Shown here: positions 1 to 64,000 of the stretch, in pieces
How the letters are laid out: each line of letters opens with the position of its first letter
Numbering within the stretch: the first letter of the stretch is position 1
Assembly (NCBI RefSeq): GCF_003853705.1
Contig: NZ_QTQI01000001.1
Coordinates: forward strand, 124,001 to 188,000
Length of the DNA: 64,000 bases
Source: Burkholderia sp. Bp8992
Lineage (GTDB): Bacteria; Pseudomonadota; Gammaproteobacteria; Burkholderiales; Burkholderiaceae
Reading direction: 5' to 3'
Notes under the pieces: model-generated
Databases searched by the model: none
Told to the model about the DNA's origin: nothing
What the model saw: the letters and a program-made list of their open reading frames with translations, nothing else
Position numbers and translations under genes: made by a program

Positions 1-377
1 ACACGCGCTCGCTGGCGAAGGAGAAGGGCTACGTCGAAACCGTTTTCGGCCGCCGCCTGTGGCTGCCGGAGATCAACGGCGGCAACGGCCCGCGCCGCCA
101 GGCGGCCGAGCGCGCGGCCATCAATGCGCCGATGCAGGGCACGGCGGCCGACCTGATCAAGCTGTCGATGATCGCGGTGGACGACTGGCTCACGCGCGAC
201 AAGCTCGCGTCGCGGATGATCATGCAGGTGCACGATGAACTGGTACTCGAGGTGCCCGACGACGAGCTGTCGCTGGTGCGCGAGAAACTGCCGGAAATGA
301 TGTGCGGCGTCGCGAAGCTGAAAGTGCCGCTCGTCGCCGAAGTGGGGGCCGGCGCGAACTGGGAAGAGGCACACTGA
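1..377 (+). CDS. polA: DNA polymerase I, C-terminal end (partial)
   Basis: The 3' end of polA; the 5' part lies outside the window and the reading frame is open from the first complete codon (position 3). The visible piece is the end of the family A polymerase palm and fingers. It contains MQGTAADLIK, and motif C (QVHDEL) whose Asp binds catalytic metal, followed by the usual acidic C-terminus. Pol I fills gaps in excision repair and removes RNA primers. Identification is firm from motif C and the preceding GTAADLIK; whether the exonuclease domains are present cannot be seen. Confidence 0.95.
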   Translation, partial: TRSLAKEKGYVETVFGRRLWLPEINGGNGPRRQAAERAAINAPMQGTAADLIKLSMIAVDDWLTRDKLASRMIMQVHDELVLEVPDDELSLVREKLPEMMCGVAKLKVPLVAEVGAGANWEEAH

Positions 378-656
378 CGCACCCCCGTGCGGTTCGCGTT
401 CCCCGCGGCATATTGTTGCAGGGATGCTGAATATCGAGATGGTTTGCTTGTGGTCAACGCGCAAGCTCCCGGACAATGCATGTCAGTCATGTCATTGACG
501 TGGGGCGGCGCGCCCCGCGTTCCGGGGCCGGACGCATCGAAGTGTTTCGAACTGCACAACGATGATGTCCGAACCGGTTAATCCACCGGGCGGCGCGAAC
601 GGATCGCGTTTGCTTCGTCCGGCGGCAGCAGTATCGAATCGCAAAGGGGGAATCAG

Positions 657-2000
657 ATGCATCGGATCATCATCGTAGGCGGAGGCGCGGGCGGCCTGGA
701 ACTGGCGACGCGGCTCGGCGACCGTTACGGCGCGCGCGGCAATCGTCCCGCGCGTGCACTCGTCACGCTCGTCGACCGCAATCCGACCCACATCTGGAAA
801 CCGCTGCTGCACGAAGTCGCGGCCGGCAGCATGGACCCGTTCACGCAGGAGCTCGAATATGCGGCGCAGGCGCGCTGGCACGGCTTCGAGTTCCAGCAGG
901 GCGGCCTGAGCGGGCTCGACCGCACCGCGAAACGCATCACGATCGCGCCGGTCAGCGACAGCGACGGCGAGGAACTGCTGCCGGCGCGCGAGCTGGAATA
1001 CGACACGCTCGTGATCGCGATCGGCAGCACGACCCACTTCTTCGGCGTGCAGGGCGCAGCGGAAAACGCGATCGCGCTCGATACGGTTGGTGAGGCCGAG
1101 CGTTTCCGCAAGCGGCTGATCGCCGCGTGCATGCGTGCCGAGCACCAGAGCCCGGCGCCGGCTGTATCGGGCGCACCGGGCGAAGCGGCAGAGCCGCGCA
1201 TCCAGGTTGCGATCGTCGGCGGCGGCGCCACCGGCGTCGAGCTGTCCGCCGAGCTGCGCAACACCGCGCAAGTGTTGTCGGTCTACGGGCTGCACAAGCT
1301 CGATCCGCGGCACGACGTCGGCATCGTGCTGATCGAATCGGGGCCGCGGATCCTCCCGGCGTTGCCGGAGCGCGTGTCGTCGGCGACGGCCGAACTGCTC
1401 GAAAAGATCGGCGTGCGGCTGATGCTCTCCGAGCGCGTGACGGAGGTGGCGCCCGGGGCCGTCCACACGGCGAGCGGCAAGACGATACGTGCCGACCTGA
1501 CGGTCTGGGCTGCCGGCATCAAGGCGCCGTCCGTGCTCGCGAATCTCGATGGACTCCAGGTCAACAAGCTTGGCCAGCTCGACGTGCGCCGCACGCTGCA
1601 GACTTTCACCGACGACAACATCTTCGCGCTCGGCGATTGCGCGGCATGCGCGTGGCCCGGCAACGAGCGCAACGTGCCGCCGCGCGCGCAGGCCGCGCAC
1701 CAGCAGGCGAGCTTCCTGCTGAAGGCGATCGGCTGCCGGCTCGAAGGGCGTCCGCTGCCGGAATTCACGTATCGCGACCTGGGCTCGCTCGTGTCGCTCG
1801 GCCATTTCAGCGCAGTGGGCAACCTGATGGGCGGGCTGATCGGCGGCAACATGCTGATCGAAGGGCTGTTCGCACGCTTCATGTACATGTCGCTGTACCG
1901 GATGCACATCGCCGCGCTGCACGGCTATCCGCGGATGATGCTCGATACGGTCGCGCACTGGCTGCGGCGTACGACGCTGCCGCGCGTCAAGCTGCACTGA
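657..2000 (+). CDS. Type II NADH dehydrogenase-like FAD/NAD oxidoreductase
   Basis: A 447-residue pyridine nucleotide-disulfide oxidoreductase. The N-terminal FAD Rossmann motif is GGGAGGLE (residues 7-14), the central NAD-binding motif is IVGGGATGVE, and the FAD-closing motif is FALGDCA. The C-terminal 60 residues are aromatic and basic, with an amphipathic stretch around YMSLYRMHIAAL, as in NDH-2 enzymes that sit on the inner face of the membrane and pass electrons from NADH to quinone without pumping protons. There is no CxxC redox pair, which argues against a disulfide reductase. It follows polA after 279 bp and appears monocistronic. A sulfide:quinone or other quinone reductase role is less likely. 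Confidence 0.85.
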   Translation: MHRIIIVGGGAGGLELATRLGDRYGARGNRPARALVTLVDRNPTHIWKPLLHEVAAGSMDPFTQELEYAAQARWHGFEFQQGGLSGLDRTAKRITIAPVSDSDGEELLPARELEYDTLVIAIGSTTHFFGVQGAAENAIALDTVGEAERFRKRLIAACMRAEHQSPAPAVSGAPGEAAEPRIQVAIVGGGATGVELSAELRNTAQVLSVYGLHKLDPRHDVGIVLIESGPRILPALPERVSSATAELLEKIGVRLMLSERVTEVAPGAVHTASGKTIRADLTVWAAGIKAPSVLANLDGLQVNKLGQLDVRRTLQTFTDDNIFALGDCAACAWPGNERNVPPRAQAAHQQASFLLKAIGCRLEGRPLPEFTYRDLGSLVSLGHFSAVGNLMGGLIGGNMLIEGLFARFMYMSLYRMHIAALHGYPRMMLDTVAHWLRRTTLPRVKLH

Positions 2001-2338
2001 TTGCGCGTTCGCGGGCAAGGCGGGCGGGGAGTGCGCAGGTCGCGCGTATTCTCCGCCCGTCGTTGTTTGCAGATAGAGACCATTTTGCCCGCGCGTCTTT
2101 CGTTTCAGTCCGCGAGCATCAGGCCGAGTCGCGGCGATCGACGGGGTCGGCGCAACGCGCCGTAATCGAGTCTTACATATCTGACAGTTGACGCGACAAC
2201 GGATAATTGGGCATCGTGTCCGGGTTTCCGTTTGCGGCAGGGTGCCAACCGCCGCGACATCCGCGCCGCGTGCCGGCGCGATGCCCCGTCATACGCATCC
2301 AGAATCGTGGCGGCGGCGCTCAATCGAGGAGTGCATTC
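2001..2338. other. Intergenic stretch, no gene seen
   Basis: Spacer between the NADH dehydrogenase and the hydrolase. The open frame running into the hydrolase from 2207 lacks a ribosome site and a protein-like sequence, so it is treated as leader. A TTGACG at 2188-2193 could be a -35 element, but no good -10 lies 16-18 bases beyond it. No convincing terminator or repeat was found. Confidence 0.5.
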
Positions 2339-3214
2339 ATGTTGAAACCCGAAGTCGACAGCCTGGTTCCCCACGTTCCGTTCTCGCGCCGCAAGTTCAT
2401 GCAGGCCGCGCTGGGTGGCACTTTCGCGGCGGCCGTGCTGCCCGTTTCGGCGCAGACGGTCACGACCGACAGCGCCGGGCTGGACGTCGACACCATCGAG
2501 ATCCGCTCGGGCGACGCGAGCGTGCCGGCCTATCGTGCGCAGCCGGCCGGCAAGACGAACCTGCCGGTCGTCATCGTGATTCACGAGATCTTTGGCGTGC
2601 ACGCGCATATCGCCGACGTCTGCCGCCGCTTCGCGAAGCTCGGCTATCTCGCGATTGCGCCCGACCTGTTCGCGCGGCAGGGCAATGCGGCCAAGTATCC
2701 GACGATCCAGGCGCTCGTCGAAAACATCGTCAGCAAGGTGCCGGACCGACAGGTCACCGAGGATCTCGATGCAACGGTCGCATGGGCCGGCAAGAACGGC
2801 GGCGACCTGTCTCGCCTCGGCGTGACGGGGTTCTGCTGGGGCGGCCGCCAGGCGTGGCTGTATGCGGAACACAACTCGCACGTGCGTGCGGCCGTGGCCT
2901 GGTACGGGTTCGTCGAAGGCAAGACCGACGAGATGACGCCGTTCAATCCGGTCGATCATGCGTCGTCGCTGAAGGTGCCCGTGCTCGGGCTGTACGGCGA
3001 GAAGGATCAGAACATCACGCAGGCGTCGCTCGCGGACATGCGCAAGGCGATCCAGGCGAGCGATTCGAAGCTCGCGCGCGAATCGGAGATCGTCGTGTAT
3101 CCGGATGCCGGTCACGCATTCTTCGCCGACTACCGGCCGAGCTATGTGAAGGCCGATGCCGAGGACGGCTGGAAGCGCGCGATCGAGTGGTTCCACAAGT
3201 TCGGCGTGATGTAA
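2339..3214 (+). CDS. Tat-exported dienelactone hydrolase family protein
   Basis: A 291-residue alpha/beta hydrolase of the carboxymethylenebutenolidase family. The start at 2339 is chosen because GAGGAG lies 7 bases upstream and because it places a twin-arginine leader (SRRKFMQAALGG, residues 16-27) near the N-terminus. The nucleophile is the Cys of GFCWGG, the Asp lies in GEKDQN and the His in AGHAFF, giving the Cys-Asp-His triad typical of the family. The family hydrolyses dienelactones in chloroaromatic breakdown; many exported members have unknown lactone or ester substrates. No catechol-pathway genes are nearby, so the substrate is unknown. Confidence 0.85.
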   Translation: MLKPEVDSLVPHVPFSRRKFMQAALGGTFAAAVLPVSAQTVTTDSAGLDVDTIEIRSGDASVPAYRAQPAGKTNLPVVIVIHEIFGVHAHIADVCRRFAKLGYLAIAPDLFARQGNAAKYPTIQALVENIVSKVPDRQVTEDLDATVAWAGKNGGDLSRLGVTGFCWGGRQAWLYAEHNSHVRAAVAWYGFVEGKTDEMTPFNPVDHASSLKVPVLGLYGEKDQNITQASLADMRKAIQASDSKLARESEIVVYPDAGHAFFADYRPSYVKADAEDGWKRAIEWFHKFGVM

Positions 3215-3219
3215 ACGAC

Positions 3220-3243
3220 AAGCGGCGGCCCATGCCGCCGCTT
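3220..3243. terminator. Bidirectional hairpin between converging genes
   Basis: A perfect 10-bp inverted repeat with a CCAT loop (AAGCGGCGGC / GCCGCCGCTT) directly after the hydrolase stop codon and just before the end of the converging sulfurtransferase gene. There is only a short T run, so termination strength is uncertain. Confidence 0.6.
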
Positions 3244-3268
3244 CGTCACTGCTGCGCGGTGCCGGCGC

Positions 3269-4138
3269 TTACGGCGTCGGGCCGGTTGCGATCGGCCGCG
3301 ACGGATCGGCGCTCCATTCGCTCCACGAGCCCGGGTACAGCGATGCGCCGTGCAGGCCCGCCACTTCCATCGCCAGCGCGTTGTGGCACGCGGTCACGCC
3401 GGAGCCGCATTGCAGGATCACGCGGTTCGGCTCGGTGCCGGCCAGCACGGTCGAGAACGCCTCACGCAGTTCGTGGCCGGTCTTGAAGCGGCCGTCGGCG
3501 TTCAGGTTGTCCTTGAAGAAACGGTTGCGTGCGCCGGGGATGTGGCCGCCGACACGATCGATCGTTTCGTTTTCGCCGCGGTAGCGATCCGGTGCGCGTG
3601 CATCGATCACGACGCGCGTGGGCGACGTCACGTTCGCGAGCACGGCCGCCGCGTCGACCGTCGACTCGAGCGGCGCGGCCGCGCGGAAATCGCCTGCGGC
3701 CGGTTGCGGCACGTCGGCCGTCAGCGGCTGGCCGGCCGCTTCCCAGGCCTGCAGGCCGCCGTCGAGCACGGCGACCGAATCATGGCCGAGCCAGCGCAGC
3801 AGCCACCACAGGCGTGCCGCATACGCGCCGCCTTGCGCGTCGTATGCCACGACCTGCTGGCCCTGCTTGAGGCCGCGGCTGGCGAGCAGCGTCGCGAATG
3901 CGTCGCGGGTCGGCAGCGGATGGCGGCCGTTGGTGCCGGTCTTGCGGCCCGACAGGTCGCGGTCGAGATGAAGGTACTGTGCGCCGGGGAGATGGCCGGC
4001 CGCATAGGCCGCTTCCCCGGCGCCGGGATCGGCGAGATCGAAGCGGCAGTCGAACAGGACGACGCTGCCGGGCGCCGCGGCCAGGCGCTCGGCGAGATTG
4101 GCGGCGGAGATGAGCGTGGTGTAATGAGTGTGTGGCAT
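3269..4138 (-). CDS. sseA: 3-mercaptopyruvate sulfurtransferase
   Basis: A 289-residue tandem rhodanese protein. The N-terminal domain (about 1-140) is structural and the C-terminal domain (about 160-285) carries the active-site loop CGSGVTA. That loop is the 3-mercaptopyruvate sulfurtransferase signature, as opposed to the CRKGVT-type loop of thiosulfate rhodaneses. The enzyme moves sulfane sulfur from 3-mercaptopyruvate to thiol acceptors or cyanide in the cytoplasm. It is transcribed leftwards, converging on the hydrolase. The terminator of the upstream Rieske gene lies just before its start. Length is normal for the family. Confidence 0.92.
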   Translation of the reverse strand: MPHTHYTTLISAANLAERLAAAPGSVVLFDCRFDLADPGAGEAAYAAGHLPGAQYLHLDRDLSGRKTGTNGRHPLPTRDAFATLLASRGLKQGQQVVAYDAQGGAYAARLWWLLRWLGHDSVAVLDGGLQAWEAAGQPLTADVPQPAAGDFRAAAPLESTVDAAAVLANVTSPTRVVIDARAPDRYRGENETIDRVGGHIPGARNRFFKDNLNADGRFKTGHELREAFSTVLAGTEPNRVILQCGSGVTACHNALAMEVAGLHGASLYPGSWSEWSADPSRPIATGPTP

Positions 4139-4183
4139 GACGACTCCCTGGAGTGCAATGGGCCTGACACTCCAAGTCTAAAC

Positions 4184-4213
4184 AAAAAAAGACGGGCCGA
4201 AGCCCGTCTTTTC
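4184..4213 (-). terminator. Rho-independent terminator of the Rieske oxygenase gene
   Basis: An inverted repeat (AAAAGACGGGC, CGAA loop, GCCCGTCTTTT) flanked by A and T runs, so it can work in both directions. It lies 43 bases past the stop of the leftward Rieske gene. Confidence 0.85.
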
Positions 4214-4255
4214 GTATGCGCTATGCCGCACGGCGTCAAAGCGCCGCACCGGGTG

Positions 4256-5362
4256 TCAGAGGTCGCCGAGGTGGCGGCGCAGGAACTCGTGGAAGTGCTG
4301 CATGCCGTCTTCCATCGGGCTCTGGTACGGGCCGACCTGCGACTCGCCGCGGGCCATCAGTGCACGGCGGCCTGCGTCCATCCGCATCGCGATCTCGTCG
4401 TCCTCGACGGCCGTTTCCATATAGGCGGCGCGCTCGGCCTCGACGAATTCGCGTTCGAACAGCGCGATTTCCTCGGGGTAATAGAACTCGACGATGTTGG
4501 TCGTCTTCTGCGGGCCGCGCGGGATCAGCCACGACACGACGAGCACGTGCGGATACCACTCGATCATCAGGCCCGGGTAGTAGACCATCCAGATCGCGCC
4601 GAACTCCGGCGGTACGCCGTTGCGGAACTTCAGCACCTGCTCGTGCCATTTCTGGTAAGTCGCGCTGCCCGGCTTCGCGAGGGCGTTGTGCACGCCGACC
4701 GTCTGCACGCTGTACCAGTCGCCGAACTCCCACTTGAGGTCGTCGCACGACACGAAGCTGCCGAGGCCCGGATGGAACGGGACGACGTGGTAATCCTCGA
4801 GGTAGACCTCGATGAACGTCTTCCAGTTGTAGTCGCACTCGTGCACTTCGACGTGATCGAAGTGGTACTCGGAGAAGTCGAAGTGATGCTTCGTGCCGAG
4901 GTTGGCGAGATCGCGCGCGACATGGCGGCCTTCAGCCTCGAACAGCAGCCCCTGCCAGTTTTGCAGCGGGCTCTTGCCGAGGTTCAGGCACGGCTTGTCG
5001 GGGAAGTGCGGCGCGCCGAGCAACTCGCCTTCCAGGTCGTACGTCCAGCGGTGCAGCGGGCACACGATATTCTGTGTGTGGCCGCGCCCGTTGAGCATGA
5101 TTGCCTGCCGGTGACGGCAGACGTTCGACAGCAGTTCGATCTGGTTCGTCTGGTTGCGGACCAGCACGCGGCCTTCCTTCTCGGACGGCAGCGCAAAATA
5201 ATCCCCCGCCTCGGGCACCATCAACTCGTGCCCGACGTAACGAGGTCCTTTCTTGAAGAGGGTTTCGATCTCGCGCTCGAGTAGCGCCTCATCGAAATAT
5301 GCAGTGACTGGAAGCTGGCTGTGAGCCGACTTCAACTGAAGCGCGTCGCTCAGATTGGACAT
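4256..5362 (-). CDS. Rieske aromatic ring-hydroxylating oxygenase, alpha subunit
   Basis: A 368-residue non-haem iron oxygenase. The start at 5362 (MSNLSDALQ) is preferred over one 45 bases upstream because a GGGAG stretch precedes it. The Rieske [2Fe-2S] ligands are visible as CRH and, 17 residues later, CPLH. The catalytic iron site shows the pattern NWKTFIE then DYHVVPFHPG, with a carboxylate near the C-terminus (EDDEIAMRMD). The family inserts oxygen into aromatic or quaternary-amine substrates with electrons from a separate reductase. No reductase, ferredoxin or beta subunit gene is adjacent, so substrate and partner are unknown. It resembles carnitine/choline monooxygenase-type enzymes in layout. 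Confidence 0.87.
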   Translation of the reverse strand: MSNLSDALQLKSAHSQLPVTAYFDEALLEREIETLFKKGPRYVGHELMVPEAGDYFALPSEKEGRVLVRNQTNQIELLSNVCRHRQAIMLNGRGHTQNIVCPLHRWTYDLEGELLGAPHFPDKPCLNLGKSPLQNWQGLLFEAEGRHVARDLANLGTKHHFDFSEYHFDHVEVHECDYNWKTFIEVYLEDYHVVPFHPGLGSFVSCDDLKWEFGDWYSVQTVGVHNALAKPGSATYQKWHEQVLKFRNGVPPEFGAIWMVYYPGLMIEWYPHVLVVSWLIPRGPQKTTNIVEFYYPEEIALFEREFVEAERAAYMETAVEDDEIAMRMDAGRRALMARGESQVGPYQSPMEDGMQHFHEFLRRHLGDL

Positions 5363-5632
5363 TCCCACTCCCGGTGTTAGCGTGAAAGCAGTGAACAACC
5401 CAACCATCGAAAAATCGATTTAGGGAAACGGAGAATTATACCCGGTTCGCCTCGCAAGGCTAGGATTAAGTGCCTGATTTGTGTCAATTTTTTGTCCGCG
5501 AGCCATCGAAAGGCGCACACTGTGCATGGGAGATGGGGCCGGAATTGTGTCCGGGTGCCCACGACGGCAGGTCGGAAAATTCTCTTTTGCCGTAGAATGT
5601 CCGACTTGTTTTGAAATTTGACACCCTCGTCC

Positions 5633-5926
5633 ATGGCGAAAACCGCATCCCCAGGCGCCACGCCGCCCGGCAATGGCACCGAACCGTTGCCGGACAATTA
5701 CGAGACGGCGCTCGCGGAACTCGAGACGCTGGTTGCCCGGATGGAAGGCGGCGCGTTGAGCCTCGAGGATTCGCTGGCGGCGTATCGCCGCGGTGCGACC
5801 CTCGTTGCGTTTTGCCAACAGCAGCTTGAGAAAGTGGAGCAGCAGGTCCGCGTGCTCGACGGCGCGACGCTGAAGCCGCTTTCGTCCGGAACGGCCGCCA
5901 CGGACGGCGAAGACGACGATCTATGA
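5633..5926 (+). CDS. xseB: Exodeoxyribonuclease VII small subunit
   Basis: A 97-residue protein with the XseB core: NYETALAELETLVARME, then LSLEDSLAAYRRGA, then CQQQLEKVEQQV. This short helical subunit binds XseA and helps degrade single-stranded DNA. The start at 5633 (MAKTASPG) is chosen over an ATG 15 bases upstream by similarity of length. The stop overlaps the next gene's ATG by 4 bases, indicating translational coupling to ispA. A TAGAAT at 5593-5598 could be the -10 of the cluster. Confidence 0.92.
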   Translation: MAKTASPGATPPGNGTEPLPDNYETALAELETLVARMEGGALSLEDSLAAYRRGATLVAFCQQQLEKVEQQVRVLDGATLKPLSSGTAATDGEDDDL

Positions 5927-6807
5927 CATTCGAACAATGGATGCGGTCTGTGCTTGACCGTGTCGAAGACGCACTCGGCCACTATCTGCCCGCTGAAACC
6001 GCGATGCCCGCGAAGCTCCACGAGGCGATGCGCTACGCGGTCCTCGGTGGCGGCAAGCGTGTTCGCCCGCTGCTGTGCCATGCAGCAGGCGAACTGACCG
6101 GCGCGACGGAAGCGGCACGCAACGCGGCAGCGGCGGCGCTGGAGATGATCCACGTCTACTCGCTCGTGCACGACGACATGCCGTGCATGGACGACGACGC
6201 ATTGCGCCGCGGCAAGCCGACCGTGCACGTGCAGTACGACGAGCCGACGGCACTGCTGGTCGGCGATGCGCTGCAGTCGCAGGCATTCGTTGCGCTGACC
6301 GACGCCGATGCGCTGTCGCCGGTGCAGCAGGCTGCGCTCGTGCGCGAACTGGCGCTCGCGAGCGGCTCGATCGGCATGGCCGGCGGGCAGGCGATCGACC
6401 TGGCGAGCGTCGGCCTCAAGCTGACGCGCGAACAGCTCGAGACGATGCACCGGATGAAGACCGGCGCACTGCTGCGCGCGGCCGTCCGGATGGGTGCGCT
6501 GGCCGGCGAGACGCCTTCGGCGGAAACGATGGCGGCGCTCGACGTCTATGCGGGGGCCGTGGGTCTGGCCTTCCAGGTCGTCGACGACATTCTCGACGTC
6601 ACGACCGATTCGGCGACGCTCGGCAAGACGGCCGGCAAGGATGCGGCGAACGACAAGCCGACCTACGTATCGATCCTCGGCCTGGAGGCGTCGCGCGAGT
6701 TGGCCGCGCAGTTGCGCGCCGAAGCGCACGACGCGCTGAAACCGTTCGGCGCACGCGCACAGCGTCTCGCCGAACTTGCCGACCTGGTAGTGAACCGGGT
6801 CAGCTGA
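5923..6807 (+). CDS. ispA: Farnesyl diphosphate synthase
   Basis: A 294-residue short-chain trans-prenyl diphosphate synthase. It has the first Asp-rich motif DDMPCMDDD (a bacterial DDx4D type) and the second motif FQVVDDILD. It condenses IPP with DMAPP/GPP to give farnesyl diphosphate for quinone, undecaprenyl and hopanoid synthesis. It overlaps xseB by 4 bases and is followed 81 bases later by dxs, the usual proteobacterial isoprenoid cluster. All expected motifs are present and the length is normal. Confidence 0.95.
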   Translation: MTFEQWMRSVLDRVEDALGHYLPAETAMPAKLHEAMRYAVLGGGKRVRPLLCHAAGELTGATEAARNAAAAALEMIHVYSLVHDDMPCMDDDALRRGKPTVHVQYDEPTALLVGDALQSQAFVALTDADALSPVQQAALVRELALASGSIGMAGGQAIDLASVGLKLTREQLETMHRMKTGALLRAAVRMGALAGETPSAETMAALDVYAGAVGLAFQVVDDILDVTTDSATLGKTAGKDAANDKPTYVSILGLEASRELAAQLRAEAHDALKPFGARAQRLAELADLVVNRVS

Positions 6808-6888
6808 CGCGAAAGCCCGCCGCCGCGCACACGCTACGGTGCGTGCAACAGAATGCGGGCGCGTTTGATTTCCTACAATGGAACGACG

Positions 6889-8793
6889 ATGTACGACTTG
6901 CTGAAAACCATCGACGACCCGGCGGATTTGCGCCGCCTCGATCGTCGCCAACTGCAACCGCTCGCGGATGAACTGCGCGCGTTCGTGCTCGACAGCGTGT
7001 CGAAGACGGGCGGCCATTTGTCGTCCAATCTCGGGACGGTCGAGCTGACGATCGCGTTGCACTACGTGTTCAACACGCCGAACGATCGCATCGTCTGGGA
7101 CGTGGGCCACCAGACCTACCCGCACAAGATCCTGACGGGCCGCCGCGACCAGATGCATTCGCTGCGTCAGCAGGACGGCATCTCGGGCTTCCCGCGCCGC
7201 AGCGAGTCCGAATACGACACGTTCGGCACCGCGCACTCGAGCACGTCGATCTCGGCCGCGCTCGGCATGGCGATCGGCAGCCAGCTGAACGGCGACGACC
7301 GCTTCTCGATCGCCGTGATCGGCGACGGCGCGATGACGGCCGGCATGGCGTTCGAGGCGATGAACAACGCGGGCGTGTCGGAAGACGCGAAGGTGCTCGT
7401 GATCCTGAACGACAACGACATGTCGATCTCGCCGCCGGTCGGCGCGCTGAATCGCCATCTCGCCCGCCTGATGTCGGGCCGCTTCTATGCGGCTGCGCGT
7501 GCAGGTGTCGAGCGCGTGCTGAGCGTGGCGCCGCCGGTGCTCGAACTCGCGCGCAAGCTCGAGGAGCACGCGAAGGGCATGGTCGTGCCGGCCACGCTGT
7601 TCGAGGAGTTCGGCTTCAACTACATCGGCCCGATCGACGGTCACGATCTCGATTCGCTGATCCCGACGCTGCAGAACATCCGCGAACTGCGCGGTCCGCA
7701 GTTCCTGCACGTGGTGACGAAGAAAGGCCAGGGCTACAAGCTCGCCGAAGCCGATCCCGTGCTCTATCACGGCCCCGGCAAGTTCAATCCGGCCGAGGGC
7801 ATCAAGCCGTCGACCACGCCCGCGAAGAAGACGTACACGCAGGTGTTCGGCGAGTGGCTGTGCGATGAAGCCGAGCGCGATACGCGCGTCGTCGGCATCA
7901 CGCCCGCCATGCGCGAAGGCTCGGGCATGGTCGAGTTCGAGAAGCGCTTCAAGGATCGCTACTACGACGTCGGCATCGCCGAGCAGCACGCGGTGACGTT
8001 CGCGGGCGGCCTCGCGACCGAAGGGCTGAAGCCCGTCGTCGCGATCTACTCGACGTTCCTGCAGCGTGCATACGACCAGCTGATCCACGACGTCGCGCTG
8101 CAGAACCTGCCGGTCGTGTTCGCGATCGACCGCGCGGGCCTCGTCGGCGCGGACGGCGCGACGCACGCCGGTGCATACGATCTCGCGTTCATGCGCTGCA
8201 TCCCGAACATGACGATCATGGCCGCATCCGACGAGAACGAATGCCGTCAGATGCTGCACACGGCGCTGCAGCAGCCGAACCCGACGGCGGTGCGCTATCC
8301 GCGCGGCGCGGGCACGGGCGTGGCGACGGTGAAGGAATTCACCGAGATCCCGCTCGGCAAGGGTGAAGTGCGCCGCCGGACGTCGCAGCCGGAAGGCAAG
8401 CGCGTCGCGATCCTCGCATTCGGCACGATGGTCGCACCGTCGCTGGCTGCGGGCGAGGAACTCGACGCAACGGTCGCGAACATGCGTTTCGTGAAGCCGG
8501 TCGACGCCGCGCTCGTGCGCGAACTCGCCAAAACGCACGACTACCTCGTCACCGTCGAGGAAGGCTGCGTGATGGGTGGTGCGGGCTCGGCCTGCGTGGA
8601 AGCCCTGATGGAGAGTGGGGTTATCCGACCCGTACTACAATTGGGCCTCCCTGACCTGTTCATCGATCACGGCGATCCCGCGAAGCTGCTGTCGCAATGC
8701 GGCCTCGACGGCGCGGGCATCGCGAAATCGATTCGCGAACGCTTTCTGAACCCGGCGGCCGATGTCGCCGGTCAGGCGAAGCGCGTCGCATAA
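6889..8793 (+). CDS. dxs: 1-deoxy-D-xylulose-5-phosphate synthase
   Basis: A 634-residue thiamine-diphosphate enzyme that makes DXP from pyruvate and glyceraldehyde-3-phosphate, the first step of the MEP isoprenoid pathway. The thiamine-binding region [15 protein letters not shown] with following NDND is near residue 150, the transketolase pyrimidine domain starts around residue 315, and the C-terminal domain ends after [10 protein letters not shown]. The start at 6889 (MYDLLKTI) is preferred over the upstream in-frame ATG because it matches the usual N-terminus. It is probably transcribed with xseB and ispA. Confidence 0.96.
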
Positions 8794-8855
8794 GCTGGTG
8801 CCGCCTGCGGGCGGTGCCGGTGCGACTGGCGCAACCGGTCTTCATTGATGCGGAA

Positions 8856-8885
8856 AACATGGGCCTGCGGGCCCATGTTGCTTTT
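8856..8885 (+). terminator. Terminator-like hairpin after dxs
   Basis: A perfect 10-bp inverted repeat (AACATGGGCC / GGCCCATGTT) with a TGCG loop, followed by GCTTTT. It lies 62 bases after the dxs stop and 64 bases before folE2, so it probably separates the two transcripts. Confidence 0.6.
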
Positions 8886-8948
8886 CCGGCTGCCGCGTGA
8901 CGCGGCGTGCGCGTCGTCGAACGCGCGGCTTACAAGGATTGAACAAAG

Positions 8949-9758
8949 ATGAACCAGATGAATCCCGCCTTCGTGATGCCCGACGTGCAGAGCACGGTGG
9001 ATACCCGTCAGATCCCGATTCAGCGCGTGGGCGTGAAGGCGGTCCGGCATCCGTTGACGGTGTGCACCGAAAGCGGCGACGTGCAGCCGAGCGTCGGTGT
9101 CTGGAACCTCGACGTCCGCCTGCCTGCCGACCAGAAGGGTACGCACATGTCGCGCTTCGTCGCGCTGCTCGAGGAGAATCGCGCACCGCTGACGGTCGAG
9201 CGCTTCCGCGCGATGCTCGCGTCGATGCTTGAGAAGCTCGAAGCCGAAGCCGGCCGCATCGAGGTCACGTTCCCGTATTTCGTGAACAAGACGGCGCCGG
9301 TGTCGGGCGTGCAGAGCCTGCTCGACTATGAAGTGACGCTCGCGGGCGAAAGCCGCAACGGCGACACGCGCCTGTTCCTGAAGGTGCTCGTGCCGGTGAC
9401 GAGCCTGTGCCCGTGCTCGAAGAAGATCTCGCAGTACGGCGCGCACAATCAGCGCTCGCACGTGACGATCGATGCCGAACTCGCGGCCGACCTGCCGGTC
9501 GAGGCGCTGATCCGCATCGCGGAAGAGGAAGCGTCGTGCGAACTGTGGGGCCTGCTGAAGCGCCCGGACGAGAAGTTCGTCACCGAGCGTGCATACGAGA
9601 ATCCGAAGTTCGTGGAGGATCTCGTGCGCGACGTCGCGCAGCGTCTCGATGCGGACGAGCGCGTGGTTGCCTACGTGCTCGAAGCCGAGAACTTCGAGTC
9701 GATCCACAATCACAGCGCGTATGCGCTGATCGAGCGCGACAAGCGCCTCGCTGCATGA
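8949..9758 (+). CDS. folE2: GTP cyclohydrolase I type IB
   Basis: A 269-residue FolE2 protein, the GTP cyclohydrolase I type that accepts several metals and converts GTP to 7,8-dihydroneopterin triphosphate for folate synthesis. The family active-site region [19 protein letters not shown] supplies the metal-binding Cys, and the C-terminal [11 protein letters not shown] segment is conserved. In many bacteria folE2 is a zinc-independent substitute for folE under Zur control; no clear Zur box was recognised here. A strong terminator follows directly. Confidence 0.93.
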
Positions 9759-9788
9759 CACTGCGTTTTTCGCCGCGCCCATGAAGAA

Positions 9789-9818
9789 GGCCGCTCGAAC
9801 CGAGCGGCCTTTTTGTTT
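9789..9818 (+). terminator. Rho-independent terminator of folE2
   Basis: A perfect 9-bp stem (GGCCGCTCG / CGAGCGGCC) with an AAC loop followed by TTTTTGTTTT, 30 bases past the folE2 stop. Confidence 0.92.
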
Positions 9819-9846
9819 TCCCGCTTGCGGTGTTGCGCTGCGCGGT

Positions 9847-10887
9847 TCAGCGTGCGAGCGACGCGAGATCCCAGCGCGGCTTCACCGTGAACGCGTAGTC
9901 GGCATTGGCCTGCTCGGGCCAGCGGCCGAGCCGCAGTGCGCCTGCGAGCGCGATCATTGCGCCGTTGTCGGTGCAGAGCGCGAGATCGGGGTAGTGCACG
10001 TCGAAGCCGCGCTTGGCGGCGGCGGCCGACAGTGCCGCGCGCAACTGACGGTTCGCACCGACGCCGCCCGCGACCACGAGGCGCTTGAGCCTGGTCTTCT
10101 TCAGCGCGGCGAGCGATTTCGCGACGAGCACGTCGACGGCCGCGTCGACGAAGCCGCGCGCGAGGTCGGCTTTCGCGCGGTCGAGCGCTTCGCCTTCCAG
10201 CTTCGCCGCTTCGAACTTCTTCATCTGCGTGAGCACGGCCGTCTTGAGGCCGCTGAAGCTGAAGTCGAGATCGCCCGAGTGCAGCATGGGGCGCGGCAGC
10301 ACGACTGCACCCGGCGTGCCCGTCTCGGCGAGCTTCGACACTTCCGGGCCGCCCGGATAGCCGAGGCCGATCAGTTTCGCCGTCTTGTCGAACGCTTCAC
10401 CGGCTGCGTCGTCGAGCGTTTCGCCGAGCGTCTCGTACACGCCGACGTCGGTCACGCGCATCAGTTGCGTATGGCCGCCGGACACCAGCAGCGCGATGAA
10501 CGGAAACGGCGGCGGCTCGTCGACGAGCAGCGGCGACAGCAGGTGGCCTTCGAGGTGATGGATGCCGACGGTCGGCTTGTTCCATGCGAGGGCGAGCGCA
10601 TTGGCGATGCTCGCGCCGACCAGCAGCGCGCCGGCCAGGCCGGGGCCCTGCGTAAAGGCGATCGCGTCGATGTCGTCGCGGCGCGTGCCGCTTTGGGCCA
10701 TCACTTCCTCGAGCAGCGGCAGCGCGCGGCGGATGTGGTCGCGCGACGCGAGCTCGGGCACGACGCCGCCGTAGTCGCGGTGCATGGCGATCTGCGAATG
10801 GAGCGCGTGCGCGAGCAGGCCGCGCTGCGTGTCGTAGAGCGCGAGGCCGGTTTCGTCGCAGGAGCTTTCGATGCCGAGAACGAGCAT
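9847..10887 (-). CDS. tsaD: tRNA threonylcarbamoyladenosine transferase TsaD
   Basis: A 346-residue ASKHA-fold protein that, with TsaB and TsaE, transfers threonylcarbamoyl to A37 of ANN-decoding tRNAs. The start at 10887 ([13 protein letters not shown]) gives the standard N-terminus; the 44 extra residues open upstream are Arg/Ala-rich and non-homologous in appearance. The metal-binding HHLEGH (HxxxH) lies near residue 110, with SGGHTQL after it and the third metal ligand in DNGAMIA near the C-terminus. It is divergent from the flavoprotein gene at 11018 with 130 bases between. Confidence 0.95.
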
Positions 10888-11017
10888 GGGTACGGGCAGG
10901 GCGCGCCGTGTCGGGCGCACCGCAGGAAGGTCAACGTAACCGGAAATTATAGCAGGCGAGGGCTGGCCGCCACTGGCGGCGGCCCGGGCTCGATGCCGGG
11001 CAGGTACAATCCGCGCC

Positions 11018-12238
11018 ATGGAAACTTATGACATCGCCGTGATCGGCGCGGGCGCCGCCGGGATGATGAGCGCCGCGGTCGCCGGGCAGCTCGGCCGCCG
11101 CGTCGTGCTGATCGATCACGCGCCGCGGCTCGCCGAGAAGATCCGCATCTCGGGCGGCGGCCGCTGCAACTTCACGAACCTGTACGCGGGCCCCGACAAC
11201 TATCTGTCGTCGAATCCGCATTTCGCACGCTCGGCACTGGCGCGCTATACGCCGCGCGACTTCCTCGGGCTGCTCAAGCGCCATCACGTGACCTGGCACG
11301 AAAAGCACAAGGGTCAGCTTTTTTGCGACCACGGCAGCGACGCGATCATCGACGTGCTGAAGCACGAGTGCGACGCGGGCGGCATCGCGTGGCGCCGGCC
11401 CGTCGTCGTCGACGCGGTGCGCCACGCGCCGGCCGACGGCTTCGTGCTCGACACGCAGCAGGCGGGGGCGATCGGTGCGCGCGCACTGATCATCGCGACG
11501 GGCGGCCTGTCGATCCCGAAGATCGGCGCGACCGACTTCGGCTACCGGCTGGCGAAGCAGTTCGGCCACAAGCTCGTCGATACGCGGCCCGCGCTCGTGC
11601 CGCTGACGTTCGCGCAGCAGGACTGGGAGCCGTTCGCGGCGCTGTCGGGCGTGTCGCTGGAGGTGCGCGTGTCGACGGGCGACAAGAAGCGCGGCGGCGA
11701 ATTCGTCGAGGACCTGCTGCTGACCCATCGCGGCCTGTCCGGGCCCGGCATCCTGCAGATCTCGAGCTACTGGCAGCCCGGCGACCCGATCCGCGTCGAC
11801 CTGCTGCCGCAGCGCGACACGGTGGCCGACCTGCTCGACGCGAAGCGTACGTCGAAGCGCCAGATCGGTTCGCTGCTCGCCGACTGGGTGCCGTCGCGCC
11901 TCGCCCATGCGTGGCTCGACACGCATTGCGTCGCGGCCGACGCGCGGCTCGCGGACCTGCCCGACAAGACGCTGCGCCAGATCGGCGAGGCGCTGTCTGG
12001 CTGGACGCTGACGCCGAACGGCACCGAGGGCTACAAGAAGGCCGAAGTGACGAAGGGCGGGGTCGATACGCGGGAGCTGTCGTCGGCGACGATGATGAGC
12101 GCGCGCGTGCCGGGGCTGTTCTTCGTCGGCGAGGCGGTGGACGTGACGGGCTGGCTCGGCGGCTACAACTTCCAGTGGGCGTGGGCGTCCGGCACGGCGG
12201 CCGGGCAGGCCGCGGCGGAGTATTCGCGGGGCGCCTGA
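11018..12238 (+). CDS. BaiN/HI0933-family flavoprotein
   Basis: A 406-residue FAD-binding protein of the HI0933 type. It has the N-terminal dinucleotide fold [10 protein letters not shown], then [12 protein letters not shown], which is diagnostic for the family, and a C-terminal FAD motif [27 protein letters not shown]. Members are called aminoacetone oxidases or BaiN-like oxidoreductases; the physiological substrate in proteobacteria is not settled. It is divergent from tsaD and upstream of rpsU, and length is normal. Confidence 0.88.
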
Positions 12239-12276
12239 CGGCCCGGCCCGTTTAAGCGGACCCGGCCCCCGCGCCT

Positions 12277-12304
12277 TTGGACAATCCAATCGCTCTGCTA
12301 TACT
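12277..12304 (+). promoter_or_regulatory. Sigma-70 promoter of rpsU
   Basis: TTGGAC at 12277-12282 and TATACT at 12299-12304, spaced 16 bases, 40 bases upstream of the rpsU ATG. This starts the rpsU transcript of the macromolecular synthesis block. Confidence 0.65.
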
Positions 12305-12343
12305 CGGTAGTCTTTCCCTGCAAACCTTTATTCGTGTCGGATC

Positions 12344-12556
12344 ATGACGATCATTCGCGTTAAAGAGAACGAGCCGTTCGAAGTTGCAATGCGTCGCTTC
12401 AAGCGCACGATCGAGAAGAACGGTCTGCTGACCGAACTTCGCGCGCGCGAGTTTTACGAGAAGCCGACCGCGGAGCGCAAGCGCAAGAAGGCCGCTGCAG
12501 TGAAGCGTCATTACAAGCGGATTCGCAGCCAGACGTTGCCGAAGAAGCTGTACTGA
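12344..12556 (+). CDS. rpsU: 30S ribosomal protein S21
   Basis: A 70-residue, strongly basic protein with the S21 sequence ([19 protein letters not shown], then [18 protein letters not shown]). S21 sits near the platform of the small subunit and helps base-pairing of mRNA leaders with 16S rRNA. It heads the rpsU-yqeY-dnaG-rpoD block, the betaproteobacterial version of the macromolecular synthesis operon. A terminator between rpsU and yqeY probably limits readthrough, which would let S21 be made in excess over primase and sigma factor. Confidence 0.97.
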
Positions 12557-12663
12557 ACGATTGGGCGCCGCGCGGTTCGCTGAGCGGCGCACCGGCGACT
12601 CCGCGCGATCGGGTACGATCGCGCAGCCGATCAGGCGGCGAGTCGCCGATGCCGGATTCGAGC

Positions 12664-12697
12664 AACCCGCTTGAGACACTGTCCCAAGCGGGTTTTT
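12664..12697 (+). terminator. Terminator between rpsU and yqeY
   Basis: A 10-bp stem (AACCCGCTTG / CAAGCGGGTT) with an 11-base loop followed by TTTTTG. In E. coli a terminator in the same place (rpsU/dnaG) attenuates the operon; the position here suggests the same role. Confidence 0.85.
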
Positions 12698-12750
12698 GTG
12701 TTGACGCCCATTCGCGGGCGTCGGATTCACGTTTCCATTCCGGGTGAAAG

Positions 12751-13197
12751 ATGAGTTTGAAAGAGCAGATCAGCGAAGACATGAAGGCCGCGATGCGCGC
12801 GAAGGAAAGCGAGCGCCTGGCGACGATTCGCCTGCTGATGGCCGCGATCAAGCAGCGCGAGGTCGATGATCGTGTCACGCTCGACGACGCGGGCATCACG
12901 GCCGTGATCGACAAGATGATCAAGCAGCGCAAGGATTCGATCAGCCAGTTCCAGGCTGCCGGCCGCGACGACCTCGTCGCGAAGGAGCAGGCCGAGCTGA
13001 CCGTGCTGGGCGGCTACATGCCCGCGCAACTGTCGGACGCCGAAGTGGCGGCCGAAATCCAGGCGGCGGTCGCGCAAACCGGCGCAGCCGGCCCGCAGGA
13101 CATGGGCAAGGTGATGGGCGTGCTGAAGGGCAAGCTCGCCGGCCGTGCCGACATGACGGCCGTTTCCGCGCAGGTCAAGGCCGCGCTCACGAAGTAA
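12751..13197 (+). CDS. GatB/YqeY domain protein
   Basis: A 148-residue YqeY-family protein (MSLKEQISEDMKAAMRAKES, GGYMPAQLSDAEV, GPQDMGKVMGVLK). The fold matches the C-terminal helical domain of the GatB subunit of tRNA amidotransferase. The free-standing protein is thought to bind tRNA or help amidation, but its function is not proven. It lies between rpsU and dnaG, an arrangement common in beta- and some gammaproteobacteria, 70 bases before dnaG. Confidence 0.9.
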   Translation: MSLKEQISEDMKAAMRAKESERLATIRLLMAAIKQREVDDRVTLDDAGITAVIDKMIKQRKDSISQFQAAGRDDLVAKEQAELTVLGGYMPAQLSDAEVAAEIQAAVAQTGAAGPQDMGKVMGVLKGKLAGRADMTAVSAQVKAALTK

Positions 13198-13267
13198 AAC
13201 CCGTTCCCGGTGCGCCCAGCGATGCGCGCGCCGGGCGTCGTATTGTCTTTTTTCGCTCGATCCCACG

Positions 13268-15142
13268 GTGATTCCGCATTCTTTCCTGCAGGACTTGCTG
13301 AACCGCGTCGATATCGTCGACGTGGTGGGCCGGTACGTGCAGCTCAAGAAGGGCGGCGCCAACTTCATGGGGTTGTGCCCGTTCCATAACGAGAAGAGCC
13401 CGTCGTTTACCGTCAGTCCGACCAAACAGTTCTATCACTGCTTCGGTTGCGGCGCGCACGGCACGGCGATCGGCTTCCTGATGGAGCACGCGGGGCTCAC
13501 GTTCCCGGAAGCCGTGCAGGAACTCGCGCAGTCCGTCGGGCTGACCGTGCCGCACGAACCGTCGATGCGCGGCGGTGGGGGCGGAGGCGGTGGCGGCGAC
13601 TATCCGGCGCCGGTGTCGAAATCGGTCGCGACCGCACTGTCCGACGCGATGACGGCCGCATGCGACTACTACCGCAAGCAGTTGCGCGGCGCGACGGTTG
13701 CGATCCAGTATCTGAAGAACCGGGGCCTGACCGGCGAGATCGCCGCGCGCTTCGGTCTCGGCTATGCGCCGGACGGCTGGCAGAACCTCGAAGCCGCGTT
13801 CCCGGACTATCACGACGAATCGCTCGTCGAGTCGGGGCTCGTGATCGTCAGCGAGAAGACCGACGCGCAGGGCGTCGCGCGCCGCTACGACCGGTTCCGC
13901 GAGCGGATCATGTTCCCGATCCGCAACGTGAAGGGGCAGGTGATCGGCTTCGGCGGCCGCGTGCTCGGCAGCGGCGAACCGAAGTACCTGAACTCGCCCG
14001 AAACGCCGCTGTTCAACAAGGGCAGCGAGCTGTACGGGCTGTTCGAGGCGCGGCTCGCGATTCGCGAGCGCAAGTACGTGCTGGTCGTCGAAGGCTACAT
14101 GGACGTCGTCGCGCTCGCGCAGCTCGGGTTTCCGAACGCGGTCGCGACGCTCGGCACCGCGTGCACGCCGATTCACGTGCAGAAGCTGCTGCGCCAGACC
14201 GACACGGTCATTTTCAGTTTCGACGGCGATTCGGCCGGGCGGCGGGCGGCGCGGCGCGCGCTCGAGGCCTGCCTGCCGCATGCGGGCGACAATCGCACGA
14301 TCCGGTTCCTTTTTCTGCCGACCGAGCATGATCCGGACAGCTATGTACGCGAGTTCGGCGCGGACGCGTTCTCCGAGCAGGTCGAGCGCGCGATGCCGCT
14401 GTCGCAATTTCTGTTGAACGAAGCGATTGCCGGCAAGGCGCTCGATCAGCCGGAAGGGCGCGCGAAGGCGCTGTTCGATGCGAAGCCGCTGTTGCAGGCG
14501 CTGCCCGCGAACGCGTTGCGTGCACAGATCATGCACATGTTCGCGGACCGCCTCGACATCCCGTTCGAAGAGGTCGCGGGGCTGTCCGACGTCGACACGC
14601 GGATCGCTGCGCCGCCGCGCCAGGCGCCCCCGCGCAGCGAGCGCCGACGCGTGACGGACAGCGAAAAGCGCGCGTTGCGCACGCTGGTGATGCATCCGCG
14701 CATCGCGTCGCAGCTCGACGACGAACAGATTGCGACCCTGCGCGCGTTGCCGCGCATCGGCGAACTGTTCGCGGAAGTCGTCGACCATGCGCGCGCGCTG
14801 GGCGATGGCGCGGAGTTCCGGCTGCTGTCGGATGTCCTGCGGACGTCCTCGAACGGGGCGACTTACGAGGAAATCTTCCGCGAAATTCTGGACTATGATG
14901 AAAACGTCCGCGATTTGCTGTTACAGAATCCGGAAGACGAGACGGTGCCCGAGCGGCAGCGTGAGCAGGAACGCATCGCGGGGGAGGAGCTGCAGGCGGC
15001 GGTGCTCAAGATGCGCTACGACGCCTGCTGCGACCGGCTTGACCGGCTGGCGCGGCAGTCCGCCTTCACCCCCGAGGAATTGGCTGAATTGACGGAATTG
15101 AACCAGCAGCGAACCGACATGAAACGTCGGCTCGGGCTGTAG
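13268..15142 (+). CDS. dnaG: DNA primase
   Basis: A 624-residue primase with a GTG start (IPHSFLQDLL), the usual position for DnaG. The N-terminal CHC2 zinc domain shows CPFH and, after 17 residues, CFGCG. It is joined to the RNA polymerase domain by a linker with nine glycines in a row (about residues 101-111). The polymerase core has the Toprim motifs VVEGYMDV and FDGDSAGRRAARRA. The C-terminal 150 residues form the DnaB-binding domain. It makes the RNA primers for lagging-strand synthesis. rpoD follows 88 bases later with its own promoter. Confidence 0.96.
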   Translation: MIPHSFLQDLLNRVDIVDVVGRYVQLKKGGANFMGLCPFHNEKSPSFTVSPTKQFYHCFGCGAHGTAIGFLMEHAGLTFPEAVQELAQSVGLTVPHEPSMRGGGGGGGGGDYPAPVSKSVATALSDAMTAACDYYRKQLRGATVAIQYLKNRGLTGEIAARFGLGYAPDGWQNLEAAFPDYHDESLVESGLVIVSEKTDAQGVARRYDRFRERIMFPIRNVKGQVIGFGGRVLGSGEPKYLNSPETPLFNKGSELYGLFEARLAIRERKYVLVVEGYMDVVALAQLGFPNAVATLGTACTPIHVQKLLRQTDTVIFSFDGDSAGRRAARRALEACLPHAGDNRTIRFLFLPTEHDPDSYVREFGADAFSEQVERAMPLSQFLLNEAIAGKALDQPEGRAKALFDAKPLLQALPANALRAQIMHMFADRLDIPFEEVAGLSDVDTRIAAPPRQAPPRSERRRVTDSEKRALRTLVMHPRIASQLDDEQIATLRALPRIGELFAEVVDHARALGDGAEFRLLSDVLRTSSNGATYEEIFREILDYDENVRDLLLQNPEDETVPERQREQERIAGEELQAAVLKMRYDACCDRLDRLARQSAFTPEELAELTELNQQRTDMKRRLGL

Positions 15143-15154
15143 GCGGCCGGGGCG

Positions 15155-15184
15155 CTTAGAGAGGGCGCCCCAGCGTGCTATAAT
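15155..15184 (+). promoter_or_regulatory. Promoter of rpoD
   Basis: A perfect TATAAT at 15179-15184, 46 bases upstream of the rpoD ATG. The best -35 candidate is CTTAGA at 15155-15160 with an 18-base spacer, which is poor. The -10 is well supported; the -35 assignment is tentative. Confidence 0.5.
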
Positions 15185-15230
15185 ATAAGGTTTCCAGCGG
15201 TTTGTTTTCCAAGCAAAGGCGAGAATCGCG

Positions 15231-17648
<2,418 letters not shown>

Positions 17649-17668
17649 TTTCCAGCGTCTCTGCCACG

Positions 17669-17710
17669 AACGCCGCCGGTATCCGCATGATGCCGGTGGC
17701 GTTTGTTCCC
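17669..17710 (+). terminator. Terminator of rpoD
   Basis: A 15-bp inverted repeat with two G-U pairs (AACGCCGCCGGTATC / GATGCCGGTGGCGTT) and a 5-base loop, followed by TGTTCCCTTTG, 21 bases past the rpoD stop. Confidence 0.75.
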
Positions 17711-17727
17711 TTTGTCGTCTTTGTTGT

Positions 17728-17733
17728 TACAAT
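17728..17733 (+). promoter_or_regulatory. Possible -10 element of the tRNA gene
   Basis: TACAAT 54 bases upstream of the tRNA. A matching -35 is weak (TTGTTC at 17703-17708, 19-base spacer) and overlaps the rpoD terminator. The tRNA could alternatively be processed from rpoD readthrough. Confidence 0.3.
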
Positions 17734-17786
17734 GCCGGCCCGGCCTCGTTGCCGGGACAGCGTGTAGCACGCTTTGCTTCTCGTCT

Positions 17787-17865
17787 GGGCCCCTAGCTCA
17801 TGCTTGGTTAGAGCAGCGAACTCATAATTCGTTGGTGCCGGGTTCGACTCCCGGGGGGCCCACCA
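17787..17865 (+). tRNA. tRNA with CAT anticodon, probably tRNA-Ile2 (lysidine) rather than elongator tRNA-Met
   Basis: A 79-base cloverleaf with the CCA end encoded. The acceptor stem is GGGCCCC/GGGGCCC, the anticodon loop CTCATAA (anticodon CAT) on stem GCGAA/TTCGT, and the T arm CCGGG-TTCGACT-CCCGG. Two features match E. coli tRNA-Ile2 rather than elongator tRNA-Met: C4-G69 and C5-G68 in the acceptor stem, which are known TilS determinants, and a G27-U43 wobble pair. The D loop has 11 bases, two more than in the E. coli counterparts. If it is tRNA-Ile2, TilS converts C34 to lysidine and it reads AUA. Confidence 0.85.
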
Positions 17866-18165
17866 GGTTCGCTTCCACGGTTGTCCGGGGAAGCCGCGAA
17901 ACCCGCGATGCCGCACGGCGTCGCGGGTTTTTCTTTGGTGCGCGGTCGAGCGTATTGAGCGCGTTCGCGCCGGCGCCGCATGTCGCGTCTTCGCCACCGC
18001 GGAAACGCCGAAAGCGTGCCGACCCGATATCAATCGAAGTATGCTGTGGCGCGATCCGGTCGCATGCTGCTCCATCGCGCGCACCGGGGACCGGCGCCGC
18101 GCTCCGTCCGGCAGCCAGCCAGAACAAACACAATCCGACTTCGCCCGACAATGGGGGCGGCCAAC
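17866..18165. other. Spacer between tRNA and phospholipase gene
   Basis: Apart from the tRNA terminator at its left end, no gene or clear promoter is seen. The open frame reaching back to 17980 is Arg-rich and non-protein-like, so it is treated as leader of the lipoprotein gene. Confidence 0.5.
17899..17936 (+). terminator. Terminator downstream of the tRNA
   Basis: A 15-bp stem with one G-U pair (AAACCCGCGATGCCG / CGGCGTCGCGGGTTT) followed by TTCTTT, 34 bases after the tRNA. Confidence 0.85.
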
Positions 18166-19716
18166 ATGATCATGCTGCGTTCGTGGGGTGCGGTTCTGTC
18201 GTTGCTGATGCTTGCTGCGTGCGCGAGCCTGCCGCCGCAGGCCGACCGCACGCCGACGCATGCATTCACCGATACCGACAATACGCGCCTCGGTGTGGCA
18301 TTTCGCCAGCAGGCCGCCGCGCATCCCGGGCTGGACGCGTTCCATTTGCTGACCGATCCGGTCGACGCGCTGGATGCGCGCGTGCTGCTCGCCGACCGCG
18401 CCGACCGGTCGCTCGACCTTCAGTACTACATCTGGCACGACGACCTGACCGGGCACGAACTGGCCGATGCGGTCATCCGCGCGGCCGATCGCGGCGTGCG
18501 CGTGCGCGCGCTGCTCGACGATCTCGGCACCAACGCGGACGACCGCAAGCTGCTCGAGATCAGCGCGCACCCGAACATCGAGATCCGGCTGTTCAATCCG
18601 GTGGCCACTCGCCGGTTCAAGAAGATCGGCACGGTATTCGAGTTCGCGCGCGTCAACCGGCGCATGCACAACAAGGCGATGATCGCGGACAACCAGGCGG
18701 CGATCGTCGGTGGCCGCAATATCGGCGACGAGTACTTCGGTGCGTCTTCGATGCTGGAGTTCGGCGATCTCGATGTCGTCGTTCACGGCCCGGCGGTGAA
18801 GGCCATCTCGACCGAATTCGATACGTTCTGGAATTCTCCGTACGCGTATCCGATCGACGTGCTGGTCGGGCACGATGCGGCGCCGGGCGGGCTCGATCGC
18901 GAGCGCGAACGGTTGCGCGACTACCTGAGAGCCATGGAGGACAATCCGTATGTGCTCGAGGCCCGGCAGCGGCTCGATCGGATCGTGCATGGGCAGGGTA
19001 CCGAATTGTCGTGGGGGCGCGCGACGGTGCTGTACGACGATCCGTCGAAGATCGCGCACGCGCCGAAGGACGCCGACGGGCACCTGACGCCGCAATTGCG
19101 CGCGCTTGCGTTGCAGCCCCAGCACGACCTGCTGATCGTGTCGCCGTATTTCGTGCCGGGCAAGGACGTCGTCGAGCGGCTGCGTGCGCTCACGGCGCGC
19201 GGCGTGCGCGTGACGGTGCTGACCAACTCGCTCGCGTCGACCGACGTGGCGGCCGTGCATGCCGGCTACCGGCATTATCGAAGCGACCTGGTGAATGCCG
19301 GCGTGCGGCTTTACGAACGGCGGCCGTCGGGCGACAAGAGCATTTCGAAGCAGGTCATCATCGGCTCGTCACGCGCGTCGCTGCACGCGAAGACCTACGT
19401 GTTCGATCACCAGAGCATTTTCATCGGGTCGATGAATCTCGATCCGCGCTCGCTGAACCTCAATACGGAGATCGGCGTGTATTGCGAAAGTCCGGCAATT
19501 GCGTCGCAGGTGGCGAACGATCTCGAGGCGCGGCTCGACCGGATCGCGTGGCGTGTCGAGGCGACGACCGATGCGGCCGGGAAAGGGCGGCTCGTGTGGA
19601 TTCAGACCGATGCGGACGGGAAGGTCACCGAAATCGATCACGAACCGGAAGTGTCGCCCGCACGGCGGATGGAGGTCTGGTTTCTGGGGCTGTTTCCGAT
19701 CGAGTCGCAACTGTGA
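18166..19716 (+). CDS. Phospholipase D/cardiolipin synthase family lipoprotein
   Basis: A 516-residue protein with two HKD motifs, HNKAMIAD with GGRNIGDEYF and HAKTYVFD with GSMNLDPRS, as in ClsC-type cardiolipin synthases and related phospholipase D enzymes. The start at 18166 (MIMLRSWGAVL) places a lipobox LAAC at about residue 20, so the mature protein is probably a lipoprotein facing the periplasm; a G-rich ribosome site precedes it. It could join phosphatidylglycerol with another phospholipid to form cardiolipin. It converges on the MocR gene, only 7 bases apart. No YmdB-like partner is adjacent. Confidence 0.85.
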   Translation: MIMLRSWGAVLSLLMLAACASLPPQADRTPTHAFTDTDNTRLGVAFRQQAAAHPGLDAFHLLTDPVDALDARVLLADRADRSLDLQYYIWHDDLTGHELADAVIRAADRGVRVRALLDDLGTNADDRKLLEISAHPNIEIRLFNPVATRRFKKIGTVFEFARVNRRMHNKAMIADNQAAIVGGRNIGDEYFGASSMLEFGDLDVVVHGPAVKAISTEFDTFWNSPYAYPIDVLVGHDAAPGGLDRERERLRDYLRAMEDNPYVLEARQRLDRIVHGQGTELSWGRATVLYDDPSKIAHAPKDADGHLTPQLRALALQPQHDLLIVSPYFVPGKDVVERLRALTARGVRVTVLTNSLASTDVAAVHAGYRHYRSDLVNAGVRLYERRPSGDKSISKQVIIGSSRASLHAKTYVFDHQSIFIGSMNLDPRSLNLNTEIGVYCESPAIASQVANDLEARLDRIAWRVEATTDAAGKGRLVWIQTDADGKVTEIDHEPEVSPARRMEVWFLGLFPIESQL

Positions 19717-19723
19717 GCGACGC

Positions 19724-21190
19724 TCAGCGGCGCGTGCGGCCGAGTCGTTCGATGACGGCCGCGAACTGCGTCGTTGCTGAGTCGATCGTCGCGTCGTCCA
19801 GCCCGGAATAGCCGAGCACGAAGCCGTTGTACGTGCGGCCGTCGCCGACGCGGTAGCTGCTCAGCGGCTGCAGCAGCAGGCCCTGCGCGGCCGCGGCGCG
19901 CGCGACGTCGGTGTCGTGCAGCGGCACCGTGAGATCCGCCGACAGATGCATGCCGCCCGGACTGTCACGCACGCTCAATGCGGTGCCGAGGTGGCGCGCG
20001 AGGGCGGCTTCGAGGCTGCTGCGCCGCTCGGCATAGAGCGACCTCATCCTGCGCAGGTGCCGTGCAAAGAGGCCGGTGTCGATGAATTCGGCCATCGCGA
20101 GCTGGTCGGCCGAATGACCGCGATGGACGAGTTCGCGCAGCGTTCGCGTGAAGCGATCGACGAGAATCGGCGGCACCACCATGAAGCCGAGCCGAAGCGC
20201 GGGAAACATCGTCTTGCTGAAGGTGCCGAGATAGCAGACCGGCGCGTCGGGATGCAGGCCCTGGATCGCGGGCAACGGCTGGCCGTCGTGACGGAACTCG
20301 CTGTCGTAATCGTCCTCGACGATCCACGCACCGCACGCGAGCGCACGCTCGACGAGCGCTGCGCGCCGTGCCGGGCTCATCAGTGCGCCGAGCGGATATT
20401 GGTGCGATGGCGTCGTATAGATCAGCCGGGGCGGCTGGCTACGCCACTGTGCGTCGGTAGGCGCCATCCCTTCGTGATCGACCTCGATCGGCACGAGATT
20501 CAGGCCGGTCGATCGGAAGGCTGTCCGCGCGCCGTTGTAGCAGGGATTCTCGAGCCAGCCGTATTCGCCGGGATTCGCGAGCATGCGCGCACACAGCTCG
20601 AGGCTGCCTTGCGTGCCGTCGGTGATGAATACCTGGCCCGTGTCGCAGCGCACGCCTCGCGACACGCGGATGTACGCGGCCACCGCGCGCCTGAGCTCGG
20701 GCAGCCCTTCGACCGGCCCATACGCGAGCTGGGCGGGCTTGATGGTTTTCCATGCACGCTCGATGCAGCGGCGCCACTGCGCCACGGGGAATTCGTCGAG
20801 TGACGGGAGGCCGGGGACGAACGGCAGCATGCGTTCGGGCTCGGGATCGGCGTTCTCCAGCCCTTGCACGCGCGCCGACAGCCGAACCGCGGGCGGCCCG
20901 TCTTCATTCGCGGCGCTCGCGCGGCTGCATCCGTCCCATCGCGTGATCGTGCCGTTGCGCGTGGCGGCTACGAAGCCTTCTTCCGCCAGCCGCTCGTACG
21001 CATAGACCGCCGAGTTGCGTGCAATACCCAGCTCGGCCGCGAGCACGCGCGTCGACACGAGCCGCGTGCCGGGCGGAAGGTGCCCGTCGAGCAGCAGCGT
21101 GCGCAGGCTCCGGTACAGCGCTTCTTGCTGGCTGTGTCGGGTCGTGCCGTCCTGTCGGGCAAGCGACGAGATGAGCAGCGCGAAATCCAT
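19724..21190 (-). CDS. MocR-type transcription regulator (GntR HTH plus aminotransferase domain)
   Basis: A 488-residue fusion of an N-terminal winged helix (about 20-85; LVSTRVLAAELGIARNSAVY) and a fold-type I aminotransferase domain (about 110-480). The PLP-binding Lys is in GTFSKTMFPALRLG. MocR proteins sense PLP or amino compounds, usually without real transaminase activity. It is divergent from a pyridoxamine-phosphate-oxidase-like gene 235 bases away, which fits a role in vitamin B6 balance similar to PdxR. The octamer GCTGGTTC occurs twice just upstream of its start. A paralogue lies at 58756-60279. Confidence 0.9.
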   Translation of the reverse strand: MDFALLISSLARQDGTTRHSQQEALYRSLRTLLLDGHLPPGTRLVSTRVLAAELGIARNSAVYAYERLAEEGFVAATRNGTITRWDGCSRASAANEDGPPAVRLSARVQGLENADPEPERMLPFVPGLPSLDEFPVAQWRRCIERAWKTIKPAQLAYGPVEGLPELRRAVAAYIRVSRGVRCDTGQVFITDGTQGSLELCARMLANPGEYGWLENPCYNGARTAFRSTGLNLVPIEVDHEGMAPTDAQWRSQPPRLIYTTPSHQYPLGALMSPARRAALVERALACGAWIVEDDYDSEFRHDGQPLPAIQGLHPDAPVCYLGTFSKTMFPALRLGFMVVPPILVDRFTRTLRELVHRGHSADQLAMAEFIDTGLFARHLRRMRSLYAERRSSLEAALARHLGTALSVRDSPGGMHLSADLTVPLHDTDVARAAAAQGLLLQPLSSYRVGDGRTYNGFVLGYSGLDDATIDSATTQFAAVIERLGRTRR

Positions 21191-21192
21191 AG

Positions 21193-21224
21193 GCTGGTTC
21201 CAGAAATTTTCGTTGTGCTGGTTC
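21193..21224. promoter_or_regulatory. Direct repeat GCTGGTTC x2 in the MocR/PNPOx divergent region
   Basis: GCTGGTTC occurs at 21193-21200 and 21217-21224, 24 bases start to start, right next to the MocR start codon. MocR regulators often bind direct repeats in the divergent promoter, so this is a candidate autoregulatory operator. Binding is inferred, not shown. Confidence 0.4.
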
Positions 21225-21425
21225 TTTTGAAGATGCCGCGCGCATCGTATCGTTCACGTTCTCGCGGTGCAGACCGGCGCGCAAGCCGTGCCGGCGATCG
21301 CCGCGGCCTGCTGCACGTCGGTATTCTGATCGATTTGACATGCGACTGTCGACGAGCCCGGCGACGGGCAATTCGGCCGTGAATACGGCGCGCTACCGAT
21401 TCAATTCACTTCGTAGTCCAGACAT

Positions 21426-22076
21426 ATGAAAGACCAGACCGCCATCGCTCCCACACCGCGTACGACCATTCGCCGCCTGCCCGAGCTGGCCAGTCACGAT
21501 CGCGCGATGCTCCACCGCATCGTGGACGAGGCCTACGTCTGTCACATCGCGTTCGGCGACGGGCAGGACACGCACTGTATTCCGACCGCGCACTGGAGGC
21601 GCGGTGACGATCTCCATATCCACGGATCCAACGGCAGCCGGATGATCAGGGCGCTGTCGGCGGGTGCGCAGGCTTGCGTCGCGATCACGTTGCTGGACGG
21701 TCTCGTACTGGCCAGGTCGGCCTTCAACCATTCGATGAATTACCGATCGGCGGTGATCTACGGGCAGTTCGAGGTGGTGGAGGGCGGTGCGGAAAAGCTC
21801 GCGGCACTGGATGCGTTGATGGACAAGATTGCGCCGGGCCGCAGGCATGAAGCGCGGCCGGGCAATGCGAAGGAAATCAACGCGACCAGCGTGCTGCGGA
21901 TTTCCATGGACGAAGCGGCCGTGAAAATCAGCGATTCGCTGCCGTCCGACAAGGACGAAGATCTGGCGCTTGCCGTCTGGACCGGAATCCTGCCGCTGAA
22001 GACGGCACGCGGTACGCCGGTGCATGCCGACGGCAACGTGCCCGTGCCGGACTACGTGCGGAACTGGGCCGATTGA
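21426..22076 (+). CDS. Pyridoxamine 5'-phosphate oxidase family protein
   Basis: A 216-residue FMN-binding split-barrel protein. The N-terminal part LHRIVDEAYVCHIAFGD, then IPTAHWRRGDDLHIHGSNGSRM, and the AINHS-like AFNHSMNYRSAVIYG segment match the group related to 5-nitroimidazole antibiotic reductases (NimA-like) and PNPOx. It may oxidise pyridoxamine phosphate or reduce another flavin-linked substrate; the split-barrel fold alone does not decide. Its divergent pairing with a MocR regulator supports a B6-related or detoxifying role. It converges on the DUF3300 gene. Confidence 0.82.
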   Translation: MKDQTAIAPTPRTTIRRLPELASHDRAMLHRIVDEAYVCHIAFGDGQDTHCIPTAHWRRGDDLHIHGSNGSRMIRALSAGAQACVAITLLDGLVLARSAFNHSMNYRSAVIYGQFEVVEGGAEKLAALDALMDKIAPGRRHEARPGNAKEINATSVLRISMDEAAVKISDSLPSDKDEDLALAVWTGILPLKTARGTPVHADGNVPVPDYVRNWAD

Positions 22077-22128
22077 GGAGGGCGATCGCCGGACGGCAGC
22101 GCGGCATTCACGCTGACGTCGGCGGGAC

Positions 22129-23796
22129 TTACCCCGGATGATGCTCGTGCGACTCGTGCTGCGGGTGCGGCTCGGGCGGGTGCGGATGCGGAGCCGCCGC
22201 GTGCTCGGTTGCCGGTTGCCGAGGCCGCGGTGCCGCGTGTTCCTGCGGCGGTGCTTCGGCGTGCGGCTGCATCTCCTTGCGTTGTTGCTGCTGGGCCTCA
22301 CTGCGTTGCTGGGCTTCCGCTCGTTGCTGCTGCGCTTCGTTACGCTGCTGGGCCTGCGCGCGGCCCTGTTGTTGCGCTTCGTTGCGTTGCTGCATCGCTT
22401 CGCGTTGTTGCGCCGTATTGTGCTGCTGCATGTCCTCGCGTTGCTGTTGTTGCTGTGCCGCCGCACGATTTTCCTGCGCGGTTGCGCGCTCCTGCTGCAT
22501 CGCCTGCTGCCGCTCGTCGTGCGTCGCGCCGGGCGGATGCTGCGCCGGCGCCACGGCATGCGGCGCGTTCGCATGGTTCTGCGCGAATGCTTCCGGCGCG
22601 GGCCGCGTGCCGGGACGTGCGTCGTTTGCGCCGAAGTGCGGCATCGTCATCGGCGCGGCGCGCTCGCGCTGCTCCATGGCCTGTCCGCGCATCGGTTCGG
22701 CACCGGGCTGTACGGCATTGCGCTCGATCGTCGTGTTGTTGGTGGTGACGTTGCCGCCGTAGTTGTTCGTGATGCGCGTGTTGCGGATGTTGGTGATGTT
22801 GTTGATCACGGTAGTCGACTTCGTCACGTACGTGGTGTGGTTGTACACCACGGCGGGGCGCTGCCAGCCATCGTGCCACCCCGGGCCTTCCGGACGCGGC
22901 GCCCCCCAGTTCATGCCCCATGCGTGCCAGCCCCAGTCGTGGTGCCCGAAGATCGCGGCGCCGACGGCGATGCCGACGCCGAACGTGATCACGCTGGCCG
23001 CAACGACTTCGCCGGTGCTGTATGCGGGCGGCCGGTACACGTAGCCAGGGTAGGCCGACACCGGTTCGCCGTAGACGACGGTCGGGTTGTAAGACGGCAC
23101 GTACACGACATCCGGCTGCGCGGACTCGATCTCGATGGCCTGCGGCGGCGGCGGCACGATCGCGGGCCCGGCATATACGACCGGCGCGTCGGGGGCGGGC
23201 GTGTAGCCGGCCGGCGCGGCCTGCGCGACTTGCGTGACGCGCATCTGGCTGCCCGAACGGAGATGGCCGGACGTCTGCGCGCGCTGGCGCATCACCTGGA
23301 TCGCGTTCATCACGTCGGTCGGGTCGTTGTAGTACGCCTGGCCGAGCGACGTGGTCCAGGCCGGGTTCGACGCCATTTGCGACAGCACCGCGGGGAAGGC
23401 GGTCAGCGCCTTGACGGACGGGTCCCATGGCTGCGCGTCGGCGGCGCTCGCGAGTGCCTGCCCCTCCAAGGCCGGATTCTGCGTGACCCAGTTGTTGGCG
23501 GCCGTCACCTGGTCCGGATACGTTGCGCCCGCAAGCACCAGCGCGACGAGTTTGTCGGGGAACAGCGCGATCGGCGCGACCATCTGGTAGAGCTGGTCGG
23601 CGCTCGGCGGCGTGTAGGCGACGGGCGTCGAGGCCGGCTGTGCCGCGGCGGCCGCGCTCGCATCGCTCGCCGGGGCGGCGGGGCTGTTGTCGCTATTCTT
23701 GTTGCAGGCCGACAGGCCGAGCAGCGACACGATGAGGGACGACGCGATCAGCGTTCTAACAGGGCGGTGTGCACGTGTGTCGTTCATGTTGTTCAT
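22129..23796 (-). CDS. DUF3300 lipoprotein with Gln-rich tail
   Basis: A 555-residue predicted lipoprotein (lipobox LSAC, Cys at about residue 31 from the 23796 start). The DUF3300 domain covers roughly 60-250 (YQMVAPIALFPDKLVALVLAGATYPDQ, then ALTAFPAVLSQMA and YVPSYNPTVVYG). A short Gly/Ala hydrophobic segment follows near 290. The C-terminal 180 residues are low-complexity, full of Gln, Glu, Arg and Ala with repeats of the QQRNEAQQ type, ending in a His/Pro-rich stretch. The function is unknown; DUF3300 proteins are envelope-associated. The start could also be the ATG at 23787. Confidence 0.8.
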   Translation of the reverse strand: MNNMNDTRAHRPVRTLIASSLIVSLLGLSACNKNSDNSPAAPASDASAAAAAQPASTPVAYTPPSADQLYQMVAPIALFPDKLVALVLAGATYPDQVTAANNWVTQNPALEGQALASAADAQPWDPSVKALTAFPAVLSQMASNPAWTTSLGQAYYNDPTDVMNAIQVMRQRAQTSGHLRSGSQMRVTQVAQAAPAGYTPAPDAPVVYAGPAIVPPPPQAIEIESAQPDVVYVPSYNPTVVYGEPVSAYPGYVYRPPAYSTGEVVAASVITFGVGIAVGAAIFGHHDWGWHAWGMNWGAPRPEGPGWHDGWQRPAVVYNHTTYVTKSTTVINNITNIRNTRITNNYGGNVTTNNTTIERNAVQPGAEPMRGQAMEQRERAAPMTMPHFGANDARPGTRPAPEAFAQNHANAPHAVAPAQHPPGATHDERQQAMQQERATAQENRAAAQQQQQREDMQQHNTAQQREAMQQRNEAQQQGRAQAQQRNEAQQQRAEAQQRSEAQQQQRKEMQPHAEAPPQEHAAPRPRQPATEHAAAPHPHPPEPHPQHESHEHHPG

Positions 23797-24166
23797 TCGG
23801 TGTGGAGGCAGCGTTGGCAGGCACGCGGGCTGCGCGATCGTGTTCGCATGGCGGAAGTCCCGCGACGAATCGTCATATTCAGTTAAACGCACGACACGCG
23901 CGGAAGTTGTCGGCGTGTTGTGTAACAGTGTGTACCTTGCAGTCCGTAAGCGGGCGGGCGCCCGGCGGGTAATCGTTCTGAAAGTTGCTGGCGCAACGAT
24001 TGCAAGGTCGGCGTGCGTACCGTCGCGCCGGATGCTGTTCTGCGAGATCGCGCGGAATGCAGAAAACCCGCGACGGCTTGCGCCTGTCGCGGGCTGTTAC
24101 GCGGTTGCGTGCGGTTCCGTGTGCAACCGACGACGCACACCCGGAACCGGGTCGATCATCGGTTCA
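23797..24166. other. Spacer between DUF3300 and sedolisin genes
   Basis: Holds the upstream region of the DUF3300 gene and the sedolisin terminator. An inverted repeat AATCGTT (23971-23977) / AACGATT (23995-24001) encloses a smaller GTTGC/GCAAC hairpin. No gene is supported. Confidence 0.5.
24062..24093 (-). terminator. Terminator of the sedolisin gene
   Basis: Read on the minus strand, an 8-bp stem CCCGCGAC / GTCGCGGG with an 11-base loop followed by TTTTCT, about 74 bases past the sedolisin stop. Confidence 0.8.
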
Positions 24167-25999
24167 TCAGCGCGCGAAATCCGACGTGCTCTGGATGAAC
24201 GCGTTCAGCTTCGAGATGTTCACGCTGCCGAAGCCCGTCGTCGCGTCCCAGCCGGCCTTCGCCTTGTAGCCGTACGTGCCGCTGCCGTTGTTGCCGGACG
24301 TGACGTCGTGCAGCAGCGCCGCGTTGGACGGGAAGTACTTGTAGATGCTCGACGCGGGGAAGCCGAGCGCATTGTTGTTGGCCGACTGCAGCCGCGCCCA
24401 GATGCCCGTGAAGATCGGCGCGGCGAGGCTCGTGCCGCCTTCGTTGTTCAGGTAGCCCGAGCCCCACAGCGTGTCGGACGTCTGGCCGTTCACGACGAGA
24501 ATCGCGCCGGTGCGCAGGTCGGCGTCGAAGCCGACGTCGGGCAGTGCGCGCTTGGTCGATCCGGTCAGCGTCGACGACTGCCACGTCGGCGCGGCTTCGT
24601 ACTTGCTGTACCCGCCGCCCGTCGACCACACGGTGCCCGCCTGCCAGCTCGGATCGTTCCAGACGATCTCGCTGTTGTACGCGTTGGTCGACGTATTCGT
24701 GAACAGCGTCGTGCCGCCTACCGCGATCACGTACGGCGACGTGGCCGGTTCGCTCACCGTGTAGGTCGAGCGCGACGGCGTGCCGCTCGCGCATTCGTAC
24801 GCACCGTGATCGCCGGCCGAGACCGAGAAGGTCTGCCCCTGCGCGACCGCCTGCTTGAAGATGGTGTCGTCGGTTGCCTGCGAGCCGGTGCTGTTCGCGG
24901 ACGATTCGCACACGCCGAGCGAGACGTTGATCACTTTCGCGACGTTGTCGGTTACCGCCTTGTTGTATGCGGCGGTGATCGCCGTGAGCGTCATCGACGG
25001 TGCCGCGTAGAACACGACCTGCTTCACGCTGCCGCCGGCCGTGCCGACGATCGACTGGCTGTCGAGATTCCACTCGACGGTACCGGACGTATCGGTGTAC
25101 GAACTACCTGCCGGGCCCGTCTGCACGACGGTGCTGCTGATCGTGCCGAGGCCGTTGTTCGCGGCGAACGTATTGAGGTCGCTTACCGTCTGCGACAGGT
25201 CGCCTTCGGAGATGATGCCGACCGTGGTCTGCGAGGCAGTCGGCGTGCCGTCGCCGCCGTAGATCGACGAGAACTCGGTCGGGTTGTGCGGCACTGCCGA
25301 CGCGCCGGCCGGGATCGTCAGGTTGCTGGTGTTGCCTTGCGGCTTGCTGCCCGCACCGGTATGCATCAGCTCGACGTTCTGCAGCCCGAGCACCGCGCCG
25401 ACGATGCCGCCGATCGCGTTCGGCACTTGCGCGGCGTCGGTATTCGCATAGACGCTGCGGCCGTTGTGCGTGAAGCGCTTGAGCGTCGTGCGGAACGCGG
25501 ACTTGATGGTCGCCGCGGTGCCGGACGCCGATACCAGCAGGCGGTTCGGCGCGACCACGATGTTCACGAAGCCTTCCTTGCGCAGGTGCGCGACGACGGA
25601 CGCGACCTGCTGGTCGGTCGGCGCATATTGCGCGGCGAACTGCGCCGGCGTGAGGAACTGCTTGTAGTGCGGCGAGCCGGGCGTATGCAGGTCGCGCAGG
25701 TACTGGTCGAGTTGCGCCTCGTTGCGCAGGTTCAGCCCGAGCACGATGTCCACCGATTCGCCGGGCGCGAGCTCGACGGCCGCCGATGCCGCGGCCGCCG
25801 TGCTCGCGGCGGGCGCGCCGGCCGTACCGGCTTCGCTCTGCTGCACGAGCGGCAGGAACCCCTTGGTGTGGGTTTCCGTCCAGCCGGCCGCCGGCGCGGC
25901 ATGGGCGGTCGCCATGCCGAACGACGCAACGGCTGCGGCGGCGGATGCGAGCTTGACGATGCGAATGTGCTTTTGTTTCTTGTCTGCAACCTGATTCAT
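24167..25999 (-). CDS. Secreted sedolisin (peptidase family S53)
   Basis: A 610-residue prepro-serine-carboxyl peptidase. A signal peptide with A-rich core ends near AHA-AP (residue 34). The pro-kumamolisin activation domain spans about 75-210 (HYKQFLTPAQFAAQYAPT). The mature catalytic domain starts near 235. The ExxxD pair is E309 and D313 (EWNLD), the oxyanion Asp is D397 in SAGDHGA, and the nucleophile is S524 in GGTSLAAP. Sedolisins degrade proteins at acid pH outside the cell and are insensitive to pepstatin. All catalytic residues are present, so it should be active after autocleavage. It stands alone with its own terminator. Confidence 0.93.
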   Translation of the reverse strand: MNQVADKKQKHIRIVKLASAAAAVASFGMATAHAAPAAGWTETHTKGFLPLVQQSEAGTAGAPAASTAAAASAAVELAPGESVDIVLGLNLRNEAQLDQYLRDLHTPGSPHYKQFLTPAQFAAQYAPTDQQVASVVAHLRKEGFVNIVVAPNRLLVSASGTAATIKSAFRTTLKRFTHNGRSVYANTDAAQVPNAIGGIVGAVLGLQNVELMHTGAGSKPQGNTSNLTIPAGASAVPHNPTEFSSIYGGDGTPTASQTTVGIISEGDLSQTVSDLNTFAANNGLGTISSTVVQTGPAGSSYTDTSGTVEWNLDSQSIVGTAGGSVKQVVFYAAPSMTLTAITAAYNKAVTDNVAKVINVSLGVCESSANSTGSQATDDTIFKQAVAQGQTFSVSAGDHGAYECASGTPSRSTYTVSEPATSPYVIAVGGTTLFTNTSTNAYNSEIVWNDPSWQAGTVWSTGGGYSKYEAAPTWQSSTLTGSTKRALPDVGFDADLRTGAILVVNGQTSDTLWGSGYLNNEGGTSLAAPIFTGIWARLQSANNNALGFPASSIYKYFPSNAALLHDVTSGNNGSGTYGYKAKAGWDATTGFGSVNISKLNAFIQSTSDFAR

Positions 26000-26609
26000 T
26001 TCAAATACCCCTCCGGTTGAACATCGAACGGCACGAACAACAACGGTCGACAGCGATGCGGGTCATGCATCGCCGTGTTCTGTCGCATGCGTGCGGATGG
26101 CACGGACGCGACAGGGCCTTTCGCCCGATCCGGAGAGATGGGTTTGCTCCGGGGGCGAAATTCGGAAAACGCGATAAAGGAAAAGCGGCGCCGGACTCGG
26201 CACGGGCGGGATTGCTAGAGCAACAGTTTCGTTGTCCTGCTCATTTGATTCGATCCTTCGGCCCGCTGCCGGATGACAGCTGTCCAATGAGATGCATCGG
26301 GATATTGCATGCGCCGGTGCGCGAACGAATCAGCCGGCGGCGAGCACTGCGGTGCAGCGGAAGCGAAAAAACGTGGAGCGGAATCGATTGCGTGGTGAGC
26401 AATTCGTCAGATTGCTTGCATCGGACGGTATCAAGAACGAAAGCAGAGTGTCAAACTTTTTTTGATTATATGAAACAAAATTAAATCGAATAAAGTGCAA
26501 TGATTTTGAAAAGATCGACGGCATTTTGTAATGCTCGAAACCGGCGGGAAAGGTAATGCCGGAGTCGGTTCGCCGATCATTTCCGATTCGTTTTGTAATG
26601 GGTCGGTTG
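26000..26609. other. Gene-free stretch with an AT-rich core
   Basis: No gene is supported. The part at about 26440-26530 is far more AT-rich than the rest of the window (A and T runs, including a run of eight T). It separates two leftward genes, the sedolisin and the RND-linked kinase, so it should hold the sedolisin promoter. The short frames here have no protein-like features. Confidence 0.55.
26426..26454 (-). promoter_or_regulatory. Possible leftward promoter upstream of the sedolisin gene
   Basis: On the minus strand, a perfect TTGACA (26454-26449) is followed 16 bases later by GATACC (26432-26427), a weak -10. A perfect TATAAT on the minus strand also lies at 26470-26465, with TTATTC as a poor -35. 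Both are about 430-470 bases from the start codon, implying a long leader if used. Confidence 0.3.
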
Positions 26610-27632
26610 CTATCGAGGAAACACTCGAATCGCCGGCGCGTGCCGCGGGATGTCGAACTCGAGAACGGCAGCGCCGCCAGGCGATGCGAGATGGCGGACC
26701 TGCCCGCCGTGCGCCTCGACGACCGCGCGCGCGACGGACAGGCCGAGACCGGTTTCGACGAAGTGTCGTGAACCTTCGTTTTCGATCCGGACGACGGCGC
26801 CCGCAGCGCGGTTTTCGACGAAAAGCCTCAGCGTGGCCGGCGCGGAATGGCGCCGCAAGTCGTCGAGCAACGCGAGAACGGCTTGCCGGATGCGCGCGCA
26901 GTCGCAGGTCACGACGGCCGCGTCGGTCGCCAGGTCGATGACGAACCCCGCTTCACGAAATGCTTCGCGAACCGAATCGACGGCGCCGGCGATTTCGCGG
27001 TCGAGCGCCGTCGGGCTCAGGTCGAGTGTCAGTGCCTCCGGCCGTTCGGCAACCTCAAGGTCGTCGACGAACCGGAACAGGTCGTCGACCTGGTGAAGCA
27101 GCGCGTCGCGCGACGAAGTGCCGTCTTCGTGGGCGAGCGCCTTGATGGCTTCGAGCCGGGTTTCGAGTTCCGCGAGCGGCGTGCGCATCGAGCGACTGTT
27201 GCTTTCGGCGACGGCTGCCGGATGGGAAGGAATCCGATATTTCAATTGATGGGTCATCGCATTGAAGTCCTCGATGAAGCGCGACAGGTCGGCCATGCAG
27301 CCGTCGCGGGAAACGACGCGCGCCGACAAGTCGCCGGCGACGATGCGGCCGGTGTGGTCGACAACCGCATCGAGCGCCGCGAGCGTGCGGCGCATCTGCC
27401 GGAACAGGTCGAACGCGGTTGCCAGCAGGCACACGAACAGCACCGTCGCGAGCACCAGGTAAGGGGATGCATCGTGGATCATCGCGTCGGCCGTTGCGTC
27501 GTGCGGCAACGCAACCGGGTGACGCAACGCGTAGAGGAGGAATGCAGCGGTGCAGGCGATCAATGCGGCGACGATGGCGCCCAGGCCGATCGCCTGCCCG
27601 ATTTGCCGGCCGGGCTTCGCCGGCAGCGTCAC
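26610..27632 (-). CDS. Degenerate sensor histidine kinase of the RND operon
   Basis: A 340-residue membrane protein with GTG start overlapping the response regulator stop (GTGA). Two membrane helices lie at about 12-36 and 58-78 with a short periplasmic loop and a HAMP-like linker. The dimerisation helix keeps RTPLAELE, but the phospho-accepting His position is Arg (R147). In the ATPase domain the N-box Asn is Asp (LLDDLRRH) and the G1 box DxGxG reads NEGSR; only the G2 box GLGLSVARAVVEAHGG is normal. It therefore looks like a pseudokinase that could act as a phosphatase, scaffold or non-signalling remnant. The frame is intact with no stop or frameshift. Confidence 0.8.
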   Translation of the reverse strand: MTLPAKPGRQIGQAIGLGAIVAALIACTAAFLLYALRHPVALPHDATADAMIHDASPYLVLATVLFVCLLATAFDLFRQMRRTLAALDAVVDHTGRIVAGDLSARVVSRDGCMADLSRFIEDFNAMTHQLKYRIPSHPAAVAESNSRSMRTPLAELETRLEAIKALAHEDGTSSRDALLHQVDDLFRFVDDLEVAERPEALTLDLSPTALDREIAGAVDSVREAFREAGFVIDLATDAAVVTCDCARIRQAVLALLDDLRRHSAPATLRLFVENRAAGAVVRIENEGSRHFVETGLGLSVARAVVEAHGGQVRHLASPGGAAVLEFDIPRHAPAIRVFPR

Positions 27633-28321
27633 TGCGCGCCCCGCAGCCGGTAGCCGACACCGCGCATCACTTCGGGCATGCCCGGTGCACCGGCCTGTTC
27701 GAGCTTCTTGCGCAGCCTGCAGATGTGGCTGTCGACCGTGCGCTCCAGCGCGCTCACGTCGGCCATGCACGCATCGAGCAGCTCGCCGCGCGTGAACACG
27801 CGGCTCGGCGATCGCGCCATGTGTGCGAGCAGCCGGAATTCGGTCAGCGTCAGCGTGATCGGGATCTCGGCAGAATCCGTCCGCACGCGGGCCAGATAGC
27901 TGTCGGTGTCGATCTCCAGGTCGCCGACGCGCAGCATGCGCGTGGCCGGCGGCGCGGCCGAGCGGCGCAGGATCGCGCGCAGCCGCGCGACGACCTCGGC
28001 CGGGTTGAACGGCTTGACGATGTAGTCGTCCGCGCCGGCGTGCAGCGCCTGCAGCCGGTCGAGGTCGCGGTCGAATGCCGTGAGGACGACGACGGGCGTA
28101 TTGCCGCGCCGCCGCAGCTCGGTGAGCACCTCCCAGCCGTTCTTCTGCGGCATCTTCACGTCGAGCAGGATCAGGTCGGGCTTCAGGTGCGGCTGCACGT
28201 CGAGCACCGCTTGCCCGTCGGCGACGCGGTAGGTGCGAAAGCCGTCGTGCGTCAGGTACGCGTCGAGGATGTCCGAGATGTCGGGCTCGTCTTCTGCAAT
28301 CAGTATCAGGGAATGGGTCAT
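27629..28321 (-). CDS. OmpR/PhoB-family response regulator
   Basis: A 230-residue two-domain regulator. The receiver (1-120) has the acidic pocket EDE, the phospho-accepting Asp in LILLDVKMP (about residue 54), the Thr of LTAF and the Lys of VKPF, all intact. The C-terminal winged helix includes TLTEFRLLAHMA and VDSHICRLRKKLE. It lies 100 bases after the outer-membrane channel gene and overlaps the sensor by 4 bases. It is likely to control the RND pump operon, in the manner of AdeR or BaeR. Because its partner kinase lacks the His, phosphate may come from another kinase or a small donor. Confidence 0.92.
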   Translation of the reverse strand: MTHSLILIAEDEPDISDILDAYLTHDGFRTYRVADGQAVLDVQPHLKPDLILLDVKMPQKNGWEVLTELRRRGNTPVVVLTAFDRDLDRLQALHAGADDYIVKPFNPAEVVARLRAILRRSAAPPATRMLRVGDLEIDTDSYLARVRTDSAEIPITLTLTEFRLLAHMARSPSRVFTRGELLDACMADVSALERTVDSHICRLRKKLEQAGAPGMPEVMRGVGYRLRGAQ

Positions 28322-28421
28322 GGAGTGTGCCGTGCGATGTCGAACAATCGGGGCAGCCCGTTGCCGGGCTGAATCGCGCCGTCCCGATCTGCTGCTGTAC
28401 GGGCGGAACGGCGCCGTTCGT

Positions 28422-29852
28422 TCAGTTCTGCACCTCGCTCTGCGACGGCGCGACGTCCTTGTCGGTCAGGCCGCCACCGAGCGCCTTGTACAGCGCAACG
28501 GCGTTGCCGAGCTCGCTGCGGCGCAGGTCGAGCAGCGCCTGCCGCGCCGAGTAGAGCTGCCGCTGCGAATCGAGCAGTTCCAGCCGCCCCTCGACGCCCG
28601 CGCGATAACGCAGGTTCGACAGGTCGGTGCGGCGTTCGGCCGAGCCGACCACGCGCGTCTGCGCTTCGATCTGGCGGCCGAAGGTTTCGCGCCCGGCGAG
28701 ACCGTCGGCCACTTCGCGAAACGCGGTCTGGATCGAGCGTTCGTATTCGACGACCGCGCTGGACTTGCGCACTTCGGCGAGTCGCAGCTCGGAGCGCAGC
28801 CGGCCGCCCTGGAAGATCGGCACCGTGACCTGCGGCGCGAAGCTCCACGTGCGCTGGCCGCCGTCGAACAGGCTGCCCATCGCCGGGCTGAGGAAACCGA
28901 TCGACGACGTCAGCGACAGGCGCGGGAAGAACGCGGCGCGCGCGGCGCCGATATCGGCATTCGCGGCGACGAGGTTCTGTTCGGCCTGCCGGATATCCGG
29001 GCGACGGAACAGCAGTTCGGAGGGCAGGCCGGCCGGCAGTTGCGTCATCACCGGTTGCTGCTGAAGCGGCAGCGGCTCGGGCAGATCCTTCGGCAGCTCG
29101 GTGCCGACCAGCAGGCGCAACGCATTGCGTGCCTGCTCGACGGCGCGCGTGCGCGCTTCGAGATCGGCCGTGGCGCTTGCGACCTGGCCTTCGGCTTGTG
29201 CGATGTCGACGCCGCTCGCCTGATGCGCATCCTTCAGGCGGCGTGCGAGATCGAGCGACTGCTGCCAGTCGGCGAGTGTGCGCTCGGACAACTGACGCTG
29301 CTCCTGCGCGAGGCGTTCCGCGAAGTACGCGTCCGCGACGCCGCCGACCAGCGAGATCTGCACCGCGCGGCGGCCGTGATCGGTCGCGAGGTAGCGCGCG
29401 AACGCCGCATCCGACATCGATTTCACGCGGCCGAACAGGTCGATCTCGAACGCGCTGATGCCGAGGTTCACGCCGTACTGGCTCTGCGTCGTGCCGAACA
29501 GCGGCGGGCTCGACTGCGTGTCGTCCGACGTGCGCTGGCGCGTGAAGTTCGCGCCGGCGCCGATCGACGGCAGGCGCGCGGAACGCTGGATGCCGTACTG
29601 CGCTTCGGCGGCCTCGACGTTCAGCGCCGCGAGGCGCAGGTCGCGGTTGTTTTCGAGCGCGAGCTCGATCAGGCGCTGCAGGCGGCGATCGCCGAACATC
29701 GTGCGCCAGCCGAGATCGGCCGCGTTGGCCTTGAGGTCGGCGGCCGCGGCGGCCGTGTAGGCCGTCGGCACCGGCATCGAGGGCTTGACCAGCGTCGGCG
29801 CGAGCGAGCAGGCCGACAGGGCGAGGACGAGGGGAAGAATAAGCAATCGCAT
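28422..29852 (-). CDS. RND outer-membrane channel lipoprotein (OprM/NodT family)
   Basis: A 476-residue TolC-like outer-membrane factor. The leader MRLLILPLVLALSAC gives a lipobox Cys at 15. Two repeats of the long helical hairpin are visible: GLRLAALNVEAAEAQYG-type near residue 75 and the C-terminal YRAGVEGRLELLDSQRQLYSARQ. It forms the exit duct for the pump encoded 4 bases upstream. It is the third gene of the leftward adaptor-pump-channel operon. Confidence 0.93.
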   Translation of the reverse strand: MRLLILPLVLALSACSLAPTLVKPSMPVPTAYTAAAAADLKANAADLGWRTMFGDRRLQRLIELALENNRDLRLAALNVEAAEAQYGIQRSARLPSIGAGANFTRQRTSDDTQSSPPLFGTTQSQYGVNLGISAFEIDLFGRVKSMSDAAFARYLATDHGRRAVQISLVGGVADAYFAERLAQEQRQLSERTLADWQQSLDLARRLKDAHQASGVDIAQAEGQVASATADLEARTRAVEQARNALRLLVGTELPKDLPEPLPLQQQPVMTQLPAGLPSELLFRRPDIRQAEQNLVAANADIGAARAAFFPRLSLTSSIGFLSPAMGSLFDGGQRTWSFAPQVTVPIFQGGRLRSELRLAEVRKSSAVVEYERSIQTAFREVADGLAGRETFGRQIEAQTRVVGSAERRTDLSNLRYRAGVEGRLELLDSQRQLYSARQALLDLRRSELGNAVALYKALGGGLTDKDVAPSQSEVQN

Positions 29853-29856
29853 GGCA

Positions 29857-32800
29857 TCAACCTTCCTGTCCGTGAGTCGGGGCGGCCGGCTGCTTGCGGG
29901 AAGCCCGCCATGCGCCGATGCGCTCCTGGATGCTCATCACGAACACAAAGAAAACGGGGACGAAGAAAATGGCCAGTACCGTGGCGGTCACCATGCCGCC
30001 GAACACGCCGGTACCGATCGCGTGCTGCGTTTCGGCGCTGGCGCCGGTCGCGATCATCAGCGGCACGACACCGAGGCCGAACGCGAGCGAGGTCATCAGG
30101 ATCGGACGCAGGCGCAGCTTCGACGCCTGCACGGCCGCTTCAATGAGTCCTTTGCCTTCCTCGCGCAACTGCTTCGCGAATTCGACGATCAGGATCGCGT
30201 TCTTCGCGGACAAGCCGATCACGGTGATCATCCCGACCTTGAAGAACACGTCGTTCGGCATGCCGCGCAGCAGCACCGCGCCGATCGCGCCGATCAGGCC
30301 GAGCGGCACCACCAGCATCACCGACAGCGGGATCGACCAGCTTTCGTACAGCGCGGCGAGCACCAGGAACACGACGATCATCGACAGCGCCATCAGCATC
30401 GGCGCCTGCGACGCCGACTGGCGTTCCTGCAGCGACTGGCCGGTCCACTCGACCGCGAAGCCCGGCGGCAGCTGCGCGGCAAGCCGCTCCATCTCGGCCA
30501 TGGCCGCGCCGCTCGACTGGCCCGGCGCGGCGGTGCCCGAGATGCGCGCGGACGGGTAGCCCTTGAAACGCACCATCTGCAGCGGCGTCTCGGCCCATAC
30601 CGGGCGAACCACTTCGGACATCGGCACCATGCCGCCGGCCGCGTTGCGCACGTACAGCTTCATCACGTTGTCGATCTGCATGCGTGCCGGCGCATCGGCC
30701 TGGATGATCACCTGCTGCATGCGGCCCGCGTTCGGGAAGTCGTTCACGTAGGTCGAACCCATCGCGGTCGACAGCGTGTCGCTGAGCGTCGTGAACGACA
30801 CGCCGAGCGCCTGCGCCTTCGCGCGATCGATCTCGAGGCGGATGCTCGTGCCGGCGGGCAGGCTGTCCGGGTACACGCCGGTCACGACCTTGCTTTGCGC
30901 GGCGAGTTCGAGCAGCTTCGCTTCCGCTGCCTTGAGCGCCGCGGTGCCCTGGTTGGCGCGGTCTTCCAGGCGCATCGAGAAGCCCGAGCTGTTGCCGAGT
31001 TCGTCGATGGCCGGCGGCAGCAGGCTCATCACCGTGCCTTCGGTCACGCCGGCCATCGCCTGCTGCGCGAGCATGCCTTCCTCGATCGTCGACGAGCCGC
31101 CGCGGTTCTTCCAGTCCTTCATCACGGACCAGTTGATCGCCGCGTTCGAACCCTGGCCCGAGAAGCCGTAGCCGATCACGGAAATGCTCGACTGGATTGC
31201 CGGACGCGAAGCAAGATGCTTCTCCAGCGTCTTGACCACGTCATGCGTGCGCTCGGCGGTAGCGTCTGCGGGCAGCAGAAAGCTGGTGATGAAGTAGCCC
31301 TGGTCTTCGTCCGGCAGGAACGACGACGGCAGGCTGCGGAAGCCGAACACCAGTGCGCCCGAGATCGCGACGAACACCAGCATCACGCGGCCCGTGCGGC
31401 CGACCAGGCGGCCGACGCGCGTCTCGTACCATTTCGTCAGGATATCGAAGCGGCGGTTGAACCAGCCGAAGAAGCCGCGTTTTTCGTGGTGGCCCGGTTC
31501 GAGCGGCTCGAGCATCGTCGCGCACAGGGCCGGCGTGAGCGTCAGTGCCAGCAGCGCCGAGAACAGGATCGACACGGCCATCGACATCGTGAACTGCTTG
31601 TAGATCACGCCGACCGAGCCGCTCGCCATCGCCATCGGCAGGAACACCGCGGTCAGCACCAGCGTGACGCCGATGATCGCGCCGGTGATCTCCTTCATCG
31701 CCTTCGACGTCGCGTCCTTCGGCGACAGTCCTTCCTCGGCCATCAGGCGCTCGACGTTCTCGACGACGACGATTGCATCATCGACGATGATGCCGATCGC
31801 GAGCACCATGCCGAACATCGTCAGCACGTTGATCGAGAAGCCGGTCAGCAGCATCACCGTGAACGTGCCGAGCATCGCGACCGGCGCGACGATGGCCGGG
31901 ATCAGCGTGTAGCGCACGTTCTGCAGGAACAGGTACATCACGAGGAACACGAGCACCATCGCTTCGAGCAGCGTGTGCAGCACCTTCTCGATCGAGATCT
32001 TCACGAACGGCGACGTGTCGAGCGGAATCGAGTAGGTCATGCCGGACGGCATCGACTTGCTCAGTTCGGCCATGCGCGTACGAATCGCATCGGCGGTCTT
32101 CACCGCGTTCGCGCCCGGTGCGAGCTGCACGCCGGCGAGGGTGGCAGGCTTGTTGTTCTCGCGGCTCACGAACGTGTAGTTCTGCGAGCCGAGTTCGACG
32201 CGCGCGACGTCGCCGAGCACGACCTTCGAGCCGTCCGCGTTCGCGCGCAGCACGACCTTCGCGAACTCTTCCGGCGTCGTGAGCTGGCCCTGCGCGGTGA
32301 GCGGCACGGTCACGCGCTGGCCCGCCAGCGCGGGCAGCGCACCGAGGCTGCCCGGTGCGATCTGCACGTTCTGCTGGCCGATCGCGGTGGTCAGGTCGCT
32401 CATCGACAGGCCGAAATTGATCAGCTTCTGCGGATCGACCCAGATGCGCATCGCGCGTTCGGAGCCGAACTGCAGCACGCGGCCGACGCCGTCGATTCGC
32501 CGCAGTTCCTCGGAGACGCTGCGCGCCATGTAGTCGGCGAGCGCGCCTTCGTCGAAGCGGCCGTTGTCGGAACGCAGGCCGACGATCATCAGGAAGCCGG
32601 ACGATGCGGATTCGACGATCAGCCCGTTCTGGCGCACGGCTGCGGGCAGGCGCGGCTCGACCGACTTGATCTTGTTCTGCACGTCGACCTGCGCCATCTC
32701 CGGATTGGTGCCGGGCTTGAACGTCACGGTGATCTGTGCGGCGCCGGACGTATCGGCCGACGATTCGAAGGACAGCAGGTTCTTGACGCCGGACAGTTCG

Positions 32801-33000
32801 CGCTCGATGAGGCTCAGCACGCCGTCGTTCATCGTCTGCGGCGTGGCGCCCGGATAGGTCGCGGTGATCGTGACGGACGGCGGTGCGACCGACGGGTAGC
32901 GCGCGACCGGCAGTTGCGGGATCGCGATCAGCCCCGTCAGGATGATGAAGAGCGCGATCACCCACGCAAACACCGGGCGTCGGATAAAGAATTCAGCCAT
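29857..33000 (-). CDS. RND efflux pump inner-membrane transporter (HAE1/AcrB type)
   Basis: A 1047-residue proton-driven drug transporter. It begins MAEFFIRRPVFAWVIALFI as in AcrB/MexB, with twelve membrane helices and two large periplasmic loops. The proton relay is present as the paired Asp in IIVDDAIVVVENV (about 405) and the Lys in GLSAKNAILIVEFAK (about 940). Family members expel antibiotics, detergents and dyes. Its two-component regulator in the same operon is the less common arrangement. From memory the location matches RND-8 of B. cenocepacia, whose substrates are poorly defined. Confidence 0.95.
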   Translation of the reverse strand: MAEFFIRRPVFAWVIALFIILTGLIAIPQLPVARYPSVAPPSVTITATYPGATPQTMNDGVLSLIERELSGVKNLLSFESSADTSGAAQITVTFKPGTNPEMAQVDVQNKIKSVEPRLPAAVRQNGLIVESASSGFLMIVGLRSDNGRFDEGALADYMARSVSEELRRIDGVGRVLQFGSERAMRIWVDPQKLINFGLSMSDLTTAIGQQNVQIAPGSLGALPALAGQRVTVPLTAQGQLTTPEEFAKVVLRANADGSKVVLGDVARVELGSQNYTFVSRENNKPATLAGVQLAPGANAVKTADAIRTRMAELSKSMPSGMTYSIPLDTSPFVKISIEKVLHTLLEAMVLVFLVMYLFLQNVRYTLIPAIVAPVAMLGTFTVMLLTGFSINVLTMFGMVLAIGIIVDDAIVVVENVERLMAEEGLSPKDATSKAMKEITGAIIGVTLVLTAVFLPMAMASGSVGVIYKQFTMSMAVSILFSALLALTLTPALCATMLEPLEPGHHEKRGFFGWFNRRFDILTKWYETRVGRLVGRTGRVMLVFVAISGALVFGFRSLPSSFLPDEDQGYFITSFLLPADATAERTHDVVKTLEKHLASRPAIQSSISVIGYGFSGQGSNAAINWSVMKDWKNRGGSSTIEEGMLAQQAMAGVTEGTVMSLLPPAIDELGNSSGFSMRLEDRANQGTAALKAAEAKLLELAAQSKVVTGVYPDSLPAGTSIRLEIDRAKAQALGVSFTTLSDTLSTAMGSTYVNDFPNAGRMQQVIIQADAPARMQIDNVMKLYVRNAAGGMVPMSEVVRPVWAETPLQMVRFKGYPSARISGTAAPGQSSGAAMAEMERLAAQLPPGFAVEWTGQSLQERQSASQAPMLMALSMIVVFLVLAALYESWSIPLSVMLVVPLGLIGAIGAVLLRGMPNDVFFKVGMITVIGLSAKNAILIVEFAKQLREEGKGLIEAAVQASKLRLRPILMTSLAFGLGVVPLMIATGASAETQHAIGTGVFGGMVTATVLAIFFVPVFFVFVMSIQERIGAWRASRKQPAAPTHGQEG

Positions 33001-33020
33001 GGCTGGAGGCTCCTCGTGAT

Positions 33021-34181
33021 TCAGTGCGCGGACGCGGTGGCGGCCGCGTCAGGCGACTTCCAGTCGGTCGCGGCGGCCGGCGCGCCGTCGACCAGGCGTT
33101 CCATCCCTTCGACGACGACCTTCTGGCCGGCCTGCAGGCCCGACTTGATGCGATAGCTGCGGTTCGTCAGTTCGCCGACCTCGACAGCCTTCAGATGCGC
33201 GGTGCCCTTCGCGTCGAGCACCCACACCTGCGGCTTGCCGCCGGCGCGCACGACGGCCTGTTGCGGCACCGTCACCGCGTTGGCGTAGTGCGCGCGCGGA
33301 ATGCGGGCACGCACATACATGCCCGGCAGCAACTGTCGCTTCGGGTTGTCGACCAGCACGCGCAGCAGCACGTCGCCGGTGCCCGGATCGACGTTGACGC
33401 CCGAGAACAGCATGCGGCCCTTGACGTCGTAACGCGTGTCGTCGTCGCGCAGCACGTCGACCGGCAGGCCGTTGCTGTCCGACGCTTGCGGCTGCGAGGC
33501 GAGCGCGCCGCGCAGCGCTTCGAGCGAAGCAGCCGGCTGGCGCACGTCCACGTAGACCTGGTCGATCTGCTGGATGCGCGCCATCGGCTGGCTGTCGCCG
33601 CTCGACACCAGCGCGCCTTCGGTCACGAGCGCCTGGTCGATGCGGCCGGCGATCGGCGCTTCAACGGTCGCGAATTTCAGGTCGAGCTGGCGGCGCGCGA
33701 GCGTCGCGCGGGCCTGCGCGACATCGGCGGCGGCCTGGTCGCGTTGCGACACCGCGTCGTCGTACACCTGGCGGCTGATCGCATCGGCTTCGACGAGCGG
33801 CTTGAAGCGGGCCGTCTGCACCTTCGCGCGTTCGAGCGCGGCCTGCGCACGCTGCAGCGATGCGGCGGCGGTGTCCATCTCGGCCTTGAACGGTGCTGGA
33901 TTGATCTGGAACAGCGGCTGGCCCATGCGCACTTCGGTGCCTTGCTCGAACAGCCGGCGCTGCACGATGCCGCTCACCTGCGGCCGGATCTCGGCCACCC
34001 GCACGGCCGCGACGCGGCCCGGCAGGTCCTCGGTGACGTCGAGGCGCGTGGCGGCCACGGTCATGGCCGCGACCGGCGTGGCCGGTGCGGCGGCCTGCTG
34101 TTCGGCGGGCCGGCAACCCGCCAGCATTGCCGCCACCAGCGCGCATACCGCGCTGTAGCAGCATCGTTTCTGATTCTTCAT
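33021..34181 (-). CDS. RND efflux periplasmic adaptor (MexA/AcrA family)
   Basis: A 386-residue membrane fusion protein with a lipobox signal (MLAGC at about residues 19-23). The lipoyl/barrel-sandwich halves surround a helical hairpin: PQVSGIVQRRLFEQGTEV, then helices from about 90 to 160, then APIAGRIDQALVTEGALV. The beta-barrel and membrane-proximal domains follow. It joins the pump to the outer-membrane channel. It is the first gene of the operon and lies 20 bases before the pump gene. A 20-base inverted repeat sits just upstream of its start. Confidence 0.93.
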   Translation of the reverse strand: MKNQKRCCYSAVCALVAAMLAGCRPAEQQAAAPATPVAAMTVAATRLDVTEDLPGRVAAVRVAEIRPQVSGIVQRRLFEQGTEVRMGQPLFQINPAPFKAEMDTAAASLQRAQAALERAKVQTARFKPLVEADAISRQVYDDAVSQRDQAAADVAQARATLARRQLDLKFATVEAPIAGRIDQALVTEGALVSSGDSQPMARIQQIDQVYVDVRQPAASLEALRGALASQPQASDSNGLPVDVLRDDDTRYDVKGRMLFSGVNVDPGTGDVLLRVLVDNPKRQLLPGMYVRARIPRAHYANAVTVPQQAVVRAGGKPQVWVLDAKGTAHLKAVEVGELTNRSYRIKSGLQAGQKVVVEGMERLVDGAPAAATDWKSPDAAATASAH

Positions 34182-34581
34182 AGCGACTCCAGGAAACGCA
34201 GGCAGCCCACTGCCTGCTTTGACGGGCTGGAGTTTGCTTGGGTTAGTTGGGGGCTTTTATGCGGAAAGATGGAGATTCGATGGAGCCCGCGAAAGGAAGC
34301 GAAAAGCGGGGCGGCGGGTGTCGCAATGGTCGGACGAATGGGCGTGGCGCCGTGTCATGCGTGCGGTGTCGTCGGCATTCCGCCGGTCGGTCCGGTCGAC
34401 GAGGATCGACCGCGACGTGATCGATGACGACCCGCTCGGCAACGAAGTGCCGGCGACGACGGGGGCCGAGGGGGGGCTGCTGGGCGCGGTACGGAATCGG
34501 GCATCCCGATCTGGAGCGGATCAGCTTCTGCCGGCTGCTCGACGCGTTCGCATCGTTCGGACGGTTGATCCGTAGCGCGTG
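34182..34581. other. Intergenic region upstream of the RND operon
   Basis: Separates the RND operon start from the ankyrin gene, both leftward. It must contain the pump promoter. A rightward open frame at 34219-34575 (118 codons) has no homology-like pattern and no ribosome site, so it is not called. No clear regulator-binding direct repeat was identified beyond the inverted repeat near 34198. Confidence 0.5.
34198..34217. promoter_or_regulatory. Inverted repeat in the RND operon leader
   Basis: GCAGGCAG and CTGCCTGC separated by four bases, 17 bases upstream of the adaptor start codon. It could be an operator or a leader hairpin that affects translation; no T run follows, so termination is unlikely. 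Confidence 0.4.
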
Positions 34582-35193
34582 CTACTGCGTGGCTCCGGCT
34601 TGCCGCAGCGCATCCGCAGCGTAGGTGTTGTCGTGTGTCAGTGCGAGCTGAAGCAGCGACTGCCCGCGCCGATCGACATGGTTCGGATTCGCGCCGTGCG
34701 CGACGAGCAGCGGAATCAGTTCGAAGCGATTGAACAGCGTCGCGAACCCCAGCGCGGTTTCGCCGGCGCCGTTCGTCTGGTCGATCGGGCAGCGCGTGTC
34801 GATCAGGCGGCGTGCGATGTCGGGTTCGTTCTTGAAGAGCGCACCCATCAGCGCCGTGTTGCCGTGGCGGTCGCCAACACATGCATCGGCGCCGGCCGAC
34901 AACAGGTAGTCGAGCGCGGCAGGCTGGCCGTCGTAGGACGCGAGAATCACGGCCGTGTAGCCGTGGCTGTCGGCGGCGTCGACGGGATACCCGGCGTCAT
35001 GCAGTGCGCGCAGGATGTCGACGCGGCCGACGCGTGCGGCGTCGAACCAGTCGCCGTCATAGCGGCGCAGTGCGGCAGGATCGGCCTTGCCGTAAGCAGG
35101 CTGGTCGGGCAGGTGCGCGCAGCCGGCGAGCGCGGCCAGCGCCACGGTCATGGCGGCCGCGCGGATCGTGTGCGTGAAGCGTTCGGGGCGCAT
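34582..35193 (-). CDS. Ankyrin-repeat lipoprotein downstream of catalase
   Basis: A 203-residue protein with a lipobox leader (LAALAGC, Cys near 24) and four ankyrin repeats (DWFDAARVGRVDILRALHDAGYPVD; GYTAVILASYDGQPAALDYLLSAGAD; GNTALMGALFKNEPDIARRLID; GETALGFATLFNRFELIPLLVAHGAN). Ankyrin proteins placed after katB are known in Pseudomonas (ankB), where they support full catalase activity in the periplasm. It lies 86 bases downstream of katB on the same strand, so co-transcription is likely. The start at 35193 gives a clean lipoprotein signal. Confidence 0.85.
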   Translation of the reverse strand: MRPERFTHTIRAAAMTVALAALAGCAHLPDQPAYGKADPAALRRYDGDWFDAARVGRVDILRALHDAGYPVDAADSHGYTAVILASYDGQPAALDYLLSAGADACVGDRHGNTALMGALFKNEPDIARRLIDTRCPIDQTNGAGETALGFATLFNRFELIPLLVAHGANPNHVDRRGQSLLQLALTHDNTYAADALRQAGATQ

Positions 35194-35279
35194 GGGGATG
35201 TCCTGATGAAAATGTCGGGCCGACGTGCGTGGCACCACTACGCACACTACGCACGTCGGCAGCGACCGATGTCGCGGGA

Positions 35280-36815
35280 TCAGTTCTCGCTCAGCTTCGC
35301 CGCGAGCGACTGCACTTGCTGTACGTTCGCGTGAACGGCCTGCGCGAGACGCGTGCCGTAGTCGGCATCGGCCTTGTAGAAGTACGACAGCATCGCGTAC
35401 TGGTTTTGCGCGTTCTTCACCTGGCCGAGATCGCCGGACAGTGCGGTGACGAGGTCGTCCTTGTCCTGCTGCGACAGGCTGCGGTAGTACTCGCCGGCCT
35501 GTCGGAACAGCAGCTTCTTGCGGATCGCTTCCTGTTGCGTCGTGCCGTTGAGCGCCATGCGCACGGACTTGTACTGCGGATCCTGCGCGAGCTCGTGCTG
35601 CGTCGACGGCTCGTAGTTCACCTCGCCCTTGCGGTCGCCCGCGTTCATCTTGCCGTCCTGGTTGTTGTTGACCACCGGCACGACAGGGCGGTTGATCGGC
35701 AGGTCCATGTAGTTCGCGCCGAGGCGGTACATCTGCGTGTCGGCATACGCGAACAGGCGATCCTGCAGCATCCGGTCTTCGGACGGCTCGATGCCCGGCA
35801 CGAGCCGCGACGGCGCGAACGCCGACTCCTCGGTCGACTGGAAGTAGTTGTCGGGCACGCGATTGAGCGTCATCGTGCCGATCTTGCGTTCAGGTACGCC
35901 GGTCCACACCTTCGTATCGTCCAGCGCGTCGAAGTCGAAGCGGTTCAGGTCCTTGGGCGTGAGCACCTGCACGTACAGATCCCATTTCGGGAAATCGCCT
36001 TGCTTCAGTGCGCCGTACAGGTCGTTCGTCATCAGGTTCCAGTCGCGGCCGATCGACGCGGCGATCTCTTGCGGACGCAGGCCGTGCACGCCTTGCTGGC
36101 TCTTCCAGTGGAACTTCACGTAGTGCACGTCGCCTTGTGCATTGACGAACTTGAACGCGTGCACCGCGAAGCCGTCCATGTGGCGATACGAATCGGGCAT
36201 GCCCTCGTTCGTGTACAGCCTCGTCAGCATGTGGGTCGCTTCGGGCGTGTGCGCGAAGAAGTCGAATGCGAGGTTCGGGTCCTGCACGCCGGTCACGGCG
36301 CTCGGCTTGTTCGCGTGGACGAAGTCGGGGAACTTGATGCCGTCGCGAATGAAGAACACGGGCCAGTTGATGCCGACCATGTCCCAGTTGCCCTGCTGCG
36401 TATAGAACTTCACCGCGAAGCCGCGCGGATCGCGCGCCTGTTCGGGCGAGCCGCGATAGCCCATCACGGTCGAGAAGCGCACGAACACCGGCGTGCGGGT
36501 GCCCGGCGTGAAGACTTTCGCTTTCGTCAGGTCGGAGATGTCGGCGCTCGGCACGAACTCGCCGAATGCACCGGTGCCGCGCGCATGCACGACGCGTTCC
36601 GGAATGCGCTCGCGATCGAAGCGCTGCAGTTTCTCGATGAGCGCGGAGTCCTGCAGCAGCACGGGGCCGGCGGGGCCGGCCGTCTGCGAATTCTGGTTGT
36701 CGCCGACGGGCGCGCCCGTGTCGCGCGTGAGTTCGGCGGCGTACGGGGAAGCGGAGAAGGCAACGCAGATCGCGGCGACTGCGTGCCGCAGCACGCGATG
36801 GGAGGATGAGGACAT
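35280..36815 (-). CDS. katB: Periplasmic monofunctional catalase
   Basis: A 511-residue haem catalase with an N-terminal signal peptide ending near YAAE (residue 28), so it is probably exported. The distal His lies in RVVHARGTGAFGEF, the Asn in GNWDMVGINWPVFF, and the proximal Tyr in RLFAYADTQMYRLG. It converts hydrogen peroxide to water and oxygen. The small-subunit length and exported form match KatB of Pseudomonas and Burkholderia. An OxyR-like tetrad array lies about 75-110 bases upstream. Confidence 0.94.
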   Translation of the reverse strand: MSSSSHRVLRHAVAAICVAFSASPYAAELTRDTGAPVGDNQNSQTAGPAGPVLLQDSALIEKLQRFDRERIPERVVHARGTGAFGEFVPSADISDLTKAKVFTPGTRTPVFVRFSTVMGYRGSPEQARDPRGFAVKFYTQQGNWDMVGINWPVFFIRDGIKFPDFVHANKPSAVTGVQDPNLAFDFFAHTPEATHMLTRLYTNEGMPDSYRHMDGFAVHAFKFVNAQGDVHYVKFHWKSQQGVHGLRPQEIAASIGRDWNLMTNDLYGALKQGDFPKWDLYVQVLTPKDLNRFDFDALDDTKVWTGVPERKIGTMTLNRVPDNYFQSTEESAFAPSRLVPGIEPSEDRMLQDRLFAYADTQMYRLGANYMDLPINRPVVPVVNNNQDGKMNAGDRKGEVNYEPSTQHELAQDPQYKSVRMALNGTTQQEAIRKKLLFRQAGEYYRSLSQQDKDDLVTALSGDLGQVKNAQNQYAMLSYFYKADADYGTRLAQAVHANVQQVQSLAAKLSEN

Positions 36816-36890
36816 GACGATGGAACTCCTTGAATCCGATCGGTGGTGGGGAAGCCGACTGAATTAGAAGAGATCGTCAGATGATTGGCT

Positions 36891-36927
36891 AATTGATATT
36901 CGATATGTTTTCGATAGCCGAGGTATC
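36891..36927 (-). promoter_or_regulatory. OxyR-like tetrads upstream of katB
   Basis: Tetrads AATT (36891), GATA (36902), GATA (36913) and TATC (36924) are exactly 11 bases apart, the OxyR periodicity. The right half GATA-N7-TATC fits well and the left half poorly. Position upstream of a peroxide-inducible type gene supports it. Confidence 0.35.
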
Positions 36928-37041
36928 GACGCGGCGCCGGCCCGCTCGTTGCGGACGAAATGAACCAGTATTGTTGTGCGCGCAATGAGTTGTTGCGGCG
37001 CGCGTGATACACCGATCGTGCATCGTGCGCGCCGGCACCGG

Positions 37042-38532
37042 TTACCCGGCGTTCGCCTGCCAGCCGAGCCCGAGGCTTTTCTGCACGGACACGTAGTCCT
37101 TGATCAGCTCGGCTTGCCCGGCGATCACGTTCTGTTGCGCGGACAGCGCTTCGCGTTGCGTGTCGAGCAGGTCGATCATCGACGCGACGCCCGCGCGATA
37201 GCGCTCGTCCATCAGCGAGCGCGCATGCACGGCCGACGTCTGCACCTTCGTCAACGCGACGACGTGCTCGCGCTGGTGCCCGTAACGCTGCAATGCGGTG
37301 TTGGCATCCTGTAATGCACCGAGCACGGCCTTCTGGTAATTCGCTTCCGCTTCGTCACGCGACGCTTCGGCCGCGCGTACCGCGCCGCGCGTGCGCCCGA
37401 AGTCGAGGATGTTCCATTGCAGGTACGGTGCACCGACCCACGTGAAATTCTGCTTGCGGAACAGGTGGCCGGGGTCCGTCGCGCTGAAGCCGAGATCGCC
37501 GAGCAGCGTCACCTTCGGGAAATAGTCGGCCACGTGCTCGCCGATCTGCGCGTTGCTCGATGCGAGCCGGCGCTCGGCCGCGCGAATGTCGGGGCGCTGC
37601 TTCAGCAGCGCGGCCGGATCGCCGATCGCGACGTCGCCGGGCAACGTCGGCAGCGGGGCGTCCGCGGTCGACAATGCGGCATCCAGCGCGCCCGGCGCAC
37701 GCCCCGTCAGGATCGCGAGCCGGTCGAGCGATTCCGTCACCTGCGCGTCGAGCGGGATCAGCGACGCCCGCGTGGTCTCGACCTGCGTCGTCAGGCGCTC
37801 GATGTCCACATCGGCCGCGACGCCGCGTGCGCGGCGCTGTTGCGTGAGTTCGAGCATCTTCTGCTGCAACCCGGCCGTGCGCTGCGACAGCGCGAGCCGT
37901 TGCTGCTGGTCGCGCAGGTCGACATAGGCGTTCGCGACTTCGGCGGCGATCGACACCTGCGTATCGGCGAGATCGGCGTCGACGGCTTCGGCCTGTGCGG
38001 ATGCCGCTTCGACTGCACGACGCGTGCCGCCGAACAGGTCGATTTCCCAGGTCGCGTCGAAACCGGCCGAATAGAGTTGCAGCGGTCCCGAGCCGCCCAG
38101 CGACGGCGACGTGCCGCCCGACTGGTTCGAGCCGTTCGACGGCAGCAGCGAACCGAGCGCGCTGACGTCCGGTTCGCGCATGCGGATGGCCGCGACGGTG
38201 GCCGACGCTTTCGGCAACTGCGCCGCGCGCTGTTGCGAGAGCTGCGCGCGCGACGCGCGCAAGCGCGCCTGCGCCGCGTGAAGGTCGGGGTTGTACACGA
38301 GTGCGGCGGTGATCAGGTCGTCGAGCTGGCGATCGTGCAGTGCGAGCCACCACGCGCTCGGTGCCGGCGCGGTGGTGTCGATGCCGGAGGCCGGCGCGCG
38401 CACGAAGGTCGGCGCATCGGGTGCGGCGGGCGCGCCGCGATAGTCGGGGCCGACCGTGCAGCCGGCGAGCAGGCACGCGACTGCACACAGCGTGAGCGCA
38501 GGGCGGCGGGGCAGGGAGAAGGGTTTCATCAC
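37042..38532 (-). CDS. Outer-membrane efflux lipoprotein (NodT family) of the EmrAB-type pump
   Basis: A 496-residue TolC-like channel with lipobox LLAGC (Cys near 25). It shows the duplicated outer-membrane factor repeat: LITAALVYNPDLHAAQARLRAS near 75 and the second copy near 300 (IRAAERRLASSNAQIGEHV), ending with YRAGVASMIDLLDTQREAL. It is the last gene of the leftward operon HlyD-MFS-channel and lies 10 bases after the MFS gene. It should supply the outer-membrane exit for that pump. Confidence 0.92.
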   Translation of the reverse strand: MMKPFSLPRRPALTLCAVACLLAGCTVGPDYRGAPAAPDAPTFVRAPASGIDTTAPAPSAWWLALHDRQLDDLITAALVYNPDLHAAQARLRASRAQLSQQRAAQLPKASATVAAIRMREPDVSALGSLLPSNGSNQSGGTSPSLGGSGPLQLYSAGFDATWEIDLFGGTRRAVEAASAQAEAVDADLADTQVSIAAEVANAYVDLRDQQQRLALSQRTAGLQQKMLELTQQRRARGVAADVDIERLTTQVETTRASLIPLDAQVTESLDRLAILTGRAPGALDAALSTADAPLPTLPGDVAIGDPAALLKQRPDIRAAERRLASSNAQIGEHVADYFPKVTLLGDLGFSATDPGHLFRKQNFTWVGAPYLQWNILDFGRTRGAVRAAEASRDEAEANYQKAVLGALQDANTALQRYGHQREHVVALTKVQTSAVHARSLMDERYRAGVASMIDLLDTQREALSAQQNVIAGQAELIKDYVSVQKSLGLGWQANAG

Positions 38533-38542
38533 GTAAGACGGT

Positions 38543-40129
38543 TCAATGGCCGGACGACATCGGCTGCGGGCCGCGCGGCGTTCTCAGCATCAGGGCGAGC
38601 GGTACGCAGGCGAGCAGCGCGAGGCCCAGCAGATAAAAGGTTTCGGAGTAGGTCATCACGACGGCCTGGATCTGGATCTGCTGCGCCAGCTGCCCGAGCG
38701 CGCGCATGTTCGAATACGCGAGGTCGCCGGTGTGTGAAAACCAGTTGGCCGCATAGGCCGACAGCCGGTCCTGCCCGATCAGCGAGTTCGCGGTCACCGA
38801 TTCGCGCAGCGCGGCCGTATGGAAGGTCGTGCGCCGGTCGATCACGGTGCCGATGATCGCGAGCCCGATCGAGCCGCCGAGGTTACGCGCCATGTTGTAG
38901 AGCCCGGCCGCATCGCCCGAGTCTTCACGCGCGACGGCCGCCATCGACGCCTGGTTGAGCGGCATCATCGCGAGCATCTGCGCAACGCCGCGGATCAGTT
39001 GCGACCACACGAAGTCATGGCCGACGCTCTGCGCGGTCAGGCCGATGTCGAGCATGCAGCTCAGGCAGAACAGCAGCAGCCCCGAGATCACGAGGATGCG
39101 GAAATCGACCTTGCCGAGCAGGCGCGGCAGGATCGGCATCACGAGGAAGGCCGGCAGACCCGACAACAGCATGATCGCGCCGGCCTGTTCCGCGTTGTAG
39201 CCGGCGACGATCGCGAGGAACTGCGGCAGCAGGTAGGACACGCCGTACAGCCCCGCGCCGACCGCGGACACGATCACGATCACGCTCGCATAGCGCGGGT
39301 TGCGCATCAGCGACAGCCGCATGATCGGCCGCTTCGCGAAGCGCTGCGACAGCGCGATCAGGACCATCCCGGCAAACGACACGATGCTCAGCGTGACGAT
39401 CATCTGCGATTCGAACCAGCGCTCGCGCTGGCCTTCCTCGAGCACGACGGTGAGCGAGCTCAGGCCGATCGCGAGGCCGAAGATGCCGAGCCAGTCCGCG
39501 TTGAAGAACGCGTGCCATTGAGGGCGGTCCGACGGCAGCCCGAACACCAGCAGCGCCATCAGCAGCAGGCACACGGGCAGGTTCAGGAAGAAGCACCAGC
39601 TCCAGTTCACGTTCTCCGCGAGCCAGCCGCCGAGCACGGGGCCGAACAGCGGCCCGAGCAGCACGATCAGGCCGAACAGCGTCATCCCGACCGGCAGTTG
39701 CGACAGCGGCAACCGCGTGCGGATGATCGTCTGCGCGGTCGGGATCAACGCGCCGCCCGTGAAGCCCTGGCCGATCCGGCCGGCAATCATCATCGGCAGC
39801 GAATGCGACCAGCCGCACATCATCGAGAATGCGATGAACAGCGCGGAGTTCGTCAGCAGGAAGTTGCGCAGCCCGAACACGCGCGTGAGCCAGGCGGCGA
39901 GCGGGATCATCACGATTTCCGACATCAGGTAGCCGGTCGAGATCCACGTGCCTTCGGTGCCGGTCGCGCCGATTTCGCCCTGGATCTGCGGCAGTGCGGA
40001 GTTCGTGATCGAGATGTCGAGCGTCGCCATCAGCGCGCCGAGCGCGCCGGCCGCGACCGCGATCCAGTCGGTGACGCTCGCGCGGCCCTCGTGCGGCGGC
40101 ACGGGCATCGTGGCGGACGTATCAGCCAT
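38543..40129 (-). CDS. DHA2-family MFS multidrug transporter (EmrB/QacA type)
   Basis: A 528-residue protein with fourteen predicted membrane segments. It has the DHA2 motifs LDISITNSALPQIQGEIGAT (helix 1), GRIGQGFTGGALIPTAQTII and PLFGPVLGGWLAENVNWSWCFFLN (motif C, the antiporter motif, with WRW/F-type ending). It exports hydrophobic drugs or fatty-acid-like compounds using the proton gradient. Its start overlaps the end of the HlyD gene by 8 bases, so the two are translationally coupled. Confidence 0.94.
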   Translation of the reverse strand: MADTSATMPVPPHEGRASVTDWIAVAAGALGALMATLDISITNSALPQIQGEIGATGTEGTWISTGYLMSEIVMIPLAAWLTRVFGLRNFLLTNSALFIAFSMMCGWSHSLPMMIAGRIGQGFTGGALIPTAQTIIRTRLPLSQLPVGMTLFGLIVLLGPLFGPVLGGWLAENVNWSWCFFLNLPVCLLLMALLVFGLPSDRPQWHAFFNADWLGIFGLAIGLSSLTVVLEEGQRERWFESQMIVTLSIVSFAGMVLIALSQRFAKRPIMRLSLMRNPRYASVIVIVSAVGAGLYGVSYLLPQFLAIVAGYNAEQAGAIMLLSGLPAFLVMPILPRLLGKVDFRILVISGLLLFCLSCMLDIGLTAQSVGHDFVWSQLIRGVAQMLAMMPLNQASMAAVAREDSGDAAGLYNMARNLGGSIGLAIIGTVIDRRTTFHTAALRESVTANSLIGQDRLSAYAANWFSHTGDLAYSNMRALGQLAQQIQIQAVVMTYSETFYLLGLALLACVPLALMLRTPRGPQPMSSGH

Positions 40130-41246
40130 GGCGTTTCTCGTCGCGGGCCGAACGCGTGTCGACGTCGACCGTCACCGACAGCCCCGGCAGCAGCATGCGT
40201 TGTGCGCGCGCGTTCGAATCGAGGCGGATGCGCACGGGCACGCGCTGGACGATCTTCGTGAAGTTGCCGGTGGCGTTTTCGGGCGGCAGCAGCGCGAACT
40301 GCGCGCCGGTGCCGGGCGCGAAGCTGTCGACGACGCCGGTCAGCGCGCCGTCCGGCAGCGCATCGACATGCAGCTCGACGGGCTGGCCGATGCGCATGTT
40401 GCCGATCTGCGTTTCCTTGAAGTTCGCGACGAGATAGATCGAGTCGACCGGCACGACGGTCAGCAGCCGCGTGCCGGGCTGCACGTACTGGCCGACGCGC
40501 ACCGTGCGATCGCCGACGCGGCCGGCGAGCGTGCTGCGCACGATCGTGTTGTCGAGATCGAGCTGCGATTGCGCGGCGCTGGCCTGGGCGGCCTCGAGCT
40601 GCGCGCGTGCCTGCTGGAGCTGCGCGGTGAACGACGCGATCTGCGTGCGCGCGGCGGCGATCGACGCGTTGTTCGCGGCCAGCGTCGCGGCTGCCTGGTC
40701 GCGCGTGCTCTTCAGGTCGGCCACACGTTCGTGCGTTTCCGCACCGGTCGCCGCGAGCGGTGCATAGCGCGCGTACTCGTCGCTGGCGTGCTGCGCGTTG
40801 ATGCGCGACACCTTCGCCTGTGCATCGGCCTGTTCCAGATTCGCGTGCTGCTGGCTGATGTCGGCTTCGGCGCGCGCGATATCCGCACGGCGGGCGTCGA
40901 CGGTCGCCAGGGCCTGCGCGAGCGCGACCTGGTACTGGCGGACATCGAGCCGCACGAGCGGATCGCCGGCCTTCACGGCCTGGTTGTCGTGCACGTAGAC
41001 GTCGGTCACGTAGCCGGCGACCTTCGGCGCGGCGGCCATGCTGTCCGCCTGCAGGTACGCATCGTTGGTGCTTTCGATGAAGCGGCCGACCGTCCACCAG
41101 CGGCCGAGCCAGACGGCGCCGCCGATGGCCGCGAGCACGGCGACGGCAAGCAGGATGCGCCGCTTCGATCCGCCGCGTCCGTTACGCGGTGTTGTTCCGT
41201 TTTCCTGACGATCTACTTTCTGTGTCGGGTCTTGCAGCGTCGACAT
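40122..41246 (-). CDS. HlyD/EmrA-family membrane fusion protein
   Basis: A 374-residue adaptor with one N-terminal membrane helix (about 29-48) and a large periplasmic part. The lipoyl halves YVTDVYVHDNQAVKAGDPL and NTIVRSTLAGRVGDRTVRVGQYV flank a long coiled-coil hairpin (about 105-215) rich in Ala, Gln and Glu. It links the DHA2 transporter to the outer-membrane channel. It is the first gene of the operon, divergent from the TetR gene, with a palindrome between them. Confidence 0.93.
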   Translation of the reverse strand: MSTLQDPTQKVDRQENGTTPRNGRGGSKRRILLAVAVLAAIGGAVWLGRWWTVGRFIESTNDAYLQADSMAAAPKVAGYVTDVYVHDNQAVKAGDPLVRLDVRQYQVALAQALATVDARRADIARAEADISQQHANLEQADAQAKVSRINAQHASDEYARYAPLAATGAETHERVADLKSTRDQAAATLAANNASIAAARTQIASFTAQLQQARAQLEAAQASAAQSQLDLDNTIVRSTLAGRVGDRTVRVGQYVQPGTRLLTVVPVDSIYLVANFKETQIGNMRIGQPVELHVDALPDGALTGVVDSFAPGTGAQFALLPPENATGNFTKIVQRVPVRIRLDSNARAQRMLLPGLSVTVDVDTRSARDEKRHG

Positions 41247-41261
41247 ACGGGATCCAATTTA

Positions 41262-41273
41262 TTCCAAGTGGAA
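41262..41273. promoter_or_regulatory. Palindromic operator candidate between emrAB-like operon and its TetR regulator
   Basis: TTCCAAGTGGAA is a perfect 12-bp palindrome, and related half-sites (TTCCAG near 41280, CAAGTAGAA near 41301) follow. It sits in the 91-base divergent promoter, as expected for a TetR-family autorepressor that also controls the pump. Confidence 0.6.
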
Positions 41274-41337
41274 GAATTATTCCAGTTGCTAAAATTGTGT
41301 CAAGTAGAATGTCGATCGATCGAATGACGAGGCAGGC

Positions 41338-42174
41338 ATGAACGAAGCGAAGAAGCTGCGCCGTACGTCGGCGGGCGGCTACGCGCGCGGCGACGAAACG
41401 CGCCAGCGGATCATCGAGGCGGCAATCGAACTGTTCGGCGAACGCGGGTTCGCGGGCGCGTCGACGCGCGAGATCGCCGCGATGGCGGGCGTGAACGCGC
41501 CGGCGCTCCAGTACTACTTCGAGAACAAGGAAGGCGTGTACCGCGCGTGCGTCGAAACGATCGCCGAGAACGGCTGGCAGGTGTTCGCGCCGGCGGTCGG
41601 CCATGCGCGGGCGATGCTCGATGGCCAGGCGAGCGTCGACGCGCTGATCGATGCATTCATCGGGCTGCTGCGTGCGCTGTCGGACCGGATGTTCACCGCG
41701 CCGAAGACGATGAACCAGCGGATGTTCTTCGCGCGCGAGCAGGGCGGCCAGGAACCGGCGAGCGCGAGCGAAATCCTGATGACGCGCATGCGCAAGCCGC
41801 TGAACGACGTGAGCGCCGAGCTGATCGGCCGTATTTCGGGGCGACCGGCCGACGATCCCGTCACGCGGTTGCGCGCGCTGAGCCTGTTCGGGCAGCTGAC
41901 GGTATTCCACATCGCGCAGCGTTCGGCGTTGCAGTTGCTCGAATGGGAGGCATTCGACGGCGAGCGTGCGGCGCTGGTGACCGACACGATTGCCGACCAG
42001 ACGCGCGTGCTGCTCGAGCAATGGCATGCGCAGCGCGACGCGTTGGCGGCCGGTGCGCAAAGCGCGGTGAAGCGCGGGCAGGGTGCCGCCGCGTCGAAAC
42101 GCGCGGCGAAACCGGGGACGGCAACCCCCGCGGCGAAAGGCACGGCACGCGCAAGGAAACCCGCCGCGCGTTGA
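41338..42174 (+). CDS. TetR-family repressor (CerR/DUF1956 type)
   Basis: A 278-residue regulator, longer than the usual 200-residue TetR. The helix-turn-helix lies at about 20-66 (RQRIIEAAIELFGERGFAG, then STREIAAMAGVNAPALQYYF). The ligand domain resembles the CerR C-terminal domain (DUF1956). The last 45 residues are a basic Ala/Lys/Arg tail (AASKRAAKPGTAT) of unknown use. Its divergence from the EmrAB-type operon and the palindrome between them make it the probable local repressor. It converges on the mscS-like gene. Confidence 0.9.
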   Translation: MNEAKKLRRTSAGGYARGDETRQRIIEAAIELFGERGFAGASTREIAAMAGVNAPALQYYFENKEGVYRACVETIAENGWQVFAPAVGHARAMLDGQASVDALIDAFIGLLRALSDRMFTAPKTMNQRMFFAREQGGQEPASASEILMTRMRKPLNDVSAELIGRISGRPADDPVTRLRALSLFGQLTVFHIAQRSALQLLEWEAFDGERAALVTDTIADQTRVLLEQWHAQRDALAAGAQSAVKRGQGAAASKRAAKPGTATPAAKGTARARKPAAR

Positions 42175-42201
42175 GCACGGCGCGTCACGCGCGTCGAACC
42201 G

Positions 42202-44667
42202 TCAGCCCGGCTTGCGCTCCCCGTTGCCGGGCGACGGCGGCCGGGCTGCCGTTTCGGGCGCGTTGCCGTTGCCGTTGTCGGTGGTGTTGTCGCCTTCACC
42301 GATTCCTGTGGGCCGCGATCCGTCCGCATAGGCAACGACGCTGCGCTGCGGATTCGCGATCCGGATGCCGCGTTCGCGGAACGTTTCCGCGATCCGCCGG
42401 TTGAATTCCCGCTGCACGCTCCAGCGCGTCGAGTCCGTGCACTGCATCTGTCCGGCCAGCGCGAGCGCTGCGCCGTCGACCTGGTCGATCCCCCAGTAGC
42501 TGAAGTCCGACAGGATGCCGTCGTGATACTTCGGATCGTCGCGCAACGCGGCGCCGATTTCCTTCAGTGTCGCGATCGCGCGATCGATGTCCTCGCCGTA
42601 CGCGATGCTGACCTTGACGGCCGCGTTGCCGAGCCCGCGATTCGTATTGTTGACGGTCGTCACCGAGCTGAACGGGATCGTATACAGCGACCCGTCGCCC
42701 GCGCGCAGCCGCACGGTGCGGATCGACAGGTATTCGACCGTGCCCGACACGCCGGCAAGCGTGACCCAGTCGCCGACCTGCATCGCGTTTTCCATCAGCA
42801 GGAAGATTCCGGTGATGAAATCCTGCACGAGCTTCTGCGAGCCGAAGCCGAGCGCGACGCCGAAGATGCTCGCGCCGGCCAGCAGCGGGCCGACGTTCAC
42901 GCCGAGCTGGCTGAGGCCCGTCAGTACGACGACGAGCGCGATCATCACGAACAGCAGCGAACGCAGCATCGGCAGCAGCGTGCGCAGCCGCGCGGCGCGC
43001 ACCAGGTTGCCTTCGCGCGTCCAGCGCTGCAGGCGGCGCTCGATCGCGATGTTCGCGGCTTCCCACACGACGAGCGCGACGAGTGCCGCGATCGCGATCG
43101 TCACCAATGCCGACGCGAGCCGGTGGCCGATCGTGCCGGTCTCGAACGCGCGGAAGACCGGCACCCCCCAGGTCTGCAGCAGCAGCACGAAGGTCACGAT
43201 GCCGATCGCGCCCGATACGATCTGGCGCAACAGCGGGTAATAGCGGTACGCGTGCAGATGAACGAGCGTGCGGTCTTCATCGCGGCCCTGGAACAGCCGC
43301 GCGAGTGCGCCGAACACGACGATCGACACCATCCGCATGCCGATCATCACGGCGATCGAGCGGCCGCCGAGCGTGATCAGCACGCGATAGCCGTTGTGGA
43401 CGTCGAGCGCCCACACGAACCACAGCGCCATCACGACGAAGACCGACACGGGCGCCCACGCGTCCGCGAGCGCATTGCCGATCATGGCGAAGGCCGGACG
43501 GTCCGCGCCGGCCGCGCGAATCCGCGCGGCGACGGGCTGGCGGCACCGCAGGATCAGCGCCGAGATCATCACGTGCCCGACGAGCGCGACGGCTTTCAGC
43601 AGTGCGACGTGGCCGGCTTCGCTGAGGCCGAAGCTGGCGGCGATCTCGACCGCGGCCGTGCACGCACCGACCACGATCACGATCCGCGCGATCGAGCGCT
43701 GCGCGAAATCGGCCCATGCATCGCTGATATGCAGCAGCCGCAACTGCCGCGCATCGGGCTGGAAGAACAGCCGGCTGACGATCGTGACGAGCCGGCAGAT
43801 CACGTAGATGTCGATCAGCGCTTCGAGCGCGGATTCGATCGGCGTGCCCGTGTCGCCGATCAGCGACATCGTCAGGCTCGCGACGCCGACGAACACGAGC
43901 AGCGGCACCGCGCGCAGCGCGAGGCTGACGAGCGCGCGCGGCATCCGGTACAGCAGCGTGGAGTGACGTCGCGCGTGGCCGCGGCTTTGCGACGCGGCGG
44001 GCGCAGCTTCGGCAGCGTCGGTGGCGCCGGGCGGGTCGGATGTGTCGGGCGGCGCGTGGTCGTCGTCGGAGGTGGCGGAATCGGGCGCGGCGGGGCGCGA
44101 TGCATCGGCGCGTCGTGCGGCTACCGCGGCCAGCGCGCGTCGCAGCAGCCGCTTCGCGAACCATTCGACGACAAGTGCGGGCACGAGCACGGTGAGGATG
44201 ATCCAGATCGCGTGCGTGAGATCGGCGCGCTCGTCGGCGCGTACCAGCCTGTCATGCCACCAGTTGCCGACCGAGCCGACATCGAGCAGCGAGCGCAGCG
44301 ATTCCTTCAGCGCGCTGCCGATTTCGACAGCCCAGCGCGACCCCTGGCGGACGAGCATCGACGCAAGCCCGTTCGACGTGAGCGCAGTCGGGGCCGCGGC
44401 CGCCGATGCGCCGCTGGCTGCGGCCGCTTCGCTGGCGGCGACCGCGGGCGCACTCAATACGCCGACGGCCGCGATCGCGCGCAGCGTCGTTTCGACTTGC
44501 GCGCGATCGCGCGGGTTTTCGAGCACATTGAGTGCCTGCCGGGCCTGTTGCGGCGTCAGCGCGGGCGCGGTGCCGGAGGCGGCCGGCGCAGCGGTTGGGG
44601 TGGGCGTGGCCGCATGGGCGGCCGACACGACGGCGGCAAGCAGCCAGCCGAGGAGGAAATGTCGCAT
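42202..44667 (-). CDS. Large MscS-family mechanosensitive channel
   Basis: An 821-residue inner-membrane protein with signal peptide (AAHA near residue 20), a periplasmic N-terminal domain, about ten membrane helices, and the conserved MscS pore and beta domain near 600-760. The pore helix region reads VGPLLAGASIFGVALGFGSQKLVQDF, followed by VGDWVTLAGVSGTVEYLSIRTVRLRAGDG. Architecture and length resemble E. coli YbiO. It opens on membrane tension during osmotic down-shock. The N-terminus is rich in Ala and Pro and an Asp/Pro/Ala segment near 205-225 is probably cytoplasmic and disordered. Confidence 0.9.
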   Translation of the reverse strand: MRHFLLGWLLAAVVSAAHAATPTPTAAPAASGTAPALTPQQARQALNVLENPRDRAQVETTLRAIAAVGVLSAPAVAASEAAAASGASAAAAPTALTSNGLASMLVRQGSRWAVEIGSALKESLRSLLDVGSVGNWWHDRLVRADERADLTHAIWIILTVLVPALVVEWFAKRLLRRALAAVAARRADASRPAAPDSATSDDDHAPPDTSDPPGATDAAEAAPAASQSRGHARRHSTLLYRMPRALVSLALRAVPLLVFVGVASLTMSLIGDTGTPIESALEALIDIYVICRLVTIVSRLFFQPDARQLRLLHISDAWADFAQRSIARIVIVVGACTAAVEIAASFGLSEAGHVALLKAVALVGHVMISALILRCRQPVAARIRAAGADRPAFAMIGNALADAWAPVSVFVVMALWFVWALDVHNGYRVLITLGGRSIAVMIGMRMVSIVVFGALARLFQGRDEDRTLVHLHAYRYYPLLRQIVSGAIGIVTFVLLLQTWGVPVFRAFETGTIGHRLASALVTIAIAALVALVVWEAANIAIERRLQRWTREGNLVRAARLRTLLPMLRSLLFVMIALVVVLTGLSQLGVNVGPLLAGASIFGVALGFGSQKLVQDFITGIFLLMENAMQVGDWVTLAGVSGTVEYLSIRTVRLRAGDGSLYTIPFSSVTTVNNTNRGLGNAAVKVSIAYGEDIDRAIATLKEIGAALRDDPKYHDGILSDFSYWGIDQVDGAALALAGQMQCTDSTRWSVQREFNRRIAETFRERGIRIANPQRSVVAYADGSRPTGIGEGDNTTDNGNGNAPETAARPPSPGNGERKPG

Positions 44668-45000
44668 GGAGTAGGCATGGGGGTGCGCATCGGCGCGCGG
44701 CCCGCCGGGCTGAACGATGGACGGAAGTTAACATGATCGCGACCGGAGCCGAATAGTTCCGTCGACGACCATTCGAATCGGGCATGGGCGAGGTGGCACG
44801 GGCGTTCGCGGCGCGTTCGCGCAGGCAAATGACTGATGCAGGCTTCAGAGGGGCCAACAGAACAGCGGGGAGGAAGGCTAGCGGTCGAATCGTAAGGCAA
44901 TGGTAATGCTCGTTTCCCGTCGGAGCAGAGCTGTGCATTGCAACGTGAGCATTCGCCCGATCGTGCACGACGCGCGGGATGCCTTCGGATTCCTGATGAA
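44668..45000. other. Intergenic stretch upstream of the MscS gene
   Basis: Leader and promoter space of the leftward mscS-like gene and the 3' flank of the LLM gene. No gene, clear terminator or repeat is seen. Confidence 0.5.
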
Positions 45001-45960
45001 TCACCGATATTCGTCGTGAAATATCGGCAGCACATGTTCGGCGATTTCCTCGACGACCTCGCGTACCGGCCGGTCGGATCCCGGGTTCAGCGTGACATGA
45101 TGCGTGCCCGCCGCACGCATGTCCTGCAGGATGTCGACCAACGCGCGGCGCCCGGTTGCGTAGCCGAGCGACAGCGCGATGGCCGATGCGTCGGGGTCCG
45201 CGGCGAGGTCGAGTCGCATCGACACGCCGAACGCACGAAATTCCGGCGCCGGAAGCCGGTCGACCGCCGCGCGCCACATCGAATGGCGTGCGCGCTGTGT
45301 GTCCGGATCGCGGTGGTACGTCATCCAGCCGATCGAGCGCCGCGCGATCCAGTCGACGCTTTGTCCGCCCGATCCGACCGCGAGCATCGGCACCGCGTCG
45401 CTGCCGCGCGGCAGCAGCATGAATTCGGGGGCGTCGGGCGGTGCTTCATCGGGCAGCACGCGGGACGGCACGCCCAGCGCGGCCGCGACGACATCCCAGT
45501 GTGCGCGGTAGCGGTCGCGCCGCGTTTCCGCATCGACGCCGAACGCCGCATATTCGGGCGGCCGGTCGCCGGAGCCGAGCCCGAGAATGAAGCGTCCGCC
45601 GGACAGCGTCGCGACCGACAGCGCACCTTTCGCGATATGCAGCGGATGACGCAGCGGCAGGACGATCGCGCCGCTCGCCAGCGCGATCCGCTGCGTGCGC
45701 GACGCCAGTGCGCCGAGCAGCACCCACGGGTCGAGATGGCCGACCGGGTCCGGGTAATCGGCGCTGTTCAACGGCACGTCGCGAATCCACAGCGCGCGAA
45801 AGCCGAGCGTATCGGCCAGTTCGGCGAGTTCGAGTTGCTCGTTGAAGTCGGCGACGATGTGGCCGCTGCGCAGCAGCGGCAGCGTGAGGCCGATCGACAG
45901 CTGTCCGTCCGAAAAGACGCGGCGGGCGACGTCAAGGCGGGCAGGGGCGGGCGTGGTCAT
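45001..45960 (-). CDS. LLM-class flavin-dependent oxidoreductase
   Basis: A 319-residue luciferase-like monooxygenase. The start at 45960 (MTTPAPARLD) has an AAGGA ribosome site 8 bases upstream; the much longer upstream frame is Arg-rich and unlikely. Typical segments are GFRALWIRDVPLN (near 70), LALASGAIVLPLRHPLHIAKGALSV and LSGGRFILGLGSGDRPPEYAAFG. Members use FMNH2 and oxygen on alkanesulfonates, aldehydes or other substrates. No flavin reductase is adjacent, so the substrate is unknown. Confidence 0.87.
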   Translation of the reverse strand: MTTPAPARLDVARRVFSDGQLSIGLTLPLLRSGHIVADFNEQLELAELADTLGFRALWIRDVPLNSADYPDPVGHLDPWVLLGALASRTQRIALASGAIVLPLRHPLHIAKGALSVATLSGGRFILGLGSGDRPPEYAAFGVDAETRRDRYRAHWDVVAAALGVPSRVLPDEAPPDAPEFMLLPRGSDAVPMLAVGSGGQSVDWIARRSIGWMTYHRDPDTQRARHSMWRAAVDRLPAPEFRAFGVSMRLDLAADPDASAIALSLGYATGRRALVDILQDMRAAGTHHVTLNPGSDRPVREVVEEIAEHVLPIFHDEYR

Positions 45961-46538
45961 GTCGGATCCTTGGAGGCGATGCAAGCGGATGCGCGGTGTT
46001 TCGTGTCCGAATGCTAGCGTGTTTGCGCACGGCGTGAGCCGCGCCGCATGCGTCGTCCCCGGCCCTACGCGATTCGCGGCGCCACGCCGCACAGCGTGAG
46101 GCCGGGTTCCGCGCCGGCATCGGCGGGCCGCTGCCGCTCGACGGCACGCATGGCCGGCCATCGTCGTGCCGGCGGGTGTTTCAGTTTCGAAACGTTCACG
46201 CTTCCTGACGGTGCGCGATCCCTTCCCGCGGTCTTGCAGATGCCCGCGGGGCCTTGCGGCGCGACGCATGGTGCACTCCTTGCATATCTGTATGGGCCGT
46301 GAGCGCGATCGCGGGGCGCAGTCGGCCTGACGATCGCTTCAGTGGGTCGGACATATCGAAAACGGGGACAAGAGAATGAAAAGAGACCGAATCGCAACGT
46401 GGCATGTTGCAAACATGAATCGCCGACCTGCCCGAATATTCGCTTCGCCGTTGATTGCGGCGACGTGAGCGCGCGGCTTTCCGTTCCATCCGAGCAATCG
46501 GGTTCGTTCTGAGCGACACGTGCATGTTTGACGCACGA

Positions 46539-46560
46539 GGCCGACCGGCGACGGTCGGCC
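46539..46560. repeat. Inverted repeat
   Basis: GGCCGACC and GGTCGGCC, perfect 8-bp arms with a 6-base spacer. There is no T run on either side, so it is not an intrinsic terminator; it may be a regulator site or a chance palindrome. Confidence 0.4.
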
Positions 46561-46813
46561 GTCGGGGATGAGCCTCCGAATGCATGCGGGTGGCTCCGGC
46601 CTGGATCCCGGATCGTCATGCCGTAGCGCAACGCGAGTCGTCGCGCGGCGGATGCGATTGCGCGCCGCGCGTCGCGGCGTGGCGGACATGACCGGGATCG
46701 CACGGAAGCGCCGGCGGCGCAACGCAGCGCAGCGCGCAGCATTGCGGAACACGCGCAGTTCAGGGGAAGCGTTCACCGGTGGCCGCATGGCGGCCGTCGC
46801 AACTTTGTGCTGT

Positions 46814-46887
46814 CAGTTGATCCACTACCCCGATGGATCAATTGTTTAAGCGCCCATCGCCGCGTGGCGAATGGGCGTCTTTTTTTG
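46814..46887 (+). ncRNA. Candidate small RNA with 5' hairpin and intrinsic terminator
   Basis: Two consecutive stem-loops. The first (46814-46844) has an 11-bp stem, one pair being G-U, with a C-rich 9-base loop CTACCCCGA. The second (46850-46887) is an intrinsic terminator: CGCCCAT-CGCC paired with GGCG-A-ATGGGCG, then TCTTTTTTT. No gene precedes the terminator for about 850 bases, so it is not explained as the end of a coding transcript. The C-rich loop could pair with G-rich ribosome sites. No clear promoter was recognised, so the 5' end is unknown. Confidence 0.5.
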
Positions 46888-47010
46888 TGCGCCGGTTTTT
46901 GCACAGGGGCCGCCGGCCGGATCGTGCAGCGTTCTGTATCATGTGCTGGCGCGCGGGCCGCTCGTGCGGTCGCACGAGCCTGCCGGCGCGCCCGATCACG
47001 CGTTGCCAAC

Positions 47011-47907
47011 ATGAACGACAAAGCCTTGCAGGACCCTTCAACCGCCGGCGTCGACCCGGCCGCGCTCGATGCGCTGCATGCGTTCGTCGAGCGCCATCCG
47101 CGCCTGCTCGTGCTGACCGGGGCGGGCATCAGTACCGATTCCGGCATTCCGGGCTATCGCGACCGCAACGGCCAGTGGATGCGCTCGCCACCGATCCAGC
47201 TCCACGAATTCCTCGGCTCCGATGCCGCGCGGCGACGCTACTGGGCGCGCAGCATGATCGGCTGGCCCGTCGTCGGCCGCGCGCAGCCGAACGGGTCGCA
47301 CGTCGCACTGGCACGGCTCGGCGGCGCGGGCCGGATCGAGCGTCTCGTCACGCAGAACGTCGACGGCTTGCACCAGCGCGCGGGCAGCGACGACGTGATC
47401 GAGCTGCATGGCGGGATCAACGGCGTGACCTGCCTCGAATGCGGCGCGCACCATGCGCGCGCGACGATCCAGACGATGCTCGAAGCCGACAATCCCGAAC
47501 TGCTCGGTGCGCAGGCCGAGCCTGCCGCGGACGGCGACGCGCACCTCGAATGGGCCGCGCTCGACACGTTTCGCATTCCGGCGTGCCCTGCGTGCGGCGG
47601 CCTGCTGAAGCCGGCGGTCGTGTTCTTTGGCGAGAACGTGCCGCGCGAACGCGTGGCGCTGGCGTCGCAGGCGCTCGACGCGGCCGATGCGCTGCTCGTC
47701 GTCGGGTCGTCGCTGATGGTGTATTCCGGCTACCGCTTCTGCGTGTGGGCGCAGGCGCAGCAGAAGCCGGTCGCCGCGCTCAATCTCGGCCATACGCGCG
47801 CCGATCCGATGCTGACGCTGAAGGTCGAGGCGCACTGCGCACCGGCGCTCGACGCACTGACGGCCCGTCTGGGTCTCGGCGATCACACCCTGGAGCATGC
47901 ATCGTGA
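47011..47907 (+). CDS. Sirtuin-family NAD-dependent protein deacylase
   Basis: A 298-residue Sir2 protein. The NAD-binding motif is LTGAGISTDSGIPGYRD, the catalytic His lies in VIELHGGINGVTC, and the zinc site uses CLECGAH and CPACGGLLKPAVVFFGE. The insertion between the two Cys pairs is long (about 45 residues), more like class II sirtuins (SIRT4 type) than E. coli CobB. It removes acetyl or other acyl groups from Lys. The start at 47011 (MNDKALQD) lies after the upstream terminator; the frame upstream is not used. It overlaps the next gene by 4 bases. Confidence 0.9.
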   Translation: MNDKALQDPSTAGVDPAALDALHAFVERHPRLLVLTGAGISTDSGIPGYRDRNGQWMRSPPIQLHEFLGSDAARRRYWARSMIGWPVVGRAQPNGSHVALARLGGAGRIERLVTQNVDGLHQRAGSDDVIELHGGINGVTCLECGAHHARATIQTMLEADNPELLGAQAEPAADGDAHLEWAALDTFRIPACPACGGLLKPAVVFFGENVPRERVALASQALDAADALLVVGSSLMVYSGYRFCVWAQAQQKPVAALNLGHTRADPMLTLKVEAHCAPALDALTARLGLGDHTLEHAS

Positions 47908-48545
47908 CCGGCGCTACCGCTTCGCCCGATCCCTCCGCGCGGTTGCTGGCGCCCGCGGCCGAACGCAACCGCGGGCCGATCCTCGACGTATTGCGTCGCG
48001 TCCTGCCGGCGAGCGGCAGCGTGCTCGAGATCGCGAGCGGCACCGGCCAGCATGTCGTCCATTTCGCGCAGGCCCTGCCGGGCCTGCACTGGCAGCCGAG
48101 CGACCCCGACGAACAGGCGCGGCACTCGATCGCCGCGTGGGTCGCGCATGCGGGCCTCGCGAACGTCGCCGGGCCGCTGGCGTTCGACGTGCGCGAGGCA
48201 GCGTGGCCGGTCGCGGCGCTCGACGCGATCGTCTGCATCAACATGATTCACATCTCGCCGTGGGCCTGCACGGAAGCGCTGTTCGCGGGCGCGGCGCGGC
48301 TGCTGCGACCGGGCGGCGTGCTGTTCCTGTACGGCCCGTACCGTCGCGAAGGGCGGCACACGGCGCCGTCGAACGAGGCCTTCGACCTGCAGTTGCGCAG
48401 CCGCGACCCGTCGTGGGGCGTGCGCGATCTCGAGACCGTCGTCGCGCTCGGCCTCGATCGCGGGCTTGACTGCAGCGAGGTCGTCGAGATGCCGGCGAAC
48501 AACCTGAGCGTCGTGTTCCGGCGGCTGCCGCACGCGGAGCAATGA
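47904..48545 (+). CDS. DUF938 SAM-dependent methyltransferase-like protein
   Basis: A 213-residue protein of the DUF938 family. It opens with RLLAPAAERNRGPILDVLRRVLP and has the SAM-binding motif LEIASGTGQHVVHFA, then QPSDPDEQA, and NMIHISPW, which replaces the catalytic NPPY/NMIE motif. A GTG start at 47904 overlaps the sirtuin stop (GTGA), which implies translational coupling. The substrate is unknown. Alternatives are limited because length and all family blocks match. Confidence 0.86.
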   Translation: MTGATASPDPSARLLAPAAERNRGPILDVLRRVLPASGSVLEIASGTGQHVVHFAQALPGLHWQPSDPDEQARHSIAAWVAHAGLANVAGPLAFDVREAAWPVAALDAIVCINMIHISPWACTEALFAGAARLLRPGGVLFLYGPYRREGRHTAPSNEAFDLQLRSRDPSWGVRDLETVVALGLDRGLDCSEVVEMPANNLSVVFRRLPHAEQ

Positions 48546-48642
48546 CACGCAGGCGCGCATCGACGCCGGGTTTCCACTATCCTTTCGCCTGTGCGCGCGG
48601 CCCGGTTCGGGTCGCGCCCCGTTTTTTCCGGAGAATTGACTA

Positions 48643-50055
48643 ATGGGCAAGCAAGCAATCGGTGTGATCGGGCTCGCGGTGATGGGCCGCAATCTCGCAC
48701 TCAATATCGAGAGCCGCGGTTACGCGGTGTCGGTGTACAACCGCAGCCGCGAGAAAACCGACGAACTGATCGCAGAATTCCCCGGCCGCAACCTGGTGCC
48801 GACCTATACGCTCGAGGAATTCGTCGCGTCGCTCGAGACGCCGCGCCGGATCCTGATGATGGTGAAGGCCGGTGAAGCGACCGATGCGACGATCGCGTCG
48901 CTCAAGCCGCTGCTCGAGAAGGGCGACGTGCTGATCGACGGCGGCAATACGCACTTCACCGACACGATCCGCCGCAACCAGGAACTCGCGCAATCGGGCC
49001 TGCACTTCATCGGCACCGGCGTGTCGGGCGGCGAAGAGGGCGCATTGCGCGGCCCGTCGATCATGCCGGGCGGCCAGCGCGACGCGTACGACCTCGTCGA
49101 GCCGATCCTCAAGCAGATCGCCGCGAAGGCGCCGTCGGACGGCGAGCCGTGCGTCGCCTACATGGGCCCGGACGGTGCGGGCCACTATGTGAAGATGGTC
49201 CACAACGGCATCGAATACGGCGACATGCAGCTGATCGCCGAAAGCTACTCGGTGCTGAAGGACGTCGCGGGCCTGACCAACGACGAGCTCGGCGCGGTGT
49301 ACACCGAATGGAACCAGGGCGAACTCGACAGCTACCTGATCGAGATCACGTCGAAGATCTTCGGCAAGAAGGACGAAGAGACCGGCAAGCACCTCGTCGA
49401 CGTGATCCTCGATCGCGCCGCGCAGAAGGGCACCGGCAAGTGGACGAGCCAGAACGCGCTGGATCTCGGCGTGCCGCTGCCGCTCATCACCGAGTCGGTG
49501 TTCGCGCGCGTGCTGTCGTCGCTGAAGACCGAGCGCGTCGCGGCCAGCAAGATCCTGTCGGGCCCGGCCGCCGCACCGTTCGACGGTGACCGTGCCGCGT
49601 TCGTCGAGGCGGTGCGCCGCGCGCTGTACCTGAGCAAGGTCATCTCGTACGCGCAGGGCTTCGCGCAACTGCGCACGGCATCGGAAGAGTACGGCTGGAA
49701 CCTCGATCTCGGGACGATCGCAAAGATCTTCCGCGCGGGCTGCATCATCCGCGCGCGCTTCCTGCAGAAGATCACGGACGCCTATGCGAAGGATCCCGCG
49801 CTCGCGAACCTGCTGCTCGATCCGTACTTCAAGGACATCGCCGCGAACTACCAGACGGCGCTGCGCGACGTCGTGGTCGCCGCGGTGAAGGCCGGCGTGC
49901 CGGTGCCGGCGTTCGCGTCGGCGGTCGCGTACTTCGACAGCTACCGTTCCGAGCGGCTGCCGGCGAACCTCGTGCAGGCGCAGCGCGACTTCTTCGGCGC
50001 GCACACTTTCGAGCGTACCGACAAGCCGGGCAGCTTCCACGCGAACTGGTCGTAA
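48643..50055 (+). CDS. gnd: 6-phosphogluconate dehydrogenase, decarboxylating
   Basis: A 470-residue enzyme of the oxidative pentose phosphate pathway that makes ribulose-5-phosphate, CO2 and NADPH. The NADP fold is [15 protein letters not shown] with [10 protein letters not shown] after it, which favours NADP. The substrate region includes [21 protein letters not shown] and [14 protein letters not shown], with catalytic Lys and Glu in place. The C-terminal tail [16 protein letters not shown] is conserved. Length is that of the long dimeric form. Confidence 0.96.
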
Positions 50056-50255
50056 CCGGCCCGCGGGGGCAGCATTGTTGCGAAAATCTATTCTTTGAAT
50101 AGGGTTTTTCTATCCCGGATGCCGACATTGTTGGCTCCGGGGAAACAGTGTTTTCGTTCTTTCATGGTTTTCCCTAGGTGCTGCCGGGACTAAACTCTGT
50201 TCCATCGCTGCAGACATGGTGTGTGCGGCGGAGCAAAAAAATCCCGGAGGTAATC

Positions 50256-50600
50256 ATGAAATCGCTGATCGCAACGTTCGCTGCAGCTGCTGTCCTCGCC
50301 GTTCCCGCCGTCTCGTTCGCCCAACAGAACGCGCCCGTCACCCGTGCACAGGTGAAGGCCGATCTCGTCGCCGTCCAGCAGGCCGGCTACAAGCTGGGCA
50401 GCGACCGCACGAACTACCCGGAAGGCATCCAGGCAGCCGAAGCACGTTTGAACCCGCAACAAAACGTTGCCGCTGCCGACACGACCGGCTACGGCGCGCA
50501 ACCGGCCGCCGCGCAAGAATCGGGCGCACCGGCTGTTGCAAAGACCGGCTGGCAAGTCAAGCGTATCGCTGACGGCGCACCGGTCTACAAGGGTCGTTAA
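50256..50600 (+). CDS. DUF4148 small exported protein
   Basis: A 114-residue protein with a signal peptide (MKSLIATFAAAAVLAVPAVS, cleavage near FAQQ). The DUF4148 core is TRAQVKADLVAVQQAGYKLGSDRTNYPEGIQAAEARL. These small periplasmic proteins are abundant in Burkholderia and their function is unknown. A strong ribosome site (GGAGG, 5 bases before the ATG) suggests high expression. It shares an 18-bp bidirectional terminator with the converging gene at 50713. Confidence 0.88.
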   Translation: MKSLIATFAAAAVLAVPAVSFAQQNAPVTRAQVKADLVAVQQAGYKLGSDRTNYPEGIQAAEARLNPQQNVAAADTTGYGAQPAAAQESGAPAVAKTGWQVKRIADGAPVYKGR

Positions 50601-50643
50601 TGGTGCGGCCGCTCCGACGGCCGGATCCGACCCCCTGTAGTAC

Positions 50644-50684
50644 AAACAGCCCGTCGTTCCGTTATGCGGAACGACGGGCTGTTT
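50644..50684. terminator. Bidirectional terminator
   Basis: A perfect 18-bp inverted repeat with a TTATG loop and A/T runs at its ends, between the DUF4148 gene (+) and the converging hypothetical gene (-). Confidence 0.9.
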
Positions 50685-50712
50685 TCATTGGCGGCGCGTG
50701 ACGCGCCGGCGC

Positions 50713-51033
50713 TCAATGCAGCGGGCGGCGGCCGCGCCCGATATCGCGGAACAGCGCTTCGGCCGGTTCCAGTACCTGCAGCCACGTTTCGTCGTAGCCG
50801 CTCAGCGTGTCGAGTGCGTCGCGCAGCCGTTCGATCGCGAGGACCGGCAGCTCGACGCTGTGGCGCGTGGCGCCCGTCATGTGCGCGACGCTCGCCAGCT
50901 GGACGAGCGCATCGGCCGCCTCGGCGACATCGGTCGCGAACAGCAGGTGCCGGTTGAGCAATTCGACCAGGCCGCTGGAGCCGGCGAAATCGTCGGCGTC
51001 GAGCTGCACGGAAAGAAACGTCGCGTTGTTCAT
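50713..51033 (-). CDS. Small hypothetical protein
   Basis: A 106-residue soluble acidic-to-neutral protein that I do not recognise. The start at 51033 (MNNATFLSV) is preferred over the ATG 6 bases upstream because GAGGAG then lies 7 bases away. It is mostly predicted helix (LVELLNRHLLFATDVAEAADALVQLASVAHM; VLAIERLRDALDTLSGYDETWLQVLEPAEALF), resembling DUF3077-type small Burkholderia/Pseudomonas proteins in general character, though I cannot confirm that. No signal peptide or membrane segment is seen. It shares a terminator with the DUF4148 gene. Confidence 0.65.
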   Translation of the reverse strand: MNNATFLSVQLDADDFAGSSGLVELLNRHLLFATDVAEAADALVQLASVAHMTGATRHSVELPVLAIERLRDALDTLSGYDETWLQVLEPAEALFRDIGRGRRPLH

Positions 51034-51447
51034 TGTCATGCTCCTCGTTGTCGTTGGATCGCGCGCTGCGTCATCGAGTATAGGCGGCGATCGAAGCGGG
51101 GAATGTGACGGGGACGAGACGGCCGGCGCACGCGCGGCGGCGCGGGCCGAAAACCCGCGCGGCGCGGCTCGCAGGCCGTCGCCACACTCATGCGGCACTG
51201 CAAGATTGTTGCCGCAACAGGCAGCCGATGCAGTCCTGACCGCGACAAATGGTATCTTTGCCGGTCGGAGCGACACTGAAAAGTGCGGAAAAGGGGCCGG
51301 TGAGCCCATTCGCACCGACGTTCCGCTGTGGAAACTGACGGCCGCGAGAGCGGTCGGATACTGGTTGGTCCGGCCGTCCGGCCGGACATCGTGCGGCGCA
51401 CACCGGGGGGCGGTGGGCGGCGCCACGACGCAAATCCGGGAGGACCC
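51034..51447. other. Divergent intergenic stretch
   Basis: Upstream region of both the small hypothetical gene (-) and the LysM/LytM lipoprotein gene (+). No gene is seen. A short inverted repeat TGTTGC-C-GCAACA lies near 51207. No clear promoter was identified. Confidence 0.5.
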
Positions 51448-52173
51448 TTGAGAGAAACTATTCCCATCCACGATGCGCTGACGCGCTGGTTGCCGCAGGC
51501 GGCGCTCGTCGCTGCAGCCGTCGCGCTGTCGGGCTGTACGCTGACGCCGTGGACCGACAGCTGGCAACCGGCGCGCCAGTCGACCCCGATGTCGGCTGCG
51601 ACGCCGGGCGTGATCGCCGGCTATTACCGCGTGAACCCGGGCGATACGCTCGCGGGCGTCGCGAGCGCCTACGGGCAACGCGTGCAGGACGTGGCCAGCT
51701 GGAACCACATGGCGCCGACCGACGCCCTGTCGCCCGGCCAGGTGCTGCGCGTGGCGCCGCCGTCTGCTTCACCGTCGCCCGGGCAGCCGCCTGCCGCGCC
51801 GGGCTCGCTCGCGTGGCCGGCAACGGGCGTCGTCGCGACGCCGTTCGCGGCAGGCAAGGCGCGCGGCATCGTGATCGCCGCATCCGGGCCCGACCACTCG
51901 GTGCGGGCCGCGGCGAACGGGCGCGTGGTCTACGCCGGGTCCGGCGTCAAGGCGTACGGCCCGCTCGTGATCCTGAAGCACGACAACGGCCTCATCACGG
52001 CCTACGGGCACAACGGCAAGCTGCTCGTCAACGAAGGCGACGCGGTGCGCCAGGGCCAGCCGGTCGCCGAAATGGGCACCGACGCGAGCGGCCGTTCGAC
52101 GTTCGAGTTCGAAGTCCGCCAGAACGGCAAGGTCGTCGATCCGATGAACTTCCTGCCGCGCAACGGCGGCTGA
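51448..52173 (+). CDS. NlpD-like lipoprotein, LysM plus degenerate LytM (M23) domain
   Basis: A 241-residue lipoprotein with a TTG start preceded by GGGAGGA 3 bases away. The lipobox LSGC puts the lipid-bearing Cys at 30. LysM (about 57-102, YYRVNPGDTLAGVASAYG) binds peptidoglycan. The C-terminal LytM domain (about 125-240) lacks the first His/Asp metal ligands (ARGIVIAASG in place of HxGxD), and the HxH motif reads FEFEVR. It therefore should not cut peptidoglycan itself but, like NlpD and EnvC, may activate an amidase during cell separation. It converges on the Pr6Pr gene. Confidence 0.85.
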   Translation: MRETIPIHDALTRWLPQAALVAAAVALSGCTLTPWTDSWQPARQSTPMSAATPGVIAGYYRVNPGDTLAGVASAYGQRVQDVASWNHMAPTDALSPGQVLRVAPPSASPSPGQPPAAPGSLAWPATGVVATPFAAGKARGIVIAASGPDHSVRAAANGRVVYAGSGVKAYGPLVILKHDNGLITAYGHNGKLLVNEGDAVRQGQPVAEMGTDASGRSTFEFEVRQNGKVVDPMNFLPRNGG

Positions 52174-52221
52174 CGACCCGCAGTACCGCGTGTGCGCCGG
52201 GCGGCGCACACGCTCCCGCCT

Positions 52222-52860
52222 TCATCCCTCCTTGAGTGTCGCGGTACCGGACTGTCTTGCGTGATTGCCGAGCCAGCGGATGCCCAATGCGAGCGCCGCC
52301 GCGCCCAGCGCGATCAGCGAACACTGGATCGCGACCGGCAGGTAGCCGTGCGGCCGCGGATCGACGAACGGGTAGGGGTACCAGTTCTCCACTGCGCCGC
52401 GCACGAGCGTATAGCCGAGATAGACGAGCGGAAAACCGAGCCAGGCGAACGCGCTGCTGCGTGCGATCGGCCGGCGCGGCTCCACGTACAGCCAGTCGCA
52501 CAGCATCACGAGCGGCACGATCCGGTGCAGCACCCAGTTGTTGAATGCCGGCGTGACGTGGCGCAGCGCATCGGGCCGCGCCAGCAGGAGTTCGTAGACG
52601 ATCGCGGTGATCAGCACGTACAGCACGGCCGCGCCGCGCATCGATTCGTAGCGGGCCGAGCCGGGGCGCGCGATGCGCCACAGCCCCGCGGCCAGCATCG
52701 CGGCCGCGTAGAGGCTGCTCAGTTGCGTGAAGTAGCTGAGGTAGTTGCCGAGATGGAAGTTCGGCAGGTGCCAGTAGTCGGCGATGCTGTGCACGGTCGT
52801 GGACACCGCGAGCAACGCGGCGGTCAGCCGATAGGCCGCAACGAAGAACGCTTTGCTCAT
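52222..52860 (-). CDS. Pr6Pr family integral membrane protein
   Basis: A 212-residue protein with about six membrane segments (FFVAAYRLTAALLAVSTTV; YFTQLSSLYAAAMLAAG; AAVLYVLITAIVYELLL; IVPLVMLCDWLYV; AWLGFPLVYLGYTLV; VAIQCSLIALGAAALALG). The motif NWYPYPFVDP and HRIVPLVMLCDW match the bacterial Pr6Pr group (distantly like AIG1/FAR-17a). The function is unknown. The start is the most likely internal ATG; no strong ribosome site is visible. It is divergent from the cytochrome gene. Confidence 0.78.
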   Translation of the reverse strand: MSKAFFVAAYRLTAALLAVSTTVHSIADYWHLPNFHLGNYLSYFTQLSSLYAAAMLAAGLWRIARPGSARYESMRGAAVLYVLITAIVYELLLARPDALRHVTPAFNNWVLHRIVPLVMLCDWLYVEPRRPIARSSAFAWLGFPLVYLGYTLVRGAVENWYPYPFVDPRPHGYLPVAIQCSLIALGAAALALGIRWLGNHARQSGTATLKEG

Positions 52861-53089
52861 GATGCCCGTGCGCCGTCGCACCAAAGCTTCATCGTGCCAC
52901 AGCCGCTTGCGCGCGCGATGCGGATTTTCCATATGAGGGACGCGCGCGGGGCGCGCCGCCGATTCGTCGGATATTTGACCGCGCCGCGTAAAACCGGACG
53001 CCCGTGCGGCTACAATCGCGAAAGCCTGGCCGGGCGCAGGGCCGGTTGCCGCCCGCGCTCCTTCCCGCATACGACACACGAGACGAAGC

Positions 53090-53626
53090 ATGAGAAACAT
53101 CCTCGCGAAACAGACGCGCTACAGCTCGCCCGCGATCTTCTTCCACTGGGCCATCTTCGTGCTGGTGGCGCTGGCCTACCTGGCCATCGAGGTCCGCGGC
53201 CCGAAAGGCAGTGACAGCCGCGTGTTCTGGATGAACGTGCACCTCACTGCGGGCACGTTCGTGCTCGTGCTGTCGGTGTTGCGCGTGCTGTGGCGCGCCG
53301 TCAGCCGCGTGCCGGAAGCCATTCCGCAGGCGGCGCTGCTGCGCTGGCTGTCGAGGCTCGCGCATCTCGCGCTCTACGTGTTCATCATCGCGCAACCGCT
53401 GCTCGGCATCATGATGATCAACCTGGGCGGCAAGCCGGTGTCGCTCGACTGGCTCGGCGTGTCGTTTACGCTGTTCGGCCCCGACAAGGCGCTGCGGCCG
53501 ACGATCAAGGAGGCGCACGAACTGATCGGCAACGCGTTCTACTTCGTGATCGGCCTGCATGCGCTGGCCGCGCTGTATCACCATTTCATCCGGCGCGACG
53601 ACGTGCTGCGGCGCATGGCACCCTGA
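53090..53626 (+). CDS. Cytochrome b561 family protein
   Basis: A 178-residue four-helix haem b protein of the CybB/b561 type. Candidate haem His residues are in FFHWAIF (helix 1), NVHLTAG (helix 2), AHLALYV (helix 3) and LHALAALYHHF (helix 4). It may pass electrons from quinol to a periplasmic acceptor, or move superoxide-derived electrons as E. coli CybB does. A long hairpin follows. The copper-linked genes begin 155 bases downstream, which may or may not be functional linkage. Confidence 0.88.
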   Translation: MRNILAKQTRYSSPAIFFHWAIFVLVALAYLAIEVRGPKGSDSRVFWMNVHLTAGTFVLVLSVLRVLWRAVSRVPEAIPQAALLRWLSRLAHLALYVFIIAQPLLGIMMINLGGKPVSLDWLGVSFTLFGPDKALRPTIKEAHELIGNAFYFVIGLHALAALYHHFIRRDDVLRRMAP

Positions 53627-53655
53627 TCGCCGCGTTCCGGGCGCATTTCGCAGGC

Positions 53656-53689
53656 GGGGCGCATGGTTGTGCTGACAACCATGCGCCCC
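53656..53689 (+). terminator. Terminator-like hairpin after the cytochrome gene
   Basis: A perfect 15-bp inverted repeat with a GCTG loop, 30 bases past the stop. No T run follows, so it may act as an mRNA end-stabilising hairpin or a Rho-assisted terminator. Confidence 0.55.
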
Positions 53690-53781
53690 CGGTCCGTTTA
53701 CCGGCACGGGTGGCTGGTCATCGCGTTGAACATTCTGTAACATCTCGGCTGCTTTTACATTCCGCTTACTCGTCGCCGCGC

Positions 53782-54150
53782 ATGCTGCACCGACATCGTC
53801 ACCTGACCGCCTGGCTCGGCGTGCTCGCGATCTGGATCGCGATCGCGGCGCCGCTGGTGTCGCAGTGGCGCATCGCGCAGGCCACCACGCCGGACCCTAT
53901 CGTCTGCAGTGCAGAGCATGGTGCGCATCGGTCGGCCGATACGCGCAGCATGCACGATCACGCGCTGCATCTCGACGCGTGCGGCTACTGCGGTTTCTTC
54001 GCCCACAGCCCCGCGATCGGCGCGCCTGCCGCCGCATCGTTCGCTGCCATTCCCGCCGTTTCCGTGTCCGCCGCCGCGCCGTCCTCCGTCGCGGCGCGCG
54101 CCGACCGCTATCCGCGCGCGTATCCACGCGCACCGCCCGAGCGCGCCTGA
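53782..54150 (+). CDS. DUF2946 exported protein upstream of the copper receptor
   Basis: A 122-residue protein with an N-terminal hydrophobic segment (LTAWLGVLAIWIAIAAPLVSQW) and a His/Cys-rich core: HGAHRS, MHDHALHLDACGYCGFFAH. DUF2946 proteins are commonly located next to copper genes, and the HxH and CxxC groups could bind Cu. The C-terminus is Ala/Pro-rich. It lies 83 bases upstream of the TonB-dependent copper receptor and probably shares its transcript. Function is inferred from context. Confidence 0.8.
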   Translation: MLHRHRHLTAWLGVLAIWIAIAAPLVSQWRIAQATTPDPIVCSAEHGAHRSADTRSMHDHALHLDACGYCGFFAHSPAIGAPAAASFAAIPAVSVSAAAPSSVAARADRYPRAYPRAPPERA

Positions 54151-54233
54151 CGCGCTGTTATCCGTTCTTACTACCGCCGATATCCGTGCGGCCCGTCGCG
54201 GCCGCGTGGAGGGCGTCACTCGGGCTTTCGATC

Positions 54234-56366
54234 ATGACCAATTTCCAGTTGCGTGCGCCGCGGGCGTCACGCAATGCCTGTGCGCGGCGCATGCCGCGCA
54301 TGTTGAAACTTACCGTTCCGGCGCTCGCTGCCGGCGCGCTGGCAGCGAGCGCCGCGGCGGCCGAAACGGCGCGCGCTGACGTCGCGCCCGTGAACGAGTC
54401 GGCCGCGCTGCTGCCGCCCGTCGAGGTCGTCGCGTCGCCGCTGTCCACGCCGCTCGTCGTCGTCACGGATCCGAAGGCGCCGCGCCAGCCGCTGCCCGCC
54501 AGCGACGGCGCGGATTACCTGAAGACGATCCCCGGCTTCACGTCGATCCGCAGCGGCGGCACGAACGGCGACCCCGTGCTGCGCGGGATGTTCGGTTCGC
54601 GCTTGAACATCCTGGCGAACGGGATGCCGACACTCGGCGCATGCCCGAACCGGATGGATGCGCCGACGTCGTACATCGCACCGGAAAGCTACGACAAGGT
54701 CACCGTCGTGAAGGGGCCGCAGTCCGTGCTGTACGGCCCCGGCGCGTCGGCCGGCACCGTGCTGTTCGAGCGCGTGACGCCGCGCTTCGAGCGTCCGGGC
54801 ATGCGTTTCGACGGCAGCCTGGTCGGCGGGTCGTTCGGTCGCAACGACCAGAACATCGACTTGACGGCCGGCACGCCGGACGTCTACGGCCGCGTGACCG
54901 CGAACCACGCGCATTCGCAGGACTACAAGGACGGCAACGGCAACACGGTGCCGTCGCAGTGGGACAAGTGGAATGCCGACGCGGCGCTCGGCTGGACCCC
55001 CGACGACCACACGCGCGTCGAGCTGACCGCCGGCACCGGCGACGGCTATGCGCGTTACGCGGGCCGCGGGATGGACGGTGCGCATTTCCGCCGCGAGACC
55101 TTCGGGCTGTCGTTCGACAAGCGGCACCTCGGCGACGTGCTCGACCGGATCGAGGCGCGCGTGTACTACAACGAAGCCGATCACGTGATGGACAACTACA
55201 TGTTGCGGCAGCCCGACCCGACCAGCAGCATGCCGATGCGGATGGCGGCCGACGTGCGGCGCCGCACGGTCGGTGCGCGCGCGGCCGCGACGTTCCGTTT
55301 CGGCGACGACTTCAAGCTCGTGACGGGTGTCGACGCGCAATCGAACCGGCTCGATTCGCGTTCGTCGATGGGGCGGCAGGACTACCGCGACCAGCCGTGG
55401 GATGCGCAGGCGACGATGTGGAACGCGGGCGCGTTCGGCGAGCTGACGTGGTATGCGAGCGAAGTGTCGCGCGTGATCGGCGGCGCGCGCATCGACTACG
55501 CGAGCGCTCGCGACAAGCGCGCGATGACGAGCGGGATGATGACGAGCAAGCCGAACCCGACCTTCGACGACGATCGCGCGCGCGTGCTGCCGAGCGGCTT
55601 CGTGCGCTACGAGCGCGATCTCGCGTCGCTACCTGTCACGTGGTACGCGGGGATCGGACATGCGGAGCGCTATCCCGACTATTGGGAGCTGTTCTCCGCG
55701 AAGCGCGGGCCGGCCGGTTCGGTCAACGCGTTCTCGGCGGTGCAGCCGGAGAAGACCACGCAGGTCGACATCGGCGCGCAGTACAAGAGCGACCGGTTCG
55801 ATGCATGGGTATCGGCGTACGCGGGCTACGTGCAGGACTTCATCCTGTTCAACTACGCGGCCGGGATGATGGGCCCGACCACGCAGGCGACCAACGTGAA
55901 TGCGCAGATCATGGGCGGTGAAGCGGGTGTGTCGTGGCGGCCTGTTGCGCCGCTGCGCGTCGAGACGTCGCTCGCGTATGCGTGGGGGCGTAACGTGGCG
56001 AGCGGCGATCCGCTGCCGCAGATGCCGCCGCTCGAGGCGCGCATCGGGCTCGAGTACACGCGCGGTGCATGGTCGGCCGGCGGCCTGTGGCGGATCGTTG
56101 CGCCGCAGCATCGCTATGCGCTGAACGAGGGTAACGTGGTCGGCAAGGACTTCGGTCCGAGCGCCGGATTCGGCGTGCTGTCGCTGCATACGCAATACAA
56201 CGTCAGCAAGACCGTGCAGATCTCGGTCGGCGTCGACAACGTGCTGAACAAGGCCTACACCGAGCACCTGAACCTCGCCGGCAACGCGGGCTTCGGCTAT
56301 CCGGCGAACGCGCCGGTGATGGAGCCGGGCCGGACCGCCTGGGTGCGCGTGAGCGCGAAGCTGTAG
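54234..56366 (+). CDS. TonB-dependent copper receptor (OprC type)
   Basis: A 710-residue outer-membrane receptor. The plug domain (about 60-185) includes ADYLKTIPGFTSIRSGG and KVTVVKGPQSVLYGPGASAG; a 22-strand barrel follows, ending in aromatic residues near the C-terminus (WVRVSAKL). The copper-binding residues of Pseudomonas OprC are present: CxxxM is C137-M141 (CPNRM) and HxM is H317-M319 (HVM). It would import copper with TonB energy. The start at 54234 gives a long signal n-region; ATGs at 54291 or 54300 are alternatives and would change numbering. Confidence 0.92.
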   Translation: MTNFQLRAPRASRNACARRMPRMLKLTVPALAAGALAASAAAAETARADVAPVNESAALLPPVEVVASPLSTPLVVVTDPKAPRQPLPASDGADYLKTIPGFTSIRSGGTNGDPVLRGMFGSRLNILANGMPTLGACPNRMDAPTSYIAPESYDKVTVVKGPQSVLYGPGASAGTVLFERVTPRFERPGMRFDGSLVGGSFGRNDQNIDLTAGTPDVYGRVTANHAHSQDYKDGNGNTVPSQWDKWNADAALGWTPDDHTRVELTAGTGDGYARYAGRGMDGAHFRRETFGLSFDKRHLGDVLDRIEARVYYNEADHVMDNYMLRQPDPTSSMPMRMAADVRRRTVGARAAATFRFGDDFKLVTGVDAQSNRLDSRSSMGRQDYRDQPWDAQATMWNAGAFGELTWYASEVSRVIGGARIDYASARDKRAMTSGMMTSKPNPTFDDDRARVLPSGFVRYERDLASLPVTWYAGIGHAERYPDYWELFSAKRGPAGSVNAFSAVQPEKTTQVDIGAQYKSDRFDAWVSAYAGYVQDFILFNYAAGMMGPTTQATNVNAQIMGGEAGVSWRPVAPLRVETSLAYAWGRNVASGDPLPQMPPLEARIGLEYTRGAWSAGGLWRIVAPQHRYALNEGNVVGKDFGPSAGFGVLSLHTQYNVSKTVQISVGVDNVLNKAYTEHLNLAGNAGFGYPANAPVMEPGRTAWVRVSAKL

Positions 56367-57680
<1,314 letters not shown>

Positions 57681-57683
57681 TCG

Positions 57684-58718
57684 ATGACCGCACGTGAAGG
57701 GCGCGCGCCGCTGGCGCGGCGCGCAGCAGTCTACGGTGTCGTGGGGCTGGCGGCGATCGCCGGCGTCGCGATGTGGAGCGGGGCGGGCTGGCATCGCGGG
57801 GCGGGTGCCGCCGGTGACGCACCGGATGCGGCTGCGGTGGGCGGCGTGCCGGCCGCATCGCCGCTGGCCGCCGTGCCGGCGAGCACGGGCCTGCCGCCGT
57901 CGCTGGCCGGTTCCAGCGCGCCGCGGCTGCCGCTCGATGCTGGCGGCCATCTCGCGAAGTCGCGCGCGGTGCGCGATTTCTTCGACTATTGCCTGACCGC
58001 GCAGAGCGATTTGAGCGCGGCCGCGCTCGATGCGTTCGTCGTGCGCGAGGTCGCCGCGCAGCTCGACGGCACGGTCGCGCAGGCCGAGGCGCTCGACGTG
58101 TGGCACCGCTACCGTGCGTATCTCGACGCGCTCGCGAAATTGCGCGATGCCGGCGCGGTCGACAAGGCCGACCTCGGCGCGTTGCAGCTTGCACTCGATC
58201 AGCGCGCGTCGATTGCGTACCGCACGCTCGGCGACTGGAGCGAGCCGTTCTTCGGTGCGGAGCAGTGGCGGCAGCGCTACGACCTCGCGCGGCTGAAGAT
58301 CACTGAGGATCGCTCACTGACCGATGCGCAGAAGGCCGAGCGGCTCGCGGCGCTCGAGCAGCAGATGCCGGCCGGCGAACGGGCGGCGCAGCAGCGGATC
58401 GACCGGCAGCGCGCGGCGATCGACCAGATCGCGCAATTGCAGAAGAGCGGCGCGACGCCCGACACGATGCGCGCGCAGCTGACGCAGACGCTCGGCCCCG
58501 ACGCCGCCGCGCGCGTCGCGCAGATGCAGCAGGACGATGCATCGTGGCAGCGCCGCTATGCGGACTACGCGGCGCAGCGTGCGCAGATCGAATCGGCGGG
58601 GTCGTCGCAGCAGGATCGCGACGCGCAGATCGCCGCGCTGCGGCAGCGCGTGTTCACGAAGCCCGGCGAAGCCGTGCGCGCGGCATCGCTCGACCGCGCG
58701 GCCGGCAGCACGCAATGA
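57684..58718 (+). CDS. lif: Lipase-specific foldase (lipase chaperone)
   Basis: A 344-residue steric chaperone for LipA, also called LipB or LimA. A membrane anchor lies at about 15-35 (AVYGVVGLAAIAGVAMW), then an Ala/Pro-rich linker to about 75. The conserved foldase motif RAVRDFFDYCLTAQSD (RxxFDY(F/C)LSAxGE-like) follows, then a long helical arm. It stays anchored in the inner membrane and folds prelipase on the periplasmic side. It begins 3 bases after the lipA stop, so the pair is one operon. Confidence 0.96.
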   Translation: MTAREGRAPLARRAAVYGVVGLAAIAGVAMWSGAGWHRGAGAAGDAPDAAAVGGVPAASPLAAVPASTGLPPSLAGSSAPRLPLDAGGHLAKSRAVRDFFDYCLTAQSDLSAAALDAFVVREVAAQLDGTVAQAEALDVWHRYRAYLDALAKLRDAGAVDKADLGALQLALDQRASIAYRTLGDWSEPFFGAEQWRQRYDLARLKITEDRSLTDAQKAERLAALEQQMPAGERAAQQRIDRQRAAIDQIAQLQKSGATPDTMRAQLTQTLGPDAAARVAQMQQDDASWQRRYADYAAQRAQIESAGSSQQDRDAQIAALRQRVFTKPGEAVRAASLDRAAGSTQ

Positions 58719-58755
58719 TGGGGGCGTTGCCGCGTGTGGCCGGTCTGGTGCGGCC

Positions 58756-60279
58756 TTACGCGGCGCGCGTGATGTCGCGCGGCAGATGCCGCTCGATGGT
58801 ATCGGCGAGCGTGTCGAACGCGGGCCCGATGCCTTCGTGCGCGACGCATGCATAGCCGAGCAGCAGGCCCTGCCGCGCGGTGTCGAGGCTGCTGTAGTAG
58901 CTGGTGAGCGGGCGCACGATCACGCCCGCATCGAACGCGCTCTGGGTGACCGCACGATCGTCGCACGCGTCGGGCAGGCCGAGCACCAGATGCAGGCCGG
59001 CCTCGTCGCCCATCACGGGCAGCGCTTCGCCGAAGCGTGCGCGGATCGCGTCGATCATCAGTTGCCGGCGCTCGCCGTACAGCGTCCGCATTCGTCTGAC
59101 GTGCGAAGTGAGGTGGCCGTCCATGATGAATTCGGCGAGCACGGCCTGCTGCATCAGCTGGCCCTCGCGGTAGAGCTCGGACAATCCGGTGCGGAACGTA
59201 TCGACCAGATGTTCGGGCACCACCATGTAGCCCATCCGCAGCCCCGGAAACAGCATCTTGCCGAGGCTGCCGACGTAGATCACGCGGCCGCCGTCGTCGA
59301 GCCCCTGCAGCGACGCGAGCGGACGGCTGCCGTAGCGGAATTCGCTGTCGTAGTCGTCCTCGATGATCCAGCAGCGGTGCTGGCGCGCGTATTCGAGCAG
59401 CATCCGGCGCCGCGCGAGACTCATCACCATGCCAAGCGGGTACTGATGCGACGGCGTGACGAGCACGAGTCGCGGCGGATGCTGCATGTCGCTCACGCGC
59501 GGGTCGAGCCCTTCCTGGTCGACCGGCACCGGTGCGAGCGAGAGGCCGGCCGCCTGCAGCACGCTGCGCACGCCCCAGTAGCACGGCTCCTCGACCCACG
59601 CGCGATCGCCGATGTCGGACAGCAGCCGCACCGCGAGATCGATCGACTGGTGAATACCCGTCGTGATGATCACCTGGTCCGGCGAGCATTTGACCGAGCG
59701 CGCGACCCGCAGGTAATCGGCAAGTGCGCGCCGCAACGGCCGGTAGCCGCCGCCCGGCGCATAGGTCAGCAATTCGGGATTGGCTTCCTTCCACAGCCGC
59801 GCCTGCAGGCGGCTCCACGTGCGGCTCGGAAATTCCGACACGTCCGGCACGCCCGGCATGAACGCCCCCCACTGGCGCCGCGACACGCCTGCGTGCTCGA
59901 TCAGTTGCCGCCCACGTGTCGACAGGCTGCCCTGCGCATCCGGCGGCGGCAGCTCGTCGGCGGCCGACGGCGCCGGCGCGGTGCCCGGCGCGTGGATCGC
60001 CGCGGCGTCCGGCCGCGTGTCGGCCACATAGGTGCCGCTGCCGGTCGTCGTCAGCACGTAGCCTTCGGCCGTCAGCTGGTCGTACACGTGCAGCACGGTA
60101 TTGCGCGCGATCGACAGGTCGCCCGCGAGCGTGCGCGAGCTCGGCAGCTTCGTCCCTGGCCCCAATTCTCCGGTCAGGATGGCCTGCTGCATCAGCTGCA
60201 GCAGCTGCCGGTACATCGGCTCCGGCGAGCTGCGGTCGAGGCGGGCGGAGAGCCAGTCGGCGACGATCACGGTATCCAA
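58756..60279 (-). CDS. MocR-type transcription regulator next to a polyamine ABC operon
   Basis: A 507-residue GntR-HTH plus aminotransferase-domain protein with a TTG start at 60279 (GTAGGA upstream). The HTH covers about 15-85 (LPSSRTLAGDLSIARNTVLHVYDQL) and the PLP Lys is in GSLGKMLFPGLRMG. It is divergent from the potA-like gene, with TGGTCC and TGGTTC repeats and an inverted repeat between them, so it probably regulates polyamine or putrescine/GABA use. The frame remains open far upstream across potA and potD, but that part is antisense shadow. Confidence 0.9.
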   Translation of the reverse strand: MDTVIVADWLSARLDRSSPEPMYRQLLQLMQQAILTGELGPGTKLPSSRTLAGDLSIARNTVLHVYDQLTAEGYVLTTTGSGTYVADTRPDAAAIHAPGTAPAPSAADELPPPDAQGSLSTRGRQLIEHAGVSRRQWGAFMPGVPDVSEFPSRTWSRLQARLWKEANPELLTYAPGGGYRPLRRALADYLRVARSVKCSPDQVIITTGIHQSIDLAVRLLSDIGDRAWVEEPCYWGVRSVLQAAGLSLAPVPVDQEGLDPRVSDMQHPPRLVLVTPSHQYPLGMVMSLARRRMLLEYARQHRCWIIEDDYDSEFRYGSRPLASLQGLDDGGRVIYVGSLGKMLFPGLRMGYMVVPEHLVDTFRTGLSELYREGQLMQQAVLAEFIMDGHLTSHVRRMRTLYGERRQLMIDAIRARFGEALPVMGDEAGLHLVLGLPDACDDRAVTQSAFDAGVIVRPLTSYYSSLDTARQGLLLGYACVAHEGIGPAFDTLADTIERHLPRDITRAA

Positions 60280-60281
60280 AG

Positions 60282-60324
60282 TGGTCCTACTTGGAATATT
60301 GAAATGGTTCCCTAGTATAGAACC
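60282..60324. promoter_or_regulatory. Repeats in the MocR/polyamine ABC divergent promoter
   Basis: TGGTCC (60282-60287) and TGGTTC (60305-60310) are 23 bases start to start. GGTTC (60306-60310) is also paired with GAACC (60320-60324) as an inverted repeat with a 9-base centre. This is a candidate MocR operator. Confidence 0.45.
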
Positions 60325-60387
60325 GTGAGGGCCGTATAGTGGGTCCATCTCAAAAACGTTTTGTCGCGAAGCAAGGGGACAGCCACG

Positions 60388-61491
60388 ATGAAGTCCGATG
60401 ATGTGATCGTCAGCTTTCGCGGCGTGCGGAAGACCTACGATGGTGAAACGCTGGTCGTCAAATCGCTCGACCTCGACATCCGCCGCGGGGAATTCCTGAC
60501 GCTGCTCGGGCCGTCGGGTTCGGGCAAGACCACCTGCCTGATGATGCTCGCCGGCTTCGAATTCCCGACCGGCGGCGAGATCCGCCTCGACGGCGAGCTG
60601 CTGAACAACGTGCCGCCGCACAAGCGCAACATCGGCATGGTGTTCCAGAACTATGCGCTGTTCCCGCACCTGACGGTCGAGCAGAACGTCGCGTATCCGC
60701 TGACCGTGCGCAAGCTGCCGGCCGGCGAGCGCGCGGAACGCGTCGCGCACGCGCTGAAGATGGTGCAGATGGAGCGCTTCGCGAAACGCTATCCGGCGCA
60801 GCTGTCGGGTGGCCAGCAGCAGCGCATCGCACTGGCGCGCGCGCTCGTGTTCGAGCCGAAGCTGGTGCTGATGGACGAGCCGCTCGGCGCGCTCGACAAG
60901 CAGTTGCGCGAACACATGCAGTACGAACTGAAGGCGCTGCACGAAAAGCTCGGCGTGACCTTCGTGTACGTGACGCACGACCAGGGCGAGGCGCTGACGA
61001 TGTCCGACCGCGTCGCCGTGTTCGACAAGGGCATCGTGCAGCAGCTCGACACCGTCGACCGCCTGTACGAATCGCCGTGCAACGAGTTCGTCGCCAACTT
61101 CATCGGCGACAGCAACCGGCTGCGCGGCACCATCGCGCGCGTCGACGGCGAGTTCTGCGAATTCCGCCTCGACGACGGCACGAAGCTCGTCGGCCGCCAT
61201 ATCGGCGAAGCCGCCGAGGGCGCGTCGGCCGTCGCGTGCATTCGCCCCGAACGCATGAGCCTTGCCGCGCACGGCGCGAATGGCGCGAATGGCGCCGCCG
61301 CCAATTGCCTGAGCGGCGAAGCGCGCAGCCTCATCTATTTCGGCGATCACGTGCGCATGCGCTGCGCGCTGCCGGGCCAGGACGAATGTTTCGTGAAGGT
61401 GCCGCTCGGCACCGGCGCGCTCGACGCGTTCTCGCCCGGCGCGCCGGTCTCGCTCGCATTCGCACCCGAACACCTGCGCGTGTTCGCGTAA
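60388..61491 (+). CDS. Polyamine-type ABC transporter ATP-binding protein (PotA-like)
   Basis: A 367-residue ATPase. Walker A is GPSGSGKTT, the Q loop is MVFQNYALFPHLTV, the signature is LSGGQQQR, and Walker B is LVLMDEPLGALD, followed by a switch His in YVTHDQGEALT. The C-terminal 130 residues form a TOBE-type domain with GANGANGAAAN. The start at 60388 has AAGGGGA 8 bases upstream. It powers the uptake system encoded downstream; the family takes up spermidine, putrescine or related amines. Confidence 0.9.
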   Translation: MKSDDVIVSFRGVRKTYDGETLVVKSLDLDIRRGEFLTLLGPSGSGKTTCLMMLAGFEFPTGGEIRLDGELLNNVPPHKRNIGMVFQNYALFPHLTVEQNVAYPLTVRKLPAGERAERVAHALKMVQMERFAKRYPAQLSGGQQQRIALARALVFEPKLVLMDEPLGALDKQLREHMQYELKALHEKLGVTFVYVTHDQGEALTMSDRVAVFDKGIVQQLDTVDRLYESPCNEFVANFIGDSNRLRGTIARVDGEFCEFRLDDGTKLVGRHIGEAAEGASAVACIRPERMSLAAHGANGANGAAANCLSGEARSLIYFGDHVRMRCALPGQDECFVKVPLGTGALDAFSPGAPVSLAFAPEHLRVFA

Positions 61492-61567
61492 CCGCGGTTT
61501 CCCCGTTTTTCCGCAGCACGTCGTCAACAACAAAGCCCACTTCCACCACGAGAGGAGAGGAACCATC

Positions 61568-62614
61568 ATGAAACGAGCAAGCTTTACCGCGCGCCGCACG
61601 GCACTCGCGCTGGCACTGGTCGCGTTCGGTGCATCGGCATCGGCTGCGGAACTCACGGTCGTCAACTTCGGCGGCGCGAACGGCGACGCGCAGAAGGCCG
61701 CGTTCAACCAGCCGTTCGAAAAGGCGACCGGCAACAAGGTCACGGCCGTCGAGTACAACGGCGAGCAGGCGAAGGTGAAGGCGATGGTCGAGGCGAAGCA
61801 CGTCAACTGGGACGTGGTCGAGGTCGAATCGGGCGACCTGAACCGCGGCTGCGACGAAGGGCTGTACGAGAAGCTCGACTGGTCGAAGATCGCGAAGAAG
61901 TCCGACCTGATTCCGGAATCGCCGCAGGTGTGCGGCGTCGGTTTCTTCGTGTGGTCGACGGCGCTGTCGTACAACGCGGACAAGCTGAAGTCGGCGCCGA
62001 CCGGCTGGGCCGATTTCTGGAACGTGAAGAAATTCCCCGGCAAGCGCGGGATGCGCAAGGGCGCGCGCTACAACCTCGAATTCGCGCTGATGGCCGACGG
62101 CGTCGCGACGAAGGACGTGTACAAGGTGCTCGGCACGAAGGCCGGCCAGGACCGCGCGTTCAAGAAGCTCGACGAGCTGAAGCCGTACATCCAGTGGTGG
62201 GAAGCGGGCGCGCAGCCGCCGCAGTTCCTCGTCGCCGGCGACGTCGTGATGTCGACCGCGTACAACGGCCGCATCGATGCCGCGCAGAAGGAAGGCAAGA
62301 ACCTGAAGGTGGTGTGGAACGGCAGCATCTACGACCTCGACTACTGGGCGATTCCGAAGGGCTCGCCGAACAAGGCGCTGGCCGAGCAGTACATCGCGTA
62401 TTCGCTGACGCCGAAGCCGCAGCAGGCGTATGCGCAGCACATCGCGTACGGCCCGGCGAACATCGCGGCGATCAAGTCGCTCGATGCGAAGACGCTCGCG
62501 AACCTGCCGAACTCGCCGGCGAACGGCAAGAACGCGGTGCTGGAGGACATCGGTTTCTGGACCGATCACAGCGACGAGCTCGAGCAGCGCTTCGCCGCGT
62601 GGGCGACGAAGTAA
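61568..62614 (+). CDS. Polyamine-type ABC transporter substrate-binding protein (PotD-like)
   Basis: A 348-residue periplasmic binding protein with a signal peptide ending near ASAAELTV (residue 24). The family pattern is NFGGANGDAQKAAFNQPFEKATG at the N-terminus, with VEVESGDLNRGCDEGLYEKLD and GYFVWST-like GVGFFVWSTALSYN, and DYWAIPKGSPNKALAEQYIAY. It delivers its ligand to the permease encoded 93 bases downstream. A good GAGAGGA ribosome site precedes it. Putrescine, spermidine or an amino-acid-like amine cannot be told apart from sequence alone. Confidence 0.9.
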   Translation: MKRASFTARRTALALALVAFGASASAAELTVVNFGGANGDAQKAAFNQPFEKATGNKVTAVEYNGEQAKVKAMVEAKHVNWDVVEVESGDLNRGCDEGLYEKLDWSKIAKKSDLIPESPQVCGVGFFVWSTALSYNADKLKSAPTGWADFWNVKKFPGKRGMRKGARYNLEFALMADGVATKDVYKVLGTKAGQDRAFKKLDELKPYIQWWEAGAQPPQFLVAGDVVMSTAYNGRIDAAQKEGKNLKVVWNGSIYDLDYWAIPKGSPNKALAEQYIAYSLTPKPQQAYAQHIAYGPANIAAIKSLDAKTLANLPNSPANGKNAVLEDIGFWTDHSDELEQRFAAWATK

Positions 62615-62707
62615 CCGCCGTTCAGGTGTCCTGATGCAACCGGCCGCGCGACGCCTTATTCGCGTCGCGCGGCATTCCGCCGGAACGTGCCTGGCCGGAG
62701 AGAACCG

Positions 62708-63973
62708 TTGAATACGTTGACGATCGCGCCTTCCTCGCCGTCGAACGCCGCGCTCAAGCGCGAGCTGAAGGCTGCCGAGGCCCGCAAGCGCACGATGGCG
62801 CTGCTGCTGGTCGCGCCGCTCGCGATTTTCCTGCTGCTGATTTTCGTCGTGCCGATCGGCACGCTGCTCACGCGTGCGGTGCAGAACCCGGAGATCGCGA
62901 CCGCATTGCCGAACACGGTCGCGGCGCTGTCGGGCTGGGACCGCAAGGCGCCGCCGGCCGACGCCGCGTATGTCGCGCTCGCGGCCGACATGACGAAGGT
63001 GGCCGACAGCGAGGCGATGGGGGCGCTCGCGCGGCGCCTGAATACTGAGATTCCCGGCTATCGCTCGCTCGTCGCGAAGACGGCGCGCGCGATGCCGCTG
63101 AAGGGCGACAACGATGCGGCGCTGACGCCCGCGCAGACGCGCGCGAAATTCATCGACCTCGACTCGCGCTGGGGTGACGCCGCGTACTGGCAGGCGATCG
63201 CGAAGAACGGCAGCCAGGTGTCGCCGTTCTACCTGCTCGCCGCGCTCGACCACAAGCAGGACGGCTTCGGCCATATCGTGCAGGCCGATCCCGACCAGTC
63301 GATCTACTTGGCAATCTTCGGCCGCACGTTCGTGATCGGCATCGCCGTCACGCTCTTTGCGCTGCTGCTCGGCTATCCGCTCGCGTACTGGATCTCGACG
63401 CTGTCGGAGCGGCGCGCGAACCTCGTGATGATCCTCGTGCTGATTCCGTTCTGGACCTCGGTGCTCGTGCGCGTCGCCGCGTGGATCGTGCTGCTGCAGA
63501 GCGAAGGGCTCATCAACACGGCGCTGATCGGCAGCGGGCTGATCTCGCATCCGCTGACGCTGCTGTTCAACCGCGTCGGCGTGTACATCTCGATGACGCA
63601 CATCCTGTTGCCGTTCATGATCCTGCCGCTCTACAGCGTGATGAAGTCGATCCCGCCCACGTACCAGCGCGCGGCCGTGTCGCTCGGCAGCCATCCGTTC
63701 GCCGCGTTCTGGCGCGTGTACGTGCCGCAGACCTATCCGGGCGTCGGCGCGGGCGCGTTGCTCGTGTTCATCCTCGCGATCGGCTACTACATCACGCCCG
63801 CGCTGCTCGGCGGGCCGAACGACCAGATGGTCAGCTACTACGTCGCGTACTTCACGAACGTGACCATCAACTGGGGCATGGCGTGCGCACTCGGCGGGCT
63901 GCTGCTCGCGGCGACGCTCGTGCTGTATGCGGTGTACGGGCGCTTCACGCGCACCAACGTGAGCCTCGGCTGA
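62708..63973 (+). CDS. Polyamine-type ABC permease with long N-terminal periplasmic insert
   Basis: A 421-residue permease, far longer than PotB (about 280). A TTG start with GGAGAG upstream is preferred over the earlier in-frame GTG at 62687. Helix 1 lies at about 34-52 (LLLVAPLAIFLLLIFVVPIG), then a 150-residue loop, presumably periplasmic, precedes the remaining five helices. The ABC permease loop VSLGSHPFAAFWRVYVPQ is present. The partner PotC-like gene is expected just beyond the window. Confidence 0.88.
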   Translation: MNTLTIAPSSPSNAALKRELKAAEARKRTMALLLVAPLAIFLLLIFVVPIGTLLTRAVQNPEIATALPNTVAALSGWDRKAPPADAAYVALAADMTKVADSEAMGALARRLNTEIPGYRSLVAKTARAMPLKGDNDAALTPAQTRAKFIDLDSRWGDAAYWQAIAKNGSQVSPFYLLAALDHKQDGFGHIVQADPDQSIYLAIFGRTFVIGIAVTLFALLLGYPLAYWISTLSERRANLVMILVLIPFWTSVLVRVAAWIVLLQSEGLINTALIGSGLISHPLTLLFNRVGVYISMTHILLPFMILPLYSVMKSIPPTYQRAAVSLGSHPFAAFWRVYVPQTYPGVGAGALLVFILAIGYYITPALLGGPNDQMVSYYVAYFTNVTINWGMACALGGLLLAATLVLYAVYGRFTRTNVSLG

Positions 63974-64000
63974 GCGCCGCGTACTACGAAACGGAAAAGG

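What the first reader, a model, noticed from the sequence alone, without database searches (positions are those of the whole stretch)
26610..27632. Pseudo-histidine kinase encoded with an intact response regulator in an RND operon
The predicted sensor keeps RTPL and the G2 box but has Arg in place of the phospho-accepting His, Asp for the N-box Asn, and NEGSR for DxGxG. The frame is clean and translationally coupled to the regulator by a GTGA overlap, so it has not simply decayed. It may act as a phosphatase, a ligand-sensing scaffold, or leave the regulator to another kinase. This would be an unusual control circuit for a drug pump.
Basis: partly seen in the sequence, partly recalled or inferred. 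Interest (0 to 1): 0.72.

Follow-up and report, generated by a model that had tools for sequence, protein, structure and literature searches.

The report
Efflux sensor kinase losing its kinase
In many Burkholderia the sensor that should switch on a drug pump's regulator has lost its catalytic parts, in some species down to an 85-residue membrane stub, while the regulator stays intact and is probably driven by a sister kinase.

Summary
Window 27632..26610(-) encodes a 340-residue AdeS-type sensor (HK1), GTGA-coupled to an intact AdeR-type regulator (RR1), with Arg for the phospho-His, Asp for the N-box Asn and a ruined G1 box. The loss is not recent: 38 of 47 RR1 loci fetched from the genus (35 of 44 genomes) lack a canonical partner kinase. 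HK1 occurs as full-length pseudokinase, as a form of about 207 residues without ATPase domain, and, in 17 loci, as an ~85-residue two-helix stub. Canonical kinases in the other 9 loci and in 7 of 7 loci from other genera show the ancestral state. Reduced forms are relaxed but still under purifying selection (omega 0.30-0.47; canonical 0.08; simulated neutral 0.50-1.17). RR1 keeps its phospho-Asp in 47 of 48. An intact paralogous kinase, HK2, is full-length in 33 of the 35 genomes; in 9 an orphan HK2-type kinase precedes the pump operon. The one genome without HK2 is the one whose RR1 lost its Asp. Best reading: HK2 replaced HK1, which persists as a membrane remnant of unproven function. New variant of a known kind.

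The parts
26610..27632 (-). HK1: full-length AdeS-type pseudo-histidine kinase, 340 aa, GTG start
   Evidence: best NCBIfam AdeS E 8e-29 (below its cut-off); AdeS 7cch is the best PDB match by profile and by fold
27396..27605 (-). two predicted transmembrane helices (residues about 10-79), the part that survives in the stub clade
   Evidence: hydropathy and HMM/hhalign match of the stubs to the canonical N-terminus
27192..27194 (-). Arg147 codon at the phospho-acceptor His position
26859..26861 (-). Asp258 codon at the N-box Asn position
26766..26780 (-). remnant of G1 box (NEGSR); 22 residues of G1/F box/ATP lid missing here
   Evidence: alignment
27629..28321 (-). RR1: AdeR-type OmpR/PhoB response regulator, phosphorylation site intact
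27629..27632 (-). GTGA stop-start overlap between RR1 and HK1
28422..29852 (-). outer membrane factor of the pump
29857..33000 (-). RND permease
33021..34181 (-). periplasmic adaptor of the pump
34268..34285 (-). tandem box CTCCATC-N4-CTCCATC (11-bp period), probable regulator site, 86 bp before the adaptor start
   Evidence: binding not tested

Best explanation
HK1 is a catalytically dead AdeS-type sensor, one stage in a loss of the kinase that once partnered RR1, spread over much of the genus. RR1 still controls the pump through the tandem promoter box and still needs phosphate, which now most likely comes from the paralogous AdeS-type kinase HK2, whose docking helix resembles that of canonical HK1. 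HK1 is kept, under weak purifying selection, as a non-catalytic membrane protein; its two-helix membrane part is all that the stub clade retains. Shown by sequence: the dead motifs, the reduction series, the selection values, HK2's presence in relatives. Inferred: phosphotransfer from HK2 to RR1, RR1 binding to the box, and any function of the remnant. Whether the window's own genome has HK2 was not tested (assembly not held); its nearest held relatives G001 and G057 have it.
For: Dead motifs and shared 22-residue deletion. Canonical HK1 beside RR1 in 9 of 47 genus loci and in 7 of 7 loci fetched from other genera. RR1 Asp kept in 47 of 48, Thr 47 of 48, Lys 48 of 48; RR1 omega 0.06-0.09 beside HK1 omega 0.30-0.47 in the reduced sets, HK1 0.079 in the canonical set. 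HK2 full-length with all motifs in 33 of 35 reduced genomes; G060 shows only N-terminal halves running into contig ends, G007 none. HK2 omega 0.098 and 0.125. In 9 stub genomes an intact HK2-type kinase without a regulator of its own lies upstream, same strand, of box-MFP-RND-OMF-RR1-stub; G031 keeps RR2-HK2 in that place. G007, without HK2, has RR1 Asp54 to Gly. Conversely HK2 is split into two frames in G049, which keeps canonical HK1. The first 24 residues of the docking domain average 78% identity between canonical HK1 and HK2. Box 85-86 bp before the pump in 35 of 39 regions, window included; one per genome in 9 of 10 genomes.
Against: No phosphotransfer or binding data. The G007 coincidence is one case (about 1 in 35 by chance), and G007 also lacks the box. 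In the window's group HK2 lies elsewhere with its own RR2, so adjacency supports the swap only in the stub clade; 7 stub loci have no HK2-type gene within the 4-6 kb searched upstream. In the full-length set the membrane part shows no third-position excess of differences (0.129, 0.117, 0.129 per codon), as near-neutral change would give. Three group-1 loci have lost the reading frame.
Confidence: 0.55

Rival explanations
1. HK1 is simply a decaying pseudogene; open frames persist because the genome is GC-rich and the decay is recent.
For: Frame lost in L037/L032 (B. seminalis), no start at the overlap in L048, 35 codons in L052; omega about 4-6 times canonical; flat codon-position differences in the membrane part of the full-length set.
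Against: Observed omega lies below every neutral simulation in each set (0.344 vs minimum 0.50; 0.472 vs 0.55; 0.302 vs 0.50; 0.312 vs 0.73); 17 of 17 stub loci hold an open stub (one, L068, from a later start) where simulations give on average 7-11 of 17 with a stop, least 2. For the 207-residue set the bootstrap range 0.35-0.61 reaches the edge of the null. Selection on older branches could lower omega.
Confidence: 0.25
2. DivL- or RetS-like role: the pseudokinase binds RR1~P or HK2 through its DHp domain and modulates it (scaffold, phosphatase, heterodimer).
For: HK fold predicted for the cytoplasmic part, matching AdeS, DivL and RetS structures; Thr of the HExxT motif kept.
Against: DHp omega 0.415 (full-length) and 0.68 (truncated) is not the lowest of the parts; DHp is absent from the 17 stubs; the window's 64-residue DHp block is only 27-33% identical to canonical HK1.
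Confidence: 0.1
3. RR1 no longer depends on any kinase: it works unphosphorylated or on acetyl phosphate.
For: No active kinase beside RR1 in the window's group; the G007 regulator lacks the Asp altogether.
Against: Asp, Thr and Lys are conserved in 47, 47 and 48 of 48, and the docking helix alpha1 is little changed; acetyl phosphate alone would not be expected to preserve the docking face (inference).
Confidence: 0.15

Closest known systems
AdeRS-AdeABC of Acinetobacter baumannii (abstract, outline and passages of PMC3498117; passages of PMC5947904)
   Same: Best family and structure match (AdeS 7cch; NCBIfam AdeS/AdeR); AdeS has two membrane segments at 9-36 and 58-85; AdeR binds a direct repeat before the pump
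   Different: AdeS is an active kinase. The truncated AdeS described there keeps the transmitter and loses the membrane part; here the reverse is kept. Neither HK1 nor RR1 reaches the NCBIfam AdeS/AdeR cut-off
DivL pseudo-histidine kinase of Caulobacter (passages of PMC5361649)
   Same: Substituted His; HK fold kept; the paper states that about 1% of sequenced kinases have a substituted His, Arg among them
   Different: DivL binds DivK~P and controls CckA; here the docking domain is weakly constrained and is gone from the stub loci
RcsD (passages of preprint PMC13317618)
   Same: Membrane protein with an inactive kinase module beside an active paralogous kinase
   Different: RcsD carries an Hpt domain; none was found here
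RetS (structure hit only; action on GacS recalled, and the title of hit 7n0e)
   Same: Kinase paralogue that acts on another kinase
   Different: No evidence of heterodimer here
Intramembrane-sensing kinases and small pump-bound proteins such as AcrZ (recalled)
   Same: Short periplasmic loop; small membrane protein in a pump operon
   Different: The stub derives from a kinase; no interaction shown

Membership tests
Active HisKA/HATPase_c histidine kinase (AdeS) | phospho-acceptor His in HExxT/N | tested here: not met
   Arg147
Active HisKA/HATPase_c histidine kinase (AdeS) | N-box Asn, G1 DxGxG, F box and ATP lid | tested here: not met
   Asp258; 22-residue deletion
Active HisKA/HATPase_c histidine kinase (AdeS) | AdeS equivalog score at or above 500 bits | tested here: not met
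   100.8 bits, yet the best family hit
Pseudo-histidine kinase | HK fold with lost catalytic residues | tested here: met
   fold is predicted, not solved
Pseudo-histidine kinase (DivL type) | binds a regulator and controls another kinase | not testable with these tools
   needs binding assays
OmpR/PhoB response regulator (AdeR-like) | receiver with Asp, Thr, Lys and winged-helix domain | tested here: met
   Response_reg and Trans_reg_C; residues
OmpR/PhoB response regulator (AdeR-like) | tandem repeat site before the target operon | tested here: met
   box at 34268-34285, 0.01 expected in the window; binding itself not tested
Decayed pseudogene | broken frame or neutral omega | tested here: inconclusive
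   Open frame; omega of the 4 full-length forms 0.344, below all 60 neutral simulations, but flat position pattern in the membrane part and no within-species data
RND-associated small protein (AcrZ-like) | physical contact with the permease | not testable with these tools
   none

The most novel reading that the evidence does not exclude
A sensor kinase has been pared down to a stand-alone two-helix membrane protein of about 85 residues that is still made from the end of the regulator gene and still functions, either by pairing with the membrane helices of the replacement kinase HK2 or by contacting the RND pump: a kinase-less sensor born from a kinase, of which the window protein is an earlier, full-length stage, within a two-component system that swapped its kinase.
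Probability: 0.3. Interest if true: 0.8.

Novelty: new variant of a known kind. Interest (0 to 1): 0.6.

Why it matters
Pseudo-histidine kinases and orphan regulators are known, but a graded series within one genus, from active kinase through dead kinase to a selected membrane stub, with an orphan paralogous kinase at the other end of the same pump operon in 9 genomes, makes kinase replacement in two-component systems directly testable. It also means that control of such a pump cannot be read from the gene annotated beside the regulator.

Tried and rejected
Recent point mutation of the window strain: rejected, the losses are shared. Annotation or frame error: rejected, three relatives align end to end. 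Chance homology of the stubs: rejected, all 17 hit the canonical profile (E 3e-16 to 2e-9 in a set of 32 sequences) and hhalign gives 97.8% probability. Stubs match no Pfam or NCBIfam family above cut-off (2 of the 17 given). The first codon-model run failed to parse omega, redone. Gap counting by pairwise DNA alignment was noisy for L042, L044 and L050-L054, so no in-frame against shifted statistic is claimed. A pattern for HK2 missed HELRTPV (corrected), the G1 box of G046 (read) and the N box of L131 (read). The 'next ORF' listing took wrong frames for the gene behind the second box; one search corrected it. Paper searches listed no title or abstract describing this series; most subscription papers are not held. 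Which numbered B. cenocepacia RND system this pump is was not settled (passages of PMC3079749).

Full report
What is there. On the minus strand the window holds, in order, the adaptor (34181-33021), RND permease (33000-29857), outer membrane factor (29852-28422), response regulator RR1 (28321-27629) and sensor HK1 (27632-26610), with a GTGA overlap between the last two. HK1's best named relative is AdeS (NCBIfam E 8e-29, 100.8 bits against a cut-off of 500) and RR1's is AdeR (E 3e-74, 249.6 bits against 340). AdeS 7cch is the best solved structure by sequence profile (E 2e-59) and by fold of the predicted model (E 6e-12; mean pLDDT 68, catalytic-domain blocks 74-90).

The dead sensor. Against canonical relatives (6 of the 9 canonical sequences shown there, the other three read) HK1 has Arg at the His, Asp at the N-box Asn, and 22 residues missing from the end of G1 through the F box and ATP lid. 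The three other full-length relatives (L035, L036, L038) share the Asp and the 22-residue gap; L035 and L036 share the Arg, while L038 still has the His. So in that line the ATPase domain was ruined before the His went (inference).

A series of reductions. The regulator was searched in 65 genomes of the genus. I took the 47 places with at least 66% identity (the paralogue RR2 begins at 61%) in 44 genomes and fetched all of them. What follows RR1: a canonical kinase in 9 loci; a full-length pseudokinase in 3 (plus the window); one 231-residue form lacking the middle (L034); 11 forms of 199-212 residues that end about where the ATPase domain should begin; three of 112-114 residues; three broken or nearly gone (L037, L048, L052); and 17 two-helix stubs of 84-88 residues. 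Of the stubs, 13 start inside the regulator's stop (GTGA or ATGA), three start right behind it, and L068 starts later. All 17 match the canonical kinase's N-terminal membrane part. A stub profile over the same 65 genomes finds these 17 and one more, solo copy in G028. A tree of the 48 regulators puts the 17 stub loci on one side of a branch (97/83), the 9 canonical loci likewise (90/80) and the window's group of 22 on another (100/100); truncated forms need 4 changes, so the ATPase domain was probably lost more than once, though recombination is not excluded. The tree is rooted at its midpoint only. In a sample of 299 genomes of the family, 33 had a close regulator; 7 of these were from three other genera, and 7 of 7 sit beside a kinase with the normal His, Asn and G1 motifs, one (L127) in the same pump operon. 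So the canonical state is the likely ancestor.

Is it only decay? Codon models give HK1 omega 0.344 (4 full-length, window included), 0.472 (8 of the 11 forms near 207 residues), 0.302 (the other 3, a separate clade) and 0.312 (17 stubs), against 0.079 for the 9 canonical kinases; RR1 has 0.06-0.09 in the same sets. The reduced forms are clearly relaxed. To calibrate neutrality I simulated neutral change on each tree; simulated omega was 0.50-0.89, 0.55-1.05, 0.50-1.17 and 0.73-1.08 (60, 57, 57 and 59 finished runs), and on average 7-11 of 17 simulated stubs carried a stop (least 2), against none observed. Bootstrap ranges are 0.25-0.46, 0.35-0.61, 0.19-0.42 and 0.25-0.42. By region, the set of 8 is most constrained in HAMP and membrane parts (0.33, 0.41) and least in DHp (0.68); in the full-length set membrane, HAMP, DHp and CA give 0.36, 0.47, 0.42 and 0.26, and its membrane part shows no third-position excess of raw differences. 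The stub result is the firm one; for the window protein constraint is moderate, lies partly in the remains of the catalytic domain, and could be older than the present.

Who drives the regulator? RR1 keeps Asp54 in 47 of 48 (not L074), Thr81 in 47 of 48 (not L048) and Lys103 in 48 of 48. A paralogous pair, RR2-HK2, exists too; HK2 is AdeS-like (E 6e-89, still below the cut-off). Of the 35 genomes without canonical HK1, 33 hold full-length HK2 with the His, N, G1 and G2 motifs, G060 shows only N-terminal halves that run into contig ends, and G007 has none. HK2 is strongly constrained (omega 0.098 in 21 genomes, 0.125 in 12). G007's regulator is the only one without Asp54. In the opposite direction, G049 keeps canonical HK1 and has HK2 split into two frames. 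In 9 stub genomes an intact HK2-type kinase without a regulator of its own lies upstream of the pump operon on the same strand; in G058 this is seen on a separate contig whose end reaches the adaptor. G031 shows the fuller arrangement RR2-HK2-box-MFP-RND-OMF-RR1-stub; the other seven stub loci have no HK2-type gene in the 4-6 kb searched. This reads as a partner swap: HK1 and RR2 discarded, HK2 and RR1 kept. In the window's own group HK2 still sits with RR2 elsewhere in the genome, so there the swap is an inference by analogy.

The promoter. A tandem box CTCCATC-N4-CTCCATC lies 86 bp before the adaptor start in the window and at 85-86 bp in 35 of the 39 upstream regions that could be read (window included); exceptions are L074 (G007), L076 (one mismatch), L077 and L078. 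It occurs once in the window (0.01 expected). In 10 genomes chosen from the 65, with one mismatch allowed, it occurs once in 9 and twice in G031, and the reversed control never. 11 of the 35 stand-alone RR2 regions have a weaker TCCATC-N5-TCCATC repeat close to the gene, and the recognition helices are alike, so RR2 might also act on the pump. In 9 stub loci a second box lies downstream; in the 5 where I read the following gene it is one and the same protein, which Pfam names PqiA for the one submitted. This hints at envelope stress as the input.

Compared with what is known. Pseudo-histidine kinases are a known class (DivL; about 1% of kinases by PMC5361649, passages read), as are membrane proteins with an inactive kinase module (RcsD, PMC13317618, passages) and a truncated AdeS (PMC3498117, abstract, outline, passages). 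That truncated AdeS keeps the transmitter without the membrane part; the Burkholderia stubs are its mirror image. HK1 belongs with AdeS by descent, fails the catalytic tests, and is best called a pseudo-AdeS. My paper searches, listed in Tried and rejected, showed no report of this series.

Limits. The window's own genome was not available; all statements on HK2 rest on relatives. No biochemistry was done. Organism names are known only for Burkholderia sp. BCC1644, B. seminalis and Burkholderia sp. Nafp2/4-1b.

Noticed in passing
L121 (G028:C8) 5928-6510: A solo stub copy behind the promoter box and a C-terminal fragment of the regulator, with no pump gene found: the stub frame is kept though regulator and pump are gone.
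   Followed up: partly
L059, L060, L062, L063, L066, L067, L068, L069, L076 downstream of the stub: A second tandem box (CTCCATC-N4-CTCCATC), in the 5 loci read in front of one and the same PqiA-like protein, so the regulon may include envelope lipid transport.
   Followed up: partly
L074 (G007): Regulator phospho-Asp, promoter box and HK2 are all missing in one genome while the stub stays open.
   Followed up: partly
L048 (G059:C2): Regulator and box kept but most of the pump and the sensor start are lost; this genome has a second, stub-type operon.
   Followed up: no
L064 and L070: RND permease 96-97% identical to the window's while outer membrane factor and regulator are only about 85% and 75%: probable recombination of the permease.
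   Followed up: no
G049:C178 2786-3882: HK2 split into two frames in a genome that keeps canonical HK1: reciprocal loss, or an assembly error.
   Followed up: no
window 24167-25999: Kumamolisin-type protease downstream on the same strand; the end of HK1 and the AT-rich gap before it looked alike in relatives even where the sensor is cut down.
   Followed up: no
window 34582-36815: Catalase gene followed by an ankyrin-repeat protein gene, directly upstream of the pump operon on the same strand.
   Followed up: no
window 37042-42174: What reads like a second efflux operon (MFS transporter, adaptor, outer membrane factor) with a divergent TetR-like regulator; not checked against family models.
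   Followed up: no
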